From contig JACRMN010000012.1 in NCBI GenBank assembly GCA_016214955.1, forward strand, positions 124,001 through 188,000: a stretch of DNA of 64,000 nucleotides. The letters run 5' to 3'. The translations under genes and the position numbers were made by a program. Position 1 is the stretch's first letter; each line of letters opens with the position of its first letter. Shown piece by piece: positions 1 to 64,000 of the stretch. This DNA comes from Deltaproteobacteria bacterium (GTDB taxonomy: Bacteria; Myxococcota; Myxococcia; Myxococcales; Anaeromyxobacteraceae). The notes under the pieces were generated by a model. That model had not been told where the DNA came from, searched no databases, and was given only the letters and a program-made list of their open reading frames with translations.

Positions 1-172
1 CGAAGTCCACCGGCTGCCCCTCCACGCGCCGGGTGGCGCAGCGGCCGCCCACCCCGCGGGCCCGCTCCAGCACCTCCACCGGCCGCCCGGCATCGGCCAG
101 GGCGCGGGCACAGGAGAGCCCCGCCACGCCGGCGCCCAGAACCAGGACGCGGGATCCCTCGCGGCGGGTCAT
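1..172 (-). CDS. FAD/NAD(P)-dependent oxidoreductase, N-terminal fragment
   Basis: Only the first 57 codons lie in the window; the gene continues beyond base 1. The N-terminus carries the dinucleotide-binding fingerprint [12 protein letters not shown] followed about 20 residues later by an acidic strand end (VEVLERA) and a GG-x-CATRR segment. This is the pattern of renalase-like and amine-oxidase-like flavoproteins, where the glycine loop binds the ADP part of FAD. The substrate cannot be inferred from the fragment. The start is the ATG complementary to 170-172. The gene is divergent from the benzoate operon, with a 335-bp gap between them. Confidence 0.75.
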
Positions 173-391
173 GGGGGAAGTGTAGCGCCGGACCCCCGGG
201 AGCGCCTGCGGTCAAGGCGCCCGGCGCTCCTCGTCACCTTGTGCGCATGGCTCGATCCGGAAGGCGGCTCCGGCCGGCGCGCCCGCTGCGCGGCCTACCG
301 CTCCGGGCGGGGCCGGTCACGAGCCAACCGCCCGTCCCGGCGCCGGAAACCCGCGCTCCTCGCCTCCGCCCGCGCCCTCCCGATCGAGGAG

Positions 392-421
392 TTGACGCCC
401 TTCGAAGAATTCTGGTACTGC
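392..421 (+). promoter_or_regulatory. Candidate promoter of the bcr operon
   Basis: TTGACG at 392-397 matches the sigma-70 -35 consensus at five of six positions. The -10 position, 17-18 bp downstream, is poor (GGTACT or TACTGC), although the second reading has an upstream TG like an extended -10. The -10 side is overlapped by the inverted repeat at 412-429, so a repressor bound there would block the promoter. The weak -10 would also fit an activator-dependent promoter. This is seen by eye only, with no transcription start data. Confidence 0.3.
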
Positions 422-429
422 TTTACCAG
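412..429. promoter_or_regulatory. Operator-like inverted repeat, CYGGTAC motif copy 1
   Basis: CTGGTA-CTGCTT-TACCAG is a perfect 6-bp inverted repeat with a 6-bp spacer, about 80 bp before the had start codon. Related 18-bp sequences occur at 18655-18672 and 59561-59578, each upstream of another aromatic-acid operon. The shared core is CYGGTACYRCWWTNCCAG. The symmetry and recurrence suggest the binding site of one dimeric regulator. The protein is not identified. Confidence 0.6.
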
Positions 430-507
430 TTTCCGCCGAGACACCAACCCATGGCCCGCAGGCGACGGCGCGCGCGACGCCGCGCGGAGCGGGCAGAGGA
501 GGTGGAC

Positions 508-1572
508 GTGACGCCGCATCGCTGGGTGATGAAGGCAGTGGGCGAGCCGATGGTGCAGGAGACCCTCACCCTCGCGGCGCCCCCCGCCGGCGAGGTGATC
601 GTCGAGGTGGCGGGCTGCGGCGTCTGCCACACCGACCTCGGCTACTACTACGACGGCGTCCGCACCAACATGGCGCTGCCGCTGGCCCTGGGCCACGAGA
701 TCAGCGGCCGGGTGGTGCAGGCCGGCGCCGGGGCCGAGGGCTGGCTGGGCAAGGCGGTGCTGGTCCCGGCGGTGATCCCCTGCGGCTCCTGCGACGCCTG
801 CCGCCGCGGCAAGGGCACCATCTGCCCCGGCCAGAAGATGCCCGGCAACGACATCCACGGCGGCTTCGCCAGCCACGTCACCGTGCCGGCCCGCGGGCTC
901 TGCGCGGTGGACGAGGCCCGGCTCCAGAAGGCCGGCCTGGCGCTGGCCGACGTCTCGGTGGTGGCCGACGCCGTCACCACCCCCTACCAGGCCGCGGTCC
1001 AGGCGGGCGTCTGCCCCGGCGACCTCGCCATCGTCATCGGCGTGGGCGGCGTGGGCTCCTACTGCGTGCAGGTGGCGGCGGCCATGGGCGCCAGGGTGGT
1101 GGCCATCGACGTCGACGCCGCCAAGCTGGCCGCGGTGGCCCAGAACGGCGCCGGCAAGACCCTCAACGCCCGCGAGCACGACCAGAAGGCCCTCAAGAAG
1201 GAGATCGGCGAGTTCGCCAGGCAGAACGGCCTGCGCTCCCGCGAGTGGAAGATCTTCGAGTGCTCCGGCAGCGGCGCCGGCCAGGCCACCGCCTGGGGCC
1301 TCCTGGTCCACGGCGCCACGCTGGCGGTGGTGGGCTTCACCATGGACAAGGTGGAGGTCCGCCTCTCCAACCTCATGGCCTTCCACGCCCGGGCGCTCGG
1401 CAACTGGGGCTGCCCGCCGGAGCTCTACCCCGCCGCCCTCGACCTGGTCCTCGACGGCAAGGTGAAGGTGGCCCCGTTCATCCAGCGCTTCCCGCTGGCC
1501 GAAATCAACCAGGTCCTGCACGACGTGCACGACCGGAAGATCACCCGCCGCGCCATCCTGGTTCCGGCCTAG
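508..1572 (+). CDS. had: 6-hydroxycyclohex-1-ene-1-carbonyl-CoA dehydrogenase
   Basis: An NAD-dependent, zinc-type alcohol dehydrogenase of 354 residues. In the anaerobic benzoyl-CoA pathway it oxidises 6-hydroxycyclohex-1-ene-1-carbonyl-CoA to the 6-oxo compound. Visible are the catalytic zinc segment GCGVCHTD (about residues 36-43), GHE (about 62-64), a four-cysteine structural zinc lobe (CGSCDAC...C, about 91-105) and the Rossmann loop GVGGVGSY. The string [10 protein letters not shown] is, from memory, typical of Had proteins. I chose the GTG at 508 because agaggagg lies at normal spacing before it; an ATG at 529 is the alternative. It is first in an operon with oah and dch, which supports the pathway assignment. 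Confidence 0.9.
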
Positions 1573-1590
1573 GCCGGGAGGAGACCGACC

Positions 1591-2724
1591 GTGAAGCCCA
1601 AGACCGAAGCCGTCGTCGCCGCCACCGCCCCCAAGTCGCTCAAGGACCACGACCTGGCGCCGCGGATCGAGGGGCAGGGCGTCCGCTACGAGAAGAAGCC
1701 GGCCCGGGACCCCAAGGGCAACGTGGTGCCCGGCCTCTACAACGTCTGGATCACCCTCGACAACCCGTCCCAGTACAACTCCTACACCACGGCGATGGTG
1801 AAGCAGGTGATCCTCGGCTTCCGCGCCGCCGGGAACGAGCGCGACGTGGTGGCGGTGGTCTTCACGGGCTCCGGCGACAAGGCCTTCTGCACCGGCGGCA
1901 ACACCAAGGAGTACGCCGAGTACTACGCCGGCAACCCGCAGGAGTACCGGCAGTACATGCGGCTCTTCAACGACATGGTCAGCGCCATCCTCGGCTGCGA
2001 CAGGCCGGTGGTGTGCCGGGTCAACGGCATGCGCATCGGCGGCGGCCAGGAGATCGGCATGGCCTGCGACTTCTCGGTGGCCCAGGACCTGGCCCGGTTC
2101 GGCCAGGCCGGCCCCAAGCACGGCTCGGCGCCCATCGGCGGCGCCACCGACTTCCTGCCGCTGCTGGTGGCCTCGGAGCGGGCCATGGAGTCGGGCGTGC
2201 TCTGCGAGCCCTGGAGCGCGCACCGCGCCTACCGCGAGGGGATGATCACCGACGTGGTCCCGGCGCTGAAGGTGGACGGCAAGTGGGTGGCCAACCCCAC
2301 CGTCGTCACCGACCGGATGTTCGACGAGTGGGGCCGCATCGTCCACGGCGAGCAGAAGACCGGGGCGGCGCTGGAGGAGGGCAAGGCGCTCCTCAAGAAG
2401 GGCACGGTGGACCTCTCGCTCCTCGACGAGAAGGTGGAGCAGCTCTGCGGGAAGCTCCTGCTCACCTTCCCCGACTGCACCACCAAGTCGATCCAGGAGC
2501 TGCGCAAGCCCAAGCTGGCCGCCTGGAACCTCAACAAGGAGAACAGCCGCGACTGGCTGGGCCTCAACATGATGACCGAGGCCCGCACCGGCTTCCGCGC
2601 CTTCAACGAGGGCACCCGGGAGGATCGCGAGGCCGACTTCATCGGCCTGCGCCAGGCCCTGGCCCGGGGCACGCCCTGGAGCGTCGAGCTCACCGAGAGC
2701 CTGCTGCCGGGCAAGGGGAAGTGA
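1591..2724 (+). CDS. oah: 6-oxocyclohex-1-ene-1-carbonyl-CoA hydrolase
   Basis: A crotonase-superfamily protein of 377 residues, the usual Oah length. The enzyme adds water twice to 6-oxocyclohex-1-ene-1-carbonyl-CoA and opens the ring, giving 3-hydroxypimelyl-CoA. The sequence shows an oxyanion-type segment (FCTGGNTKEYAEYY) and a second glycine-rich helix start (RIGGGQEIGMACDFSVAQD), with the long C-terminal extension that separates Oah from ordinary enoyl-CoA hydratases. A GTG start follows a strong GGGAGGAGA site 18 bp after had. Its place between had and dch fits the known order of chemistry in the benzoyl-CoA pathway. Confidence 0.92.
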   Translation: MKPKTEAVVAATAPKSLKDHDLAPRIEGQGVRYEKKPARDPKGNVVPGLYNVWITLDNPSQYNSYTTAMVKQVILGFRAAGNERDVVAVVFTGSGDKAFCTGGNTKEYAEYYAGNPQEYRQYMRLFNDMVSAILGCDRPVVCRVNGMRIGGGQEIGMACDFSVAQDLARFGQAGPKHGSAPIGGATDFLPLLVASERAMESGVLCEPWSAHRAYREGMITDVVPALKVDGKWVANPTVVTDRMFDEWGRIVHGEQKTGAALEEGKALLKKGTVDLSLLDEKVEQLCGKLLLTFPDCTTKSIQELRKPKLAAWNLNKENSRDWLGLNMMTEARTGFRAFNEGTREDREADFIGLRQALARGTPWSVELTESLLPGKGK

Positions 2725-2725
2725 G

Positions 2726-3496
2726 ATGGCCGACTCTCCCCTCCGGGTCTGGAAGGAGCGCGACGACAAGCTCCTGCGGCTGCGGCTCGCCCGCCCCAAG
2801 GCCAACATCGTCGACGCCCAGATGATCGCCGCCCTCGACGCCGCCTACGCCGCGGCCGAGGGCGACGCCAAGCTGCGCGCCGTGCTGCTCGACGCCGAGG
2901 GGAGCCACTTCTCCTTCGGCGCCAGCGTCGAGGAGCACCTGCCGGCCACGGTGGAGGCCATGCTCCGCGGCCTCCACGCCCTGGTGCTGCGGATGCTGGC
3001 CTGCCCGGTGCCCACCCTGGTGGCCATCCGCGGCCAGTGCCTGGGCGGGGGCCTGGAGGTGGCGGCCGCCGGCCACCTGCTCTTCGCCGCCCCCGAGGCC
3101 AAGCTGGGCCAGCCCGAGATCGTGCTCGGCGTCTTCCCGCCCTTCGCCTCCTGCATCCTCCCCGAGCGTTTGCCCCGCGCCGCCGCCGAGGACCTGCTCC
3201 TCTCCGGCCGCTCCATCGACGGCAAGGAGGCCCACCGGCTCGGCCTGGTGAACGCCGTGGCCGACGACCCCGAGGCCGCGGCCCTGGCCTACTTCGACGC
3301 CCACCTGGCCAGGCACTCGGCCGCCTCGCTGCGGCTCGGCACCGCCGCGGCCCGGTACGACATGGTGGAGCGCGTGCGCCACAAGCTCGGCGAGCTGGAG
3401 CGCCGCTACCTGGGCACGCTCATGAAGACCCACGACGCCCTGGAGGGGCTCGCCGCCTTCCTCGAGAAGCGCCCGCCCCGCTGGGAGGACCGCTAG
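2726..3496 (+). CDS. dch: Cyclohexa-1,5-diene-1-carbonyl-CoA hydratase
   Basis: A crotonase-fold hydratase of 256 residues. It hydrates the dienoyl-CoA made by benzoyl-CoA reductase to 6-hydroxycyclohex-1-ene-1-carbonyl-CoA, the substrate of the had product. Recognisable parts are the CoA-binding/oxyanion segment FSFGASVEEHLP and the second oxyanion stretch GQCLGGGLEVAAAGHLLFA, followed by EIVLGVFPP. The C-terminal EKRPPRW resembles the end of known Dch proteins. It starts 1 bp after the oah stop and ends 2 bp before bcrC, so it is translated within the same operon. Confidence 0.92.
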   Translation: MADSPLRVWKERDDKLLRLRLARPKANIVDAQMIAALDAAYAAAEGDAKLRAVLLDAEGSHFSFGASVEEHLPATVEAMLRGLHALVLRMLACPVPTLVAIRGQCLGGGLEVAAAGHLLFAAPEAKLGQPEIVLGVFPPFASCILPERLPRAAAEDLLLSGRSIDGKEAHRLGLVNAVADDPEAAALAYFDAHLARHSAASLRLGTAAARYDMVERVRHKLGELERRYLGTLMKTHDALEGLAAFLEKRPPRWEDR

Positions 3497-3498
3497 CC

Positions 3499-4680
3499 AT
3501 GACCGTGACCAACCGCGGCACCGCGCAGATCACCGCCTGGTGCCAGGAGCTGTTCGACGACCTCGACTTCACCGTGGCCCGCAAGTGGAAGGCGGCCGCC
3601 CCGGGGCGCGGCGTGGTGGCCTACATGCCGGTCTACGTGCCCCGCGAGCTCATCCACGCCGCCGGCATGCTGCCGCTCGGCATCCTCGGCGGCGGCGAGA
3701 ACCTCGAGGTCATCCACGGCGACGCCTACTACCAGAGCTACATCTGCCGCATCCCGCGCTCCACGCTGGAGCTGGGCATCACCGGCAAGCTCGACTTCGT
3801 GGACGGGTTCCTCTTCCCCTCCATCTGCGACGTCATCCGCAACCTCTCCGGCATCTGGAAGCTGCTCTTCCCCAAGGTCTACGTCCGGTACTTCGACGTG
3901 CCCCAGACCTACGTGGACGACACCGGCGGCAGCTTCTACGTGCAGGAGATGCAGGAGCTGCGCGAGGGGCTGGAGCACGTCACCGGGCGCAAGATCACCG
4001 ACGAGGCCCTGCGCGACTCCATCGCCGTCTACAACCAGAACCGCCGCCTGATCCGCGACCTCTACGCCCTGCGCTCCAGGGCGCCGTGGCTGGTGCCCAC
4101 CAGCGAGCTCTACCTGCTGCTGCGCGCCGGGATGGTGCTGCCGGTCGAGGAGCACAGCCAGCTCGTCACCGAGTACCTGGCGGCGGCCCAGGCCGAGCAG
4201 AGGCCCATGCGCGACAACTGCCGGGTGGTGATGAACGGCCTGTTCTGCGAGCAGCCGCCGCTCAACCTCATCAAGGCCATCGAGATGTCGGGCTGCTACG
4301 TGGTGGACGACGACTTCATGCTCGTCACCCGCTGGCTCCTCGACGACGTGCCGGTGGCCGGCGACCCGCTGCAGAACCTCTCCACCGCCTTCCTGCACCG
4401 CTCGATGGAGACCTCGGCCAAGTACCAGCCCGACCTGGCCCAGAAGGGCAAGTACCTCATCGACTCGGTGCGCGAGAACGGCGCCGAGGGCGTCATCTTC
4501 GCGGCCCCCAGCTTCTGCGACCCGGCGCTGCTGGAGCGCCCCATGCTGGAGACCCGGCTCGACGCGGTGGACGTGCCGCACATCGGCTTCAAGTACGCGG
4601 AGAACTCGGGCCAGATGCAGCCGGTCCGCGAGCAGGCCGGCACCTTCGCCGACTCCATCAAGCTCTGGAGCACGCCATGA
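3499..4680 (+). CDS. bcrC: Benzoyl-CoA reductase, subunit C
   Basis: 393 residues of the 2-hydroxyacyl-CoA dehydratase D-component superfamily. With BcrB it forms the substrate-reducing half of class I, ATP-dependent benzoyl-CoA reductase, which reduces benzoyl-CoA by two electrons to cyclohexa-1,5-diene-1-carbonyl-CoA. Conserved cysteines expected to ligate the [4Fe-4S] cluster are visible in [19 protein letters not shown] and [13 protein letters not shown]. The N-terminal [20 protein letters not shown] is typical of this family. The last four bases overlap the bcrB start (ATGA), which ties the two subunits translationally. The class I type is clear because BcrA and BcrD follow. Confidence 0.94.
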
Positions 4681-5990
4681 CCCCGAAGACCCCCGCCGCC
4701 GCCCCTTCCCCCCGCGAGGTGGTGAAGGAGCTCTCGATGGTGAAGCAGAAGGAGATGATCGCCGCCAACTACGACGCCATCACCAGCGCGCCGGAGACCG
4801 GCAGGAAGGTGGCCTCCACCTTCGTGCCCGGCAACCTCAACGAGCTGCTGATGTGCTTCGACCTCCTCAACAACCTCCCCGAGATCAACGCCATCCAGAA
4901 CGGGATGAAGAAGGTCTCGGGCGACTACATCAACGAGGCCGAGAAGCGCGGCCACTCCGAGGACGTCTGCACCTACGTGAAGGCCGACCTGGGCATGATG
5001 GCCAAGGGGAACATCGCCCCCAACGGCAAGCCGCTGCCCCGGCCCGACGTGCTGCTGCTCAGCTACACCGGCTGCTTCACCTTCATGAAGTGGTTCGAGC
5101 TGGTGCGCGACGAGTACAAGTGCCCGACGATCATGCTGCAGGTGCCCTACCAGGCCGACGGCAAGATCACGGCCAACATGCGCAGCTACATCGTCAAGCA
5201 GCTCAAGGACGACGTCATCCCCACGCTGGAGAAGGTCTCGGGGGTGAAGTTCGACATCGACCGGCTGCGCGAGTACCTGCGCGAGTCGGCCAAGGCCGAG
5301 GACGACTTCGTCTGGGTGATGCAGAGCGCCAAGAAGAAGCCCTCGCCCATCGACGCCTACTTCGGGGGCGTCTACTACATCGGCCCCATCTTCACCGCCT
5401 TCCGCGGCACCAGGGACGCCACCGAGTACTACCGGCTGCTCCGCGGCGAGATCGAGGAGCGCATCGCCAAGGGGCTCGGGCCGGTGACGCCCGAGGGCGA
5501 CATGAAGAGCCAGAAGTACCGCCTGGTGGTGGAGGGCCCGCCCAACTGGACCAGCTTCCGCGAGTTCTGGAAGATGTTCTACGACGAGGGCGCGGTGGTG
5601 GTGGCCTCCTCCTACACCAAGGTGGGCGGCACCTACGACTTCGGCTTCCGCCACGACCCCGACCACCCGCTGGAGACGCTGGCCGACTACTGCCTGGGCG
5701 TCTACACCAACCGCTCGCTGCCCATGCGGGTGGACCTGCTCGAGAACTACATGCGGGAGTACGACGCCGACGGGCTGCTCATCAACTCCATCAAGAGCTG
5801 CAACAGCTTCTCGGCCGGCCAGCTGATGATCATGCGCGAGATCGAGAAGCGCACCGGCAAGCCCGGGGCCTTCATCGAGACCGACCTGGTGGACCCCCGC
5901 TACTTCTCCGCCGCCAACGTCAAGAACCGCCTGGAGAGCTACTTCCAGATGATCGACCAGAAGCGGAAGAGCGTGGCCTCGGCCGCCTAG
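4677..5990 (+). CDS. bcrB: Benzoyl-CoA reductase, subunit B
   Basis: 437 residues, the expected size of BcrB. It is the partner of BcrC in the aromatic-substrate-binding half of the reductase. The sequence shows [10 protein letters not shown] near the N-terminus, [14 protein letters not shown] with a conserved cysteine, and [14 protein letters not shown] near the C-terminus, where the cysteine is a likely cluster ligand. It starts with the ATG at 4677, inside the bcrC stop region (ATGA overlap), and is followed 11 bp later by bcrA with a GGGG-type ribosome-binding site. No truncation or substitution is obvious. Confidence 0.94.
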
Positions 5991-6001
5991 GGGGATCGAC
6001 A

Positions 6002-7303
6002 ATGAAGTGCTTCATCGGCATCGACCTGGGCTCGACCACCACCAAGGCGGTGGTCATGGACGAGAACGCCCAGGTGCTGGGGCGCGGCATCACCAACTCC
6101 CGCTCCAACTACGACACCGCCGCCGCGGTCTCCAAGCAGGAGGCGCTCATCGACGCGCGCTTCACGCTCTTCCGCCGCGGCCTCTCCGGCGTGCCGGCGC
6201 TGGCCGGCAAGGTGGACGGCTTCCTCGGCGACCTGGAGCGCAGCTTCCGCCACGTGCAGTTCCTGGAGCAGGTGGACGACCTCGAGGCCACCTGCACCAA
6301 GAACTCCAAGGGGCTGCGCTTCGCCGGCAGCGAGGCGGCGCTGGCCCGGACGGTGGCCGAGGTCTTCCGGCAGCTCCGCGAGGAGTCGGGGGCCCTCTTC
6401 GCCCCCGGCGCCCGGCGCAAGAGCGACTTCTTCCGCGACATCGCCGGCGCCCGCTTCGTCACCCTGGCCGAGCCGGTGTGCAAGGCAGAGGGGCTCTCCT
6501 TCGAGCTGCTCCTCAACGTCTACGACAAGTCGATCATCGAGGTGGAGAACCGCCCGCCCTCGGGCGCCATGGAGGGCAAGTTCCTGCGCGCCCTCGACAG
6601 GACCCTGGCCGGCGCGTCGCTCCCCAAGGACGACGTGGCCCGGCCGGTGAAGGCCGCCCTGGAGATCCCGCTGGAGGAGACCTACGTGGTGGGCACCGGC
6701 TACGGCCGGGTGCGGCTCCCGTTCCCCAAGGAGCACATCCGCTCCGAGATCCTCTGCCACGGCCTCGGCGCCCACATCATGTACGCCGACACCCGCACCG
6801 TGCTCGACATCGGCGGCCAGGACACCAAGGCCATCCAGGTGGACAAGGACGGCATCGTCGAGAACTTCCAGATGAACGACCGCTGCGCCGCCGGCACCGG
6901 GCGCTACCTGGGCTACGTGGCCGACGAGATGAAGATGGGCCTCCACGAGCTCGGCCCCATGGCCATGAAGGCCACCAAGACCCTGCGCATCAACTCCACC
7001 TGCACCGTCTTCGCCGGCGCCGAGCTGCGCGACAGGCTGGCGCTGGGCGACAAGCGCGAGGACATCCTGGCCGGCCTGCACCGGGCCATCATCCTGCGGG
7101 CCATGTCGATCATCTCCCGCTCCGGCGGCATCCGCGACCAGTTCACCTTCACCGGCGGCGTCGCCAAGAACGAGGCCGCGGTCAAGGAGCTGCGCAAGCT
7201 CATCAAGGAGAACTACGGCGACGTCACCATCAACATCAACCCGGATTCCATCTACACCGGCGCGCTGGGTGGCGCCGCCTTCGCCCTCCGGGCGGTGGCC
7301 TAG
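6002..7303 (+). CDS. bcrA: Benzoyl-CoA reductase, ATPase subunit A
   Basis: 433 residues of the BadF/BadG/BcrA/BcrD ASKHA ATPase family. BcrA and BcrD form the electron-activating half of the enzyme: they hydrolyse ATP, share a bridging [4Fe-4S] cluster and deliver low-potential electrons from ferredoxin to BcrBC. Seen are the phosphate-1 loop [12 protein letters not shown] at the N-terminus, [10 protein letters not shown] as phosphate-2, the cluster cysteines in [12 protein letters not shown] and [11 protein letters not shown], and the adenosine loop FTGGVAKN. The longer size compared with BcrD, with an inserted middle region, distinguishes A from D. The ATG at 6002 follows gggatcga. Confidence 0.94.
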
Positions 7304-7313
7304 GAGACACGCG

Positions 7314-8174
7314 ATGAGGAAGATCACCGCGGGCATCGACGTCGGGACCGGGTGCGTCAAGGCCGTGCTCTTCGAGCACGGCGAGGGCGCGCCCCGCTGG
7401 CTGGCACGCGCCTGCGAGCGCATCCGCCAGCGCGATCCCTACCAGCTGGCCGAGGAGGCCTACCTGGGCCTCCTGGCCGAGCAGAAGCTGGAGAGGAAGG
7501 ACGTGGCCTACGTGGCCACCACCGGCGACGGCGAGAACCTGACCTTCGCCACCGGCCACTTCTACTCCATGACCACCCACGCCCGCGGCGCCGTCTTCCT
7601 CGACGCCAGCACCCGGGCGGTGGTGGACGTGGGCGCCCTCCACGGCCGCGCCATGCGCACCGACGGCCGCGGCAAGGTGCTCAGCTACAAGATGACCAGC
7701 CAGTGCGCCTCGGGCTCGGGCCAGTTCCTCGAGAACATCGCCCGCTACCTGGGCATCGCCCAGGACGAGATCGGCGCGCTCTCCATCCAGGGCAAGAACC
7801 CGGAGAAGGTCTCCTCCATCTGCGCGGTGCTGGCCGAGACCGACGTCATCAACATGGTCTCCCGCGGCATCAGCGCCTCCAACATCCTCCGCGGCATCCA
7901 CGTCTCCATGGCCGGCCGCCTGGCGTCGCTGGTGAAGGGGGTGGCCGCCATGGAGGGCACGGTGCTGATGACCGGCGGCCTGGCGCTGGACCAGGGGCTG
8001 GTGGCCGCCACCCAGGAGGCGCTGGCCGAGACGCGCAGCCCGCTGGTGGTGCGCACCCACCCGGACGCCATCCACGCCGGCGCCATCGGCGCCGCCCTCT
8101 GGGGCGCCTTCCGGTACGACAAGCTGCAGGCGCGCGGACAGCTGGGCGGCCAGGCCGCCGGGCGGGCGGCATGA
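7314..8174 (+). CDS. bcrD: Benzoyl-CoA reductase, ATPase subunit D
   Basis: 286 residues, the second ASKHA ATPase subunit of class I benzoyl-CoA reductase. The phosphate loop is GIDVGTGCVKAVL, the cluster cysteines sit in SQCASGSGQFLE and SSICAVLAETD, and the adenosine motif is MTGGLALDQG. The start ATG at 7314 follows AGGAGA. The stop overlaps the ATG of the following acetyltransferase gene (ATGA), so that protein should be made in proportion to BcrD. No ferredoxin gene lies next to it, unlike the Thauera-type cluster as I remember it. Confidence 0.93.
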   Translation: MRKITAGIDVGTGCVKAVLFEHGEGAPRWLARACERIRQRDPYQLAEEAYLGLLAEQKLERKDVAYVATTGDGENLTFATGHFYSMTTHARGAVFLDASTRAVVDVGALHGRAMRTDGRGKVLSYKMTSQCASGSGQFLENIARYLGIAQDEIGALSIQGKNPEKVSSICAVLAETDVINMVSRGISASNILRGIHVSMAGRLASLVKGVAAMEGTVLMTGGLALDQGLVAATQEALAETRSPLVVRTHPDAIHAGAIGAALWGAFRYDKLQARGQLGGQAAGRAA

Positions 8175-9082
8175 GCGACACGAGCGCCATCCGGCCCCTG
8201 GCGGCCGCCGACCTCGCCCGCATCGTCGAGATCGACGGGGCCACCAGCGGCCGGCCCCGCCGCGCCTTCTACGAGAAGCGCTTCGCCGAGCTGGCCTCCG
8301 ACGCCGGCAGCACCCTGGCCCTGGCCGCCGAGCGCGGCGGGCGGGTGATCGGCTTCGCCTTCGCGCACCTGCTCGACGGCGAGTTCGGCGGATCGGCCAA
8401 GGTGGGCGTGCTCGACGCCGTGGGCGTGGCCCAGGAGTTCCGGGGCGGCGGCGTGGCCACCGCGCTCCAGGCCCACCTGGAGCGGGAGCTGCAGCGGCGC
8501 GGGGTGCAGGAGCTCCGCACCCAGGCCGACTGGACCGAGCACGGCCTGGCCTCCTTCTTCTCCTCCTCCGGCTTCGCGCTGGCCCCGCGCCTGGTGCTGG
8601 TCCGCGACGTGGAGGAGCCCACCCTCGACGAGTTCGACTGGACCGAGCTGCCGGTGCGCTCCATGACCGAGGGCGACCTCCCGGCCCTGGTCCGCATCGA
8701 CAAGAAGCACACCGGCCGCGATCGCAGCAGCTACTACCGCCGCAAGGCCCATGAGGCGCTGCGGCAGTCCGGGGTGCGGGTCTCCCTGGTGGCCGAGATC
8801 GACGCCCAGTTCGCCGGCTTCCTCATGGCGCGGGTGGACCTGGGCGACTTCGGGCGCACCGAGCCCACCGCCGTGCTCGACACCCTCGGCGTGGATCCGG
8901 CCTTCGCCGGCAAGCAGGTGGGCCGGGCGCTGCTGGAGCAGCTGCTCAACAACCTGCGGTCGCTGCGGGTGGAGCGGGTGCTCACCGAGGTGGAGTGGGA
9001 CCACTTCGACCTGCTCCGCTTCCTGCGGCGCGGCGGCTTCAAGCTCTCGCAGCGGCTCACCTTCCAGAAGAAGCTCGCCTAG
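8171..9082 (+). CDS. Tandem GNAT-domain N-acetyltransferase
   Basis: 303 residues with two GNAT folds in a row. Domain 1 (about 1-150) has the acetyl-CoA loop region VGVAQEFRGGGVATAL; domain 2 (about 155-303) has LGVDPAFAGKQVGRALL. Each is preceded by an IRPL/VRSM-type start strand. GNAT proteins transfer an acetyl group from acetyl-CoA to an amine, often a protein lysine. It is translationally coupled to bcrD (ATGA) and sits upstream of the benzoate-CoA ligase. From knowledge of Rhodopseudomonas palustris, aromatic acyl-CoA ligases are silenced by lysine acetylation. A role in acetylating the ligase is inference; the target is unknown. Confidence 0.85.
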   Translation: MSDTSAIRPLAAADLARIVEIDGATSGRPRRAFYEKRFAELASDAGSTLALAAERGGRVIGFAFAHLLDGEFGGSAKVGVLDAVGVAQEFRGGGVATALQAHLERELQRRGVQELRTQADWTEHGLASFFSSSGFALAPRLVLVRDVEEPTLDEFDWTELPVRSMTEGDLPALVRIDKKHTGRDRSSYYRRKAHEALRQSGVRVSLVAEIDAQFAGFLMARVDLGDFGRTEPTAVLDTLGVDPAFAGKQVGRALLEQLLNNLRSLRVERVLTEVEWDHFDLLRFLRRGGFKLSQRLTFQKKLA

Positions 9083-9093
9083 GAGGCCCTTTC

Positions 9094-9816
9094 ATGGCCG
9101 GAGGCCAGGGAGCGGGGCGGTTCGCCGGGAAGTGCGCCGTGGTCACGGGCGGCGCGCGCGGCATCGGCCGCGGCATCGCCGACCGGCTGGCGGCCGAGGG
9201 GGCCGAGGTCCACGTCTTCGACCGGGAAGCCGCCCCGCCCGGGGGCGGCGTCACCTTCCACGCCGTGGACGTGACCCGCGCCGCCTCGGTGCAGGAGGCG
9301 GTGGCGCGGCTGCCGCGGCCGCCGGCGCTGCTGGTCAACAACGCCGGCATCACCCGCGACAAGAGCCTGGTCAAGATGAGCGACGAGGACTGGGACGCGG
9401 TGCTGGCGGTCAACCTCAAGGGGGCCTTCCTGGTGCTGCGGGCCCTGGCCCCGGGGATGACGGCCGCCGGCTACGGCCGGGTGGTCAACATCACCTCCAT
9501 CAACGGCCAGCGGGGCAAGTTCGGCCAGGCCAACTACGCCGCCTCGAAGGCGGGCCTCATCGGCCTCACCAAGACCGCTGCCCGCGAGCTGGGCCCCAAG
9601 GGGGTGACGGTGAACGCCGTGGCCCCGGGAATGGTGCTCACCGAGATGGCGATGCAGCTCGCCCCCGAGTTCCGGCAGAAGGCGCTCGACGAGAGCCAGC
9701 TCAAGCGGCTGCCGGAGGTGGAGGACATCGCCGCTGCGGTACTCTTCCTGCTCTCCGACGGCGCCCGGATGATCACCGGCCAGGTGCTCCGCGTCGACGC
9801 CGGCCAGTACCTCTAG
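9094..9816 (+). CDS. Short-chain dehydrogenase/reductase (FabG-like)
   Basis: 240 residues of the classical SDR type. Seen are the cofactor loop GGARGIGRG, the NNAG motif, the catalytic serine in NITSINGQ, YAASK (Tyr-x3-Lys) and the C-terminal PGMVLTEM and VDAGQYL. It probably interconverts a 3-hydroxyacyl-CoA and a 3-oxoacyl-CoA with NAD(P). In this operon the most likely substrate is 3-hydroxypimelyl-CoA, the product of the oah enzyme, but a general fatty acyl reductase cannot be excluded. The start is at 9094 after AGGAGG; the benzoate-CoA ligase follows 15 bp downstream. Confidence 0.85.
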   Translation: MAGGQGAGRFAGKCAVVTGGARGIGRGIADRLAAEGAEVHVFDREAAPPGGGVTFHAVDVTRAASVQEAVARLPRPPALLVNNAGITRDKSLVKMSDEDWDAVLAVNLKGAFLVLRALAPGMTAAGYGRVVNITSINGQRGKFGQANYAASKAGLIGLTKTAARELGPKGVTVNAVAPGMVLTEMAMQLAPEFRQKALDESQLKRLPEVEDIAAAVLFLLSDGARMITGQVLRVDAGQYL

Positions 9817-9831
9817 CTCGCGAGGCTCGCC

Positions 9832-11436
9832 ATGCCCTTCGAGAACCTGACCGTGGACTCCTCGGCCCGACCGGCGAGGCTCCAGTTCGCCCCCGGCTTC
9901 AACGCGGCCACCGCCTTCGTCGACCGCCACCTCGGCGAGGGGCGCGGCGCCAAGGTGGCCATCCGCACCACCGGCGGCGCCGAGGTCACCTACGCCCAGC
10001 TCGCCGAGCAGGTGAACCGCGCCGGCAACGCGCTCGCCGGGCTGGGCGTGAAGCGCGGCGACCGGCTGCTGATGATGGTGAAGGACTGCCCCGAGTTCTT
10101 CTACCTGTTCTGGGGCGCCATCAAGGCGGGCATCGTCCCGGTGCCGCTCAACACCCTGCTGCGGGCCGCCGACTACCAGTACATGATCGAGGACTCGCAG
10201 TGCACGGCGGTGGCCTGGTCGCCGGAGTTCGCCGGCGAGGTGAAGCCGGCGCTGGCGGCGCTGCGCCGCCCGCCGCCGGTGCTCCTGCCCGTGCAGGGGG
10301 AGGGGCAGACGGTGCAGGCGGTCCTGGCGGCCGCCTCCCCGCAGCTCCGGGCGGTGCCGGCCGGCGCCACCTCGACCTGCTTCTGGCTCTACTCCTCCGG
10401 CTCCACCGGCCGGCCCAAGGGAGCGGTCCACCGCCACCGCGACATGGTGGCCACCAGCCAGCTCTACGGCAGCGACGTGCTGGGGGTGAAGGAGAGCGAC
10501 GTCTGCTTCTCGGCCGCCAAGCTCTTCTTCGCCTACGGCCTGGGCAACGGCATGACCTTCCCGCTCTGGGCCGGGGCCACGGCGGTGCTCCTCGACGCCC
10601 GGCCCGCGCCGCCCAACACCTTCGAGACCATCGAGAAGCTCCGCCCCACCCTCTACTTCGGCGTCCCCACCCTCTACGCCGCCCAGCTCCAGGCGCTGGA
10701 GAGCGCCAGGCCCGACCTCTCCTCGGTGAGGCTCTGCGTCTCGGCAGGCGAGGCGCTCCCGGCCGACATCTTCCGCCGCTGGAAGGAGCGCACCGGCCTC
10801 ACCATCCTCGACGGCATCGGCTCCACCGAGGCGCTCCACATCTTCATCTCCAACCGCGACGGCGACGTCCGGCCGGGCACCAGCGGCAAGGTGGTGCCGG
10901 GCTACGAGGCCCGGGTGGTGCTGGAGGGCGGGGCCCCGGCGCCCGCGGGCGAGGCCGGGCGGCTCCACGTCAAGGGGCCCTCCACCGCCGCCTTCTACTG
11001 GAACAACCCGGAGAAGACCGCCGCCACCATGCTGGGCGACGACTGGCTCGACACCGGCGACACCTACGTCTGCGACGCCGAGGGCTACTACCGGTACGAG
11101 GGGCGCTCCGACGACATGCTCAAGGTGGGCGGCATCTGGTGCTCGCCCATCGAGATCGAAGCCCGCCTGGTGGCCCACCCCAAGGTGCTGGAGGTGGCGG
11201 TCATCGGCGCACCCGACGCCGCCGGGTTGGTGAAGCCCGAGGCATATGTCGTCTTGCGCGAGGGGGTGCCGGCCTCTCACGCCCTGGCCGACGAGCTCAT
11301 GCTCCACTGCAAGAGCCACCTGGCGCCCTACAAGTTCCCGCGCCAGATCCACTTCGTGCCCGAGCTGCCCAAGACGGCCACCGGCAAGATCCAGCGCTTC
11401 CGGCTGCGGCAGCTGGCCGAGGCGCAGAAGGCGTAG
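9832..11436 (+). CDS. bclA: Benzoate-CoA ligase
   Basis: 534 residues of the ANL (AMP-forming) superfamily. It activates benzoate with ATP and CoA to benzoyl-CoA, the common intermediate of both the bcr and box routes encoded in this window. Motifs in order: the P-loop YSSGSTGRPKG (about 185-195), SAAKLFFAYGLGNG, which is characteristic of benzoate and 4-hydroxybenzoate ligases, GIGSTEALHIF, WLDTGDTY, and the C-terminal PKTATGKIQRF containing the catalytic lysine. That last stretch also fits the Px4GK pattern of lysine acetylation seen in R. palustris ligases. It is the last gene of the operon, followed by a strong hairpin. Confidence 0.92.
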   Translation: MPFENLTVDSSARPARLQFAPGFNAATAFVDRHLGEGRGAKVAIRTTGGAEVTYAQLAEQVNRAGNALAGLGVKRGDRLLMMVKDCPEFFYLFWGAIKAGIVPVPLNTLLRAADYQYMIEDSQCTAVAWSPEFAGEVKPALAALRRPPPVLLPVQGEGQTVQAVLAAASPQLRAVPAGATSTCFWLYSSGSTGRPKGAVHRHRDMVATSQLYGSDVLGVKESDVCFSAAKLFFAYGLGNGMTFPLWAGATAVLLDARPAPPNTFETIEKLRPTLYFGVPTLYAAQLQALESARPDLSSVRLCVSAGEALPADIFRRWKERTGLTILDGIGSTEALHIFISNRDGDVRPGTSGKVVPGYEARVVLEGGAPAPAGEAGRLHVKGPSTAAFYWNNPEKTAATMLGDDWLDTGDTYVCDAEGYYRYEGRSDDMLKVGGIWCSPIEIEARLVAHPKVLEVAVIGAPDAAGLVKPEAYVVLREGVPASHALADELMLHCKSHLAPYKFPRQIHFVPELPKTATGKIQRFRLRQLAEAQKA

Positions 11437-11469
11437 CGAGGGGCCGCCGGTGACGGCGGCTGCAAGGAG

Positions 11470-11499
11470 GCGGGGCCCTGCCGGGAGGCGGGGCCCCGC
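11470..11499. terminator. Hairpin terminator after the bcr operon
   Basis: A perfect 9-bp inverted repeat, GCGGGGCCC / GGGCCCCGC, with a 12-base loop. It lies between two convergent genes: the benzoate-CoA ligase ends at 11436 and the leftward DUF6544-like gene ends at 11521. A pyrimidine-rich run follows on the plus strand but there is no true T-tract. Its position suggests a bidirectional terminator. Confidence 0.6.
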
Positions 11500-11520
11500 G
11501 CTCTTCCTCCCACTTCACCA

Positions 11521-12384
11521 TCAGCGGAACCCGTCGACGTCGTACTCGACCGAGCGAATGCGGAAGACCCCGTAGGTGAAGGGGCCCCCGGGGCGGTGGT
11601 AGACGGCCTCGCCGCGGGAGGCCAGCCGGCGGCCGCCCATGTCCCGGTACTCCGAGAGCGGCGTGGACCAGCGCAGGCGCCGGAGGGTCCCGTCCGGCTG
11701 CAGCTCGGCCCGGTCCTCGGAGACGAAGTCCACGAGGTCGCCGGCCTCGTCGAACCGGAGCTCCGCCGAGACGCGGTGGCCGCGGCTCTCGAGGGTGACG
11801 CGGGCCGCGCGCTCGCCCTCGACCTCCCAGGAGAAGCGCCGGTCCACCAGCAGGGAAGGCGCCAGGATGCAGAGGTCGTTGAGGAAGGTGACCGTCTCGC
11901 CCCGGTCCATCTCCGCGCCGGAGACGTCGTTGACGTCGAAGAGCGACGCCACCCGCACCCGCATCCGCGCCTTGCCCTGCGCGTAGTCGTGGAAGGCCAG
12001 CACCGGGAGGCCGTACATCCGGGCGCGCATCAGGAAGAGGCGCGCCGGCTCGGCGGCGAAGCTGTACTGCACCACCGGGCCGGAGATGGGGCTGCCGCCG
12101 GGCTTGCGGTACAGGTCGGCGTCCATGGTGACGCGGAAGCGCTGCACCTGCGGGCGGCCGAAGGCCCCGGTGCGGGCCAGGTAGCGGCGCACCGGCGCCG
12201 GCAGGTGGGCGGCGTCGGCCTCGGTGACCAGGCGGGGAGGGGCGAGCGGCTGGCGCGCCAGCTCCTCCCGGGCTCGGCGCTCGAAGCCCTCGGCCAGGGA
12301 GGTGCAGCCGGTCGAGGCGCCCAGGGCCAGGGCCGTCCCGATGCGAAAGAGCTTACCTGTCTGCGCGAGCCTTGCCTGCTCCAT
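11521..12384 (-). CDS. DUF6544-like protein, probable exported or membrane-attached protein
   Basis: 287 residues. The N-terminus has a hydrophobic stretch ending in GASTGC, a possible but weak lipobox. The body has HLPAPVRRYLARTGAFGRP, a middle segment with FHDYAQGKARMRVR and a C-terminal PGGPFTYGVFRIRSVEYDVDG. The closing pattern, written from memory, matches the DUF6544/DUF6920 group, whose function is unknown to me. The ATG at 12384 lies 16 bp after the stop of the marR gene, so the two are one transcript. The marR product is therefore the likely regulator of this protein, and its own regulation follows from the promoter at 12874-12906. Confidence 0.7.
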   Translation of the reverse strand: MEQARLAQTGKLFRIGTALALGASTGCTSLAEGFERRAREELARQPLAPPRLVTEADAAHLPAPVRRYLARTGAFGRPQVQRFRVTMDADLYRKPGGSPISGPVVQYSFAAEPARLFLMRARMYGLPVLAFHDYAQGKARMRVRVASLFDVNDVSGAEMDRGETVTFLNDLCILAPSLLVDRRFSWEVEGERAARVTLESRGHRVSAELRFDEAGDLVDFVSEDRAELQPDGTLRRLRWSTPLSEYRDMGGRRLASRGEAVYHRPGGPFTYGVFRIRSVEYDVDGFR

Positions 12385-12400
12385 GACTTCCTCCGGGGGT

Positions 12401-12868
12401 TCAGCGGGGAGTGACGGACGCCAGCCAGCGCTGGACGAGCCGCAGGAGCTGGCCGGTCTCGGCTGGCCCCAGGGCGGCGAAGGCCTCGTCGAAGAAGGCG
12501 GCCTGGCGGGCGCGCTCGGCGGGCGAGTCGAGGGCGCCGACCCTGTCGGTGAGGTGGAGCCGCAGGGCCCGCCGGTCGGCGGGGTCGGGGGTGATGCGCA
12601 GGAAACCCCTGTCCTGCAGCTGCTGGGCGATCTGCTTCACGTTCTGGCGCGAGCTGCCGTGCCACAGGGCCGCCTCGCTCAGGGTCGGGCTCTCCCCGGG
12701 GAACCTGCGGGTCAGCACCGCCAGCAGCAGCCACTGCTTGGTGGTGATACCGAGCGGCTCCAGCACCGCGTCGGCGCGCCGGGCCAGGTACTGGGTGAGC
12801 ACGAAGACCGAGCCGAAGAGCTCGGCGCGGAGTGGCAGGAGGTCGGCGGACGCAGGGCGGCTCGGCAT
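12401..12868 (-). CDS. MarR-family transcriptional regulator
   Basis: 155 residues. Visible is a winged helix typical of MarR: ITTKQWLLLAVL (helix 2), TLSEAALWHGSSRQNVKQIAQQLQDRGFL (recognition helix region), then RITPDPADRRALRLHLT, the wing with the conserved D-RR motif. Terminal helices would form the dimer interface. It precedes the DUF6544-like gene by 16 bp. The ATG at 12868 has no ribosome-binding site and lies only about 4 nt from the predicted transcription start, so the mRNA may be nearly leaderless. Its palindromic operator differs from the motif upstream of the benzoate genes, so it is probably a local autoregulator and not the benzoate regulator. Confidence 0.88.
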   Translation of the reverse strand: MPSRPASADLLPLRAELFGSVFVLTQYLARRADAVLEPLGITTKQWLLLAVLTRRFPGESPTLSEAALWHGSSRQNVKQIAQQLQDRGFLRITPDPADRRALRLHLTDRVGALDSPAERARQAAFFDEAFAALGPAETGQLLRLVQRWLASVTPR

Positions 12869-12873
12869 GACAG

Positions 12874-12906
12874 GTAATATATTACGCACTTGCGCGACGC
12901 CGTCAA
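12874..12906 (-). promoter_or_regulatory. marR promoter with overlapping perfect palindrome
   Basis: Reading the minus strand, TTGACG (12901-12906) is followed by a 16-bp spacer and TAATAT (12879-12884). The -10 is contained in GTAATATATTAC (12874-12885), a perfect 12-bp palindrome and a striking A+T island in this G+C-rich DNA. MarR proteins commonly bind such palindromes over their own promoter. The predicted start of transcription is about 12872, four bases before the marR ATG. Confidence 0.65.
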
Positions 12907-12944
12907 GGGGAAGATGCCGGGGCCTCCGGCCCCCGGAAGCGCAA

Positions 12945-12972
12945 CGGGGCTCCGCCGGCCGGCGGAGCCCCG
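12945..12972. terminator. 28-bp perfect palindrome, probable terminator
   Basis: CGGGGCTCCGCCGG is followed directly by its exact reverse complement, making a 28-bp perfect palindrome. It lies 28 bp beyond the 3' end of the leftward lipoprotein gene (ending at 13000) and upstream of the marR promoter. It would terminate the lipoprotein transcript before it reaches marR. There is no U-tract, so the hairpin would have to act alone or with Rho. Confidence 0.55.
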
Positions 12973-12999
12973 CGAGGAGGGCAGGAGCGAGGGGTCTGC

Positions 13000-13869
13000 T
13001 CAGCGGGTACCGAGCTGGATGGTGGCCGCGCCGCATCCCGTCCAGGTGACCTTGGCCGCGGCGTCTGGCGGGCGGTTCTGCGTCGTCGGCCAGGCCGTGA
13101 TCACCCGCTTGGCCTCGAGGGTGCCGCCGGTGATCCGGGTGGCACAGGTGGCGGCGTCGGCGTAGGTGACGTCGACGTCCAGGCTCTCGTCGGCGCCGAT
13201 GGCAAACGATTGGCCCCCGTGGGCCAGGGTCATCGCGAGCTCTGTGCCCGAGTGGCCCTTCACGGTCGTGGCACTGGTGGCGATGGACCCGGACATGTGG
13301 ACGGTGCCGCCCACGGTGGTGAGGCCGCTGGCGTCGCTGATGGCCAGGGTGATGCCGCTCGTCAGGTCCCAGGCCAGGGTTCCGGTGGCGGCAACGAAGG
13401 ACACGGTGCCGTCGATGGTGACGACCGAGTGGCTGGTGGTCCCCTGGAAGGTGTCGTCCACGGTGGCGGCGCAGCGAGTGAAGGCGACGCCGGTCGGTGT
13501 CGCGGACACGCAGGCCGGGTCGTCGAACCCCGAGGCCGCCAGGGCCGCCATCTGGGGGCGCGCGGCCTGCAGGCGGTCGGTGGGCGAGGGGAGGGACGCT
13601 GCGAGGGGGCCGACGGAGCTGCCGAGGAGCCCTGCCACCAGGCCGCTGGTGTCCGCGACCAGGAGGCCGCCGCTGGCGCCCGGCGCCGCGCCGAATGTGC
13701 CGGCGGCGCCGACCATGGTGGCCCCGGAGGCCGCCTGGGCCGGGCTGGCCGCCTGGGGCGAACCGTAGGTGAACTGGGCCGCGGCGGCGGCGTTGGTCTT
13801 CTTCCGGTCGCTGCCGCCGCAGGCGGCGAGGGCCAGGGCGCAGGCGAGGGCGGTGAGGAGGCGGGTCAT
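13000..13869 (-). CDS. Hypothetical lipoprotein
   Basis: 289 residues. The N-terminus is a clear lipoprotein signal: MTRLL, a hydrophobic run, then LALAAC-GGS, with Cys near residue 17 as the lipidated residue. The mature part is rich in Ala, Thr, Gly and Ser, with alternating strand-like segments (VVTIDGTVSFVA, GTLAWDLTSGITLAI, GGTVHMSGSIAT) that look like a secreted beta-rich domain. A few cysteines (CVSAT, RCAAT, TCATR, WTGCG) could form disulfides. I do not recognise the family. It is a single gene with its own promoter (13933-13960) and a hairpin behind it. Confidence 0.7.
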   Translation of the reverse strand: MTRLLTALACALALAACGGSDRKKTNAAAAAQFTYGSPQAASPAQAASGATMVGAAGTFGAAPGASGGLLVADTSGLVAGLLGSSVGPLAASLPSPTDRLQAARPQMAALAASGFDDPACVSATPTGVAFTRCAATVDDTFQGTTSHSVVTIDGTVSFVAATGTLAWDLTSGITLAISDASGLTTVGGTVHMSGSIATSATTVKGHSGTELAMTLAHGGQSFAIGADESLDVDVTYADAATCATRITGGTLEAKRVITAWPTTQNRPPDAAAKVTWTGCGAATIQLGTR

Positions 13870-13932
13870 CGGGGTTCTCCGGGAGCGGGTGCCTGGCGGC
13901 CGGCCCCGAGGGGGCGACGCGCACGAACGGTG

Positions 13933-13960
13933 ACAATACCCCCTGCGGCGGGCGCGGCAA
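13933..13960 (-). promoter_or_regulatory. Candidate sigma-70 promoter of the lipoprotein gene
   Basis: On the minus strand TTGCCG (13955-13960), a 16-bp spacer and TATTGT (13933-13938) give four of six consensus matches in each box. The predicted leader to the ATG at 13869 is about 57 nt, and a GGAGA ribosome-binding site precedes that ATG. Evidence is by eye only. Confidence 0.35.
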
Positions 13961-14030
13961 GGGACCGGGGTGCGGCACGCTCCCACAGGGCGCATGGGGG
14001 CCCGCCGGCAGGGAGCGCCAGGGCCCACCC

Positions 14031-14740
14031 TCAGACACCCAGGTGCTTCTGGAGCAGCTCCGGATCGGCGCGCAGCGAGGACGAGTCGCCGGTGAAGACC
14101 ACGCGCCCCTTCACCAGGATGACGTTGCGGTCGGTCACCGAGGTGACGGCGGCGTGGTTCTTGTCGACGATGACGGTGGCGATGCCGTGCCCCTTCACGT
14201 CGCGGATGATGCGCCAGATCTCCGCGGCGATCTGGGGTGCCAGCCCCTCGGTGGCCTCGTCGAGGATGAGGAGGTCGGGGTTGGTCATCAGCGCCCGCCC
14301 GATGGTCAGCATCTGCTGCTCGCCGCCGCTGAGCTGGGCGCCGCCGTGCTCCAGCCGCTCCCCCAGGCGCGGGAAGGTGCCCATCACCCGGTCCAGCGTC
14401 CAGGCTCGCCGGCCGTCGAGGCCGGGGCGGGCCGCCATCACCAGGTTCTCGCGCACCGTCAGGTTGGGGAAGATGCCGCGCCCCTCGGGAACGTAGGCGA
14501 TGCCGCGCCGGGCCACGCGGTAGGGCTCGGCGCCGGTCATGGGAGTGCCCTGCACCCAGACCCGTCCGCCGCGCGGCTTCACCAGCCCCAGCATGGCGCG
14601 CAGCAGCGTGGTCTTGCCCATGCCGTTGCGGCCCATGAGCCCCACCGCCTCGCCCCGGGCCACGCGGAAGTCCACCCCGTGGAGCACGTGGCTGGTGCCG
14701 TAGTAGGCGTGGAGATCGCGGGCCTCGAGGAGGCTGTCGC

Positions 14741-14744
<4 letters not shown>
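14031..14744 (-). CDS. livF: Liv-type ABC importer 1, ATP-binding protein LivF
   Basis: 237 residues. A cytoplasmic ATPase of the branched-chain amino acid/amide (HAAT) importer family. Walker A is GRNGMGKTT, the signature LSGGEQQML, Walker B LLILDEATEGLAP, and the switch His lies near DKNHAAV. LivF proteins lack the extra C-terminal tail of LivG, as here. The start is a GTG at 14744 overlapping the livG stop (GTGA). Many importers of this family next to benzoyl-CoA genes carry aromatic acids; given the divergent box operon and the shared operator, benzoate or a related acid is the inferred substrate. Confidence 0.88.
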
Positions 14745-15495
<751 letters not shown>

Positions 15496-15499
<4 letters not shown>

Positions 15500-16476
15500 G
15501 GCCTGGGCCCTCCCACCAGGGCGGCGCGGAAGCGGGCGCGCAGGCTGGCCAGCCCCCCGGGCACGAAGAGGACCAGGAGGACGATGGTGGCGCCGAGCAG
15601 CAGCTGCCAGCGGAGGGTGGCCGCCTGGAAGACCTCCTGCAGCAGCGCGAAGCCGAAGGCGCCCAGGGCGGCGCCGGTGAAGGTGCCCGGCCCGCCCAGG
15701 ATCACCATCAGCAGCACGTTGCCCGACTGGTGCCAGGAGAGCAGCTCCGGGTTCACGTAGCCGTACTGCAGCGCCGAGAGGTAGCCGGCCAGCCCGGCCA
15801 GGGCGCCGGCCAGGGTGAAGCTGGCCAGCTTGTAGTGGTAGGTGCGGAAGCCGAGCGAGCGCATCCGCTGCTCGTTGGCCTTGATGCCGCGCAGCGCCCG
15901 GCCGAAGGGGGAGCCGAGCAGGAACCGCAGGAAGCCCAGCACCAGCGCCAGGGCGCCGAGGGCGACGAAGTAGGTGGTGCGCGGGTTGCCGAAGTCGAAC
16001 ACCTGGAGGTCGCCGATGGCCGCCGCCGGCTTGAAGTTCATGGTGATGCCGTCGGAGCCGCGCCCGAACTCGGTGTCGTGGAAGAGGAAGTAGAACATCT
16101 GGGCGAAGGCCAGCGTGGCCATGATGAAGTAGGTGCTCTTCACCCGGACGACGAAGATGCCCACCAGGAAGGCGGCCAGCGCCGACAGCCCCACCGCCAG
16201 CGGCAAGGTGGTCCAGAAGCTGGCCGGGTCGTACCGGGGGGTGCGCAGCGCCAGCACGTAGGCGCCGATGCCGAAGTAGGCGGCATGGCCCAGCGACACC
16301 AGGCCGGTGATGCCCACCAGCAGGTCCAGGCTCATCGCGAAGATGGCCAGGATCATCACCTTGGTGATGAGCTCCAGGTAGAAGGGCGAGTCGAGCAGCG
16401 GGAACAGCGCCAGCGCCAGGCCGGCGGCGAGGATGGCCCAGGGCCTGCGGGTCGCCGGTTCTCCGGGAAGGGCCAC
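15496..16476 (-). CDS. livM: Liv-type ABC importer 1, permease LivM
   Basis: 326 residues, an integral membrane permease with about 8-10 hydrophobic segments. Family landmarks are SLDLLVGITGLVSLGHAAYFGIGAY, a short cytoplasmic coupling region with AIKANEQRMRSLGF (the EAA-like loop that contacts the ATPases), and a late GGPGTFTGAALGAF. It pairs with LivH to form the channel. It begins with GTG 1 bp after livH ends. Confidence 0.87.
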
Positions 16477-16477
16477 G

Positions 16478-17344
16478 CTAGATGCTCCGGAAGAGCCCCT
16501 CGGGGCGCCAGAGGAGGACCGCGGCCATCACCAGGTAGACCACCACGCCCGCGGCCTGCGGGAGGAAGACGCGGCCGAAGGTGTCGACGATGCCGATGAG
16601 CAGGGCGGCGAGGAGGGCGCCACGCACCGAGCCGATGCCGCCCATGACCACGACCACCAGGCAGATGATGAGCACGTGGGTGCCCATGCCCGGGTACACC
16701 GACGACACCGGCGCGGCGATCATGCCGGCGAAGGCCGCCAGGGCCACGCCCAGCGCGAAGACCAGCCGGTAGACGAGCTTGATGTTGAGGCCCAGGGACT
16801 GGACCATCTCGCGGTTGGAGGCGCCGGCCCGGATCATCATGCCCAGGCGGGTGCGCTGGATGAGCAGGTACATGAGCCCGCCGATGACCAGGCAGACCCC
16901 CGACAGGAAGAGCCGGTACACCGGGTAGCTCAGGTTGGCGGTGAGGGGGATGGAGCCGGCCAGCATGGGTGGCACCGGGACGCCGTGGACGTCGTTGTCC
17001 ACCAGGATGCTGCGCAGCTCCTCCAGCACCAGGATGAGACCGTAGGTGAGGAGCACCTGGTCCAGGTGGTCGCGCTGGTAGAGCCGGGCGAAGAGCGTCC
17101 ACTCCAGCAGCATGCCCAGGGCCACCGAGAGGCCGATGCCCAGCACCACCCCGGCCAGCAGGCTGCCGGTGGCCGAGGCGAAGACGAACGCCATGTAGGC
17201 GCCCACCATGTAGAAGCTGCCGTGGGCCAGGTTGATGATGCCCATGATCCCGAAGACCAGCGTCAGCCCGCTGGCCACCAGGAACAGCAGCAGCCCGTAC
17301 TGCACGCCGTTCAGGAGCTGGATGAGGAGGGAAGCGAGATCCAC
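16478..17344 (-). CDS. livH: Liv-type ABC importer 1, permease LivH
   Basis: 288 residues, the other membrane permease. Typical LivH features are the N-terminal LLNGVQYGLLLFLVASGLTLVFGIMGIINLAHGSFYMVGAY region, the coupling loop MMIRAGASNREMVQSLG and VVVMGGIGSVRGAL near the C-terminus. The GTG start at 17344 lies 70 bp downstream of the solute-binding-protein gene, with a stem-loop between them. The first permease after the binding protein is usually translated at a lower level, which such a stem-loop could help to set. Confidence 0.87.
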   Translation of the reverse strand: MDLASLLIQLLNGVQYGLLLFLVASGLTLVFGIMGIINLAHGSFYMVGAYMAFVFASATGSLLAGVVLGIGLSVALGMLLEWTLFARLYQRDHLDQVLLTYGLILVLEELRSILVDNDVHGVPVPPMLAGSIPLTANLSYPVYRLFLSGVCLVIGGLMYLLIQRTRLGMMIRAGASNREMVQSLGLNIKLVYRLVFALGVALAAFAGMIAAPVSSVYPGMGTHVLIICLVVVVMGGIGSVRGALLAALLIGIVDTFGRVFLPQAAGVVVYLVMAAVLLWRPEGLFRSI

Positions 17345-17374
17345 GCCCGGTCCCGGACTCCGAGGGAGAGGGGA

Positions 17375-17404
17375 GCGCGGGGGCGATGGGCTCGCCCCCC
17401 GCGC
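17375..17404 (-). terminator. Stem-loop between binding-protein and permease genes, importer 1
   Basis: GCGCGGGGGCGA and TCGCCCCCCGCGC form a 12-bp stem with one bulged base and a 5-base loop. It lies within the importer operon, 10 bp after the binding-protein stop on the minus strand. Such stems partly terminate transcription or protect the 3' end of the upstream mRNA, so that the binding protein outnumbers the membrane subunits. The second importer has an equivalent at 58208-58231. Confidence 0.5.
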
Positions 17405-17414
17405 CCGGGTCCGA

Positions 17415-18584
17415 TCACATCTTGCAGCCGCGGGCCGGGTCGGCGAGCGCCGGGGCGGCCACGTTCACCATCTTGTTGAGCTTGCCTTCGACCTTGCGCA
17501 GGTAGATGTCGTTCACCGGGTTGTGGGCCTTGGAGAGGCTCATCTTGCCGCGCGGGCTCTCCAGCCTGGCGCCCTCCATGGCGGCGATCATCTCCTTGCG
17601 CTTGCTGGTGTCGCCCTTCACCGCCGCCAGGCCGGCGGCGAGGAGCTGGGCGGCGTCGTAGCCCTGCACCGAGAAGACGTCGGGCTCGGCCTTGAAGGCC
17701 TTCAGGTAGGCGGCGCGGAAGGCCTTGTCCTTGGCGTTGTCGAGGCCGTCGGCGTAGTGGAGCGTGGTCTGCACGCCCTGGGCGGCCTCGCTGCCGTCGA
17801 GCACCCCCTCGGTGAGGAAGCCGGGGCCGTAGAGCGGGATCTTGGCCTTGAGGCCCGCCGCGGCGTAGTCCGCCAGGTACTTCCTGGCGCCGCCGCCGGA
17901 GAAGAAGGAGAAGACCATGTCGGGCTTCAGGGCGGCGATCTCGGTGAGGTAGGACTGGAACTCGACCTGGGGGAAGGGCAGCGTCATCGCCTTCACCACC
18001 TTGCCGCCGGCGGCCTCGAAGCCCTCCTTGAAGGCCTCCACCGCCTCGTTCCCGGCCGCGTAACCCCAGGTGAAGGTCACCGCCGTCTTCTTGCCCTGGG
18101 CGGCCGCCACCTTGCCCATGGTGTGGCTCGACTGCCACATGGTGAAGGAGGTGCGGAAGTGGTTGGGCGAGCAGAGCGCGCCGGTGAGCTCGGCGGCGCC
18201 GGCGTTGGGGTTGATGAGCAGCGAGTTGTTGTCGCGGGCCACCTTGGCCATCGCCATGGCCACGCCCGAGTGGACGGTGCCGACGAGCACGTCGACCTTG
18301 TCGCGCTTGATGAGCTTGGAGGCGTTGTCGGGGGCCTTGGCCGGATCGGACTCGTCGTCGACGGTGAAGTACTCGACCTCGCTGCCGCCGAGCTTCCCGC
18401 CGTTCTCCTCGACGAAGAGCTTGAACCCGTTGGTGATGTTGTTGCCCAGGCCGGCGTAGGTGCCGGTGTAGGGCAGCATCAGGCCCACCCGGACCTTGGA
18501 GGCGGCCAGGGTGGCGGCGGGCAGGAGCAGGGCCGCGCCGGCGGCCAGCACTGCGAGGAGACGGCTGCTGCGGGGCATCGTCAT
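17415..18584 (-). CDS. Liv-type ABC importer 1, periplasmic substrate-binding protein
   Basis: 389 residues of the type 1 periplasmic-binding-protein fold (ANF receptor/Peripla_BP_6). The N-terminus is a signal peptide (hydrophobic LLAVLAAGAALLL, cleavage near TLAAS-KV). The mature start VRVGLMLPYTGTYAGLGNNITNGF is the usual opening of this family, followed by DDESDPAKAPDNASKLI and VDVLVGTVHSGVAMAM. It should capture the ligand in the periplasm and deliver it to LivHM. The ATG at 18584 was chosen because GGAGG lies 5 nt upstream. It is divergent from boxC; the 207-bp region between holds the operator motif and an FNR-type box. An aromatic acid ligand is inferred from context. Confidence 0.87.
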   Translation of the reverse strand: MTMPRSSRLLAVLAAGAALLLPAATLAASKVRVGLMLPYTGTYAGLGNNITNGFKLFVEENGGKLGGSEVEYFTVDDESDPAKAPDNASKLIKRDKVDVLVGTVHSGVAMAMAKVARDNNSLLINPNAGAAELTGALCSPNHFRTSFTMWQSSHTMGKVAAAQGKKTAVTFTWGYAAGNEAVEAFKEGFEAAGGKVVKAMTLPFPQVEFQSYLTEIAALKPDMVFSFFSGGGARKYLADYAAAGLKAKIPLYGPGFLTEGVLDGSEAAQGVQTTLHYADGLDNAKDKAFRAAYLKAFKAEPDVFSVQGYDAAQLLAAGLAAVKGDTSKRKEMIAAMEGARLESPRGKMSLSKAHNPVNDIYLRKVEGKLNKMVNVAAPALADPARGCKM

Positions 18585-18654
18585 GGTTCCTCCGGGGCGA
18601 GGGCGGGCAGGCCGGCCGTGGCGCCAGGCACGCCTGCGCGCGATAGCGGCAAAA

Positions 18655-18672
18655 CCGGTACTGCAATGCCAG
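18655..18672. promoter_or_regulatory. Operator-like repeat, CYGGTAC motif copy 2
   Basis: CCGGTACTGCAATGCCAG agrees with the copy upstream of had at 14 of 18 positions and keeps the outer dyad (C-GG...CC-G). It lies in the divergent region, 71 bp from the binding-protein ATG and 120 bp from boxC, so one bound regulator could act on both operons. Confidence 0.6.
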
Positions 18673-18752
18673 AAATACCACCCTGGCCCGGCCACCTTCA
18701 AGCCGCCGGCGTGTTCCTCCCCGCAGATCGCGTACTTGCCCCCAAGCGGGTG

Positions 18753-18766
18753 TTGATCTTAATCAA
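18753..18766. promoter_or_regulatory. FNR/Anr-type box, perfect consensus
   Basis: TTGAT-CTTA-ATCAA is an exact match to the FNR-family consensus TTGATN4ATCAA. It is an A+T island only 26 bp before the boxC ATG and 169 bp from the divergent binding-protein ATG. For boxC the site is too close to the start codon for classical -41.5 activation, so repression of the oxygen-requiring genes under anoxia, or activation of the divergent importer, are the likelier roles. The direction of control is inference. Confidence 0.65.
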
Positions 18767-18771
18767 GTAAA

Positions 18772-18789
18772 GCGGTACCTGTTTGCCTG
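18772..18789. promoter_or_regulatory. Weaker CYGGTAC-like motif at the boxC start
   Basis: GCGGTACCTGTTTGCCTG keeps GGTAC, the T-rich centre and CC of the other copies but has poor outer symmetry. It ends 2 bp before the boxC ATG and occupies the place where a ribosome-binding site should be; no such site is visible. It could be an auxiliary operator or a chance match. Confidence 0.35.
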
Positions 18790-18791
18790 TC

Positions 18792-20474
<1,683 letters not shown>

Positions 20475-20475
20475 C

Positions 20476-21906
20476 ATGTCCGTCATCTCGCAGGAGCGCA
20501 TTCCCAACAACGTCGACCTGGCCAGCGACAAGCGGCTGCAGCGCGCCCTGGAGGCGTGGCAGCCCTCCTTCATCCAGTGGTGGAAGGACATGGGGCCCCA
20601 CGGCTTCCAGGAGGACCAGGTCTACCTGCGCACCGCCATCAGCGTGGAGCCGGACGGCTGGGCCCACTTCGACTACGTGAAGATGCCCGTGTACCGCTGG
20701 GGCATCTTCCTGGCCGACCAGGTCCCCGACCGGCGCATCGGCTTCGGCGACCTCATGGGCGAGCCGGTGTGGCAGCAGGTGCCGGGCGAGCACCGCAACG
20801 CCCTGCGCCGGCTCATCGTCACCCAGGGTGACACCGAGCCGGCCAGCGTCGAGCAGCAGCGCCTGCTGGGCCGCACCTGCCCCAGCCTCTACGACCTGCG
20901 CAACCTCTTCCAGGTGAACGTGGAGGAGGGGCGGCACCTCTGGGCCATGGTCTACCTGCTCCACAGCTACTTCGGCCGCGACGGGCGCGAGGAGGCCGAG
21001 GAGATGCTCCACCGGCGCAGCGGCGACCAGAACAAGCCGCGCATCCTCGGCGCCTTCAACGAGCCCTGCACCGACTGGCTCTCCTTCTTCATGTTCACCT
21101 ACTTCACCGACAGGGACGGCAAGTACCAGCTGCTGGCCCTGGCCGAGAGCGCCTTCGACCCGCTCTCGCGCACCACCCGGTTCATGCTCACCGAGGAGGC
21201 CCACCACATGTTCGTGGGCGAGACCGGGGTGATGCGGGTGGTGGAGCGCACCGCCCAGATGATGAAGGAGCAGAAGAAGGACCACCCCGACGACCTGCGC
21301 AAGCTCGGCCTCGTCGACCTGCCCACCGTCCAGCGCTACCTCAACCTCTGGTACTCGGTGAGCCTGGACCTCTTCGGCGGCGAGATCTCCTCCAACGCCG
21401 CCTCCTCCTTCGCCGCCGGCCTCAAGGGGCGCGCCCAGGAGGACCGCTACGAGGACCACAGGGCCCTCACCGGCACCTACGCCGTCCCCCGGTTCCAGAA
21501 CGGCGCCCTGGTGACGGAGGACGTCCCCATGCGGAACGCCATGAACGAGGTGGTGCGCGACGCCTACATCGAGGACTGCCAGCGCGGCGTGGACAAGTGG
21601 AACCGGGCCATCGCCGCCCACGGCATCCCCTTCGAGCTCAGGCTCCCCAGCCGCCGCTTCCACCGGGCGGTGGGCGTGCACGCCGGCCAGCACTTCGACC
21701 CGGAGGGCAACCCGGTCTCGGCCGAGGCCTGGCAGGCGAGCCAGGACGCCTGGCTGCCCTCCGCCGCCGACAGGGCCCACGTGCAGGGGCTGATGCGCGA
21801 GCCGGTGATGGAGCCGGGCAAGATGGCCAGCTGGATCGCCGCCCCGAAGCAGGGCATCAAGGGCCGGCCGGTGGACTTCGAGTACGTCCGGCCGCGGCAG
21901 GCCTAG
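20476..21906 (+). CDS. boxB: Benzoyl-CoA 2,3-epoxidase, oxygenase subunit BoxB
   Basis: 476 residues, the usual BoxB size. This class I diiron oxygenase uses O2 and two electrons to make 2,3-epoxybenzoyl-CoA. The diiron ligand pattern is visible as a helix with EEGRHLWAMVYLL (E-x2-H) and a second with TEEAHHMFVGE (E-x2-H), plus a nearby aspartate/glutamate helix (FNEPCTDWLSFF). MPVYRWGIFLADQVPDRRIGFG is typical of the family. The known electron donor is the flavoprotein BoxA, whose gene is absent here. The ATG at 20476 is served by GGAGGAGG inside the end of boxC. Confidence 0.94.
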   Translation: MSVISQERIPNNVDLASDKRLQRALEAWQPSFIQWWKDMGPHGFQEDQVYLRTAISVEPDGWAHFDYVKMPVYRWGIFLADQVPDRRIGFGDLMGEPVWQQVPGEHRNALRRLIVTQGDTEPASVEQQRLLGRTCPSLYDLRNLFQVNVEEGRHLWAMVYLLHSYFGRDGREEAEEMLHRRSGDQNKPRILGAFNEPCTDWLSFFMFTYFTDRDGKYQLLALAESAFDPLSRTTRFMLTEEAHHMFVGETGVMRVVERTAQMMKEQKKDHPDDLRKLGLVDLPTVQRYLNLWYSVSLDLFGGEISSNAASSFAAGLKGRAQEDRYEDHRALTGTYAVPRFQNGALVTEDVPMRNAMNEVVRDAYIEDCQRGVDKWNRAIAAHGIPFELRLPSRRFHRAVGVHAGQHFDPEGNPVSAEAWQASQDAWLPSAADRAHVQGLMREPVMEPGKMASWIAAPKQGIKGRPVDFEYVRPRQA

Positions 21907-21918
21907 CCGGAGCGCGCC

Positions 21919-23460
<1,542 letters not shown>

Positions 23461-23719
23461 GGAAGCCGCGACCCGCAGCTGCGCCGGGTCTCAGCGGGAT
23501 GGGCCCGGCCCTCCGACGCGCCTCGGCGCGCCGGGTCTTCACGTCGAGGGCCTGCGACCGGTGCCGCGCGCAGACCCCGAGCAATGCAACGCGCCGCGCG
23601 CCTCTCGCCCCAGGAAGCTTCGACGTGCGGCGCCGGCATTGCTTCGGTCCGTGGGAGCAGCGGGCATCGACCGCACGCCCTTCCCGCGCCTCGGCGCGCG
23701 GAGGGCCGGCCCTTGCTCC
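23461..23719. other. Intergenic region between convergent boxD and small-ORF gene
   Basis: About 260 bp between the rightward boxD and a leftward short gene. A 6-bp stem GACCCG/CGGGTC with a 9-base loop at 23470-23490, just after boxD, may help termination. Two short copies of GCGCCTCGGCGC (around 23520 and 23690) can form tiny hairpins. No gene, tRNA or larger repeat is visible. Confidence 0.4.
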
Positions 23720-23905
23720 CTAGCCCAGCCGCCAGGCCAGCCAGAGGGCGGCGAGGAGTGCGGCGGCAAAGAGCGCCAGGGCCCAGCCGCGCCGGCGCCG
23801 CGGGAGGTGGCGCTCGATTCCGGGCCCCTGCAGCCAGCCGCCCCGCGTGCGATCCACGTAGGTGCGCCCGGTGGGGCGAAGCTCGGGGAGGTCCTTGCGG
23901 GGCAC
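23720..23905 (-). CDS. Small single-pass membrane protein
   Basis: 61 residues. The N-terminal half is polar and basic ([22 protein letters not shown]), followed by an RRRR cluster and one C-terminal transmembrane helix ([22 protein letters not shown]). The arginine cluster predicts the N-terminus in the cytoplasm. A GTG start at 23905 lies 9 bp after the stop of the DpgC-like gene, so it would be translated as the last gene of that operon. No family is recognised and no ribosome-binding site is clear. It may be a membrane anchor, or a chance frame. Confidence 0.45.
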
Positions 23906-23914
23906 GGGAGACCG

Positions 23915-25327
23915 TCAACCCAGCTTCCGCTCCGCCGCGTTCCAGTTGCGGACCAGGTTGTCGATGAGGGCCGGGCTGTACATGCAGTAGGCCTGCTCGC
24001 GGCTGTAGGTGGCCATGTAGCGGCGGAAGAGATCCAGGGGCTCGGCCCCGAGCCGCAGGGCGCGCCGGTTGGCCACCAGGCTGGTGACGCCGGCCGAGAG
24101 CAGCTCGGCCGCGGAGGCGGCGATGGCCGCCTCCATCGCTGCCTCGCCCTCCACCACCTCGTCGCAGAGCAGCCGCCCCTCGGGGCTCTCGGCGGGGAAC
24201 TGGCGGTTGAAGAAGATGCCCTGGCGCGTGGGCCGCTCGCCCACGAAGCGCGGCAGCCGCAGGTTGGCGAGGCCGGGGATGATGCCCTCCTTGCGCGCCG
24301 GCAGGTTGAAGTAGGCGCCGCGCTCGGCGATGACGCGGTCCATGATGAGCAGCATCTGGCAGTGGCCGCCGATGGCGAAGGAGTCCACCGCGGCGATGAA
24401 GGGCTTCTCGATGCGGTCGTCCACGTCGTGGTGGACGCTGGGGGGCGGGGCGCCGGGGCGGCACAGGCCGCGGTAGATCTTGGTGAGCGGCGCGGTCTCG
24501 CGCACCAGCATGAACTCGATGAGCGAGATCCTGCCGTGGTAGAGCTGCGTCAGGTTGATGCCCGAGCCGAAGACGCGGCGGCCGGCGTACTTCTGCTTCA
24601 CCTGCGGCGCACCGCGCAGCACCACCACCCGGACGGCGTCATCGAGCAGCGCCAGGTCCACCAGCGTCTCCAGCGCCTCCTGGTACTCGTCGTCCTCGGC
24701 GTTGAGCCAGGCCTGGTGGTGGAAGGTGATGCGCCCCTCCTGCCCCAGGCGCGCCAGGGTCATCGAGGGCAGCTCGGCGCGGCCGCTGCGCCGGAAGTCG
24801 GCCAGGCGGGCCTGGGCGGCGGCGGTGGGCTGGCCCATGGCGTGGAGCAGGTGCAGCCCGCGCTCCGGGTCGGCGAAGCAGTGGGCCAGGAAGATGCCCT
24901 GGTCGATCTGCAGGCCGTCCTGGTGCATCTGCGGCTGCTCCCGCTCGCGGGCCACCTCGGCGCGGGTGGGCACCAGGCCCGGGTAGGCGGCGGCGGCGGC
25001 GTAGGCCAGCTCGGGCAGCCGCAGGAGCCGGGTGCGGTCGGCGGTGAGCCGGTCGTAGACGGCGGCGGCGTGCCGGGAGAGGAAGCCCTCGCGCGCTGCC
25101 CGGTCGCCGGTGAGCAGCAGCGCCGCGGCCGCCTGCTCGGGGTCGCTGCGCCGGGGCCGGACCGGGAGGCGGCGGCGGGCCTCGGCCCGGGCCGCGAGCC
25201 AGCCCTGCAGCGCCGGCCACTCGGCGGCCACCCCGGCGCCGGAAGGCGGCGGGGCGGCGAGCCGCTCGGCCTCGGCGCGAGGCAGGCCGGCGGCCTGCAG
25301 GATCTCGGGGGCGTTCTCCGTGGACAT
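23915..25327 (-). CDS. DpgC-like cofactor-independent dioxygenase (crotonase fold)
   Basis: 470 residues: a helical N-terminal domain of about 190 residues followed by a crotonase core, the architecture of DpgC, (3,5-dihydroxyphenyl)acetyl-CoA 1,2-dioxygenase. From memory of DpgC, the matching landmarks are [78 protein letters not shown] and [15 protein letters not shown]. DpgC uses O2 without metal or cofactor to turn an arylacetyl-CoA into an arylglyoxylate and free CoA. The GGHCQ glutamine is probably the residue that in DpgC lies near the thioester. The ATG at 25327 follows GAGGAGA, 11 bp after the upstream oxidoreductase gene, so both are co-transcribed. The substrate is inferred, not shown. 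Confidence 0.82.
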
Positions 25328-25338
25328 GCGATCTCCTC

Positions 25339-28300
25339 TCAGGATGCGGCGCGGGAGGCGGCGCCGCCGCGGAGCTCCCGCAGGAGCTCCTCGGCGCGGG
25401 CGCGGGCCCGCTCTGCGCTGGTGAGCTTCAGCTCCTCGTAGCCGCGGATCTCCTCGGGCAGCGAGAGCAGCTCCGCCACCCGGCCCTGGGTGGCGGGCTC
25501 GAGGTGCGGCAGCGCCCCGGCCACCAGCCCCGCGTACCAGCCCGGCAGCTCCCGCTCCAGGCGGCGGACGGCGGCGCCGCCGAAGGGGTCGAGCGCGGTG
25601 CCGCGCAGCCCGCGCAGCGCCACCAGGAGCCGCAGCAGGGGCTCGATCCAGCGCCCCAGCGAGAGCTTCCGCCTCATGCCCAGCGCCCGGAGCACCGGCG
25701 GGTGGAGCTGGTAGCGGATGCGGGTGCGTCCGGTGAAGGTCTCGCCGGCCCGCTGCGCCATGCCCGCCGCCAGGTGGAGCCGGGCCACCTCGTACTCGTC
25801 CTTGTAGGCGAGGAGCTTGTGCAGGCCGCGGATGACGGCGCGGGTGACGCGGGGCTCGGCCAGCGGCCCGAGCCGCTCCCGCTCGGCGACCGCCACCTCC
25901 AGCACCGCGGCCACGTACCGGCGCGCCAGCGCCAGGTCCTGGAAGCGGACCAGCTCGGCGGCGCGGAAGGCGAGGAGGCGTCGGCTCTCGGGGTCGAGCC
26001 CGGCGGCGCCGGCCAGCAGCGCGCGGTAGCCGTCGGCGTCGCCGCCCAGGGTGGCCGCCTCCCGCTCCACCGGATCGGCCACCGCCGGCGGCGCCGGCGC
26101 CAGCCAGGCGGCCACGCGCGCCGGGTCGTGCACGGCGACGCGCCCGAGCCGGAAGGCCCGCAGGTTCTGCTCCACGGCGGTGCCGTCGATCTGGATGGCG
26201 CCCGTGAGGGCGCGGGAGGAGAGGGGCAGGAAGCCGGCCTGGAAGGCGACCCCCACCGCGATGACGTTGGCGGCCATGGGGTCGCCGAGCAGCTCCTCGG
26301 CGAGGCGGCGGGCCTCGACGCGCACGGTGCGGGCCGGGTCGCAGACCGCGGCGATGGCCTCGTCGAGCCGGGCGGCGCCGGGGTCGAGGTGAACGTCGCG
26401 GATCATCTCGCCGCTGGGAAGCAGGGTGGAGTGGATCACCGCCGCGGTGCGGTCGGGCCGGCAGCGCGCCAGGTGCTGCCTGTCGGCGCCGGCCATGAGG
26501 TCGAGGGCCAGGAGCAGGTCGGCCTGGCCGAGGCCGATGCGGGCGGCGGGCGGCGCCTGGCCGGCAGGCGCCACCACCAGGCTGGAGAGCACCGAGCCCC
26601 ACTTCTGGGCGGCGCCTGTCTGGTCGAAGGAGAGCACCTCGCGGCCGTCGAGGAAGGCGGCCCAGCAGAGCAGGGCGTTGACGGTGACCACGCCGGTGCC
26701 GCCCACTCCGGGGAGCAGCGCCCGCCAGGGGCCGGTGAGCGGCGGCAGGGCCGGCTCCGGGAGCGCCACGTCGTCGAGCGGCGGCAGCGGCGGGTGCCGG
26801 CGGGCGCCGCCCTCCACCTCCACGGTGACGAAGGCCGGGCAGTCGCCGGTGAGGCAGAGCCGGTCCTGGGTGCAGCTCGCCTGGTGGATGCGGGTCTTCT
26901 CGCCCAGCTCGGTCTCCACCTTGTGGAGCGACATGCAGTTGGAGGAGGCGCCGCAGTGGCCGCAGTTCTCGCACACCGCCTCGTTGACGACCACGAAGCT
27001 GTGCGAGGGCTCGCGCAGCGCCCGCTTCTCCTGCCGGCGCCGCTCGTTGGCGCACTCGCCGTCGTAGAGGAAGACGGTGACGCCGTCCACCGCCTCCAGC
27101 TCCCGCAGCACCGGCTCGATCTCGTCGCGGCCGTGGACCCGGGCCACCGCCGGCCACTCGACGCCGCGGTAGGCCGAGGGGTCGCGGGCCACCACCGCGA
27201 TGCGCTTCACGCCCTCGAGCGCCAGCAGCTTCACCAGGGTGGGCACGTCCTTCTGCCCCACCGGCTTCTGGGCGCCGGTGTTGGCCACCGCGCCGTTGTA
27301 GAGGATGCGGAAGGTCATGCGCGCGCCGGCCGCCACCGCGAAGCGCACGTTGAGGTAGCCGGAGTGGAAGAGGCCGCCGTCGCCCTGGTTCTGGATGATG
27401 TGTTGCCTGTCGGTGAACGGGGCGAGGCCGATCCAGGCCAGCCCCTCGCCGCCCAGCGGGAAGGTGGCGTCGGCGCGCCGCTCCGGCTGCTCCATCAGCG
27501 TGGCGAAGACGTGGCAGCCGGGAGCGCTCCAGGCCACCTGGCCGGGCAGCACGCGCAGCGAGACGTTGTGGGGGCAGCCGGAGCAGTAGTTGGGGGCGCG
27601 GCGCTGCAGGGCCGCCGCCGGCCGCTCGGCCGCCTGGCGCAGCTCCGCCAGGCGCCGCTCGATCGGCTCGCGCCGCTCCGGGAGGAGCGGCAGGAGGTGC
27701 GGCGCCAGCACCTGGGCCAGCAGGTCGGCGTCCATGCCGCCGAAGTCGGGGAGCATGGGCGCCCCGCGCTCGTCCCGCTTGCCCAGCACCTCGGGCCTGG
27801 CCGGCAGGGCGTAGAGGGCGTCGCGCAGCGCCGCCTCCAGGAAGCCGCGCTTCTCCTCCACGACGATGGCGCGCGGCAGGCCGCCCAGCGCCTCGGCGGC
27901 GAAGGCCCGGTCGAGGGGGTGGATCATCCCGAAGCGCACCAGGCGGACGCCGGCCCGGCCGAGCGCCGCGTCGTCGAGCCCCAGGTCGGAGAGGGCCTGG
28001 CGCAGGTCGGTGAAGCTCTTGCCGGCGGCCACCAGCGCCAGCCGGTCGCCCGGCCCCGAGAGCTCCACCCGGTCGAGGCGGTTGTGGCGGGCGTAGGCCA
28101 CCGCCGCCGGCAGCCGCTCGGCGTGCAGCAGCCGCTCGGTCTCCACCGTCTCCACCGGGAAGAAGCGGTGGTACTGGCGCTTCTCGAAGGGCCGTCCACC
28201 CACCGTGAAGTCGGGGAGGGAGATGGCCGGGCGGGCCGGGTCCACCTCCAGCGTCTGGCCGCCGTCGCAGAGCTGGTTCACCAGCTTCAACGCCACCCAC

Positions 28301-28911
28301 AGGCCCGAGTAGCGGGACAGGGCCGCGGCGTGGAGCCCCAGCGTCAGGAACTCGGCCACCGTGCCCGGGTAGAGCACCGGCATGCCGGCGTGGACGAAGT
28401 AGCTCTCCTGGGCGAAGGGCATGGTGGAGCTCTTCGCCTCGTGGTCCTCGCCCGAGAGCACCACCACCGCGCCGTGGCGGCTCACGCCGGCGAAGTTGCC
28501 GTGGCGGATGGCGTCGCCGGCCCTGTCGAGCCCCGGCCCCTTGCCGTACCAGAAGCCCACCACCCCGTCGCAGCGCTGGTGCGGGTAGCGGTCGAGGAGC
28601 TGGGTGCCCATGAGCGCGGTGGCCGCCTGCTCCTCGTTGCCGGCGGGCCGGTGCACGATGCCGTGGGCCCCGTGGAGCGCCCGGGTGCGGGCCAGCGCCA
28701 GGTCGTAGCCGCCGAGCGGCGAGCCCGGGTAGCCGGAGATGAAGGTGCCGGTGCGCAGCCCCGCGGCCCTGTCGCGGCGAGCCTGGTCGTAGGCCAGGCG
28801 GACGAGCGCCTGCACCCCGGTCAGGTAGACCGGGCCGCGCTCCAGCAGGTACCGATCGTCGAGGCTGGGGGCCCGGGCGGGGGCTCCGGGCTGCGCCGCT
28901 GCGTCGGGCAA
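25339..28911 (-). CDS. Fused indolepyruvate:ferredoxin oxidoreductase family enzyme
   Basis: 1190 residues, a single-chain 2-oxoacid:ferredoxin oxidoreductase of the long proteobacterial type. It should oxidatively decarboxylate an aryl- or branched-chain 2-oxoacid with CoA and thiamine diphosphate, yielding an acyl-CoA and reduced ferredoxin. In order: an N-terminal TPP/pyrimidine domain ([14 protein letters not shown]), the TPP pyrophosphate motif [16 protein letters not shown] (about 505-520), a cysteine cluster [13 protein letters not shown] and [12 protein letters not shown] (about 640-685) for [4Fe-4S] centres, and a C-terminal gamma-type domain starting near [16 protein letters not shown]. 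The start is a TTG at 28911, supported by GGAGGT 7 nt upstream. Coupling to the DpgC-like gene suggests an arylpyruvate substrate. Confidence 0.85.
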
Positions 28912-28998
28912 GGCAGCTACCTCCGTGAAGCGGAGAAGGTAATGGCCGCTGACCGGCTCGGCGACGGGGCGCCCCGGAAGGGCGCAGGGGGCGGCGGA

Positions 28999-29334
28999 TC
29001 ACTTCACGACCAGGTCGTTCCGCACGCTCGAGACGCCCTCCACCGCCGCGGCCGCCTTGCCGGCCCGCTGCTTGCTCTCCGCGCCGTCGACGAAGCCGCT
29101 GAGCTGGACCACGTCCTTGTAGGTCTCCACGCTGATCTGCGACGACTTCAACGACGGCTCGTTCAGGATGGCGGCCTTCACCCGCGTGGTGATGACCGAG
29201 CTGTCGAGGAACTGGCCCGCGCTCTCGGGGGCCTTGCTCGGCGGGCTGGGCGCGCTGGGGGTGCAGCCCACCCAGGCGGTGCCGGAGAGGCCGAGCCACG
29301 CGGCTGCGACCATCGTCGATGTGAGCCTGCTCAT
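28999..29334 (-). CDS. BON-domain protein, exported
   Basis: 111 residues. The N-terminus is a signal sequence ending at GTAWVGC, a possible but atypical lipobox. After a proline-rich linker, residues about 43-110 form one BON domain: SSVITTRVKAAILNEPSLKSSQISVETYKDVVQLSGFV and GVSSVRNDLVVK. BON domains bind membranes or other envelope proteins and occur in osmotic-stress proteins such as OsmY. It is a short gene with an ATG at 29334. A 27-codon membrane peptide gene lies 93 bp upstream on the same strand. Confidence 0.85.
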   Translation of the reverse strand: MSRLTSTMVAAAWLGLSGTAWVGCTPSAPSPPSKAPESAGQFLDSSVITTRVKAAILNEPSLKSSQISVETYKDVVQLSGFVDGAESKQRAGKAAAAVEGVSSVRNDLVVK

Positions 29335-29427
29335 CTGACTCTCCTCGTGTGCCGGGCCAGTGGAGCCTGTCGCCGCGGGCCGGGCTGCTTGCAGGGCGTC
29401 GCTGCGTTTCGAGCAGCCGCGGGTCGC

Positions 29428-29511
29428 CTACCGGCGCCGCGACCAGAAGAAGCCGCCGCCGCCGAAGAGGAAGACGACGAGGAGGATGATGAGGATGGTG
29501 TTGGTCGACAT
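29428..29511 (-). CDS. 27-residue single-pass membrane peptide
   Basis: The minus strand from 29511 encodes a 27-residue peptide: MSTN, a hydrophobic run of Ile, Leu and Val, then FGGGGFFWSRRR and a stop. The segment from residue 5 to about 17 is long enough to begin a membrane helix, and the C-terminal arginines fit a cytoplasmic end. GGAG lies 8 nt before the ATG. The composition resembles the small DUF3309-like stress-associated peptides often found near BON-domain genes; that comparison is from memory. It is shorter than most automatic gene finders report. Confidence 0.6.
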   Translation of the reverse strand: MSTNTILIILLVVFLFGGGGFFWSRRR

Positions 29512-29658
29512 GGATGATCTCCAGACCTTCGGACCACCGGAGCGGCGGGCCTTCACCCCTGGGACTGCACCCGGCGTGCCCGCCCACCGGCGGCCCAAGG
29601 GGCCGGGTTCATGGAGACGGGCCGGCGCCGGGGGGAGATGGGCTCGTTCGACGAACGT

Positions 29659-29672
29659 CCCGCGTGCGCGGG
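29659..29672 (-). terminator. Short hairpin after the encapsulin gene
   Basis: CCCGCG-TG-CGCGGG lies 10 bp beyond the encapsulin stop codon on the minus strand. It is short and has no U-tract, so it is only a weak terminator candidate. Confidence 0.3.
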
Positions 29673-29682
29673 CCCGGCTCCG

Positions 29683-30492
29683 CTACTTCTTGGTCCGCCG
29701 CGGCCTGAGGACCACCGCCGCCGCGCGATCCAGCACCCGGAAGGCGAAGGACTCGGCCAGGAAGAGGTGGACCTCCCCCTCGGCGTGGTCCGCGTAGCCC
29801 ACCGACATGTCCTGGCCCACGCAGAGCTGGAAGTCGCCGCCGCGGTGCGAGAGCAGCACCGCGCCGTCGAGGGTCGGTGCCAGCACCATGGGGCCGTCCA
29901 GGAAGTGCTCGACCCGCTCGCGGATGGGGTGGCCGTCCTCCGCGGCCTGGGCCAGGCCGGCGTACGCGTCCGGGCCCAGCGCCAGCGCGTAGGGGCCGTT
30001 GACACCGGCCTGCCGGAGGGTCTCCACGGCCCGGCCCACGACCGACGGGTAGTCGGCGTAGTCCTCGGGGATGGCGATGGGCGGGTGCGGGCAGCTGGGG
30101 ATGATGCCCTCGAAGCCGCCGGCCTTGAAGCCGTCGAAGATGACCGAGTCCTCGGCGTGGGCCGCCTTCTCCGCGGCCTCGACCACCATCGGGAGATCCA
30201 GCACCGCCCCTCGCGAGGCGTTGTCGAGCTCCATCATCGGCACCCGGAAGGGCACCCGGATCTCGATGAGGGGCAGCACCCCGCGCAGACCCCACGGCAC
30301 GCCGAGCCCGCCGTCGCTGCGGAGGGCCAGCTGGCCGGTGTTGACGGCGGCGTGCTCCCAGCCGTGGGGACCGTCCAGGTCCGCCAGCTTGCGCCCCGCC
30401 AGGTTGAGGCGGAGCACCCGCCGGGCCTCGTCGTCGATCTGCTTCCAGGCCTCGGGGGTGATGGGCGCGAGGTCGCGCTTCAGGAGGTCCAC
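29683..30492 (-). CDS. Encapsulin shell protein (family 1)
   Basis: 269 residues of the HK97-fold family 1 encapsulin (linocin M18-like) group. The protein self-assembles into a nanocompartment. Family features are the opening MDLLKRDLAPITPEAW, ARRVLRLNLAGRKLADLDGPHGW, VPFRVPMMELDNASRG and the C-terminal SFAFRVLDRAAAVVL. The start is a GTG at 30492, 2 bp after the stop of the ferritin-like gene, with AAGGGG upstream. The upstream neighbour encodes a ferritin-like cargo with a targeting tail, so the compartment should store iron or protect against oxidative stress. Confidence 0.93.
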   Translation of the reverse strand: MDLLKRDLAPITPEAWKQIDDEARRVLRLNLAGRKLADLDGPHGWEHAAVNTGQLALRSDGGLGVPWGLRGVLPLIEIRVPFRVPMMELDNASRGAVLDLPMVVEAAEKAAHAEDSVIFDGFKAGGFEGIIPSCPHPPIAIPEDYADYPSVVGRAVETLRQAGVNGPYALALGPDAYAGLAQAAEDGHPIRERVEHFLDGPMVLAPTLDGAVLLSHRGGDFQLCVGQDMSVGYADHAEGEVHLFLAESFAFRVLDRAAAVVLRPRRTKK

Positions 30493-30494
30493 GG

Positions 30495-30854
30495 TCAGTT
30501 CCCCTTCATGCTGCCGATGCCGAGCGTGGGCACCGGGCCCGGGGGGCCGGCGGTGGCCGCCCCCTTCTCGACCTCGACGATGGGCGCCGCGGTGAAGAGG
30601 TAGGTCTTCATCATCACGTCGAAGTGGGAGCAGTGGCGGCGGAGCCACTCCATGAGCATGCTGGCGTGCTCGATCTCCTCGTCCCTGTTGTGCAGCATCA
30701 CCGCCCGGAGCTGCGGATCCGAGGCAGCGTCGGCCCGCTGCCGGTAGGCGTCGATGGCCTCGAGCTCCTCCCTCAGGCTGGTGAGCGCGCGGTGCAGGTC
30801 CCTCGTGTCGCCGGACAGCGCCTGCGGCTCCTCGTGAAGCGTGTCGTTCGCCAT
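30495..30854 (-). CDS. Encapsulated ferritin-like protein (EncFtn cargo)
   Basis: 119 residues. Two helices carry the ferroxidase pattern of EncFtn: EELEAIDAYRQRA and NRDEEIEHASMLMEWLRR (E-x2-H). As a half-ferritin it must dimerise to make its iron site. The C-terminus has a flexible Gly/Pro/Ala linker ending in PTLGIGSMKGN, which matches the encapsulin cargo-loading peptide (consensus near LGIGSLKG). In the known system EncFtn oxidises Fe(II) inside the shell, which stores the mineral. The ATG at 30854 has a GGAGG about 13 nt upstream. The gene is directly before, and probably co-translated with, the shell gene. Confidence 0.92.
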   Translation of the reverse strand: MANDTLHEEPQALSGDTRDLHRALTSLREELEAIDAYRQRADAASDPQLRAVMLHNRDEEIEHASMLMEWLRRHCSHFDVMMKTYLFTAAPIVEVEKGAATAGPPGPVPTLGIGSMKGN

Positions 30855-31169
30855 GGCTTCCCACCCTCCGTTGGATGCCGGACCCGCGCCGTCGCCCGGG
30901 GCCCGTGCGAAGGGAACCGCGCCCGCCTCGACCCGGTGTCGCCGGGGCGGAGGGGGGCGGTCCGGACAGGGCCGACACCCGTTCGAATGACCACTGACGC
31001 ACCCGCCGTACCAGGTGCCTGCCCGGACAATCACCCGGCGCGACGCGCCCATCCGGCCGGAGAGGTGCCGCCCGGAGGCGTCCGCGGGTGCGCGCGAACG
31101 TTTGAGAACGCCGGTGACACCTGCCGGGCCCTTCGGGGAGGCGGTGCGGATCCGGGGGTGCGGCCGCGG
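30855..31169. other. Upstream region of the encapsulin operon
   Basis: About 315 bp between the EncFtn start and the end of the upstream phosphorelay operon. It must contain the encapsulin promoter, but I see no convincing sigma-70 or sigma-54 boxes and no clear Fur or IscR site. A GTTC-N6-GTTC direct repeat lies near 31096-31109 on the minus strand. No gene is supported. Confidence 0.4.
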
Positions 31170-31511
31170 TCAGCGGGCGGGGCGCGGCCCCCGGCGGCCG
31201 CGGCGGCCGAGCCCGCGGGCCAGGTGAAGCCGCAGGCGGCGGCGGGCACGGCGGGCCCACGGGCGGCGGCGTGCCAGGACGGCGAGGCCGCCGAGCACGA
31301 AGGGGATGCCCGGCCCCGGGAGCACCAGCAGCGCCACCCCCACCGCCAGCATCCCGTAGCCCACCGGGGAGGGGAGCCTGTCGAGGATCTCGCGGGCCCG
31401 GCCGGGCTCCAGGAACGCCATCCCCGTGATCTGCTCGATCCGGCGCCGGCCGGCCACTCGAAAGACGAGGGCGGCTCCCTCATGGGCCGAAGGCGCCGGG
31501 GGAGGGGTCAC
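31170..31511 (-). CDS. PGPGW-like small membrane protein
   Basis: 113 residues. Two hydrophobic segments flank LLVLPGPGIPFVLGGLAVLA (about residues 62-81), which fits the PGPGW (PF09656-type) transmembrane family, with Trp replaced by Ile. The C-terminus is strongly basic. The GTG at 31511 overlaps the stop of the preceding kinase gene (GTGA), which favours this start; an internal ATG at 31421 is the alternative. The function of the family is unknown. Being last in a phosphorelay operon, it may be a membrane accessory or simply co-regulated. Confidence 0.6.
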   Translation of the reverse strand: MTPPPAPSAHEGAALVFRVAGRRRIEQITGMAFLEPGRAREILDRLPSPVGYGMLAVGVALLVLPGPGIPFVLGGLAVLARRRPWARRARRRLRLHLARGLGRRGRRGPRPAR

Positions 31512-33595
31512 CGCGCCACTCTGGCGGCCTTCCCGTCCAGGACGCCCCGGACGTGCGCGGCCAGCTCGCGCAGCGCGAAGGGCTTCTGGATGAAGGAGAC
31601 GCCGTCCTCGAGGATCTGGTGGTTCCCGACGACGTGGCTCGGGTACCCCGACATGAAGAGGACCTTGAGGTCGGGGCGGATGCGGCGGAGGGCCTCGTAC
31701 AGCTCCCGCCCGTTCATGCCCGGCATGACCACGTCGGAGATGAGCAGGGGAAGCGGCCCCTCGTGCGCCCGGACGAGCTCGATGCAGGCCGCCGGGCTCG
31801 AGGCCTCGAGCACCCTGTAGCCGATGCCGGCCAGCATCCGGCAGGTGACCGTCCGGACGCCGCTGTCGTCCTCGGCCACCACGATGGTCTCGGCGCCGCG
31901 CGCCACCTGCTCGCTGGGGTCCGCGGCGGGGGGCGCCGCGGTCTCCGCCTCGGCCGGAGCCAGTCGGGGCAGGAACACGCGGAAGGTGCTGCCGCGGCCA
32001 GGCTCGGAGGCGACGGAGATGGAGCCGCCGTGCTGCTTCACGATCCCGAGCACGCTGGGGAGGCCGAGCCCGGTGCCCTTGCCCAGCTCCTTGGTGGTGA
32101 AGAAGGGCTCGAACATGTGCGCCATGGTGTGGCCGTCCATTCCCTTCCCCGTGTCGCGCACCGAGAGCACCACGTGGGGCCCGGGCGCCAGCCCGTCCTG
32201 CCGGGCGGCGAGCTCCTCGTCGACCATCACCTCCTCCACGCCGATGGTGAGCCTCCCGCCGGCGGGCATGGCGTCCTGGGCGTTGACGGAGAGGTTGGCC
32301 AGCACCTGCTGCAGCTGCACGGCGTCGGCGCTGACGCGGCCCAGGCCCGGCGCGATCTCGACGGCGATGACCACGTCCTCCCGCAGCGTGCGGCGCAGCA
32401 CGCCCTCGAAGCGCCGGACGAGATCGCCCAGGTCCAGCGGCTTGAGCTCGAAGCGCTGCTTGCGGCTGAAGGCCAGCAGGCGCTGGGTGAGCCCCTGCCC
32501 GCTGCGCGCCGCCTCGCGGATGCACGCCAGCATCTCGCCCCAGGGGTGGGCCCCGGGCAGCTCGCCGATCAGGAGGTCGGTGTAGGAGAGGATGGGCGTG
32601 AGCAGGTTGTTGAAGTCGTGGGCGACGCCGCCGGCCAGGAGCCCGACGGTCTCGATCTTCTGCGACTGCAGGAGCTGCTCCTGCATCCGCTTGTAGTCGG
32701 TGATGTCGCGCATGACCCCGACGAGGAAGGGCTCCCCGCGCTCGTCGCGGTACAGGGTCCTGAGCGTGAGGAAGAGCCGCACCTCGCCGCCGGCGCAGGT
32801 GAGGAGCTCCTCGTCGGTCGCCTGCCGGCCGGAGGCGAGGACCGCCTCGTCCCGCGACCGGATCCCCTCGGCCTCCGCCGCGGGGAAGGCCCCCTCCTCG
32901 CCCTGGCCCAGGAGCGAGGCCCGGGGCCGCCCGGCCAGCTTGCAGAAGGCGTGGTTCACCAGCACCAGCCGCCGCGCCCGGTCCTTCACGAACACCGGAT
33001 CGGCCACCGCTCCGATCACCTCGTCGAGGAAGAGGCGGGCCGCGGACAGCGCCACCTCGGCGCGCCGCCGCTCGGCGACCTCCGCCTCCAGGTTGGCGTT
33101 GGTGTCGGCCAGCTCGGCGGTGCGGGCCCGGACCCGGTCCTCCAGCTCCCGCTGGGCGGCGGCGAGCTCGGCGTTGCGCCGCTCCAGGTCGAGCTGGGCC
33201 CGGCGCAGGGCCAGGTGGGTGTCGACGCGCGCCAGCACCTCCTCCGGGCGAAACGGCTTCTGGACGTAGTCCACTCCCCCGGCCCGGAAGCAGCCCACGC
33301 GGTCGCCCTCGCTCTCCAGGGCGCTGATGAAGATGACCGGGATGCTCCGGGTGCGCTCGTCCGCCTTGAGGCGGCGGCACACCTCCTGCCCGTCCAGGCC
33401 GGGCATCTTGATGTCGAGCAGGACGAGGTCGGGCGGGCTGGAGCGCGCGAACTCGAGCGCCAGCTCGCCATCGGAGGCCGGGTAGGCGAGGTGACCGTGC
33501 TCGCGCAGGATCCCGGTGAGGAGCTGCAGGTTGGCGCTGTTGTCGTCGACCACCAGCAGGCGGGCCGCGCCGGCGGGAGGCTCCCTCTCGCTCAT
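31508..33595 (-). CDS. Receiver-PAS-histidine kinase-receiver hybrid protein
   Basis: 695 residues without membrane segments, so cytoplasmic. In order: receiver 1 (phospho-acceptor Asp61 in LVLLDIKMP), a coiled coil about 125-185, a PAS domain about 190-310, a histidine kinase with [15 protein letters not shown] (His near 325), HATPase motifs [16 protein letters not shown] and GKGTGLGL, and receiver 2 with Asp near 620 in [13 protein letters not shown]. Phosphate from the upstream membrane kinase could enter at receiver 1. It is coupled to that gene by an ATGA overlap and to the PGPGW-like gene by GTGA. No DNA-binding output domain is present, so the final output is elsewhere. Confidence 0.88.
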
Positions 33596-35811
33596 GACGC
33601 CACCCCCTCCGCGCGGCGCGCGGCGCGGACCAGCCGCACCAGCCGGCCGTACTGCAGGTCCCTCGCCACCGCGGCCAGGGCGCTCGCCAGGGCGCCGTCC
33701 AGGGGCCGGACCGCCTCGATGGCCCGGAGGATGGCGTCGTGGTCCAGCCCGAGGAGCGCCTCCTCCAGCGCCCGCAGGGTGGCCTCCGGGAGGGCGGCGA
33801 TCGCCGCGGCGTCCGGGAGGCCCGGGTCGGCGGCGCCGGGCTCGCGCTCGTAGAGGAACCGCGTGCCCAGGTGGGTGGCCAGCGCCTCGAAGACCTCGGC
33901 CTCCCGGTACGGCTTGCGGATGAAGGCGTCGAAGCCGGCGGCCATGATCTGGACCCGCTCCTCCTCCAGGGCGTGCGCCGTGAGGGCGATGATCCGGGTG
34001 CGGGCGCCCTCGGGGTGGGCCCGGATGCGGCGCGTCGCCTCCAGGCCGTCGAGCCGCGGCATGCGGATGTCCATCCAGACGAGGTCGGGGTGCCACTCCT
34101 CGAAGGCCTTGACGGCCTCCAGGCCGTCGCTCACCACGCGGACCTCGAAGCCCAGCGGCGCCAGCAGCCGGCGCAGCAGCAGGCGGCTCTCCGGCTGGTC
34201 CTCGGCGACGAGCAGGCGCCGGCGGGGCTGGCCCGGCGCCAGCCCGACGACGCGGGCGTGGCGCGGCGGCGGCGTGAGCTCGCGCGCCGCCAGCACCGTC
34301 ACCGGGATCTCGAAGTGGAAGAGGGAGCCCCGCCCCGGCTCGCTCTCCACGCCCAGGGTGCCGCCCAGGAGCTCGACGTACTGCTTGCAGATGGCCAGGC
34401 CCAGGCCGGCGCCCTCGGCGGGCGGTCGATCGCCGGCCTGCACGAAGGGGAGGAAGATGCGCTCGCGGTCCTCGGGCCGGATGCCCGGGCCGGTGTCCTC
34501 CACCTCGAACCGCAGCCGGGCGCGCCCCGAGGCGTCCGGGCCGACGGGTGCGGCCCGGAGCACGACCCGGCCGCTGTCGGTGTACTTGACGGCGTTCCCC
34601 GCCAGGTTGACCAGCACCTGGCGCAGCTTGCGCGGGTCGGTGCACACGTGCCGGGGCAGCTCCGGCGACTGGCTGAGCTCGAAGACCAGCCCGCGCCGCT
34701 GCGCCCGCTCCAGCAGCATGGGCTGCAGGTCGCGCAGCAGCGCGTGCAGGTCGACCTCCAGCTCGTCGAGGGCCACCCGGCCCGACTCGATCTTGGAGAT
34801 GTCGAGCACGCTGTTGATGAGCGTCAGGAGGTGCTCGCCGCTGCGGCTGATGATCTCCATGTTCTCCCGCTGCTCGGCGGTGAGCCCCGCCGAGTGGGCC
34901 ATGAGCTGGGAGAAGCCCAGTACGGCGTTGAGCGGGCTGCGCAGCTCGTGGCTCATGTTGGCGAGGAAGGCGCTCTTGGCGCGGTTGGCGGACTCGGCCG
35001 CCTCCTTGGCGTGCGCCAGCTCCAGGGTGCGCTCCTGGACGCGAAGCTCCAGGTTGCCGATGAGCTCGCGGAGCTGCTGCGCCATGCCGGCGAAGGCCCG
35101 GGCCAGGATGCCCAGCTCGTCGGCCCGCTCGGTGCCGGTGAGCACCACGTCGAGGTTCCCGGCCCGGATCTGCGTCGCCGCGGCGGTGAGGGTCTCCACC
35201 GGGCGGAGGCTCCGGCGCAGCACCACCGCCAGGAGCGAGACGCTGGCGCCCATGACCAGGAGCAGCACCAGCCCCATGAGCGCGATCTGCTCCCGGAGGG
35301 CGCGGCGCATCTCGTCGAGCGAGAGCCCCAGGACCGCGGTGCCCACCGGGACCTCGCCGGCGAGGATGGGCGCCGAGACCTCCACCACGCGGCCGGTCTC
35401 CCGGGTGAGCCGGCGCGCCGCCAGGGCGTCCTGCGCGGCCAGGTGCTGCCGGGCCGCCTCGGGCAGGGCGGGGTCGGCCGCCTTGAAGGCGTGGGCCAGG
35501 GCGGTCCCGTGCTCGTTGAGGATGAGCGCGTAGACCACCTCCTCGTCGGTCTGCACCACCTTCCGCACGTTGTTCCGCATCTGCACGAAGTTGAGGGAGA
35601 GCACGCTCAGCGGGCTCACCTCGGCGATGAACTGCACCATGCTGGAGGCCCGGGCCTCGAGGGTGCGCGTCGAGTGGCGCCGCTGTGCCAGCAGGGCCAC
35701 GCCTCCGGTCACCAGGACCGAGACGACGAGGAAGACGGTCACCAGCAGGATCACCTGGGTGATGATGCTGGCGCGGCGCTCTGGCGGGCCTGGCGCGGTG
35801 CCGGGGGTCAT
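33592..35811 (-). CDS. Membrane hybrid histidine kinase with receiver
   Basis: 739 residues. Two transmembrane helices (about 18-40 and 188-212) enclose a periplasmic sensor of about 145 residues. After them come HAMP, a coiled coil, HisKA with [18 protein letters not shown] (His near 287), HATPase ([25 protein letters not shown]) and a receiver (Asp near 579 in [13 protein letters not shown]). A C-terminal helical tail of about 90 residues, rich in Ala and Leu, is similar to tails of other hybrid kinases. The start overlaps the stop of a periplasmic binding-protein gene (ATGA), suggesting that the binding protein presents a ligand to the sensor domain. Confidence 0.88.
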
Positions 35812-37187
35812 TGCAGGCGGGGCTTGTCCCTGTAGTAGCCGGACTCGAAGAGGACGTACCGGACCTGCGCGTCGATGGAGCGGGCTCCCGGCTCCACCTC
35901 GACCTGGCCCCGCATCATCTGGAGGCCGGTGTCGGAGATGATGCGGGAGATGGCGTGCCACTCCTCGAAGCGCGGGCGGTAGATGGCGTTCCCGTACCGC
36001 TCCCAGGACTGGGCCAGCGGCTCGAGGTACGGGTTCTGGCTGCGGAGCTTCTCGTCCCGGTAGGCGCTCCGGCGGCCCGGGAAGCCGCCCTTGCGCAGGT
36101 ACTCGCCCGCCTTGGCCTTGGAGGTGACCCACTGGACGAAGAGCCAGGCGGCCGCCTTGCGCTCCGGGCTGCTGCGGGCGCTGACGCCCAGCGAGAACCC
36201 GCCCAGGGCAGGCCTGCGCCCTGCCGGCCCGGCCGGCTCCAGGGCCACCCCCAGGCAGGAGGCGATGCGGGAGGTGGCGGGGTCGGCGAGCCATTTGTGC
36301 CAGCCGTTCCACTCGGTGATCATCGCCACCTTCCCCGCGGCCAGGGCCTGCACCGTCTCCTCGTGGTCCCAGTCCAGCACCTCGGGGGGCATGTACGGCA
36401 GGAGCGACTGCCGGAAGCGGAGGCCCGCCAGCGACTCCGGGGAGGAGAGGCTGGGCTGGAAGTCCCGGGTCAGGAGGGAGCCGCCGAAGGGCCAGACGAA
36501 GCGCATGAAGGAGTCGCAGGACTGGGTCTCGCCGGCGTGGGACTGCAGGGCGAAGGCGTGGTGGCCGTCGCGCGTCAGCGCTGGGCCGTAGACGTCCCGC
36601 AGCTCCTGCCAGGTGGCCGGGGGCCTGTCGAAGCCGGCCTTCTTCAGCATGCAGCGGTTGTAGAAGAGCAGGCCCGAGTAGTTGTCGAAGGGCAGGCCGT
36701 AGAGCCGGTCGTTCCAGGTGCCGAAGGCGGTGAGCAGGATGGGGAAGAAGTCGGCGACGTCCAGGGAGGGGTCGGCCAGGGCGCGATCGCCCAGGAAGTG
36801 GTCGAGGGGCGTGACCCAGCCCGCGGTGGCGAACTCGCCGATCCAGACGACGTCGATGAGCACCACGTCGAACCGGGACGAGGCGCTGGTGAAGTCGGCC
36901 ACCAGCACCTGGCGCATCTTCTCGTAGTAGACGCTCTCGAACTTCACCTTGATCCCGGTGACCCGCTCGAACTCCGGGATGAGGGCGATGGCGGCCTCGT
37001 AGCCGGGGCGCGGCAGGAACGAGGCGGTGATGGTGAGGCCGCGGTAGGGCTGGGCGGCGGCGGCCAGGCTCCAGGGGGCGGCGGGCGGCGCGGCGTCGGA
37101 CGGCCGGGCAGAACCCGCACGCGCGGTGCACACGGAGAGCGCGCCCAGGATCCCGACCAGGAAACGGGTCCGGTTTCCCTTCGGCAT
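35808..37187 (-). CDS. Extracellular solute-binding protein (family 1), probable co-sensor
   Basis: 459 residues with an N-terminal signal sequence. Family 1 landmarks are a mature start [34 protein letters not shown], the segment [30 protein letters not shown] and [11 protein letters not shown]. Such proteins usually feed sugar or oligosaccharide ABC importers, but no permease or ATPase gene is nearby. It is instead the first gene of an operon with a membrane hybrid kinase (ATGA overlap) and a cytoplasmic phosphorelay protein. A sensory role, with the liganded protein contacting the kinase periplasmic domain, is inferred from context. The ATG at 37187 was chosen before the signal peptide. 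Confidence 0.82.
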
Positions 37188-37385
37188 CTCGGGCCCCTCC
37201 GGCCCGCCGGGCTTCCCCGTTGGGCCGCTCTCGCGCCGGTGCAGCCGTCCCGCCCAGCGTGGCACACGCCCTGGGCCCGGACAAGCAGGGCGTTCCGCTC
37301 CCCGGCGGCCCCCGGGGGCGTTTCCGGCAAGCCAGGCTGAGGGTCCCGGGTCGGTCCCCGGCTGCGCGCCAGGCGCGCCCGCACC

Positions 37386-39611
37386 TCAGTTGCAGCCCGC
37401 CAGCGCCGCGATCCAGGCGCCGAGCAGCTCCACGCCCGCCTGGTCCACCACCAGGCTCCCCACCGGCGGCATCCGCTGGCCGTCGAGCCGCTTCATGCGC
37501 TCGAGGAGCACCGACCGCTCCGGGTGGCCGGGCGAGACGACCCGGGCGCCCGCGAGCCCGAGGTCGCCGCGCTGCGGGGCCGCGTCGCAGGCGTTGGTCG
37601 CGGCGAGGGCCGCCGAGAGGCGCAGGTCCAGGTCGGTGGGCGCGGTGCCGCCCGGGCGGTGGCACTGGGAGCAGTTGGCGTGCAGGTATGCCCGCGCCCG
37701 CTCGGCGAGCGCCGCGGAGCCCAGTGGGTCGGGGTAGGAGGCCAGCGTCGCCGGCGGGCCGGGCAGGCTCACCAGCCCGACGGCCTCCAGCGTCGCCAGC
37801 TGGTTGGCGGTGCGGCCGGTGGCGGCGTAGGTGAGGTCGCCGTTGAGCTGCCCCACCTCGGGGCCCAGGCTGCGGCCGGCGGCGGCGGTGTGGCACTGCA
37901 GGCACTGCTGCTCGGTGGGGTAGAGCCAGGTCTGTGCCGCCAGCGGGCGCACCTGGCCGCCGACGACGCGGGTGGCGCCCGTCTGGGCCGCGTCCCAGCG
38001 GTAGGTGTAGCCGGCCCAGACGCCGTCGGGATGGCGCATGAGGAGGCGCGTCTCCACCAGCGCTCCGCCCACCCGGAAGCTCTTCATCAGCACCGTGCCG
38101 TTCGGGAAGAGCAGGTCGCCTCCGGCGTCGAGGGAGAGCGACTGGCCGTCGGGGATGGCCATCCACCGCTCCTTCGCCGCGCCGTCGGACCAGAAGGGCG
38201 CGTGGACTGCGTAGGGGACGAGGCCGGGGGCGGGCCGGGTGGGATCGGCCGGGTCCACGCAGCCGGTGTCCGCGAGGGAGGCCGGCACCGGGTCGGAGGG
38301 CGGGGTACCCGAGGGGTCGAGCCGGTGGAGCGTGCCGCCCAGGTCCACGAGGTAGAGCTCGCCGTCGAGCGCCTCGCCGAAGGAGGAGAGGGAGATGCCG
38401 GCGCCGAGCAGGTCGGCGCGCTGCAGGCCCGGCGCGCCCGGGTCGTGGGTCCACACCCGCCCCGAGCCGTAGTCGCCGAAGAGGTAGCGGCCGCGGAGCG
38501 CGGGGATGGCGCTGCCGCGGTAGACGTAGCCGCCGGTGACGGCGACGCCCAGCGAGTGGTCGAACTCGGTGACCGGGTCCACCACCTCGGCGCCGTTCTG
38601 CACCGTGCCCGGCGTGGGGCAGCCCGGGGACGGGTCGTAGCAGTGGGCTCCCTCGCGGATGCGCCACCCGTAGTTCTTGCCCCGCTCCACCACGTCCACC
38701 TCCTCCCAGGCGTTCTGGCCCACGTCGCCGGCCCAGAGCCGGCCGGTCTCGCGGTCGAAGCTCCAGCGCCAGGGGTTGCGGAAGCCGAAGGCCCAGATCT
38801 CGGGGCAGGGCAGGGTGGGGCTCACGCCCAGGCCGCAGCTCGGGCCGGCGGCGAAGGGGTTGTCGGAGGGGATGGCGTAGCCGGCGCCGGTGCCGTTCAC
38901 GTCGAGGCGGAGGAACTTGCCGAGCAGCGTGGTGAGGGTCTGGGCGCGGTTGCCGGGATCGCCCCCGCTGCCGCCGTCGCCGAGCCCCAGGTAGAGGAAG
39001 CCGTCGGGGCCGAAGCCGAGGGCGCCGCCGTTGTGGTTGCTGAAGGGCTGCGCCACCTCGAGCACGATCTGCTCCGAGGCGGGGTCGAGGGCGTCGGTGC
39101 CGCCGGAGAGGGTGCCGAAGCGGGAGAGCACCGAGCGGAGCGGCTTCCCGCCCCCGGCGGGAGCCGTGTAGTAGAGGAAGACCTCGCGGGTGGCGGGCCA
39201 GGCGGGGTGGAAGGCCATGCTGAGCAGGCCGAGCTCGCCGCCGGCGGTCACCCGGCCGCGGATGTCCACGAAGCTGCTGCTGGCGGTGGTGGCGTCGCTG
39301 GCGAAGGTGCGCACCGTGCCGCCCTGCTCGACGACGAACCAGCGGCTGGCGTCCCCGGGCGCCTGCAGCATGGCCACCGGGCTCGAGAAGGAGAGGCCGG
39401 CGTAGACGCGCGTGAGCTGGACGCCGCCGGCGGTGGGGCGGGCCGGGGCCACGCAGGTCGGGTTCGAGGGGCGGGCGTCGAGGCCCGGCGCGCCACCGGC
39501 GGGCGGGGTGGGCCCGGCGCCCGCCTTCCGAGCCGAGGCCAGGTTGCACCCGGCCAGCGCGAGGAGGAGCAGTGCGGAGAGCCGGCGTGCGCCGGGGGGC
39601 GGGCTGGGCAT
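37386..39611 (-). CDS. PQQ-dependent sugar dehydrogenase fused to diheme c-type domain, lipoprotein
   Basis: 741 residues. A lipoprotein signal (LLLLALAGC) is followed by a six-bladed glucose/sorbosone dehydrogenase-type beta-propeller, about residues 60-410, with SPVAMLQAP, FSNHNGGALGFGPDG, GDGGSGGDP and WAFGFRNPWRWSFD. The C-terminal part has two CXXCH haem sites, CLQCH near 572 and CSQCH near 646. The arrangement suggests periplasmic oxidation of a sugar or alcohol, with electrons passed through the fused haems to the respiratory chain. The precise substrate is unknown. The gene stands alone, with an ATG at 39611 after GGAAG. Confidence 0.82.
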   Translation of the reverse strand: MPSPPPGARRLSALLLLALAGCNLASARKAGAGPTPPAGGAPGLDARPSNPTCVAPARPTAGGVQLTRVYAGLSFSSPVAMLQAPGDASRWFVVEQGGTVRTFASDATTASSSFVDIRGRVTAGGELGLLSMAFHPAWPATREVFLYYTAPAGGGKPLRSVLSRFGTLSGGTDALDPASEQIVLEVAQPFSNHNGGALGFGPDGFLYLGLGDGGSGGDPGNRAQTLTTLLGKFLRLDVNGTGAGYAIPSDNPFAAGPSCGLGVSPTLPCPEIWAFGFRNPWRWSFDRETGRLWAGDVGQNAWEEVDVVERGKNYGWRIREGAHCYDPSPGCPTPGTVQNGAEVVDPVTEFDHSLGVAVTGGYVYRGSAIPALRGRYLFGDYGSGRVWTHDPGAPGLQRADLLGAGISLSSFGEALDGELYLVDLGGTLHRLDPSGTPPSDPVPASLADTGCVDPADPTRPAPGLVPYAVHAPFWSDGAAKERWMAIPDGQSLSLDAGGDLLFPNGTVLMKSFRVGGALVETRLLMRHPDGVWAGYTYRWDAAQTGATRVVGGQVRPLAAQTWLYPTEQQCLQCHTAAAGRSLGPEVGQLNGDLTYAATGRTANQLATLEAVGLVSLPGPPATLASYPDPLGSAALAERARAYLHANCSQCHRPGGTAPTDLDLRLSAALAATNACDAAPQRGDLGLAGARVVSPGHPERSVLLERMKRLDGQRMPPVGSLVVDQAGVELLGAWIAALAGCN

Positions 39612-39767
39612 CCCGCTTCCATTCCCCGGGGAGCGCTGGCGCGCAACGGGAGCCTCCCACCGGGTGCCACGGCAGGGCGGTCCCGCGGCGCCGGGTTCGT
39701 GGCCGGGGCTCACCGCCCTGAACCCTCTCGGCGTCTCCGGGCTCCCACCCTCCTCGGAGACCTTCCC

Positions 39768-40115
39768 GTGACCATCGACTCGACCACCATCGCCGTCGCC
39801 GCCGTCGCCGCCATCCTCCTCGTGAAGCTCGCGCTCACCCGGCGCGCGCCCGCCGCCGTGGTGTCGGCCAAGATCGCCGCCGGCGCCACCGTCCTCGACG
39901 TCCGCAGCGAGGCCGAGTTCCGCGGGGGCGCCTACCGCGGCGCCATCCACGTGCCGCTGCAGGAGCTGTCGGGCCAGCTCTCCCGGATCCCCAGGGATCG
40001 CCCGGTGGTCGTCTACTGCGCCTCGGGCACCCGCAGCGCCATGGCCGCCCGGCTGCTCCGGAAGGCCGGCTACGCCGACGTCTCCAACGCCGGCGGCCTG
40101 CACCACCTCTCCTAG
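39768..40115 (+). CDS. Membrane-anchored rhodanese-like sulfurtransferase
   Basis: 115 residues. One N-terminal helix (TTIAVAAVAAILLVKLAL) anchors a single rhodanese domain: ATVLDVRSEAEFRGGAYRGAIHVPL, then the active-site loop VVVYCASGTRSAMAA, with the catalytic cysteine, and NAGGLHHL at the end. Single-domain rhodaneses transfer sulfane sulfur to cyanide or a protein thiol. A GTG start at 39768 follows GGAGA at 8 nt. The gene lies between two leftward genes and seems independent of them. Confidence 0.87.
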   Translation: MTIDSTTIAVAAVAAILLVKLALTRRAPAAVVSAKIAAGATVLDVRSEAEFRGGAYRGAIHVPLQELSGQLSRIPRDRPVVVYCASGTRSAMAARLLRKAGYADVSNAGGLHHLS

Positions 40116-40127
40116 CGCCGGTCCCGC

Positions 40128-42269
40128 TCAGGCGTCGAGCAGCTCGCGCACCTTGCGCGTCAGCTCGGCGGAGGCGAAGGGCTTGGCGAGGAAGCCGGCA
40201 CGGGGGCCGAAGCGCTCCAGCTCCAGGGCCCTGTCGCTGTAGCCGGAGACGAAGAGCACCGGCAGGCCGGGCAGCAGGTCCCGCAGCGACGCCACCACCT
40301 CGGGTCCGCCCACCCCCGGCAGCACCAGGTCGGTGACCAGCAGGTCCACCCTCCGGCCCGGCGCGTCGGCCAGGGCCCGCAGCGCCTCCTCGCCATCGCC
40401 GGCCTCGAGCACCCGGTAGCCCAGGGCGCGCAGCGGCCGCCCCACGGCGGAGCGGACCAGCGGCTCGTCGTCGAGGACCAGCACCGTCTCGGTGCCCCGG
40501 GTGGCGGGCAGGCGGCCGGGCCCCTCGGCGGCCGGCTGCGTGGTGTCGCCGGCGGCGGGCAGGAAGACCTCGAACTCCGTCCCCTTGCCGGGCTCGCTCC
40601 GGACCTCGATGTCGCCGCCGCACTGCTTGACGATGCCGTGCACGGTGGAGAGGCCGAGGCCGGTGCCCTTGCCGGCCTCCTTGGTGGTGAAGAAGGGCTC
40701 GAAGAGGTGCTCCAGCACCTCGGGCACCATCCCGCAGCCGGTGTCGCGCACCGAGAGCCGCACGCGGCGCGCCGCCTGCGCGCCGCTCGCCGCCGCGGCA
40801 GGCTCGACGTTGGCGGTCTCGATCGTGAGCCGCCCGCCCGAGGTCATGGCGTCGCGGGCGTTGACCGCCAGGTTGACGATCACCTGCTCCACCTGGCCCG
40901 GGTCGGCCCGCACCGGCCAGAGGCCGGTGGCCGGGTGGGTGAGGAGCTCGATCTCCTCGCCGATGAGCCGGCGCAGCATCCGCTCCATCGCCCACACCAC
41001 CTCGTTGAGGTCGAGCACCCGCGGTTGGGCCGCCTGGCGGCGGCCGAAGGCCAGGAGCTGGCGGGTGAGGAGCGCGGCCCGCTGGGCGGCGGCCTGGATC
41101 TCCAGCGCGTCCTCGCGCCGCGGGTCGCCGGAGGGCAGCCCCTCCACCAGCGCCCCGGCGGCGCCGAGCATGGCGGTGAGCAGGTTGTTGAAGTCGTGGG
41201 CCACGCCCGCGGCCAGGCGCGCCACCGCCTCCAGCTTCTGCGCCTGGCGGAACTGCTCCTCCAGGCGCCGCCGCTCGGTGACGTCGGTGACCATCCCCAG
41301 CGCCCCGGCGTAGGCCCCCTGCTCGTCGAAGAACGGCGTGGTGTCGATGAGCACCCAGGCGTCGCTGCCGTCCTTGCGGGAGAAGCGGAAATCGTGCTGC
41401 TCGACGACGCCCTTGCGCCGCCGCTCGACGGCGGCGGCGGCGGCGGCCCGCGCCTCCTCGTCCATGAAGTCGAAGAGGGCCCGGCCCAGCATCTCCTCCG
41501 GCGTGTAGCCCAGCATCCGGGCCATGCGCTGGTTGACGAAGGTGGTCCGGTTCTCGGCGTCGATGAGCCACACGCCCTCGTTGGCCGTCTCCACGATGCG
41601 GCGGTAGCGGGCCTCGCTCTCCCGCAGCGCGCCCACGGCCCGGCCCAGGTCGTCGGTGGCCCGGCGCAGCGCCCACTCCACCTCCCCCAGCTCGTCGAGC
41701 TCCGGCGGCGGCGGCTCGGCGCCCGGCGCGCCCTGGGCCGGCAGCAGGCGAGGGACCAGGGCCCGCACCTGCCCCGCGAGCTGCTCCAGCCGCGAGGTCA
41801 CCAGGCGGCGGATGAGGAAGACCATGAACACCGCCACCAGCGCGATGCGGAGCGCGTTGCTGAGCAGGGCCCAGGCGCCGCTCAGCACCACCTGGTCGCG
41901 CAGCGGGGCCAGGGCCGCCACCACCTCCACCCGGCCGATCTCCCGCAGCTGGCCTCCGTCGGCGTGGCGCAGGGGGTAGCCGCGGGTCAGCGTCTCGCCG
42001 GCCGGGAGCCGGCCCGCCGACCAGCGCTGCCCGGTGTCGGAGGCGGTGACCTGAACCAGGGCCACCTCGGGCACCAGCACCAGGCCGTCGAGGACCCGCT
42101 GCACCTGCCGCTCGTCGAAGTCCCAGACGCTTCCCTCCAGCGCCTGCGCGTGGAGGCCGACGTCGTCGAGCTGCTTCTCCAGGTTCCGGCGCAGGTCGCG
42201 GTAGTCGAGCAGCACCTGCAGCGCGGTGAGCAGCAGCGTGACGAGCGCGCTCACCCCCACCACCAGCAC
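40128..42269 (-). CDS. Membrane PAS hybrid histidine kinase with receiver
   Basis: 713 residues from the GTG at 42269. Two transmembrane helices (about 1-20 and 132-152) flank a short periplasmic sensor; then PAS (about 222-340), HisKA ([13 protein letters not shown], His near 357), HATPase ([24 protein letters not shown]) and a receiver with Asp near 645 (LLVTDLVLPG). An open frame continues 21-22 codons upstream to the stop of the solute-binding-protein gene and could be translated from a CTG, so the true start may be earlier. The gene is directly downstream of that binding-protein gene, a second example in this window of the binding-protein/kinase pairing. Confidence 0.86.
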   Translation of the reverse strand: MLVVGVSALVTLLLTALQVLLDYRDLRRNLEKQLDDVGLHAQALEGSVWDFDERQVQRVLDGLVLVPEVALVQVTASDTGQRWSAGRLPAGETLTRGYPLRHADGGQLREIGRVEVVAALAPLRDQVVLSGAWALLSNALRIALVAVFMVFLIRRLVTSRLEQLAGQVRALVPRLLPAQGAPGAEPPPPELDELGEVEWALRRATDDLGRAVGALRESEARYRRIVETANEGVWLIDAENRTTFVNQRMARMLGYTPEEMLGRALFDFMDEEARAAAAAAVERRRKGVVEQHDFRFSRKDGSDAWVLIDTTPFFDEQGAYAGALGMVTDVTERRRLEEQFRQAQKLEAVARLAAGVAHDFNNLLTAMLGAAGALVEGLPSGDPRREDALEIQAAAQRAALLTRQLLAFGRRQAAQPRVLDLNEVVWAMERMLRRLIGEEIELLTHPATGLWPVRADPGQVEQVIVNLAVNARDAMTSGGRLTIETANVEPAAAASGAQAARRVRLSVRDTGCGMVPEVLEHLFEPFFTTKEAGKGTGLGLSTVHGIVKQCGGDIEVRSEPGKGTEFEVFLPAAGDTTQPAAEGPGRLPATRGTETVLVLDDEPLVRSAVGRPLRALGYRVLEAGDGEEALRALADAPGRRVDLLVTDLVLPGVGGPEVVASLRDLLPGLPVLFVSGYSDRALELERFGPRAGFLAKPFASAELTRKVRELLDA

Positions 42270-42331
42270 GATGAGCCGGCGGCCGATCCGGGCCTCCCCC
42301 CCGTAGAGCAGGGCTCTGAGCGCGGGGAGGC

Positions 42332-43156
42332 TCAGGGCTGGCCCCCGGGGTCGATGCCCGCGTCGCGCAGGTGCTTGTCCATCCGCCCCTCCGCCTTCAT
42401 CTGCCGGATCACCTCGGCGAGTCGCGGCGCCAGCGCGGCGTGGCGCCGGTGGAGGTACGGGTAGGTCGGCAAGGTGGCGAAGCGGAGCACCCGGCGCACC
42501 GGGGGCGTCCCGCGGAACTCGGGCGACTCGAGCACGTCCTCCACGTAGTGGAAGTCCAGCTCGCAGAAGAGGTCGGTGCGGCCGGCCTGGAGCTTCTTCA
42601 CTCCCTGCTCGGTGGTCAGCACGTCGGTGATCCGCTCCGGCGGCAGCAGCCGGCCGAGGGTGGTCTCGCAGAGCAGGATGCCGCGCCGGTAGTCCACCCG
42701 GTAGGCCTGCCGGCGCAGCGCCTCCAGGCTCTCCAGCCGCAGGTCCGGCCGCGCCGTGAAGAGCGCGAAGGGGAAGTCGAGGATCGGCTCCTCCACCCGG
42801 ATGAGCTCCGGGTGGGCGTCGCCGTAGGCGCGGATGCGGGCCATCTCGCCGTCGATGGCTCCTGCGGTGACGAGCGCCGTGCGGCGCACCAGCGAGTGGA
42901 AGGAGAGCTCCACCGGGATCCCCAGGCGCCGGAAGGCCTCCTGGTAGATCTGCGTGAAGGCCTGGTTGGAGCGCGAGGGGCCGTTGTCGCCCGCCATGCG
43001 GAAGGGCGCCGGCCCGTCGCCTGCCGGCCGGGCCTCCTCGGCCCGCGCGCCGGCAGCGGAGGCCAGGAGGCAGCCGGCGAGGAGGAGGAGGGGCCGGCTC
43101 CGCGCCGGGTCGCTCCGGGCGCGGGCGGCGCGCTCCTCTCGGCGCAGTGCGACCAT
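42332..43156 (-). CDS. Family 3 solute-binding protein, probable co-sensor
   Basis: 274 residues of the amino-acid-type (SBP_bac_3) periplasmic-binding fold. An N-terminal signal (LLLLAGCLLASAAGARA) precedes the mature domain, with AFTQIYQEAFRRLGIPVELSF, GAIDGEMARI and the ITDVLTTEQGVKKLQAGRTDLFCEL hinge region. No ABC permease or ATPase accompanies it. The next gene is a membrane histidine kinase, so it probably reports a ligand to that sensor. The ATG at 43156 was chosen because GGGAGG stands 5 nt upstream; an ATG at 43174 is possible. Confidence 0.8.
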   Translation of the reverse strand: MVALRREERAARARSDPARSRPLLLLAGCLLASAAGARAEEARPAGDGPAPFRMAGDNGPSRSNQAFTQIYQEAFRRLGIPVELSFHSLVRRTALVTAGAIDGEMARIRAYGDAHPELIRVEEPILDFPFALFTARPDLRLESLEALRRQAYRVDYRRGILLCETTLGRLLPPERITDVLTTEQGVKKLQAGRTDLFCELDFHYVEDVLESPEFRGTPPVRRVLRFATLPTYPYLHRRHAALAPRLAEVIRQMKAEGRMDKHLRDAGIDPGGQP

Positions 43157-43368
43157 GGCGCCCTCCCGGTCCATGACCTCGGATGCGACTATTGGTGAAA
43201 CGGCTCTCCGCTGCGCCTCCGCTCGGGGGTCGAGCTTACCTCATGGGCCCCCCAGTCCCAGCCACCTGCGGCGAAGAGGCCTCCGCACGCCCCCGGGGCG
43301 CGCTGTCGCAGCCTTCCGCCAGCCGGCGACCGGGAGGCTGCGCCGGGGATCCCCGCGCGCGGGGCCGG

Positions 43369-44652
43369 TCAAGGCTCGTAGCCGGGGTAGATCCGGCTGC
43401 AGCAGTCCGGGCAGACCCCGTGGGTGAAAATGGGGCCGGAGCGCCGGGCGAGGTACTCCTCGATCCGCGTCCAGTGGCCCTCGGGATCGCGGACCCGCTT
43501 GCAGGCCGAGCAGATGGGGAGGAGCCCGCGCAGCGCGCGCACGTCCTCCAGCGCCGCCCGGAGCCCCTTCTCCATCTCCTCCCGCGCGCGCCGCTGGTCC
43601 GCCTCGGCCCGGGCCGCCCGGGACAGGGCCCGCGCGCTGCCCACCGCCACCCCAGCCGCCCGGGCGAGCGTGCGCACCAGGTCGAGGTAGCGCTCCCGGT
43701 AGCGCGGGAAGGCCAGACCGTCCAGGGCCGCCAGTCCGAGCGTCTCCCGCTCGTCGGCGACGCGAAAGAGGACGCCCCGGCCCGACGCGGTGAGGGCCGC
43801 GTCGCTCCGCAGCGCCCGCATCTCCCGCTCCAGGTCCTCGCACGGCTGGGCGCGGGGAGGGTACACCCACGCCGGCGCGACCGCCTGGCCGTCGACGGCG
43901 CAGTACAGGATCCGGCTCGGGGCGAGGAGCGCCTGGGCCAGCTCCACCAGGCGGCCCACCACCTCGGACTCGTCGTGGCCGCCCGCCAGGCGAGTGACGA
44001 AGTCGAAGATGGCGGCGTTGTCGGCCACGCGCCGCCGGAGCGCCGCGAGGTCGCCGCAGCCGGGCAGCGTGGCGCGGGCCCGCCGCACCGCCACCTGGAG
44101 CTGCAGCTGGTAGTGGTCGAGCCCCACCGGCGCGATCTCCCAGGGGAGCCCCAGGTACTCGGCCATCTCCTGCAGGTGGGTGGGGGCGGCGTCGTCGACG
44201 CCAGTGTCGAGGAGCAGGAGCCGCTTCGACCCCTCGCGGAACAGCTCCGCCGCGGTCTTCCTGTCGAGGCCCCAGCCGTCGAGCGTCTGTCGCCAGCGGG
44301 CCAGCCAGCCGGGCGTGAGCAGGTGGGCGCCCTCGCGGACCCACTGCTCCACCAGCCCGCGGTTGGCGAGCAGCTCGAAGCAGGTGGCGGCGCGGACCTC
44401 GAGCAGGGTGCGATCGAGCGAGGGCGGCAGCACCACGCCGAGCAGGCAGCCGCCGCCCAGGAGGCAGCAGGCGCCGTGCTCCTCCACGCGGGCCGCCACC
44501 GCGCGGCACAGCTCGTCCCGCTGCGCTGGCGTCGGGGCGCACACGGCCCGGACGGTGGAGACGCGGACCCCCTCGAGGCCCGGCGCGGCGAGGGCCGCGT
44601 CGGTCTCGCGCCGGAGGCTCTCGCAGACGAGCATGGTCAGGTCACCCGGCAT
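43369..44652 (-). CDS. DUF1638-like domain fused to a signalling module
   Basis: 427 residues. The N-terminal about 200 residues resemble DUF1638, a family that I recall as accompanying corrinoid methyltransferases; visible parts are LGGGCLLGVVLPPS and the typical LLTPGWLARW. The middle (about 205-345) is GAF-like, and a short coiled coil leads to a C-terminal zinc-ribbon-like segment with LPICSACKRVRDPEGHWT and GVCPDCCSRIYPGYEP, a tail common in bacterial signalling proteins. No kinase or DNA-binding domain is seen. It overlaps the UroD-like gene by 11 bp. A role in reading out a corrinoid-bound signal is inference. An ATG at 44634 is another possible start. Confidence 0.65.
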   Translation of the reverse strand: MPGDLTMLVCESLRRETDAALAAPGLEGVRVSTVRAVCAPTPAQRDELCRAVAARVEEHGACCLLGGGCLLGVVLPPSLDRTLLEVRAATCFELLANRGLVEQWVREGAHLLTPGWLARWRQTLDGWGLDRKTAAELFREGSKRLLLLDTGVDDAAPTHLQEMAEYLGLPWEIAPVGLDHYQLQLQVAVRRARATLPGCGDLAALRRRVADNAAIFDFVTRLAGGHDESEVVGRLVELAQALLAPSRILYCAVDGQAVAPAWVYPPRAQPCEDLEREMRALRSDAALTASGRGVLFRVADERETLGLAALDGLAFPRYRERYLDLVRTLARAAGVAVGSARALSRAARAEADQRRAREEMEKGLRAALEDVRALRGLLPICSACKRVRDPEGHWTRIEEYLARRSGPIFTHGVCPDCCSRIYPGYEP

Positions 44653-45694
44653 CCGCCCACCTCAGCGGGTAGGTCCCCCAGCGGCGCACCGCCTCGGCCA
44701 CGGCCTGGAGCACCTCCAGGGGGACCTGGAAGGGCACCTCGCCGTGGTGCTCGGAGAGCACGAACCCGCCACCCGGCCCGCCGGCGGCGAGGGCTGCGCG
44801 CACGGCCTGCTCGGCGTCGTCCGGCGTCCAGTGGCGCATCTCCAGGCCGTTGAGGTTCCCCATCACCGCGGCGCGCCCCCGGAGGATCCGCTTCGACTGG
44901 GAGAGGTCGTCGGCCGCGGAGACGCCGACGCACGCCACACCGGCACCCGCCAGGTCGGCGGCGATGGGCAGGCACGGCGCCGAGGCGGTGGAGACGGCGA
45001 CCGGGCCGCGTACGGCGGCGACGGTCCGGCGGAGCGCCGGGAGCCCCAGCTCGCGGTAGCGGTCCGCGGGAACCAGGAGCGGTGAGGCCAGCGGCTCGGC
45101 CAGGGCGACCGCGCTGGCGCCGGCGGCCAGCAGCGCGTTGGCCCACGACGCGCAGAAGGCCTCGTTGACCCGGAGCAGCCGCTCGGCCAGGGGCCGGTGC
45201 TGGTGGAGGAGCTCGAACCAGCGATCCAGGCCCACCTGGATCGCCGGCAGCGAGAAGGGCCCGATGCCGCCCGCCAGCACGGGGACCTCCGCGCCCACCG
45301 CCGCCCGCAGCGCCGCGGTCGCCTCCAGGCTGCGGCGCAGGGTCGGGGAGGTGGTGGGGTCCGGCGGGCGGAGCCTCTCGATGTCGGCCGCGGAGCGCAG
45401 CGGCGGCTCGCCGGTGTTGGGCGGGCCGTCCTCGTGGACGACCACCTCGCCGCCGAAGGGCTCCGCCTCCGCCGCGGCACAGAGGAAGCCGCTGACCGCG
45501 TCGTGGCCCAGAAGCTCCCGGAGCCGGAGCTGCCCCTGCACGACCAGCTCGGCGCTCCCGAGGTAGGCGGTGAGCGGCACGCCCAGCAGCCGCGCGCCGT
45601 GCATGTTGGCGGGGAGGAAGAAGGGGACGCGGTCGCCCTCCCGGTGGCCGAGGGCCGCCGCCACGCGGGCCGCGGGCGTGAGCGCGGCGCTCAT
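44642..45694 (-). CDS. Uroporphyrinogen decarboxylase-like / corrinoid methyltransferase-like protein
   Basis: 350 residues of the UroD/MtaA fold. The N-terminal RVAAALGHREGDRVPFFLP and the middle MGNLNGLEMRHWTPDDAEQAVRAAL match this group. Members transfer methyl groups from a methylcorrinoid protein to a thiol through a zinc site. At the positions where MtaA/MtbA have H-x-C and a later Cys-Gly, this protein has STASAPC (about 236) and SEHHGEVP (about 313), so the standard zinc ligands seem altered. That could mean another metal site, another substrate, or a sensing role. Coupled by ATGA to the corrinoid-protein gene upstream. Confidence 0.78.
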   Translation of the reverse strand: MSAALTPAARVAAALGHREGDRVPFFLPANMHGARLLGVPLTAYLGSAELVVQGQLRLRELLGHDAVSGFLCAAAEAEPFGGEVVVHEDGPPNTGEPPLRSAADIERLRPPDPTTSPTLRRSLEATAALRAAVGAEVPVLAGGIGPFSLPAIQVGLDRWFELLHQHRPLAERLLRVNEAFCASWANALLAAGASAVALAEPLASPLLVPADRYRELGLPALRRTVAAVRGPVAVSTASAPCLPIAADLAGAGVACVGVSAADDLSQSKRILRGRAAVMGNLNGLEMRHWTPDDAEQAVRAALAAGGPGGGFVLSEHHGEVPFQVPLEVLQAVAEAVRRWGTYPLRWADAG

Positions 45695-46341
45695 CCGAGC
45701 TCCTCTGCCCAGGCCTCCACCAGGTCGAGCGCGTCGCCGGCGGTTGCCCCCATGGCGTCGGCGCCCACCTCCCGCCAGAGGTCGCGGTCGATGCGGAAGG
45801 GCGCCCCGCCGACCAGCACGCGCACCGGCGCCGGCGCCGCCTGGAGCAACCCGACGAGATCCTTCACCTGGAGGGCGGCCCGGAGCATCAGGGTGGAGAC
45901 GAGCAGCACGCGGATGCCACCTTCGGACACCCGCGCCGCCAGGGCCCTGGCCGTCATGCCCTGGCCCAGGTCCTGGAGCGGCCAGCCGGCGGCGCGCAAG
46001 GTGGCCGAGACGATGCGCTTGCCGAGCAGGTGGTGGTCCTCGAGGGTGGCGATGGCCAGCCCGGCCCGCACCGCGCGGCGCCGGCCGGTGCCGGGGGTGA
46101 GCGCGTCGGCGAGGTCCTCGCAGATGCGCCCCGCCATGTAGACCTGCGACAGCGCCAGGAGCCCTCGCTCCCAGTCGGTCCCGATCCGCTCCAGCGCCGG
46201 AACCAGGACGCGGTCCACGACGAGGGCCCCGTCGCGGGCCCTCGCCTGCTCCAGGGCCGCCGCCGCGGCCGGGCGGTCCGCGTCGAGGAGCGCCCGCTCC
46301 AGGCGCACCGACAGGTCCTCCCGGTCTCCGTCGTCGATCAC
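45691..46341 (-). CDS. Cobalamin (corrinoid)-binding protein
   Basis: 216 residues. An N-terminal helical cap (about 1-85) precedes a B12-binding Rossmann domain with the base-off/His-on motif: D102-x-H104-x2-G107 in LEDHHLLGK, S149-x-L151 in LLVSTLM, and GG at 178-179 in VLVGGAPF. This is the make-up of MtaC/MtbC-type corrinoid proteins. It is first in an operon with the UroD-like protein and the DUF1638 fusion. A methyltransferase that would load the corrinoid is not in the window. The GTG at 46341 is the chosen start; the ribosome-binding site is weak. Confidence 0.85.
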   Translation of the reverse strand: MIDDGDREDLSVRLERALLDADRPAAAAALEQARARDGALVVDRVLVPALERIGTDWERGLLALSQVYMAGRICEDLADALTPGTGRRRAVRAGLAIATLEDHHLLGKRIVSATLRAAGWPLQDLGQGMTARALAARVSEGGIRVLLVSTLMLRAALQVKDLVGLLQAAPAPVRVLVGGAPFRIDRDLWREVGADAMGATAGDALDLVEAWAEELG

Positions 46342-46553
46342 GGCGCACCCCAGGCAAGCGATTGTCGCACCGCGCCAGCGGGGCCGGACGACCCGGGCGC
46401 GGCGAGCGGCGAGGGGCTCCCCGTCGAGTCCGCCCGCATTTCCGCCGGTGTGCGAGGAGCCCCCGGAAGGCAGCGACACCTTGCCGCCGCACCCGCGGGC
46501 GAGGGGCGGGTAGCCGTGACTCCCTCCTCGTTCCCTGCTCTGCTCCACCCCCC

Positions 46554-48425
46554 ATGTCCATCCCCCACCTCACCGAGGAGCAGGTCCGCACCTGGTCGCT
46601 CGAGCAGAAGGACCGCTGGTGGCTCGAGCAGATCTACCAGGGGGACATGCCGCAGCTGACGCTGCGCTCGGCCCTCACCGGCATGCTGCTGGGCGGGCTC
46701 CTCAGCCTCACCAACCTCTACGTCTGCATCCGCACCGGCTGGGTGCTGGGCGTGGGCCTCTCCTCCGTCATCCTCTCCTTCGCCGCCTGGAAGGCCCTCT
46801 CCCGCCTGCGACTGGGGCGCGAGATGACCATCCTCGAGAACAACGCCATGCAGTCCATCGCCACCAGCGCCGGCTACATGACCGGGCCGCTGGCCGGCTC
46901 CATCCCGGCCTACATGCTGGTGACCGGGGCGGTGGTTCCCATGGAGCGGGTCTACCTCTGGACCGCGGCGCTGGCGGTGCTGGGCGTGCTCTTCGCCTTC
47001 CCGCTCAAGAAGCGCTTCATCAACGACGAGCAGCTCCCCTTCCCCGAGGGCTACGCCGCCGGCGTCGTCATGGACGAGCTGCACCGCGGCCAGGGGGAGG
47101 AGGGCATGTGGAAGGCGCGGCTGCTCATGGCCGGGGCCGCCCTGTCGGCCGCGGTGGAGCTGCTGCGCAGCGAGCGCATCCTGGGGGCGCTGCGGCTCCG
47201 CTGGCTGGCGCTGCCCGAGCACTGGGACGACCTGGTCTACAGGGTCTTCACCCCGCGGCTCCTGGGCACGCCGCTGCGGGATCTCACCATCCACCTCGAC
47301 AGCTCCATCGTGCTGCTGGGCACCGGCGGCCTCATGGGCGTGAAGACCGCCGCCTCGCTGATGGTGGGCGGCCTCCTCAACTACGCGGTGCTGGCGCCCC
47401 TCCTCATCCGCGAGGGGATCATCGCCGGCACCGGCTTCAAGGCCATCACCACCTGGGCGCTCTGGGGCGGCGTGGCGCTCATGACCACCTCCTCGCTCTA
47501 CGCCTTCCTCTCCCGGCCCGGCCTGATCGCCGGGGGCCTCCGGCGGCTGCGAGGCCGCGGCGGCGGCGCCGACGTGCTCCACCGCATCGAGCTGCCGCTC
47601 TGGGTCTCGGCCCTGGGCATCCCGGTGCTGGGGGCCGGAGTGGTGGCCATGGGCCAAGCCTGGTTCGGCATCCCCTGGTGGCTGGGGGCGCTGGCCATCC
47701 CCATGGTCTTCGTCTTCACGGTCATCGCGGTGAACTCCACCGGCCTCACCGCCATCACCCCCAGCGCCTCGATGGGCAAGCTCACCCAGGTGACCTACGG
47801 CGTGCTGGCGCCCGGCAACGTGCGCGCCAACGTGATGACCGCCGCCATCACCGACGACGTGGCCCTCTCGGCCAGCAACCTGCTCATGGACATCAAGCCG
47901 GGCTACATGCTGGGCGCCAAGCCCCGCCAGCAGGCCGTGGGCCACGTGCTGGGCGTCTTCGCCGGCGGGCTGGTCGCCATCCCGGTCTTCTACGCGCTCT
48001 TCCACGGCGACCTGGGCCTGCTCACCAGCGACGCCATGCCCCTGCCCGGCGCCGTGACCTGGCGCGCGGTGGCCGAGCTGCTCACCGGCGGCCTCGGCAC
48101 CCTGCACCCCACGGCGCGCCTGGCGGTGGCGGTGGGCGCGCTGCTGGGCATCGCCCTGGAGGCCCTCGACCAGCGGCTGGGGGGCAGGCTCCCCGTCTCC
48201 GGGGTGGGGCTGGGGCTGGCCTTCGTGATCCGCTTCTCCGACGCGCTCTCGATGTCCCTGGGGACGCTGATCTTCTGGCTGGCGCGCCGGTCGCTCCGGC
48301 CCGGCACCACCGCCCACCGGGCGCTGGTGGAGAACCAGGAGACCGCCGCCGCCGGCGTCATCGCCGGCGGCTCGATCATCGGCATCGTCATCGTGCTGCT
48401 GGAGAACGCGGTGCTGGGGCCGTAG
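46554..48425 (+). CDS. OPT-family oligopeptide/metal-chelate transporter
   Basis: 623 residues with about 14 hydrophobic segments, an integral inner-membrane protein. OPT landmarks are the amphipathic TLRSALTGMLLGGLLSLTNLYVCIRTGW start, NNAMQSIATSAGYMTGPL, LPFPEGYAAG and NLLMDIKPGYMLGAKPRQQ. Members take up short peptides or metal chelates with protons. The ATG at 46554 starts just after TCCACCCCCC, without a good ribosome-binding site. It converges with the sigma-54 activator gene, leaving only 3 bp between stops. Confidence 0.88.
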   Translation: MSIPHLTEEQVRTWSLEQKDRWWLEQIYQGDMPQLTLRSALTGMLLGGLLSLTNLYVCIRTGWVLGVGLSSVILSFAAWKALSRLRLGREMTILENNAMQSIATSAGYMTGPLAGSIPAYMLVTGAVVPMERVYLWTAALAVLGVLFAFPLKKRFINDEQLPFPEGYAAGVVMDELHRGQGEEGMWKARLLMAGAALSAAVELLRSERILGALRLRWLALPEHWDDLVYRVFTPRLLGTPLRDLTIHLDSSIVLLGTGGLMGVKTAASLMVGGLLNYAVLAPLLIREGIIAGTGFKAITTWALWGGVALMTTSSLYAFLSRPGLIAGGLRRLRGRGGGADVLHRIELPLWVSALGIPVLGAGVVAMGQAWFGIPWWLGALAIPMVFVFTVIAVNSTGLTAITPSASMGKLTQVTYGVLAPGNVRANVMTAAITDDVALSASNLLMDIKPGYMLGAKPRQQAVGHVLGVFAGGLVAIPVFYALFHGDLGLLTSDAMPLPGAVTWRAVAELLTGGLGTLHPTARLAVAVGALLGIALEALDQRLGGRLPVSGVGLGLAFVIRFSDALSMSLGTLIFWLARRSLRPGTTAHRALVENQETAAAGVIAGGSIIGIVIVLLENAVLGP

Positions 48426-48428
48426 CTC

Positions 48429-49496
<1,068 letters not shown>

Positions 49497-49542
49497 GTCC
49501 GGCACCGGCGCGCAACCACCTGAAAATACGCCAGTCGGCCGC

Positions 49543-49558
49543 TGGTCCCGCACCTGCA
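49543..49558 (+). promoter_or_regulatory. Candidate sigma-54 promoter
   Basis: TGG at 49543-49545 and TGCA at 49555-49558 place GG and GC exactly 12 bp apart, as in the sigma-54 consensus TGGCAC-N5-TTGCW; only the first T of TTGCA is missing. The divergent gene next to it encodes a sigma-54 activator. Transcription would begin near 49569, almost at the annotated ATG of the hemerythrin gene (49571), so either that mRNA is leaderless or translation begins at the later ATG at 49772. Confidence 0.5.
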
Positions 49559-49570
49559 AATAGGTAGGCC

Positions 49571-50233
49571 ATGCGAACTCCCTCCCTGCCCCGACAGCCG
49601 GCGCCCGGGAAGCCCGGTGCCGGACATGAGCCCGGTGAGGCCGGTGAGGCCGGTGCCGGACATGGCGAGCCCGGTGCCGGACATGAGCCCGGTGAGGCCG
49701 GTGAGGCCGGTGCCGGACATGGCGAGCCCGGTGCCGGACACGGCCGCGCGGGACACGGCCGCGGCGAGGCCATGCCGGTGGCGGCGCTGGTCGCCCGGAT
49801 CATCGACAGGCACCACGCCTACGCCCGCCGCGCCCTGCCGCCGCTCGGCCCGCTGGTGGCCAAGGTGGCGGAGGTGCACGGCGAGCACGAGCCGCGCCTC
49901 GCCGAGGTGCGACGCCTCTTCGACGAGATGGCGGCGCGGCTCCTGGCCCGGCTCGACGAGGAGGAGTCGTCCACCTTCCCGCTTCTGATGGCGCGGGGCA
50001 GCGACCCGGCCGGCGTGGCCGCCGCGGTGGCCCGCATGACGGCGGGCGAGGAGGCGCTGCGCGACGACCTCGCGCGCCTCGCCGAGCTGACCGACGGCTT
50101 CACCCCGCCCGGCTGGGCCTGCCGCAGCTACCGCCTGGCCCTGGCCCAGCTCGAGGAGCTGGCCGACGACCTGCGCCGCCACCTGGAGCTGGAGGGCGGC
50201 GACCTCCTTCCCCGCTTCGCGGGAAGGCCCTGA
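49571..50233 (+). CDS. RIC/ScdA-type hemerythrin-domain protein with repeat-rich N-terminus
   Basis: 220 residues if started at 49571. Residues about 68-220 are a diiron hemerythrin domain like that of the iron-sulfur-repair proteins ScdA/YtfE: IIDRHHAYARRALPPL, VAEVHGEHEP, LLARLDEEESSTFPLL, TPPGWACRSYR and HLELEGGDLLPR. The first about 65 residues are a low-complexity Gly/Ala/Glu/His stretch made by a 57-bp tandem DNA repeat and replace the usual ScdA_N domain. The ATG at 49772 would give a 153-residue protein with the domain alone. RIC proteins repair Fe-S centres damaged by nitric oxide or peroxide, which fits the adjacent sigma-54 activator. Confidence 0.75.
   Translation: MRTPSLPRQPAPGKPGAGHEPGEAGEAGAGHGEPGAGHEPGEAGEAGAGHGEPGAGHGRAGHGRGEAMPVAALVARIIDRHHAYARRALPPLGPLVAKVAEVHGEHEPRLAEVRRLFDEMAARLLARLDEEESSTFPLLMARGSDPAGVAAAVARMTAGEEALRDDLARLAELTDGFTPPGWACRSYRLALAQLEELADDLRRHLELEGGDLLPRFAGRP
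49613..49740 (+). repeat. 57-bp tandem repeat, two full copies plus a partial
   Basis: Copies begin at 49613 and 49670 and are identical; a third partial copy (CCCGGTGCCGGACA) begins at 49727. Each unit is itself built from shorter pieces, with CCGGTGCCGGACATG and CCGGTGAGG each occurring twice. The length is 19 codons, so copy-number change keeps the frame. In the hemerythrin reading frame it encodes PGAGHEPGEAGEAGAGHGE twice, a His- and Glu-rich peptide. Confidence 0.9.
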
Positions 50234-50268
50234 CCCCAACCGCCGCCGCGCGCGGCCCGGAGCAGACG

Positions 50269-51219
50269 ATGAGCGAGACCTGGCGCACCCACCTCATGAC
50301 CGACCACGAGACCATCGAGCGCGTCTTCGCCGCCACCGAGAAGGCCTTCGCCACGCCCCAGCAGCTCAGCCCGGGCATGGCCGCCAACCTGCGCGCCTTC
50401 CTCTGCGAGTACGTCGACCGCTGCCACAACCAGAAGGAGGAGCGGGCCCTCTTCCCGCTGCTGGAGCGGCTCGGCATCCCGCGCCACGGCGGCCCGCTGG
50501 CGGTGATGCTCGGCGAGCACGCCCAGGCCAGGGAGCTGGTGGCCCGGATCGACGAGGAGGCGGGCCGGGTGGCCGGCGGCGACCGCAGCCGCCTGCCGGC
50601 GCTCCACGAGGTCTTCTCGGCCTACGCCGAGCTCTGCAAGGGCCACTTCTGGAAGGAGAACGACATCCTCTACCCGCTGGCCGAGCGCCTGCTCTCCCCC
50701 GAGCAGGCCGACGAGGTGCTGGCCGGCGCCCGCGCCGTCGAGGACGAGCTCGGCCCCGACACCCACGCCCGCTACCACCGGCTGGCCGAGGAGATCATCC
50801 GCGGCGCCGACCTCGAGGACCTGGCCCACGGCCTGGACCGCGAGGTGCTGGCCGCCCTCCTCAACACCCTGCCGGTCGAGCTCTCCTTCGTGGACCACGA
50901 GGACCGGGTCCGCTACTTCAGCCACGAGCACGGCGAGAAGATCTTCCCGCGCACCCGCGGCGCCATCGGCACCAACGTGCGCAACTGCCACCCGCAGAAG
51001 AGCGTGCACCTGGTGGAGCGGATCCTGGCCGAGTTCAAGGCCGGCAAGCGCGAGGTGGCCGAGTTCTGGATCGACATGGGGCCGCGCAAGGTCCACATCC
51101 GCTACTGGCCGGTGCGCGACAGGGCCGGCAGGTACCTGGGCTGCCTGGAGACGGTGCAGGACGTGGCGCCCATCCAGAAGCTCACCGGCCAGCGGCGGCT
51201 GCTCGACGTGGCGGCGTAG
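50269..51219 (+). CDS. Hemerythrin plus PAS domain protein
   Basis: 316 residues. The first about 150 are a hemerythrin domain with LMTDHETIERVF, CHNQKEERALFPLL, GEHAQARELV and CKGHFWKENDILYPL, giving the His/Glu set of a diiron site. The C-terminal about 110 residues are a PAS-like domain of the DUF438 type: LSFVDHEDRVRYFSHEHGEKIFPRTRGAIGTNVRNCHP, with KVHIRYWPVRD near the end. No output domain follows. It probably binds O2 or nitric oxide in a signalling role. The ATG at 50269 is preceded by GGAG and lies 35 bp after the RIC-type gene, so both may share the sigma-54 promoter. Confidence 0.87.
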   Translation: MSETWRTHLMTDHETIERVFAATEKAFATPQQLSPGMAANLRAFLCEYVDRCHNQKEERALFPLLERLGIPRHGGPLAVMLGEHAQARELVARIDEEAGRVAGGDRSRLPALHEVFSAYAELCKGHFWKENDILYPLAERLLSPEQADEVLAGARAVEDELGPDTHARYHRLAEEIIRGADLEDLAHGLDREVLAALLNTLPVELSFVDHEDRVRYFSHEHGEKIFPRTRGAIGTNVRNCHPQKSVHLVERILAEFKAGKREVAEFWIDMGPRKVHIRYWPVRDRAGRYLGCLETVQDVAPIQKLTGQRRLLDVAA

Positions 51220-51251
51220 CCGGGCGCCCCGTCCCGGGCGGGGAGAGACCT

Positions 51252-51758
51252 CTACCGGGCGAGCGTGCCCTGGTGGAATCGCAGCCGCCAACGCGAGTCC
51301 GCGCAGCGCACCCAGATCGAGCTGCGGAGGGACGGGCGCGCCCCCACGATCCGGAAGGTGAGCAAGATGACGTCCGGGGCCAGGCGTACCGGGTGGAAGT
51401 CGGCCGCCGAGCCTTCGAAGACCGGGTCCGACGGCAGGCGGGCGAGCACCTCCTGGCGGGTCCACGCCCGGCCGGAAGCACCGTGCTCCACGAAGCCGGG
51501 GTGCAGGAGCTCCGACAGGTGGTCCACGCTGGCACGGCAGGAGGTCTCGAGCAGACGCCGCTCGCCCTCCACCACCGCGGCCAGATCGGCGTCGAGGTCG
51601 CCGCCCTCGGCTCCGGCCCTCGCGCGCCCCTGCCAGCGGCGCAGGGTGGCCATGGTCTCCTCCAGCCAGCGCAGGCGCTCCGCGGGAGCCATCGCCAGGC
51701 CGGCGCCGGCCTGGGCTCTGCGGTGCTCGGCGAAGCCCCTCGGCCACTGCTCGCTCAT
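51252..51758 (-). CDS. DUF4440/SnoaL-like domain protein
   Basis: 168 residues. The N-terminal about 55 residues are helical (HRRAQAGAGLAMAPAERLRWLEETMATLRRW). The rest looks like a DUF4440 fold: LAAVVEGERRLLETSCRASVDHLSELLHPGFVEHGASGRAWTRQEVLARL, then IWVRCADSRWRLRFHQGTL. Such domains often bind small ligands and have no single role. It overlaps the nucleotidyltransferase gene by ATGA, so the two are translated together. Whether they form a toxin-antitoxin or a maintenance pair is open. Confidence 0.75.
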   Translation of the reverse strand: MSEQWPRGFAEHRRAQAGAGLAMAPAERLRWLEETMATLRRWQGRARAGAEGGDLDADLAAVVEGERRLLETSCRASVDHLSELLHPGFVEHGASGRAWTRQEVLARLPSDPVFEGSAADFHPVRLAPDVILLTFRIVGARPSLRSSIWVRCADSRWRLRFHQGTLAR

Positions 51759-52258
51759 GCGCCGCTCCGCCTGGAGATGGCCTCGAGCGCCTCGACGTCG
51801 GCCCGGTCCTGGGCGCGCCCGGCCCGGCGCTTCATGGCCAGCAGGTCGGGGAGCGAGACGACGGTGGCGGTGGTGGTGTCGAGAGCCACGGTCACGGCGC
51901 GGGCGTAGGCCTCCGGGAAGTCGAACGGCTCCTCCACGAAGAGATCGACCTCCAGCCCGGCCGCTCGTTCGCTCCAGAGCGAGAAGACGGTGAGCCCCTT
52001 GTCCGCGATCCAGCTCGCTCGAGCAGCGGCGTCGGCGAACTGGGACGCCGGTACGGGGGCACGCGGCGCGAAGCCGAGCGCCACGAGCGCCTGGATGGCG
52101 CGCGCGGCGTTGGCGTCGTCGAGAGCCACGACCAGGTCCAGGTCGGCGGTGGTCCGGAGGTGCCCGTGGAGGACCACGGCCACGCCTCCCACCACCAGGT
52201 ACCGGACGCCGGCGGCGTTGAGGCCGGCGAGGACCTGCTCGATGGGGTGAGGACTCAT
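51755..52258 (-). CDS. Nucleotidyltransferase-fold protein (AbiEii/DUF6036-like)
   Basis: 167 residues. The N-terminal core has VRYLVVGGVAVVLHGHLRTTADLDLVVAL: the GG loop and the paired aspartates D-x-D of a nucleotidyltransferase. The late LLAMKRRAGRAQDRADVEAL is typical of AbiEii-like proteins. It may transfer a nucleotide to a protein or tRNA, as toxins of AbiE and MNT-HEPN systems do, or be an inactive relative. The start is uncertain: ATGs at 52258 and 52270 both lack a good ribosome-binding site. The downstream partner overlaps by ATGA. The upstream partner usual for AbiE (AbiEi) is absent. Confidence 0.75.
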   Translation of the reverse strand: MSPHPIEQVLAGLNAAGVRYLVVGGVAVVLHGHLRTTADLDLVVALDDANAARAIQALVALGFAPRAPVPASQFADAAARASWIADKGLTVFSLWSERAAGLEVDLFVEEPFDFPEAYARAVTVALDTTTATVVSLPDLLAMKRRAGRAQDRADVEALEAISRRSGA

Positions 52259-52319
52259 CGGCCCGATCATACCCCCGGCGGCCACTCCCGCGGAGTCGGC
52301 TGCCCTGGAGGAAACACCA

Positions 52320-52347
52320 GGAGCCGGCCCCGCGAGGAGCCGGCTCC
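52320..52347 (-). terminator. Hairpin after the outer-membrane-protein gene
   Basis: GGAGCCGG and CCGGCTCC form an 8-bp stem with a 12-base loop, 24 bp beyond the 3' end of the leftward barrel-protein gene. There is no U-tract. It probably terminates that single-gene transcript before the nucleotidyltransferase gene. Confidence 0.5.
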
Positions 52348-52370
52348 CGGGAGCACGCGGCCGCGCCGCC

Positions 52371-52973
52371 TCAGAACTGGTAGGTGGCCCCGGCGAAGAT
52401 CGTCGAGCTGCCGTAGTCCAGGTCGACGCCGTTCTTCGAGAAGGTCTGGGAGCCCTGGTACCGATACTGTGCCTGGACGGAGAAGTGCTGGTCGAAGAGG
52501 TACTTCACGCCCAGGCCGAGCTGGTAGGCGAACTCGGTGTCGCTGTCGTTGGCGGCCGGGGAATCGATCTTGCCGGTGGCGAGGCCGAGGCCCGCGACCA
52601 CGAACGGCTTCACGGGCACGCCCTGGATGGCGAAGTCGTAGTAGCCGTTCAGCATGTAGCTCCACACCGTCACGTCGGTGCCGCTCACCGCCGAGGAGCC
52701 GATCTTGTCCACCTTGTTGTTGCGGTAGGCGAGCTCGAACTCGGCGCGGAAGGCCTCGTTGATCCGGTAGCCGAGCGCGCCCGCGAAGCCCAGGCCGCTC
52801 TTGTAGGAGACCGAGGCCGAGCCGCCGCCGGCGGTGATGTCGTTGCTGTGGAAGATGGCCAGGCCCAGGTTGGCGCCGACGTAGAAGTTCCTCGGGCTCA
52901 CCTCGGCCGCCCGTGCGGAAGTGGTGAGTGCAGCAGCGGCGATGGCCGCGACCAGCAGACGCTTGGTGCTCAT
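52371..52973 (-). CDS. Outer-membrane beta-barrel protein
   Basis: 200 residues. A clear signal peptide (LLVAAIAAAALTTSARA-AEV) is followed by alternating amphipathic strands: NFYVGANLGLAIF, SYKSGLGFAGALGYRI, FRAEFELAYRN, WSYMLNGYYDF, KPFVVAGLGLATG and FSVQAQYRYQGS. The last residues, FAGATYQF, end in Phe as required for outer-membrane assembly. This is an OmpA/OmpW-like eight-stranded barrel, perhaps a small porin or surface protein. It stands alone between two hairpins, with a good GGAGGG site before the ATG at 52973. Confidence 0.87.
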   Translation of the reverse strand: MSTKRLLVAAIAAAALTTSARAAEVSPRNFYVGANLGLAIFHSNDITAGGGSASVSYKSGLGFAGALGYRINEAFRAEFELAYRNNKVDKIGSSAVSGTDVTVWSYMLNGYYDFAIQGVPVKPFVVAGLGLATGKIDSPAANDSDTEFAYQLGLGVKYLFDQHFSVQAQYRYQGSQTFSKNGVDLDYGSSTIFAGATYQF

Positions 52974-53071
52974 GTGGATCCCCTCCGTGGTGGAAGCCGG
53001 CGCCGCCCCCGGCGCAGCGACTGGGGTCCCATCGTACCGAGGGTGGGCCGGCTGTCACGGCCAAACGCGAG

Positions 53072-53103
53072 GTCACCCGGGCGGTGTCCCGCATCCGGGT
53101 GAC
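53072..53103 (-). terminator. Hairpin after the importer 2 operon
   Basis: GTCACCCGG and CCGGGTGAC form a perfect 9-bp stem with a 14-base loop, 30 bp after the stop of the acyl-CoA ligase gene on the minus strand. It lies before the outer-membrane-protein gene and marks the probable end of the importer 2 transcript. Confidence 0.5.
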
Positions 53104-53133
53104 GCCGCGGCGCCCGGGCGCAGGCCGGCCTCG

Positions 53134-54759
53134 CTACCCGATGTGCGCCTTGCGCTTCTCCTCGGAGCGCAGCTCGCGCCGCAGGACCTTGCCCACCTTG
53201 CTCTTGGGGAGCATGTCGCGGAACTCCACGTACTGCGGCACCTCGTAGGGCGCGAGCCGGTCCTTGCACCAGCGGATCAGGTCCTGGGCGTTCACGCCCT
53301 TCACGTCGGCCTTCACCACCACGAAGGACTTGATGCGCTCGCCGACGCTGTCGTCCGGCACGCCGATGGTGCACGAGGCCACCACCGCGAAGTGCTCCTG
53401 GAGCACGTTGTCCACCTTGGAGGCGGCGACCCGATAGCCCTTGTGCTTGATGACGTCCACCGAGCGGTCCTGGAAGTAGATCCAGCCCTGGGCGTCCTGC
53501 CTCACCATGTCGCCGGTGCGGTACCAGAGCTGCCCCTGCACGGTGACGAAGCAGCGGGCCGTCTCCTCGGGCTTGTTCCAGTACCCGCGGGTCATGTGCT
53601 CGGAGGAGACGAGCAGCTCCCCGCCCTGGCCCGGGGCCACCGGCTCGAGCGTCTCGGGGTCGGCGACGAGGATGCGCTGGTGCGCCGAGACCTTGCCCAC
53701 CGTGTTCTCCGGCGCCTCGACGCCGGCGTGGTTCACCGCCACGCCGCCGCAGGTCTCGGTGGCGCCGTAGCCCTGGTAGAGCGGCTGGCCCACCCGCTCC
53801 TTCCAGCGGCGCGCCGTCTCGGCCGGCAGGGCGTCGCCGCCCGAGAAGGCGAAGCGCAGGCAGGTGAGGTCGTACTGGTCGATGCGGTCGTGCTCCAGCA
53901 TCATCCGGTACATGGTGGGCGTGCCCAGGATGGTGGTCGCCCGGTAGCGCCGGATGTGGTCGAAGACGGCGTCGAGGTTGTTGCGGGGCAGGAGGATCAC
54001 GGTCTCGCCGGCCACCACCGCGGCGATGCCGATCACCTGGCCGAGGATGTGGTAGAGCGGCGAGCCCTGCAGCACCACCTCCTGCCCCTCGGGGATGACC
54101 CGCAGGCTGGCGCGCCGCTGCTCGGCGAAGCTGGCGAGGAGCATGGCGTGGGAGATGGGCACGCCCTTGGGGTGGCCGGTGGTGCCGCCGGTGTAGAGCA
54201 TCTCGGCGGTGTCCGACCCGCCGGCGGTGAGCGGCGGCGGCCTGCCCCCCTCGGAGAGCAGCGCCGGCAGCGAGAGCACGTCGGCCCCCGCGCGCACCTT
54301 GCCGCTGGGGAAGCGATCGAGCAGGTGGCCCAGCCCCCGCTTCCAGGCGGGCAGCAGGTCGGACACCCGCGTCACCACCACCTGGCGCAGCGGCGTCTCC
54401 TTCAGCACCCGGTCCAGGTGGCCGAAGTTGGTGTCGGTGCAGATGGCGGTCTCGGCGCCGCTGTCGCGGGCGATGTAGCGCAGGTCGTCGGCGCCGTAGA
54501 AGTGGGTCACCGGCACCGCCGCCGCGCCCAGCTTCTGGGTGGCCAGCCAGCCCAGGATCCACTGGGGACAGTGGGGCGCGTAGAGGATCACCCGGTCGCC
54601 GGCCCGGACGCCGCGGCGGTGCAGGGCGGCGGCCAGGGCGTCGGAGAGCGCGTCGAGGCGGGCGAAGGTGTAGCGCTCGCCCAGGAAGTGGATGGCGGTC
54701 TTCCCCGGGACGCGGGCGGCGGAGCGGCGGAAGGCCTCGGCGATGGATGCGGGGGACAT
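53134..54759 (-). CDS. AMP-forming acyl-CoA ligase, aromatic or medium-chain acid
   Basis: 541 residues of the ANL superfamily. Seen are the P-loop YTGGTTGHPKG (about 190-200), YGATETCGGVAV, YRTGDMVRQD, the hinge DRSVDVIKHKGYRV and the catalytic lysine region LPKSKVGKVLRREL at the C-terminus. It differs from the benzoate-CoA ligase of the bcr operon, lacking the SAAKLFFAYGLG motif. It is last in the operon of importer 2, 15 bp after livF, so it probably activates the acid that this importer brings in. Candidates include substituted benzoates, phenylalkanoates or cyclohexanecarboxylate; the sequence does not decide. Confidence 0.82.
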   Translation of the reverse strand: MSPASIAEAFRRSAARVPGKTAIHFLGERYTFARLDALSDALAAALHRRGVRAGDRVILYAPHCPQWILGWLATQKLGAAAVPVTHFYGADDLRYIARDSGAETAICTDTNFGHLDRVLKETPLRQVVVTRVSDLLPAWKRGLGHLLDRFPSGKVRAGADVLSLPALLSEGGRPPPLTAGGSDTAEMLYTGGTTGHPKGVPISHAMLLASFAEQRRASLRVIPEGQEVVLQGSPLYHILGQVIGIAAVVAGETVILLPRNNLDAVFDHIRRYRATTILGTPTMYRMMLEHDRIDQYDLTCLRFAFSGGDALPAETARRWKERVGQPLYQGYGATETCGGVAVNHAGVEAPENTVGKVSAHQRILVADPETLEPVAPGQGGELLVSSEHMTRGYWNKPEETARCFVTVQGQLWYRTGDMVRQDAQGWIYFQDRSVDVIKHKGYRVAASKVDNVLQEHFAVVASCTIGVPDDSVGERIKSFVVVKADVKGVNAQDLIRWCKDRLAPYEVPQYVEFRDMLPKSKVGKVLRRELRSEEKRKAHIG

Positions 54760-54774
54760 GGGGATGGTCGCGCC

Positions 54775-55518
54775 TCAGACGCCGAAGTAGGCCGACTTCA
54801 CCTCGGGGTTCTCGAGCAGCTCCTTGCCGGTGCCGGCGACCACCTGGGAGCCGTTCTCGATGACGTAGCCGCGGTCGATGATGGGCATCACCGGCCGCGC
54901 GTACTGCTCGGAGATGAGCACGGTCACGCCCTTCTTGCTGATCTCCCGGGCGCCGCGCACCACCTCGCTCTGCATCAGCGGCGACAGGCCCAGCAGCGGC
55001 TCGTCCATGAGGATGAGCTTGGGCCGGGCCATGAGCGCGGTGCCGATGGCCACCATCTCCTTCTCGCCGCCGGAGAGCATGCCGGCCTTGCGGCGCCGCA
55101 GCCGCAGGAGCGGCGGGAAGAGGGCGTAGGCCTCCTCCAGCCCCTGCTTCACCTCGCGGCGCGAGCGCAGGTACCCGCCCAGCCGCAGGTTCTCCTCCAC
55201 GGTGTTGTCCTTCAGCACCGGGTGGCGCTCGCGGCACAGCACCACCCCGCGCTCCACCCGGGCGCGGGGGGAGAGCCCCTCGATGGGCTCGCCCTCGAAG
55301 AGGATGCGGCCGCCCAGCGTGATGCGCATCCCGCCGCGGCGCCGCTCGCGGTTCTGCAGGTGCAGCGTCAGGCCGGCGATGGTGTTGAGGAGCGTCGTCT
55401 TGCCGGCGCTGTTGGAGCCGAAGACGCCCACCACCTCGCCCTCCTCGACGGAGAGGCTGAGGTCGTTCACCGCCAGGGCGTTCTCGTAGAAGACCAGGAG
55501 GTTCTGGACCTCAAGCAT
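54775..55518 (-). CDS. livF: Liv-type ABC importer 2, ATP-binding protein LivF
   Basis: 247 residues. Walker A GSNSAGKTTLLN, the signature LSGGEKEMVAIG, Walker B LILMDEPLLGLSP and the switch region ISEQYAR, with Gln-Tyr in place of the usual His. Compared with importer 1 it has an extra charged insertion (HLQNRERRRGGM) after Walker A, common in LivF paralogues of aromatic clusters. Its ATG at 55518 overlaps the end of livG by 8 bp. Confidence 0.86.
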   Translation of the reverse strand: MLEVQNLLVFYENALAVNDLSLSVEEGEVVGVFGSNSAGKTTLLNTIAGLTLHLQNRERRRGGMRITLGGRILFEGEPIEGLSPRARVERGVVLCRERHPVLKDNTVEENLRLGGYLRSRREVKQGLEEAYALFPPLLRLRRRKAGMLSGGEKEMVAIGTALMARPKLILMDEPLLGLSPLMQSEVVRGAREISKKGVTVLISEQYARPVMPIIDRGYVIENGSQVVAGTGKELLENPEVKSAYFGV

Positions 55519-56275
55519 CGGCGGTCACCTCCGCGCCCAGGTAGGCCTCGGCCACCTCCTTCTGCGCCATGACCTCCTGCGGCGGGCCGGCCGCGATCTT
55601 CTCGCCGAACTGGAGGCAGATGACCGAGTCCACCACCCGGAAGAGCTCGCGCAGCCGGTGCTCCACCATGACGAGCGTCTTGCCGGCGGCCTTGATCTTC
55701 TCCAGCAGCGGCAGGATCCCGGCGATCTCCGACATGCTCATCCCCGAGAAGAGCTCGTCGAGGATGATGAGGTCGGGGTCCAGCGCCAGGCAGCGAGCCA
55801 GCTCCAGCCGCTTCAGGTAGCCGTGGGGCAGCTCGCCGGCCTTCTTGAAGGGCACCGCCGAGTCGCGCTCGAAGCCCACCTCCTCCAGCAGGTGGATGGC
55901 GGCCTCGTCGCGGTCGCCGAACTCGCCGCCCATGTGCTTGCGCGAGCGGGGCGAGGAGACCGGGATGACCACGTTCTTGTAGACCGGCAGGTTGTAGAAG
56001 GGCCGGGCCATCTGGAAGCTGCGGGCCATGCCCAGGTTGACGCGCTGGTGGGGGGCGAGGCCGGCCAGGTCACGGCCCTGGAAGAACACCTTGCCGGAGG
56101 TGGGGCGCACGAAGCCGGTGATGAGGTTGATGAGGGTGCTCTTGCCCGAGCCGTTGGGCCCGATGACGCCCAGGGCGTGGCCGCGCGGCAGGTCGAAGCT
56201 GACGTCCATGACCGCCAGCACCTTGCCGAAGGCCTTGGTCAGGTTCTGCACCCGCAGGAAGGGCTCACTTCCCAT
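55511..56275 (-). CDS. livG: Liv-type ABC importer 2, ATP-binding protein LivG
   Basis: 254 residues. Walker A GPNGSGKSTLINL, the signature LPHGYLKRLELAR, Walker B LIILDELFSGMS and MVEHRLREL with the H-loop. The LPHG signature and DELFSG Walker B replace the LSxG and DEPxxG of importer 1, so the two LivG proteins are not recent duplicates. The ATG at 56275 overlaps the end of livM. Confidence 0.86.
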   Translation of the reverse strand: MGSEPFLRVQNLTKAFGKVLAVMDVSFDLPRGHALGVIGPNGSGKSTLINLITGFVRPTSGKVFFQGRDLAGLAPHQRVNLGMARSFQMARPFYNLPVYKNVVIPVSSPRSRKHMGGEFGDRDEAAIHLLEEVGFERDSAVPFKKAGELPHGYLKRLELARCLALDPDLIILDELFSGMSMSEIAGILPLLEKIKAAGKTLVMVEHRLRELFRVVDSVICLQFGEKIAAGPPQEVMAQKEVAEAYLGAEVTADA

Positions 56276-57308
56276 GGGAGGGCTCCTCGATGGGCGCCAG
56301 CCGCTCGAACTGGCCGTACTTGCGGGCGGCGAAGCGGAAGAGCCCCTCGGGCAGGCCGATGGTGAAGCCGAGCAGCATGGCCGAGTACACCACCACCCGC
56401 AGCGAGCCGAACTCGCGCATCAGCTCCGAGAGCGGCACCAGCAGGAAGGCGCCCACCAGCGCCCCCAGGAAGCTGCCGGGCCCGCCGATGACGGCGGCGG
56501 TCAGCGGCATGGTGGAGTAGTCGAGGGCGAAGGCCGGCATGCCCACGAACTGGTAGCGGTGGGTGACGAAGGCGCCGGCGAAGGCGGCCGGCAGCGCCGC
56601 CAGGAAGACCACCTGGGCCTTGCGCCGCTGGATGTCGAACCCGGCGGCCACCACCGCGCGGTCGTTGTCGCGGATGGCCTGGTAGACGAGGCCCCAGTCG
56701 CTCGTGGAGAGGCGGCGGAAGACGAAGGCGGTGACCAGCACCGCCAGGGTGATGACGTAGAGCTCCACCGTCCGGCTGGGCAGCGGGGTCAGGCCCGAGA
56801 GCCCCTCGGTGCCGCCCAGGAGCCCGGTGGTCTCCACCACCCGCATGCAGAGGAGCGGCAGGGCGAAGGTGATCATGCCGAAGTAGATGCCGCGCAGGCG
56901 CAGGAGCGGGAAGAGCAGCAGCGTGGAGAGCGCCGCGCCGAGGAGGGTGGCCAGCGGGATGGAGAGGAAGGGCGAGAGCCCGAGGCCCGAGTTGAGGAAC
57001 CCGGCGGTGTAGCCGCCCAGCCCGAAGAAGAAGGCCTGGCCCAGCGACACCAGGCCCGCCGAGGCCAGCAGGTCCCAGGAGAGCGCCAGCAGCGCGATCA
57101 CCAGGGTGCTGAGCACCACCGTCTGCCAGTAGGGGCTGATCCCGCGCCCGACGATGGGGAAGAGGAGCAGCGCCGCCACCGGCAGGGCCCGGGGCAGGAT
57201 CAGGTAGGAGAGGTCGCGGAGCGAGGCCAGCGCGAAGATGTCGTCGGACCGCACCTTGATGCCGCGGTCGATGCGCTCGCGCCGGAAGCCGGTGGGGGCC
57301 CTAGACAC
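56265..57308 (-). CDS. livM: Liv-type ABC importer 2, permease LivM
   Basis: 347 residues with about ten hydrophobic segments. The landmark LSWDLLASAGLVSLGQAFFFGLGGYTAG and the coupling loop YQAIRDNDRAVVAAGFDIQRRK are present, with GGPGSFLGALVGAF near the C-terminus. The N-terminal 30 residues are polar and extend beyond the usual start, from a GTG at 57308 that overlaps the livH stop by 8 bp. Partner of LivH in the membrane. Confidence 0.85.
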   Translation of the reverse strand: MSRAPTGFRRERIDRGIKVRSDDIFALASLRDLSYLILPRALPVAALLLFPIVGRGISPYWQTVVLSTLVIALLALSWDLLASAGLVSLGQAFFFGLGGYTAGFLNSGLGLSPFLSIPLATLLGAALSTLLLFPLLRLRGIYFGMITFALPLLCMRVVETTGLLGGTEGLSGLTPLPSRTVELYVITLAVLVTAFVFRRLSTSDWGLVYQAIRDNDRAVVAAGFDIQRRKAQVVFLAALPAAFAGAFVTHRYQFVGMPAFALDYSTMPLTAAVIGGPGSFLGALVGAFLLVPLSELMREFGSLRVVVYSAMLLGFTIGLPEGLFRFAARKYGQFERLAPIEEPSHGK

Positions 57309-58182
57309 GTTCCTCGAGCTCCTTGGACTTGCCGAGCAGGCCCGACGGGCGCACCGCCAGCACGACGACGATGGCGCCCAGGTAGACCACCTCGCCCCAG
57401 CGGGGCCCGACGTAGTTGCCGGTGAGGGTGACGGCGAAGCCCAGCACCAGGCTGCCGATGATCATGCCGGCGGTGGACTCGAGGCCGCCCAGCACGGTGA
57501 CCGCCAGCGCCACCAGCAGGGCGTCGTACCCGCTGTTGATGCTGATGATGCCCAGCGGGAAGAGCACCATGGCGGCCACCGCCGAGAGGCCGGCGCCCAG
57601 CGCCAGCGAGAGCATGGCGGCCCAGTCCGACTCGATGCCCACCGAGAGCGCGGTGTACTCGTCCTGGGACATGCCGCGGAGCGCCAGCCCGATCTTGGTC
57701 CAGTGGGTGAAGGCCCAGAGCGCCAGCGTCAGCACCAGGGCCACGGCCACGATGATGAGCCGCTGCCAGTCGACGGTCACGCCCAGCACGTCGATGCCGT
57801 CCTCCACCAGCACCGGCAGCACGTAGTCGTAGGTGGTGAAGCCCAGCCAGCGGAACAGCTCGATGATGGCCACCCCCACCGCGAAGGTGCTGATGACCTC
57901 GGCCAGGTGGATGCCGCGCACCGGCATCACCACCACCCGGTAGACCAGGGCGCCCACCAGGCCCACCAGCACCACCGTGGCCGCGGCCGCGGCCAGGAAG
58001 GGCAGGTGCAGGTGGGTCATGAGCAGCCAGGCGGTGAAGCCCGACAGCAGGTAGAGGCCGCCGTGGGCGAAGTTGGCGACGCCCGAGAGGCCGAAGGTGA
58101 GGCTGAACCCCAGCGCGGTGAGCAGCAGCGTGGCGCTGCTCACCAGGCCGTAGACCAGCGTGCTCGCGAGTAGGCCGCCCAT
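57301..58182 (-). CDS. livH: Liv-type ABC importer 2, permease LivH
   Basis: 293 residues. The N-terminal LVYGLVSSATLLLTALGFSLTFGLSGVANFAHGGLYLLSG and GGLESTAGMIIGSLVLGFA regions are typical of LivH. The coupling loop is LRGMSQDEYTALSVGI. The ATG at 58182 lies 67 bp after the binding-protein gene; a stem-loop at 58208-58231 stands between them, as in importer 1. Confidence 0.86.
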   Translation of the reverse strand: MGGLLASTLVYGLVSSATLLLTALGFSLTFGLSGVANFAHGGLYLLSGFTAWLLMTHLHLPFLAAAAATVVLVGLVGALVYRVVVMPVRGIHLAEVISTFAVGVAIIELFRWLGFTTYDYVLPVLVEDGIDVLGVTVDWQRLIIVAVALVLTLALWAFTHWTKIGLALRGMSQDEYTALSVGIESDWAAMLSLALGAGLSAVAAMVLFPLGIISINSGYDALLVALAVTVLGGLESTAGMIIGSLVLGFAVTLTGNYVGPRWGEVVYLGAIVVVLAVRPSGLLGKSKELEERV

Positions 58183-58207
58183 GGCACGCCCCGATCACCC
58201 GCCGGCC

Positions 58208-58231
58208 CGGGGCGCCCGGAGGGGCGCCCCG
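58208..58231 (-). terminator. Stem-loop between binding-protein and permease genes, importer 2
   Basis: CGGGGCGCC and GGCGCCCCG form a perfect 9-bp stem with a 6-base loop. It lies 18 bp after the binding-protein stop, within the operon. Like 17375-17404 it probably reduces read-through or stabilises the upstream message so that the binding protein is made in excess. Confidence 0.5.
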
Positions 58232-58249
58232 GCGGCGGACGAGCGGCGA

Positions 58250-59500
58250 CTACCGCGCGTGCAGCTCGATGTTGCCCTCGGCGATGGCCTCGGGGAACAC
58301 CACCACCCGCTTGCCCTGCCGCCACTGGAAGGCGATGGAGGCGCCGCCGGCCTTGGGGTCGTCGCCGTAGGGCACCGAGTGGGTCTTGGTGAAGATCAGC
58401 CGGCCCACCGCGCCCTCCATGTCGGTCTTCTCGATCTCCTTCACCAGCGCGTCGGCATCGAGCGAGCCGGCGCGGGTGATGGCCCCGGCCAGCACGTAGA
58501 CGGCGTCGTAGGAGGGGCCGGGGCCGTGGCCCGAGATCCTGTTCTTCAGCTCCTCGCCGTAGGCCTTGCCGTAGGCCTCGGTGAAGTGCCGGGAGCGGGC
58601 ACTGGGCAGCGGGATGGCGCCGGGCTCGAAGAGGAAGTTCACCAGGCCGTCGATGTCGCCCTTGAAGGTGGCCCAGGCGGTGCCCGGGGCCGCCGGGCTG
58701 ATGAAGCCCGCGACCAGGGCCGGCACCTTCATGGAGCGGGCCTGCTTCACCAGCACGCCCGACTCCGGCATGTCGAACATGGGGACCACCACCTGGGCGC
58801 CGCCGGCCTTGGCCTTGGTGAGCGAGGCCGAGAAGTCGCGGGAGCCGGTGGGGTAGGGGTCGCTGCCCAGCACCTTCCAGCCGGCTCCCTCCATCACCTT
58901 GGTGAGGCCGCCGATGGTGCCCTTGGCCCAGGCCACGTCCTGGTGGAGGAAGTAGACCTTGTCGAAGCCGTACTTGGTCTTGAGGAACGACATGGTCTTG
59001 CCCAGGTTGCCGACCAGGTAGCGGGCCGAGAGCGAGAGCCGGAAGTTGTACTTGTACTTCTCGTACTCGGCGCCGACCTTGTCGTCGAAGACCGGCGACA
59101 TGCCGATGGTGCAGAGGTAGGGGATCTTCACCCTGGCGATCATGTCCATCGCCGAGACCAGCACCTCGGAGCGGAAGGCGCCGACGACGATGGCGGCCGG
59201 CTTCTTCTCGGTGATCAGCTTCTCCATGGCGGCCAGGGCGTCGGTGACCGGCACGCCGGCCTCGGCCTCGCGGGTGTCGATGGAGACGATCTCGAGCTTG
59301 CGCTTCACGGCGCCCACCTGGACGCCGCCTTGCTCGTTGATCTCCTTCACCGCCAGCTGGGCGGCGCGGAGCGAGTCCTGCCCCTCGATGGTGCCGAGGG
59401 CGGTGGGGACGCCGAGGACGATGTTGTCGGCGGCGCGGGCCGGGCCGGCGGCCAGCAGCATGCCGAGGGCCGGAAGCAGTGCGGCGAGGGAGCGGCGCAT
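58250..59500 (-). CDS. Liv-type ABC importer 2, periplasmic substrate-binding protein
   Basis: 416 residues with a signal peptide (LLPALGMLLAAGPARA-AD). The mature protein begins NIVLGVPTALGTIEGQDSLRAAQLAVKEIN, then GGVQVGAVKRKLEIVSIDTRE, the family pattern of type 1 periplasmic binding proteins. It keeps AIVVGAFRSEVLVSAMDMIA and SARSRHFTEAYGKAYGEEL further on. It differs in length and detail from the importer 1 protein, so the ligands may differ. The ATG at 59500 follows AGGAGG at 7 nt. The operator motif lies 61 bp upstream, placing importer 2 in the same proposed regulon. Confidence 0.86.
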   Translation of the reverse strand: MRRSLAALLPALGMLLAAGPARAADNIVLGVPTALGTIEGQDSLRAAQLAVKEINEQGGVQVGAVKRKLEIVSIDTREAEAGVPVTDALAAMEKLITEKKPAAIVVGAFRSEVLVSAMDMIARVKIPYLCTIGMSPVFDDKVGAEYEKYKYNFRLSLSARYLVGNLGKTMSFLKTKYGFDKVYFLHQDVAWAKGTIGGLTKVMEGAGWKVLGSDPYPTGSRDFSASLTKAKAGGAQVVVPMFDMPESGVLVKQARSMKVPALVAGFISPAAPGTAWATFKGDIDGLVNFLFEPGAIPLPSARSRHFTEAYGKAYGEELKNRISGHGPGPSYDAVYVLAGAITRAGSLDADALVKEIEKTDMEGAVGRLIFTKTHSVPYGDDPKAGGASIAFQWRQGKRVVVFPEAIAEGNIELHAR

Positions 59501-59827
59501 GCGAAGACCTCCTGCGGGGTGGATGCGGCGAGAGCGTCGGTCTCCGGACATAACCATATTCCGGTACCACTTTTCCAGGCCCCGTCGCCCCGGTGCCCCG
59601 ACGGGGCGCACTGACGGTGCGTGGCGCGGTGCGGCAGGGGGCGCCGTCCGGGCCGCCTCCCCTGCTCGCCGGGGCGGCGGCCCGGGCCTGCGGAGCGCGT
59701 TTCCCGGCGGCGGGCGGGCGACCCGCCCCGAGGGGGCGGCGCCACCTCGATCGGGCGGTGGGAAGATGCGCCCACACCTCACCTCGCACCGCACCGGCGC
59801 CTCGCGGCGCCCGCGGAGGACCACACC
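59501..59827. other. Divergent region between importer 2 and the subtilase
   Basis: 327 bp between two divergent genes. It contains the operator motif at 59561-59578, an adjacent CCGGA/TCCGG half-dyad at 59544-59564, and an A+T-rich stretch (59550-59560) that could be the -10 of the leftward importer promoter. The part next to the subtilase is G+C-rich with only a ribosome-binding site (GGAGGA) visible. No small gene is supported. Confidence 0.5.
59561..59578. promoter_or_regulatory. Operator-like repeat, CYGGTAC motif copy 3
   Basis: CCGGTACCACTTTTCCAG matches the had-side copy at 14 of 18 positions and keeps the outer CYGG/CCAG dyad. It is 61 bp before the importer 2 binding-protein start, at a position where it could overlap the promoter. 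Confidence 0.6.
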
Positions 59828-61207
<1,380 letters not shown>

Positions 61208-61218
61208 CGGCCGCGCTT

Positions 61219-61254
61219 CGCCCTCTCCTCCGCGCCGGCCCGGCGGAGAGGGCG
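61219..61254 (+). terminator. Hairpin terminator after the subtilase gene
   Basis: CGCCCTCTCC and GGAGAGGGCG form a perfect 10-bp stem, with a G+C-rich 16-base loop. It begins 11 bp after the subtilase stop codon and separates it from the next gene on the same strand. There is no T-tract. Confidence 0.6.
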
Positions 61255-61308
61255 ACCCGGGCGGGGGCGGTGATTGACCGGGCCACCGCCCCCGCCCATG
61301 TTCTGGCG

Positions 61309-62106
61309 ATGTCCACCCACCGGAACTGGGCCCTCGTCCTCGGCGCCTCCTCGGGCTTCGGCGAGGCCGCCTCCCTCGCCCTGGCGCGCGCCGGGCGCAA
61401 CGTCTTCGGCGTCCACCTCGACCGCAAGGCCACGCTCCCCAACGTGGAGCGCATCCGCGGCGAGATCGGCGCCGCCGGCGGGCAGTCGCTCTTCTTCAAC
61501 GTCAACGCCGCCGACCCGGAGCAGCGGGCCCAGGTGGTGGCCGAGATGAAGCGCCACCTGGCCGAGGCGGGCAACCCGGCCGGCGTCGACCTCCTGCTCC
61601 ACTCGCTGGCCTTCGGGACGCTGAAGCCCTTCGTGGGCGAGGCCTCCGAGGCCATCAGCCGGCCGCAGATGGACATGACCCTCGACGTCATGGCCCACTC
61701 GCTCGTGTACTGGGTGCAGGAGGTGGTGCAGGCCGGGCTCATGGGGCCGGGGGCCCACGTCTTCGCCATGACCAGCGCCGGCGGCCACCGCATCTGGCCC
61801 AGCTACGGCGCGGTCTCGGCGGCCAAGGCGGCGCTGGAGAGCCACTGCCGGCAGCTGGCGGTGGAGCTGGTGCCGCGCCGGATCGCCGTCAACGCCATCC
61901 GCGCCGGCGTCACCGACACGCCGGCGCTCCGCAAGATCCCCGGCAACGCCCAGATGATCGAGCGCTGCCTGGCCATCCACCCGGCCAGGCGGCTCACCAC
62001 GCCGGCCGACGTGGCCGCGGTGATGGTGGCCGTGGCCCGGCCCGAGACCGTCTGGCTCACCGGCAACGTGCTGGGCGTGGACGGGACCGAGGATCTGGTC
62101 GGGTAG
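61309..62106 (+). CDS. Enoyl-ACP reductase-like SDR (FabI/FabL type)
   Basis: 265 residues. The cofactor loop is GASSGFGEA. The catalytic pair is YGAVSAAK, that is Tyr-x6-Lys, the spacing of enoyl-ACP reductases and not the Tyr-x3-Lys of ordinary SDRs. SAGGHRIWPSYG and AIRAGVTDTPALRKIPGN agree with this branch. It probably reduces an enoyl-ACP or enoyl-CoA with NAD(P)H. The gene is alone, with no other fatty acid genes beside it. The ATG at 61309 has no clear ribosome-binding site. Confidence 0.82.
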   Translation: MSTHRNWALVLGASSGFGEAASLALARAGRNVFGVHLDRKATLPNVERIRGEIGAAGGQSLFFNVNAADPEQRAQVVAEMKRHLAEAGNPAGVDLLLHSLAFGTLKPFVGEASEAISRPQMDMTLDVMAHSLVYWVQEVVQAGLMGPGAHVFAMTSAGGHRIWPSYGAVSAAKAALESHCRQLAVELVPRRIAVNAIRAGVTDTPALRKIPGNAQMIERCLAIHPARRLTTPADVAAVMVAVARPETVWLTGNVLGVDGTEDLVG

Positions 62107-62149
62107 CGGCCGGTCCCCCGGGCGAGCCGGCCGTCCCGCGGCACGCCCG

Positions 62150-64000
<1,851 letters not shown>

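Follow-up and report, generated by a model that had tools for sequence, protein, structure and literature searches.

Benzoyl-CoA can be degraded by an oxygen-free route (bcr) or an oxygen-using one (box), and bacteria with both have to decide which to use. In the best-studied examples it is the anaerobic route that is switched on, by an FNR-type protein. According to the available text of one report, the PN promoter of the anaerobic bzd operon in Azoarcus sp. CIB is activated by the FNR-type protein AcpR from position -41.5, with a transcription start 75 nt before the ATG, and operators for BzdR lie over the -10 and +1 positions; the element reported for BzdR, a close relative of BoxR, is TGCA-N6-TGCA (PMC6678401). 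The anaerobic reductase operon badDEFGAB of Rhodopseudomonas palustris is described, in the accessible portion of its source, as being activated by AadR and repressed by the Rrf2 protein BadM, which is released through an effector made by the GNAT protein BadL (PMC6191541). In Betaproteobacteria, as far as the available part of a third account relates, BoxR, an XRE-shikimate-kinase protein, represses the box genes, and the divergent cluster often includes a benzoate ABC transporter (PMC6449761). Global oxygen regulators paired with substrate repressors are already known, and the new part here is an oxygen-type site on the aerobic branch. Our literature search, in which few subscription papers were covered, returned no account of box genes being controlled by FNR and none joining boxC, boxB, benzoyl-CoA and FNR in the text available to it.

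The stretch of DNA analysed here (the window; 64,000 nucleotides, 73% G+C, from a genome of 5.3 Mb) contains a bcr operon, a benzoate-CoA ligase gene and the box genes, and the organism therefore has both benzoyl-CoA routes. Its sequence suggests the opposite design to that of the best-studied cases, with the aerobic route switched off when oxygen is lacking and the anaerobic route under substrate control alone. Like Azoarcus PN, the boxC promoter combines an FNR-type site with a substrate-repressor operator at a benzoyl-CoA pathway promoter, the operator probably lying over the -10/+1 region; unlike PN, the site belongs to the aerobic operon, is separated from the ATG by 25 bases, a position from which it could only repress, is lacking at bcr, and is accompanied by an operator that is not TGCA-based. 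A putative Crp/FNR-type oxygen input and a probable Rrf2 repressor are shared with R. palustris, a GNAT-Rrf2 pair being present in this genome, but here it is the aerobic branch that has the FNR-type site, and the bcr and box promoters have the operator in common. A substrate repressor acting at a divergent box cluster with a transporter would also recall the BoxR systems. Nevertheless, the BoxR/BzdR-type operator TGCA-N6-TGCA is absent from the divergent region (18585-18791), which has only one TGCA, and the literature covered describes no FNR-type input to box genes.

We propose a model, with a probability of roughly 60%, in which boxC transcription would require both benzoate and oxygen, through a two-input core promoter that permits repression only. 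Without substrate, a benzoate-pathway repressor would hold operator B over the -10 and start region; without oxygen, an FNR-like iron-sulfur regulator would hold the box on the -35 element. Either bound protein would exclude RNA polymerase, leaving the boxCB-aldehyde dehydrogenase operon off. The divergent importer would be under substrate control alone through operator A, any effect of the FNR-type box on it being secondary, and the bcr operon would have its operator in common with boxC but do without the box. A first-pass annotation of this DNA had claimed that a substrate signal and an oxygen signal are joined in the region. Both types of site proved real, and their spacing, the regulator genes and the occurrence of the FNR-type motif across the family can likewise be read directly from sequence; the ligand and the binding proteins, together with the pairing of proteins with sites, the promoter elements and the responses to oxygen and benzoate, are predictions.

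Sites and promoter elements upstream of boxC

The boxC gene (18792-20474, plus strand) encodes 2,3-epoxybenzoyl-CoA dihydrolase (TIGR03222, 749 bits against a cut-off of 712). It is followed on the same strand by boxB (20476-21906), for a subunit of the O2-requiring benzoyl-CoA 2,3-epoxidase (TIGR03225, 791 bits against 499), and by a boxD-like gene (21919-23460) for 3,4-dehydroadipyl-CoA semialdehyde dehydrogenase (NF008868, 675 bits against 444). The ATG at 18792 is supported as the boxC start codon by the residues M1-A2, which are invariant across four BoxC proteins. The anaerobic benzoyl-CoA pathway operon had-oah-dch-bcrCBAD (538-8174, plus strand) supplied the promoter for comparison, and the benzoate-CoA ligase gene lies at 9832-11436.

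A perfect FNR-type box, TTGAT-CTTA-ATCAA (TTGATCTTAATCAA), occupies positions 18753-18766. It is the sole match to TTGAT-N4-ATCAA in the 64 kb, even with up to one mismatch allowed (shuffle mean 0.10), and dinucleotide shuffling, repeated 20,000 times each for 18552-18791 and for 18701-18791, never produced a perfect box. The exact site named by the first-pass annotation was thus borne out, as was its closeness to the boxC start codon: 25 intervening bases were counted where 26 bp had been given, and the box centre lies 32.5 bases from the A of the ATG. The annotation was also right that bcr has no such box, the best match in the bcr region having three mismatches.

Operator copy B (GCGGTACCTGTTTGCCTG, 18772-18789, plus strand) ends 2 bases before the boxC ATG, and a longer palindrome (GTAAAGCGGTACCTGTTTGC) spans 18767-18786. 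On the importer side, copy A (CCGGTACTGCAATGCCAG) lies at 18655-18672 (plus strand). These copies were scored, against shuffles, with a matrix built from ten sites in other genomes only, namely bcr promoters and further intergenic copies from five relatives and boxC promoters from two congeners. The top four distinct sites in the window start at 412 (25.9 bits, the bcr promoter), 59561 (15.7), 18772 (15.6) and 18655 (15.4). Both starts previously claimed for the divergent region, 18655 and 18772, were confirmed and stand among these four. Five matches in the window, of which 18772 contributes one per strand, reach at least 15 bits; 100 shuffles gave 0.09 on average. Searching the whole genome with a simple consensus of the operator gave six matches, three of them in the benzoate cluster.

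Comparison with the bcr promoters helps to place the boxC promoter elements. In the bcr promoters of the window's genome (G000) and of G013, G023, G022 and G018, but not of G015, TTGACG starts 20 nt upstream of the operator; the comparison covered five of the six relatives with bcrB, leaving out G019, whose contig begins inside the had gene. Within the window, this probable -35 element lies at 392-397 and the bcr operator (CTGGTACTGCTTTACCAG) at 412-429 (plus strand), with no FNR-type box. At boxC the corresponding distance is 19 nt, counted to operator B from the start of TTGATC (18753-18758, plus strand), which is the left half of the FNR-type box. Since TTGATC stands at the place of the TTGACG in bcr, the box probably covers the boxC -35 element and operator B the -10 element, for which TACCTG (18776-18781, plus strand), 17 nt after the -35 element and within operator B, is the probable candidate. 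A consensus sigma-70 promoter scan of either strand found none, the boxC elements falling below the scan consensus.

With the elements so placed, transcription of boxC would probably start near 18788 and yield a nearly leaderless mRNA. Such an mRNA fits the missing ribosome-binding sequence: there is no Shine-Dalgarno sequence before boxC, whereas the importer gene has GGAGG. The centre of the FNR-type box would then probably be near -28, and operator B would cover the -10 element and the start. At these predicted positions, bound FNR could block boxC but could not activate it, and operator B could likewise only repress. Class II activation of boxC was considered and rejected on distance, since a site at -41.5 would push the start into the gene, to about 18801; the PN-type arrangement, with an FNR site 41.5 bases before the start, is for the same reason not found at boxC. 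The preference of the first-pass annotation for repression over class II activation is therefore supported, both by the distance to the ATG and by the position of the box over the predicted -35 element.

Origin of the FNR-type site at boxC

Given that TTGATC occupies the -35 position, only the right half of the box needs explaining. The alternative that survives best holds that TTGATC is nothing more than the boxC -35 element, that the ATCAA after it is there by chance, and that the benzoate operator alone controls boxC. The sister bcr promoters, with TTGACG at the same place, are consistent with this. ATCAA occurs at a frequency of 1.5e-4 per intergenic position per strand, and a chance origin of the right half appears unlikely but not negligible. 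The rarity of the combination argues against chance: among 293 occurrences of TTGAY on both strands of 252 kb of family sequence, only the boxC site (once per strand) is continued by N4-RTCAA, and none of the 291 others is.

The lack of the box at other boxC promoters, on the other hand, favours the chance explanation. None of the three family relatives with boxC has an FNR-type box at its boxC promoter. Among 80 named boxC loci (79 with at least 150 bp of upstream sequence), TTGAY-N4-RTCAA was found within 400 bp upstream of none, and at one mismatch upstream of two. In the congeners, 78 bases separate the operator from the boxC ATG, and boxC does not adjoin the importer. This different layout, together with the lack of the box at the relatives' boxC genes, indicates that the box arrangement is specific to the present lineage. 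It is conceivable, and we hold this only tentatively as something short of an even bet, that two abutting repressor sites in a shared core promoter provide an oxygen check on the aerobic branch only, and that this arose recently in a single lineage through the -35 element coming to serve as one half of an FNR box. The locus would in that case show how a -35 element could become an FNR site by the gain of one half-site.

Also against the chance explanation is that the same motif forms a real footprint at hydrogenase promoters, for TTGAY-N4-RTCAA marks the [NiFe]-hydrogenase promoters of the family. It is exact in 10 of 27 small-subunit promoters, a set that includes close relatives and paralogues and whose rows are not independent, while the best of 59 permuted palindromes reached 2 of 27 and all 59 together scored 9 across the same promoters. 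If the perfect box is allowed up to two mismatches, 16 of the 27 promoters match, whereas six control palindromes matched in 5 of 162 tests. The set comprises 27 of 29 loci, two (L196 and L204) being left out for want of the small-subunit anchoring motif. In the window's genome itself, a [NiFe]-hydrogenase small-subunit gene has a perfect box (G000:C13:105472-105485) at 76 bases from its ATG, a distance that allows activation. Among the one-mismatch sites of this genome, one precedes a 2-oxoacid:acceptor oxidoreductase gene by 43 bases and another a pyruvate phosphate dikinase gene by 128.

Genome-wide counts of the perfect box speak, if anything, for the chance explanation, as they reveal no enrichment across the family. 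In 24 family genomes there are 33 perfect boxes against 50 copies of the dinucleotide-matched palindrome TGATT-N4-AATCA (sums made by hand). An apparent enrichment of 4 against 0, or 21 against 2 for one-mismatch sites, had come from a first control, the reversed pattern AACTA-N4-TAGTT, which was weak in that it gave almost no matches in any search. Since the matched palindrome is the commoner one, the argument from genome-wide enrichment was dropped. The matched palindrome is in turn a poor control, because both of its copies in G000 (C12:89220, L206; C30:207423, L207) lie just upstream of genes of acyl-CoA metabolism, one encoding a thiolase and the other an electron-transfer flavoprotein. 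We also gave up reading the relatives' perfect boxes as a regulon: the genes downstream of them are mixed, and consequently only the hydrogenase footprint is used as evidence. Taken together, these observations lead us to regard the chance explanation as unlikely.

Two further observations concern palindromes elsewhere in the genome. TGATT-N4-AATCA may be the site of a fatty-acid or acyl-CoA regulator in the family. Separately, the malate synthase A gene has a perfect FNR-type box (G000:C26:70784-70797) with the same spacing as at boxC, 25 bases from the ATG, and a helix-turn-helix regulator gene in divergent orientation. Malate synthase A is an enzyme expected mainly in aerobic growth, and its box may be a second site of anoxic repression.

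The divergent importer promoter

Upstream of boxC and on the minus strand lie the genes of an importer. They encode a substrate-binding protein of the branched-chain type (17415-18584; PF13458), with its start at 18584 or 18578 after GGAGG, two permeases (16478-17344 and 15496-16476) and two ATPases (14741-15499 and 14031-14744), the permease and ATPase genes scoring below the curated cut-offs of urea/branched-chain models. The divergent layout invites the explanation that the box serves the importer, with FNR activating benzoate import in anoxia, either as a class II activator from -41.5 or as a class I activator from about -94, and having little effect on boxC. A candidate importer promoter, TTGAAG-18-TATTTC (18701-18672, minus strand), would place the box centre near -94, which is close to a position for class I activation; this promoter is weak and below the consensus threshold, and operator A would cover its start.

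The class II version, for which the first-pass annotation had suggested a start near 18718, found no support: there is no consensus promoter and no recognisable -10 element near that position. Two importer orthologues were found, both in congeners, and neither locus has an FNR-type site. Moreover, the box overlaps the boxC -35 element, so that boxC would be affected in any case. We therefore regard a role of the box chiefly at the importer as improbable, and favour the model in which it would act on boxC.

Candidate regulators of the two sites

FNR of Escherichia coli recognises TTGAT-N4-ATCAA through an E-x-x-S-R helix and carries a set of four cysteines, and the position of its site decides between activation and repression. 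Three Crp-type regulators encoded in the present genome score over the Pfam cut-offs, and only one of them has the four-cysteine set. This FNR-like protein (G000:C19:26288-26998) combines a cNMP-like domain (PF00027) with a Crp-type helix-turn-helix (PF13545), both over their cut-offs. An FNR homologue, on whose existence the first-pass annotation had made its oxygen reading depend, is thus present. It occurs as a single copy in each of 21 of the 24 family genomes, at 73-83% identity to the G000 protein; the three genomes without it are 66-80% complete. Its cysteines align with C20, C23, C29 and C122 of E. coli FNR (reference checked against NC_000913); all 21 orthologues keep the four and, as aligned, have the recognition helix ETLSR. 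The motif, the helix and the set of four cysteines are shared with the E. coli FNR regulon, the difference being a longer spacing between the second and third cysteines (C-x2-C-x10/11-C against C-x2-C-x5-C in FNR). The protein likely carries an iron-sulfur cluster.

Least probable of the alternatives is that some other Crp/FNR-type protein reads the box for a signal other than oxygen, either nitric oxide (a DNR-like protein) or whatever is sensed by a second regulator with an SRETVSR helix. DNR-like and FNR-like proteins do have the TTGAT-N4-ATCAA motif in common, the match of the FNR-like protein to the DNR structure 3dkw (E 3.3e-06) is about as good as that of other members of the family, and the CRP-like protein L005 also has E-T-V-S-R; but the four invariant cysteines set the FNR-like protein apart from DNR, which to our knowledge has no cysteine cluster, and L005 resembles CRP, the R before the E in its helix being presumably typical of CRP.

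The FNR-like gene adjoins a molybdopterin biosynthesis gene (named from its translation, without a family search). In its own promoter, a TTGAY half-site is kept in 18 of 21 orthologues (counted by hand). The promoters of these genes (L026-L046) also have in common a conserved palindrome, CGCAA-N3-TTGCG, as well as CGGGCCT, TGCAA and GAC(G)-N3-4-ATCAAG.

For the operator, the most likely repressor is an Rrf2 protein resembling BadM, whose gene stands next to that of a BadL-like acetyltransferase, as suggested by gene neighbourhood and by analogy with R. palustris. An Rrf2 gene is paired with a GNAT gene at G000:C26:113753-114603, about 10 kb to the left of the window and beside the bcr cluster, and GNAT-Rrf2 pairs of the same kind also lie beside bcr in relatives. 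At the pair itself, the operator matrix found no site of at least 10 bits. A MarR-type regulator encoded within the cluster (12401-12868, minus strand; PF12802) is a possible alternative candidate for binding the operator. At the start of its gene lies a palindrome (TAATATATTA, 12868-12890) to which the benzoate operator matrix gives 11.6 bits; this palindrome may be autoregulatory.

Two minor observations concern further copies of the operator. The fourth copy in the window (CCGGTACCACTTTTCCAG, 59561-59578, plus strand) lies in the intergenic region 59462-59827, between genes at 58250-59461 (minus strand) and 59828-61207 (plus strand). In the gene group there, the gene at 58250-59461 is the second periplasmic-binding-protein-like one, which suggests that the regulon has another importer. 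In some relatives (L079 and L081), the operator is common to bcr and a divergent acyl-CoA dehydrogenase-like gene, which likewise has a TTGACG 20 nt from the operator, on the other strand.

What the first reader, a model, noticed from the sequence alone, without database searches (positions are those of the whole stretch)
23915..28911. DpgC-like dioxygenase coupled to indolepyruvate:ferredoxin oxidoreductase: possible new route from aromatic amino acids to benzoyl-CoA
The two genes are 11 bp apart next to box. The oxidoreductase would turn an arylpyruvate (from Phe, Tyr or Trp) into an arylacetyl-CoA. A DpgC enzyme uses O2 without cofactor to turn an arylacetyl-CoA into an arylglyoxylate. A second oxidative decarboxylation, possibly by the same oxidoreductase, would give benzoyl-CoA, which box or bcr then degrades. 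The known anaerobic route uses PadBCD and PadEFGHI for the same conversion. An O2-dependent shortcut in catabolism would be new to me; DpgC is otherwise known from glycopeptide antibiotic synthesis.
Basis: inference. Interest (0 to 1): 0.85.

Follow-up and report, generated by a model that had tools for sequence, protein, structure and literature searches.

The report
Oxygen shortcut from arylacetyl-CoA to benzoyl-CoA
A myxobacterium keeps a cofactor-free, oxygen-using enzyme, whose characterised relatives make antibiotic building blocks, in an operon with a 2-oxo-acid oxidoreductase beside its benzoyl-CoA degradation genes; comparison with other genomes suggests an undescribed way to break down phenylacetate-like compounds.

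Summary
Window 23915-25327 (-) encodes a 470-aa relative of the dioxygenase DpgC (about 45% identity; predicted fold Z 52.9 to DpgC, next crotonase 24.2). The catalytic residues checked are kept. It lies 11 bp behind a fused indolepyruvate:ferredoxin oxidoreductase (IOR, 25339-28911, -); the pair converges on boxCBD and shares the window with a full bcr cluster.

The pair is adjacent in all three genomes of this genus and in no other of 195 Myxococcota genomes. The protein belongs to a Myxococcota/Chloroflexota branch outside the actinobacterial biosynthetic enzymes. In four of 11 Chloroflexota genomes the only PaaK-like (phenylacetate-CoA ligase family) gene is its neighbour, and thiamine-dependent 2-oxo-acid enzymes recur beside it. 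The genus lacks paaA; no Pad subunit model reaches its cut-off in this genome.

Best reading: arylacetyl-CoA + O2 gives arylglyoxylate, and the IOR makes aroyl-CoA for box or bcr: a third fate of phenylacetyl-CoA besides Paa and Pad. This is inferred, not shown. Each enzyme is of a known kind; the catabolic module was not found in the papers searched.

The parts
23915..25327 (-). DpgC-like cofactor-free dioxygenase homologue, 470 aa
   Evidence: phmmer 2np9 E 4e-95; NCBIfam DpgC 406.9 bits, cut-off 530; fold Z 52.9 to DpgC; residues E211, I257, R276, G320, G321, Q324, A344, I349 correspond to DpgC E189, I235, R254, G295, G296, Q299, A319, I324
25328..25338 (-). 11-bp intergenic gap between ior stop and dpgC-like start; operon-like
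   Evidence: sequence; 13 bp in L021
25339..28911 (-). fused indolepyruvate:ferredoxin oxidoreductase family protein (2-oxo-acid:ferredoxin oxidoreductase), 1190 aa; exact start codon uncertain
   Evidence: PRK13030 1204.6 bits, cut-off 816; POR and DUF6537 domains
18783..20474 (+). boxC
   Evidence: TIGR03222 749.4 bits, cut-off 712.3
20476..21906 (+). boxB, benzoyl-CoA 2,3-epoxidase
   Evidence: TIGR03225 790.6 bits, cut-off 499.1
21919..23460 (+). boxD-type 3,4-dehydroadipyl-CoA semialdehyde dehydrogenase
   Evidence: PRK11903 675.1 bits, cut-off 444
529..3496 (+). had (529-1572), oah (1591-2724), dch (2726-3496): lower benzoyl-CoA pathway
   Evidence: TIGR03201, TIGR03200, TIGR03189 above cut-off
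3499..8174 (+). bcrC, bcrB, bcrA, bcrD: ATP-dependent benzoyl-CoA reductase
   Evidence: TIGR02263, TIGR02260, TIGR02259, TIGR02261 above cut-off
9832..11436 (+). benzoate-CoA ligase family protein
   Evidence: TIGR02262 621.7 bits, cut-off 375.3

Best explanation
The two genes encode an O2-dependent chain-shortening module that feeds the benzoyl-CoA pathways. The DpgC-like enzyme takes an arylacetyl-CoA (most likely phenylacetyl-CoA or 4-hydroxyphenylacetyl-CoA), removes an alpha proton, adds O2 without a cofactor and releases an arylglyoxylate and CoA. The fused IOR then decarboxylates and oxidises the arylglyoxylate, with CoA and ferredoxin, to an aroyl-CoA, which box (with O2) or bcr (without) degrades. 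Arylacetyl-CoA would come from aromatic amino acids (IorAB pairs, possibly also the fused IOR) and from arylacetates (PaaK-like ligases on the same contig). Shown: gene identities, predicted fold, kept catalytic residues, conserved gene pair, pathway neighbours, no paaA. Inferred: substrate, use of O2, product, which step the fused IOR takes, and the link to box/bcr.
For: DpgC fold and catalytic residues. IOR-dpgC pair adjacent in 3 of 3 genomes of the genus and nowhere else in 195 Myxococcota, where each gene is rare (4 of 195 each). box next to the pair in two diverged genomes, bcr in the window. In Chloroflexota relatives the neighbours are PaaK-like ligases (4 of 11, each the only such gene of its genome), other CoA ligases, a TPP decarboxylase-type gene and PDH-type E1 alpha. 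pgl operons pair a DpgC-like protein with a phenylpyruvate dehydrogenase. No paaA in the genus; PadE/PadG-like subunits below half of their cut-offs. Separate IorAB and PaaK-like genes can supply arylacetyl-CoA.
Against: No assay. The Pad Mo-enzyme (PadB) could not be searched by a model, so a Pad route is not excluded. The genome is 95.6% complete. HPPD is present, so Tyr, and Phe if hydroxylated, have another way out. The fused IOR family is named for indolepyruvate; phenylglyoxylate as its substrate has no precedent that I found. The pair is convergent with box, not in its operon. A genus-specific His replaces Gly297 beside the oxyanion hole, effect unknown. OFORs are often O2-sensitive.
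Confidence: 0.57

Rival explanations
1. The fused IOR only makes arylacetyl-CoA from an arylpyruvate, and the DpgC-like enzyme makes an arylglyoxylate that is excreted, transaminated to an arylglycine or decarboxylated elsewhere; the benzoyl-CoA neighbourhood is coincidence.
For: The pgl operon has this order of steps: phenylpyruvate dehydrogenase, then PglA, then aminotransferase. IOR families are named for arylpyruvates.
Against: No aminotransferase, NRPS or decarboxylase gene adjoins the pair in this genus. Two other IorAB-type pairs exist for arylpyruvates. box is beside the pair in two diverged genomes.
Confidence: 0.2
2. The DpgC-like protein is no longer a dioxygenase: it is an ordinary crotonase-type hydratase, hydrolase or isomerase acting in the benzoyl-CoA or beta-oxidation pathways.
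For: Below the DpgC equivalog cut-off; Gly297 next to the oxyanion hole is His in this genus; crotonases are diverse.
Against: Full-length DpgC architecture including the N-terminal helical domain (Z 52.9 against 24.2 for the next crotonase); about 45% identity and kept E189, R254, Q299, A319, I324; PaaK-like and 2-oxo-acid enzymes as neighbours of the family.
Confidence: 0.12
3. It is a true DpgC acting on 3,5-dihydroxyphenylacetyl-CoA, a remnant of, or transfer from, an antibiotic cluster.
For: About 45% identity to DpgC and kept E189, R254, Q299.
Against: No DpgA, HpgT or NRPS nearby, whereas 53 DpgC loci carry DpgA. Placed outside the actinobacterial PglA + DpgC group with 100/99 and 100/100 support. 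Below the DpgC cut-off. Lacks the DPA-type residues K238, F412, V425.
Confidence: 0.05

Closest known systems
DpgC, (3,5-dihydroxyphenyl)acetyl-CoA 1,2-dioxygenase (Streptomyces toyocaensis; PDB 2np9, 2pg8, 4ylh)
   Same: Fold, full-length architecture, E189/R254/Q299/A319/I324, likely arylacetyl-CoA + O2 chemistry.
   Different: Below the equivalog cut-off; no DpgA/HpgT context; Thr, Tyr, Leu instead of K238, F412, V425; His instead of Gly297; separate branch of the tree.
PglA/PglB/PglC of L-phenylglycine (pristinamycin I) biosynthesis
   Same: DpgC-like protein next to a 2-oxo-acid dehydrogenase; proposed substrate phenylacetyl-CoA; shares T238, Y241, Y412, L425, W433.
   Different: PglB/C is a PDH-type E1, not an OFOR, and acts before PglA; the product goes to an aminotransferase and an NRPS; a thioesterase (PglD) is part of the operon; biosynthetic; separate branch.
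VemC/VemE/VemF (venemycin) and Ken homologues (kendomycin)
   Same: DpgC homologue followed by a TPP enzyme acting on the arylglyoxylate, giving an aryl carboxylate one carbon shorter.
   Different: Non-oxidative decarboxylase plus aldehyde dehydrogenase; free 3,5-dihydroxybenzoate for a PKS; no CoA ester, no ferredoxin.
PadBCD + PadEFGHI (anaerobic phenylacetyl-CoA to benzoyl-CoA)
   Same: Same overall conversion, phenylglyoxylate as intermediate, second step by an OFOR-type enzyme.
   Different: First step by a molybdenum enzyme without O2; four-subunit OFOR with NADH module rather than a fused IOR.
Paa pathway (PaaABCDE epoxidase)
   Same: O2-dependent fate of phenylacetyl-CoA.
   Different: Paa epoxidises the ring and does not make benzoyl-CoA; paaA is absent from this genus.

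Membership tests
DpgC (3,5-dihydroxyphenylacetyl-CoA dioxygenase equivalog) | NCBIfam NF042432 curated cut-off 530 bits | tested here: not met
   406.9 bits
DpgC (3,5-dihydroxyphenylacetyl-CoA dioxygenase equivalog) | DpgC fold with N-terminal helical domain | tested here: met
   Z 52.9, rmsd 2.0 over 420 residues to 4ylh; next crotonase 24.2; TM 0.85
DpgC (3,5-dihydroxyphenylacetyl-CoA dioxygenase equivalog) | active-site residues E189, I235, R254, G296, Q299, A319, I324 | tested here: met
   all identical; their roles rest on PDB mutant titles and recollection
DpgC (3,5-dihydroxyphenylacetyl-CoA dioxygenase equivalog) | DpgA (type III PKS) and HpgT in the same cluster | tested here: not met
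   absent from window and L021; DpgA present in 53 DpgC loci
DpgC (3,5-dihydroxyphenylacetyl-CoA dioxygenase equivalog) | cofactor-free O2 consumption giving arylglyoxylate | not testable with these tools
   needs an enzyme assay
PglA (phenylglycine biosynthesis) | PglB/PglC (PDH-type E1 alpha/beta) in the operon | tested here: not met
   none next to the window gene; a fused IOR stands there instead
PglA (phenylglycine biosynthesis) | residue states that separate PglA from DpgC | tested here: inconclusive
   18 positions as PglA, 12 as DpgC; PglA-like at 238, 412, 415, 425, 429, 433
Fused indolepyruvate:ferredoxin oxidoreductase (PRK13030) | NCBIfam NF009589 cut-off 816 bits | tested here: met
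   1204.6 bits
Fused indolepyruvate:ferredoxin oxidoreductase (PRK13030) | activity on indolepyruvate or other arylpyruvates | not testable with these tools
   needs an enzyme assay
Pad pathway (PadBCD/PadEFGHI) | PadE and PadG subunits over curated cut-offs | tested here: not met
   best 143.8 of 300 and 290.9 of 700, in a PorCDAB-type operon; OFORs of this genome were found through the POR domain
Pad pathway (PadBCD/PadEFGHI) | PadB molybdenum subunit | tested here: inconclusive
   no model seen in the libraries; 10 molybdopterin oxidoreductase matches, none in an operon with an OFOR
Paa pathway | paaA (TIGR02156) | tested here: not met
   no match in G000, G001, G002
Box pathway | boxC, boxB and boxD-type dehydrogenase over cut-offs | tested here: met
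   boxA was not searched for

The most novel reading that the evidence does not exclude
A third, O2-dependent but ring-sparing catabolic fate of phenylacetyl-CoA-type thioesters: a cofactor-free dioxygenase plus a 2-oxo-acid:CoA oxidoreductase shortens arylacetyl-CoA to aroyl-CoA, linking aromatic amino acids and arylacetates to box/bcr in Myxococcota, with a wider Chloroflexota branch using PaaK-like ligases and other TPP enzymes; the biosynthetic DpgC and PglA are specialised relatives.
Probability: 0.5. Interest if true: 0.8.

Novelty: new variant of a known kind. Interest (0 to 1): 0.68.

Why it matters
Two routes are established for phenylacetyl-CoA: aerobic ring epoxidation (Paa) and anaerobic side-chain oxidation (Pad). 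A cofactor-free dioxygenase doing the Pad conversion with O2 would be a third. It would suit organisms that carry both box and bcr and meet changing O2, would move DpgC chemistry from antibiotic clusters into catabolism, and would give a function to a family of 'enoyl-CoA hydratases' in Chloroflexota. It is directly testable with two purified proteins.

Tried and rejected
Rejected: acquisition from a glycopeptide cluster (trees; contexts). Rejected: DpgC similarity as general crotonase similarity (Z 52.9 against 24.2). Considered: a Pad-like operon elsewhere in the genome; the OFOR with PadE/PadG-like scores is a PorCDAB-type operon without a Mo enzyme, and OFOR L111 lies about 9 kb from a TtrA-like gene with unrelated genes between. 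Overall residue sharing with PglA versus DpgC is mixed (18 against 12 positions), so the substrate was not inferred from total counts; six positions at the C-terminus and residue 238 agree, but their distance to the substrate could not be measured without coordinates. dN/dS by NG86 (about 0.6 for dpgC, 0.56 for ior, 0.54 for boxB) is distorted by extreme GC and says only that constraint is comparable to boxB. The chance figures treat genomes as independent, which they are not: L144 and L145 are close relatives and the Myxococcota co-gain is one event. PDB sequence search with the IOR gave no hit. Literature searches found no catabolic DpgC, but only open-licence papers are held.
Full report
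Observation. The minus-strand ORF 23915-25327 encodes 470 residues and starts 11 bp after the stop of the 1190-aa fused IOR at 25339-28911. The protein matches the DpgC structures at E 4e-95 over residues 36-460, while ordinary crotonases match only the C-terminal part at E 2.5e-12 or weaker. The NCBIfam DpgC equivalog scores 406.9 bits against a cut-off of 530, so it is a relative, not a certified DpgC. The IOR scores 1204.6 bits against 816. boxC, boxB and the boxD-type dehydrogenase lie on the opposite strand and converge on dpgC. The same window holds had, oah, dch, bcrCBAD and a benzoate-CoA ligase family gene, all above cut-off.

Is it DpgC-like where it matters? An AlphaFold2 model (pLDDT 89, pTM 0.90) has DpgC as its closest fold by far: Foldseek TM 0.85 and Z 52.9 over 420 residues, next crotonase Z 24.2. 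Aligned to 53 DpgA-linked DpgC sequences, 3 PglA-like and others, it keeps E189, I235, R254, G295, G296, Q299, A319 and I324 (DpgC numbering). That these residues matter in DpgC rests on PDB titles of R254K, A319C and V425T mutants and otherwise on my recollection of the DpgC literature, which is not in the held library. It differs at K238 (Thr), F412 (Tyr), Q415 (Glu), V425 (Leu), V429 (Leu) and the small residue at 433 (Trp). These states are shared by PglA-like, Chloroflexota (with single exceptions at 415 and 425) and Tistrella proteins, but not by the actinobacterial DpgA-linked ones. Phe412 is kept even in the two divergent DpgA-linked proteins (L090, L091), while Tyr stands in all 18 proteins without DpgA. 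A His at position 297 is unique to this genus.

Distribution. DpgC relatives occur in 4 of 195 Myxococcota genomes: the three members of this genus, and G072, where the gene sits in an NRPS cluster with a DpgA-like gene. Fused IORs also occur in 4 of 195: the three members of this genus and one other. The two genes are adjacent in all three (in G001 a contig ends within dpgC). In L021 (MAG WY1.bin30) the gap is 13 bp, and boxB and boxC follow on the opposite strand, two genes away. This is best read as one joint gain kept together, not three independent events. boxB itself is common in the phylum: 45 of 195 genomes above its cut-off.

Relatives elsewhere. Scans of genome contigs and plasmids returned mostly DpgC of DPG/NRPS clusters. 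Three Streptomyces plasmids hold NRPS, dpgC-like, E1 alpha, E1 beta, hydrolase, MbtH, aminotransferase, which matches the published pgl operon. There PglB/C is proposed to convert phenylpyruvate to phenylacetyl-CoA and the 'Phg dioxygenase PglA' to oxidise it (PMC7089894); that the plasmid genes are PglA is inferred from this order. Venemycin VemC and VemE are a DpgC homologue and a TDP-dependent decarboxylase proposed to lead to 3,5-dihydroxybenzoate (PMC5132015).

Chloroflexota. Eleven of 400 genomes carry a relative. In four (L143, L144, L145, L151) a PaaK-like gene lies within 4 kb, overlapping dpgC by 4 bp in L151; in each of these genomes it is the only PaaK-like gene at E 1e-100. All PaaK-like scores are below the PaaK equivalog cut-off, so 'PaaK-like' is the right term. 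Two loci have another acyl-CoA ligase directly upstream, and in one of these a TPP decarboxylase-type gene follows (L149, L150). Four loci have a PDH-type E1 alpha nearby (L142, L143, L144, L145). One has a 4HBT-type thioesterase directly downstream (L148). Three have no telling neighbour. Most of these genomes also hold distant PaaA-like genes far below cut-off.

Phylogeny. The Myxococcota clade is one group (100/100) and joins four Chloroflexota proteins (96/96); the actinobacterial PglA and DpgC form a separate group (100/100) (first tree). The root is unknown, and the Tistrella and L091 rows are long branches. The window protein was therefore most likely not taken from a glycopeptide cluster.

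The rest of the genome. paaA is missing from G000 (95.6% complete), G001 and G002. The only PadE/PadG-like subunits score less than half their cut-offs and sit in a PorCDAB-type operon. PadB has no model here, so its absence is not proven. Two further IorAB-type pairs exist (L120, L122). L120, on the same contig, also holds a PaaK-like ligase and an ABC transporter, with a second PaaK-like gene just beyond. Arylacetyl-CoA can thus be made without the fused IOR and has no recognised sink other than the DpgC-like enzyme. HPPD is present, slightly below its cut-off, so tyrosine may also go through homogentisate.

Mechanism proposed. Arylacetyl-CoA + O2 to arylglyoxylate + CoA by the DpgC-like enzyme; arylglyoxylate + CoA to aroyl-CoA + CO2 + reduced ferredoxin by the fused IOR; aroyl-CoA to box or bcr. 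Every catalytic step is inference. The fused IOR type also occurs in the aerobe Caulobacter (control), so working in air is not excluded. Phenylalanine-derived phenylpyruvate going to phenylacetyl-CoA through an IOR is known in Aromatoleum (PMC9765128), where phenylacetyl-CoA then goes through Pad without O2 or Paa with O2.

Assessment. The enzyme families are known; the combination as a catabolic module, and the Myxococcota/Chloroflexota clade, were not found in the papers searched. I file it as a new variant of a known kind.

Noticed in passing
window 29683-30854 (-): Encapsulin shell gene (Linocin_M18) preceded by an encapsulated-ferritin (EncFtn-like) gene, just upstream of the IOR-dpgC pair, with a small BON-domain gene (28999-29313) between.
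   Followed up: partly
window 43369-46341 (-): URO-D family gene between a DUF1638 gene and a small gene that looks corrinoid-binding: resembles a corrinoid methyltransferase set (the third gene was not searched).
   Followed up: no
L127 (G000:C26:208001-219000), 4328-8738: A second 2-hydroxyacyl-CoA dehydratase/benzoyl-CoA-reductase-like D-component gene with two activase-like genes and an acyl-CoA ligase, about 25 kb beyond the window.
   Followed up: no
L142 9721-10644, L144 5095-6063, L145 10781-11704: PDH-type E1 alpha genes next to dpgC-like genes in Chloroflexota without an adjacent E1 beta gene; an orphan subunit or a partner elsewhere.
   Followed up: partly
L089 8866-10077 (Tistrella mobilis plasmid pTM3): A divergent DpgC-like gene directly after acyl-CoA-dehydrogenase-like and AMP-ligase-like genes; Ala at 296 and 297.
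   Followed up: partly
L091 (G072:C158): A myxococcal NRPS cluster with DpgA-like, crotonase-like and DpgC-like genes: a possible DPG-containing peptide outside Actinomycetota.
   Followed up: no
L146, L147, L152 and L148 (Chloroflexota): dpgC-like genes with other neighbours: DsbA-like (L146, also L143), ABATE/CGNR regulator (L147), 4HBT thioesterase (L148); the family may have more than one role.
   Followed up: no

Follow-up and report, generated by a model that had tools for sequence, protein, structure and literature searches.

Three overlapping genes in the window (the whole 64,000-nucleotide stretch analysed here, from contig JACRMN010000012.1 of a Deltaproteobacteria bacterium) probably form a cytosolic, corrinoid-dependent sensory module, in which a signal would pass from the pocket of a UroD/MtaA-like protein to the state of a corrinoid, and from there through a DUF1638 domain and a GAF domain to an output. 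What is seen directly are the families and folds of the proteins, their residues and conservation, and the order and fusions of the genes; from these we infer that the three proteins form a complex and hold a corrinoid, in which direction the signal flows and what may serve as stimulus. The features discussed below are as follows.

45691..46341, minus strand: B12-binding (corrinoid) protein, 216 aa, GTG start; cap and Rossmann domains (PF02607, PF02310)
44642..45694, minus strand: UroD/MtaA-fold protein, 350 aa (PF01208; 80-sequence alignment; AlphaFold2 model)
43369..44652, minus strand: signalling protein, 427 aa (PF07796; AlphaFold2 GAF matches; tail common to other sensor proteins), composed of DUF1638 (residues ~1-195), GAF (~203-350), a helix and a zinc-ribbon tail (~377-425)
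44068..44652, minus strand: DUF1638 domain with a putative four-ligand metal or Fe-S site (C10, C38, C69, C91), from Cys conservation
43378..43521, minus strand: zinc-ribbon-like tail, CxxC...CPDC, occupying the place of a kinase or GGDEF domain in relatives

A first-pass annotation, made from the letters of the window, had described three overlapping genes here, and the layout held: the B12 and UroD genes overlap by 4 nt (45691-45694), the UroD and DUF1638 genes by 11 nt (44642-44652), and all three lie on the minus strand. A promoter scan of the operon region found no sites.

The B12-binding protein matched PF02310 (E 8e-15) and PF02607 (E 3e-10) above the cut-offs, and it has the cap and Rossmann domains and the DxHxxG, SxL and GG motifs of corrinoid proteins. 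These cobalt-site motifs (D102-x-H104-xx-G107, S149-x-L151 and V177-G-G), already read as intact in the single sequence, proved invariant in 79 of 79 homologues. The nearest NCBIfam families are the MtbC/MtgC-type corrinoid proteins (TIGR02370, NF041607, NF047995), with which the protein shares a two-domain B12-binding architecture and the same cobalt-binding motifs; it differs from them in scoring far below their cut-offs (65 bits against 215 for TIGR02370) and in being encoded in a signalling operon. A RamA-type activase C-terminal domain was not found in the window's genome, an absence that counts against the sensor model, since the return to, or keeping of, Co(I) is left without explanation.

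The second protein belongs to the URO-D superfamily (PF01208, E 1e-48, 166 bits against a gathering threshold of 23.9). Structure prediction, which the first-pass annotation had put forward as a check on the metal site, returned an MtaA-type TIM-barrel fold (pLDDT 95.8) whose best PDB match is MtaA itself (4ay7, TM 0.87/0.90). The nearest NCBIfam family is likewise that of the MtaA/CmuA methyltransferases (TIGR01463), far below its cut-off (96.4 bits against 235.4). Identity with HemE (TIGR01464) was rejected: the score was 32.7 against 303 bits, and the catalytic Asp of the F-x-D-I motif is absent, its position being C72 in the window and Tyr or His in 78 of 80 UroD sequences.

When 80 UroD sequences (the window's and 79 relatives) were aligned together with MtaA 4ay7, the zinc ligands of the latter, His-x-Cys...Cys, fell on S235, A237 and H317 of the window protein, bearing out the earlier claim that these ligands have been lost. 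At the first ligand position 72 of the 80 sequences have His, where the window has Ser, and Ala replaces the first Cys in 78. All 80 have His in place of the second Cys, with Gly-Glu after it, so that an invariant H317-G318-E319-x-P321 motif stands there. Pocket residues E76, S238, K268, H317 and E319 are invariant across the alignment. Conservation of the ligands at other positions had been named as the finding that would overturn this reading, and it was not clearly borne out: no Cys is conserved, although the invariant H317-G-E319 and the mostly kept H235 could constitute a different metal or substrate site. Judged from the alignment, the canonical thiol zinc site of S-methyltransferases is excluded throughout the 80-sequence set, and the pocket of the window protein, which does not have the His kept by most relatives, may work differently. 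The protein resembles MtaA/MtbA (TIGR01463; 4ay7) in its fold and in having a corrinoid protein partner encoded next door, but the His-Cys-Cys zinc site of those enzymes is replaced, and a fused signalling partner is found here where they have a methyl acceptor pathway.

The three parts that had been assigned to the third protein were all recovered. The DUF1638-like domain matched PF07796 (E 2e-10, 41.1 bits against a gathering threshold of 27), and the AlphaFold2 model (pLDDT 90) together with a structure search identified a GAF fold at residues ~203-350 (VIA Z up to 15.9). The search with the full model gave no clear solved relative for DUF1638, GAF matches having filled the lists. The zinc-ribbon tail (LLPICSACKRVRD...CPDC) recurs at the ends of other sensor proteins of related genomes; it matches no Pfam family, and its pattern, LLPICxxCKxxRD...W..IE.Y......F.HG.CP.C, is found at 43378-43521 of the window and at seven other loci (L004, L005, L006, L007, L013, L020 and L029). 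It is likely to be an output or partner-binding element, since 7TM-PAS, PAS and propeller-type sensors without a kinase also end in it.

Four positions of DUF1638 are strongly conserved in the signalling family (C10 in 69/69, C38 in 68/69, C69 in 59/69 and C91 in 66/69), and a further 32 DUF1638 proteins, most of which lack signalling domains, all have C10, H39, C69 and C91. In the AlphaFold2 model the four ligand positions come after the ends of four strands, an arrangement that suggests a metal or Fe-S site. The presence of Cys38 in signalling DUF1638 proteins and His39 in stand-alone ones marks a possible ligand switch between the groups. Among DUF1638 loci that lack signalling domains, within the class searched, 28 of 30 adjoin a B12-binding gene, with no UroD or kinase gene nearby. 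In Phaeobacter inhibens, B12-dependent methionine synthesis requires the DUF1638 gene, which has been placed with B12 reactivation, without an assigned mechanism (Price et al., PMC5764234), and the same role has been stated for SPO2162 of Ruegeria pomeroyi (2025 PNAS, PMC12478193). Because of the adjacency to B12 genes and the role in methionine synthesis, we infer that DUF1638 contacts the corrinoid protein. The P. inhibens protein, which serves a split methionine synthase, and SPO2162 share with the window's domain a B12-gene neighbour and three conserved Cys; they differ in being stand-alone proteins without a nearby UroD or kinase and in having His39 where Cys38 is found here.

A search for the same trio had been suggested, and we scanned 85,000 species genomes (bacteria and archaea) with the UroD alignment as query, the working query being a tight four-sequence alignment; 80 of 152 confirmed matches are listed. 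At least 80 trio loci were found in many phyla of bacteria and in some archaea, figures that describe close relatives only, the search having been seeded with the module's own UroD. The listed hosts include Holophagaceae, Desulfotignum, Geomonas, beta-, gamma- and alphaproteobacteria, Magnetococcales, Bacteroidetes, Chloroflexi, Heliobacteria, Sporomusaceae, Spirochaetes, Verrucomicrobia and methanogens. Since the same trio recurs in so many phyla, it is not a chance association. The B12 gene lies directly upstream of the UroD gene on the same strand in 80 of the 80 listed loci, at a distance of -4 to about +20 nt in 79, and a DUF1638 and/or GAF gene lies directly downstream in 78; of the two exceptions, one is a contig end (L093) and the other has a kinase-type gene next (L130). 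Pairwise distances among the B12, UroD, DUF1638 and GAF components correlate with r 0.71-0.85, which partly reflects species phylogeny. At six Desulfotignum loci (L061, L062, L064, L065, L075 and L094) the UroD gene is followed by a gene for a GAF-zinc-ribbon protein of ~240 aa, and DUF1638 was not found, indicating that this domain is not always needed or is encoded elsewhere.

Within the window's own phylum the trio is rare. Three genomes (G158, G145, G189) have a B12-UroD-DUF1638 order with a kinase fused to DUF1638, and a looser set, in which the DUF1638 gene is short and the hybrid kinase separate, occurs in a fourth (G003) and on contig 15 of the window's genome. A search of genome contigs with the third protein as single query gave no matches. 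On contig 15 (129,600-133,600; L040:5669-9571) an NAD-binding oxidoreductase-like gene precedes the set of corrinoid, UroD-like, short DUF1638 and hybrid-kinase genes, and the UroD encoded there does not have the H-G-E motif.

Sensory modules typically join a constant input to varied outputs. Pfam domains in 58 third genes comprise 49 DUF1638, 30 HATPase_c, 20 GGDEF, 10 response regulator, 1 EAL and 1 SpoIIE, and the zinc-ribbon tail takes the output position in the window, Holophagaceae, Desulfotignum and a few others among the listed loci. The same input is therefore found fused to histidine kinase, GGDEF, EAL, SpoIIE and zinc-ribbon outputs. Gene order and this domain shuffling suggest that the trio is a corrinoid-dependent sensory input module; as far as sequences can tell, it looks like a B12-based sensor rather than a food-processing enzyme. 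Of the first-pass proposal of a methyl-corrinoid sensor in place of a catabolic system, the sensor part is strongly supported by the fused outputs, and specificity for methyl-corrinoid stands as a proposal. No conserved metabolic neighbours of the trio loci were found, the recurring families being mainly response regulators and scattered enzymes.

The MtaA fold having been kept, the UroD-like protein plausibly docks on the corrinoid protein and would hold a small ligand above the cobalt, in a pocket where (H/S)-x-A-S...H-G-E takes the place of the thiolate zinc site. What the UroD pocket contains or transfers would set the state of the corrinoid carried by the B12 protein: methylated, Co(I), Co(II) or blocked. 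DUF1638 would engage the corrinoid protein and turn this state into a change in the GAF domain next to it, which would then drive the output, a kinase or diguanylate cyclase in relatives; the window's zinc-ribbon tail probably acts on a partner kinase or regulator. Candidate stimuli are a methyl donor, a C1 compound or redox. A wider and more tentative suggestion, though quite possibly correct, is that in bacteria and archaea a whole corrinoid methyl-transfer apparatus has been converted to a modular chemosensor, which senses a methyl donor, a C1 compound or corrinoid redox via the cobalt and is served by kinase, cyclic-di-GMP cyclase and other outputs.

Alternatively, the UroD-like protein could still be an active corrinoid methyltransferase, its non-thiol H/E site like that of O-demethylases, and the signalling part would report its turnover, a trigger-enzyme arrangement that we consider unlikely. 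The invariant H317-G-E319 and the His present at position 235 in 72/80 sequences could bind a metal, and O-methyltransferases of the superfamily swap Cys ligands for carboxylates or non-coordinating residues (PMC10418091), but the window protein does not have that His, and no second methyltransferase or acceptor gene is conserved beside the trio. On plasmid pAZKH of Azoarcus sp. KH32C (250000-299000; L182), the trio and two ATP-binding (kinase-like) genes belong to a methylotrophy island that also has fae, fhcABCD, a PQQ methanol dehydrogenase with accessory genes, mch and RuBisCO, and the trio stands between fhc/fae and the methanol dehydrogenase, a context that favors enzymatic turnover and suggests C1 sensing there. 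C1 metabolism as the general context of the trio was rejected, however: the other trio loci have no C1 genes nearby, a PQQ-dehydrogenase match occurs in only 18/49 trio genomes, and close methanol dehydrogenases were found in 6/49. Less likely still is a redox or oxygen sensor in which cobalt redox and the DUF1638 metal site sense directly and UroD is a structural corrinoid chaperone. DUF1638 does have four conserved metal-type ligands and a tie to B12 reactivation, and many hosts are, by their record names, anaerobes or from stratified lakes, but the invariant UroD pocket (E76, S238, K268, H317, E319) would be needless in a mere scaffold.

A CarH-type light sensor that uses adenosylcobalamin is very improbable. 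One element of the published light signature, GxxW (G54..W57), is invariant in the B12 homologues, several hosts are phototrophs, and GAF or GGDEF fusions of B12-binding photoreceptors have been described (PMC11796333); against this, many hosts are non-phototrophic, and a UroD partner has no role in CarH. The EH pair and GxxH are absent (W57+10/+11 is V67-Y68, and the cobalt ligand motif is E101-D-H-H104), and the score to NF052513 is 34.8 against 400 bits, such that identification as a CarH-type photoreceptor was rejected in spite of the GxxW. B12 and UroD pairs are typical of methyltransferase operons, and both MtbC and MtaA families were matched, below cut-off, in NCBIfam. An ordinary catabolic methyltransferase operon to which an unrelated regulator has been added is nevertheless the least probable of the explanations considered, since the whole trio with fused signalling outputs is kept in at least 80 loci, scores fall far below the methyltransferase equivalog cut-offs, no enzyme neighbor is conserved and the thiol zinc site, with its Cys ligands, is absent across the clade.

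We know of no B12-based sensor with a methyltransferase-fold partner. The components and output classes of the proposed sensory module are known, but our search of the open-access literature, in which several results were judged by titles and abstracts, found no description of the input combination, in agreement with the earlier remark that no described system of such make-up was known. It found no work on DUF1638 in signalling and nowhere a combination of UroD, corrinoid and GGDEF, and titles and abstracts on the kinase link indicated no such system. B12 photoreceptors of the CarH kind (PMC11796333) also use a B12-binding domain in signalling, sometimes with GAF or GGDEF, but theirs is a single chain with GxxW/EH/GxxH/GxxxP, whereas the present B12 protein lacks EH and GxxH and is always encoded beside a UroD. 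Mlp clusters (PMC10418091) likewise combine an MtaA homologue and a corrinoid protein in bacteria; they differ in encoding a Ram-type activase and a proposed S/Se-methyltransferase system, and DUF1638 and histidine kinases are not mentioned in that paper.

If the corrinoid-state signal is true, it would be a categorically new sensing principle and would define a class of B12-chemistry sensors, probably light-independent, in many phyla, linking methyl-group or corrinoid metabolism to two-component and cyclic-di-GMP signalling. The carriers include methanotroph genomes, sulfate and metal reducers, phototrophs and methanogens. DUF1638, which has no assigned mechanism, would gain a testable metal-site role in reading or reactivating corrinoids, and cultured hosts (Geomonas, Thiocapsa, Heliophilum and Azoarcus sp. 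KH32C) make the sensor idea testable now. The spread of the trio and the His usual in the relatives' UroD were beyond the reach of a single-sequence reading.

Two more genes follow the trio on its strand, 194 nt downstream: one for a 280-aa protein with a periplasmic solute-binding look and no Pfam match (42332-43174, minus strand) and one for a CHASE5-PAS hybrid kinase (40128-42269, minus strand). These two may serve the third protein, which has no kinase of its own, as output partner. Elsewhere in the window, a 57-nt perfect tandem repeat of 2.3 copies (49611-49744), its unit a multiple of 3, sits in the N-terminal part of a hemerythrin-domain gene (49571-50233).
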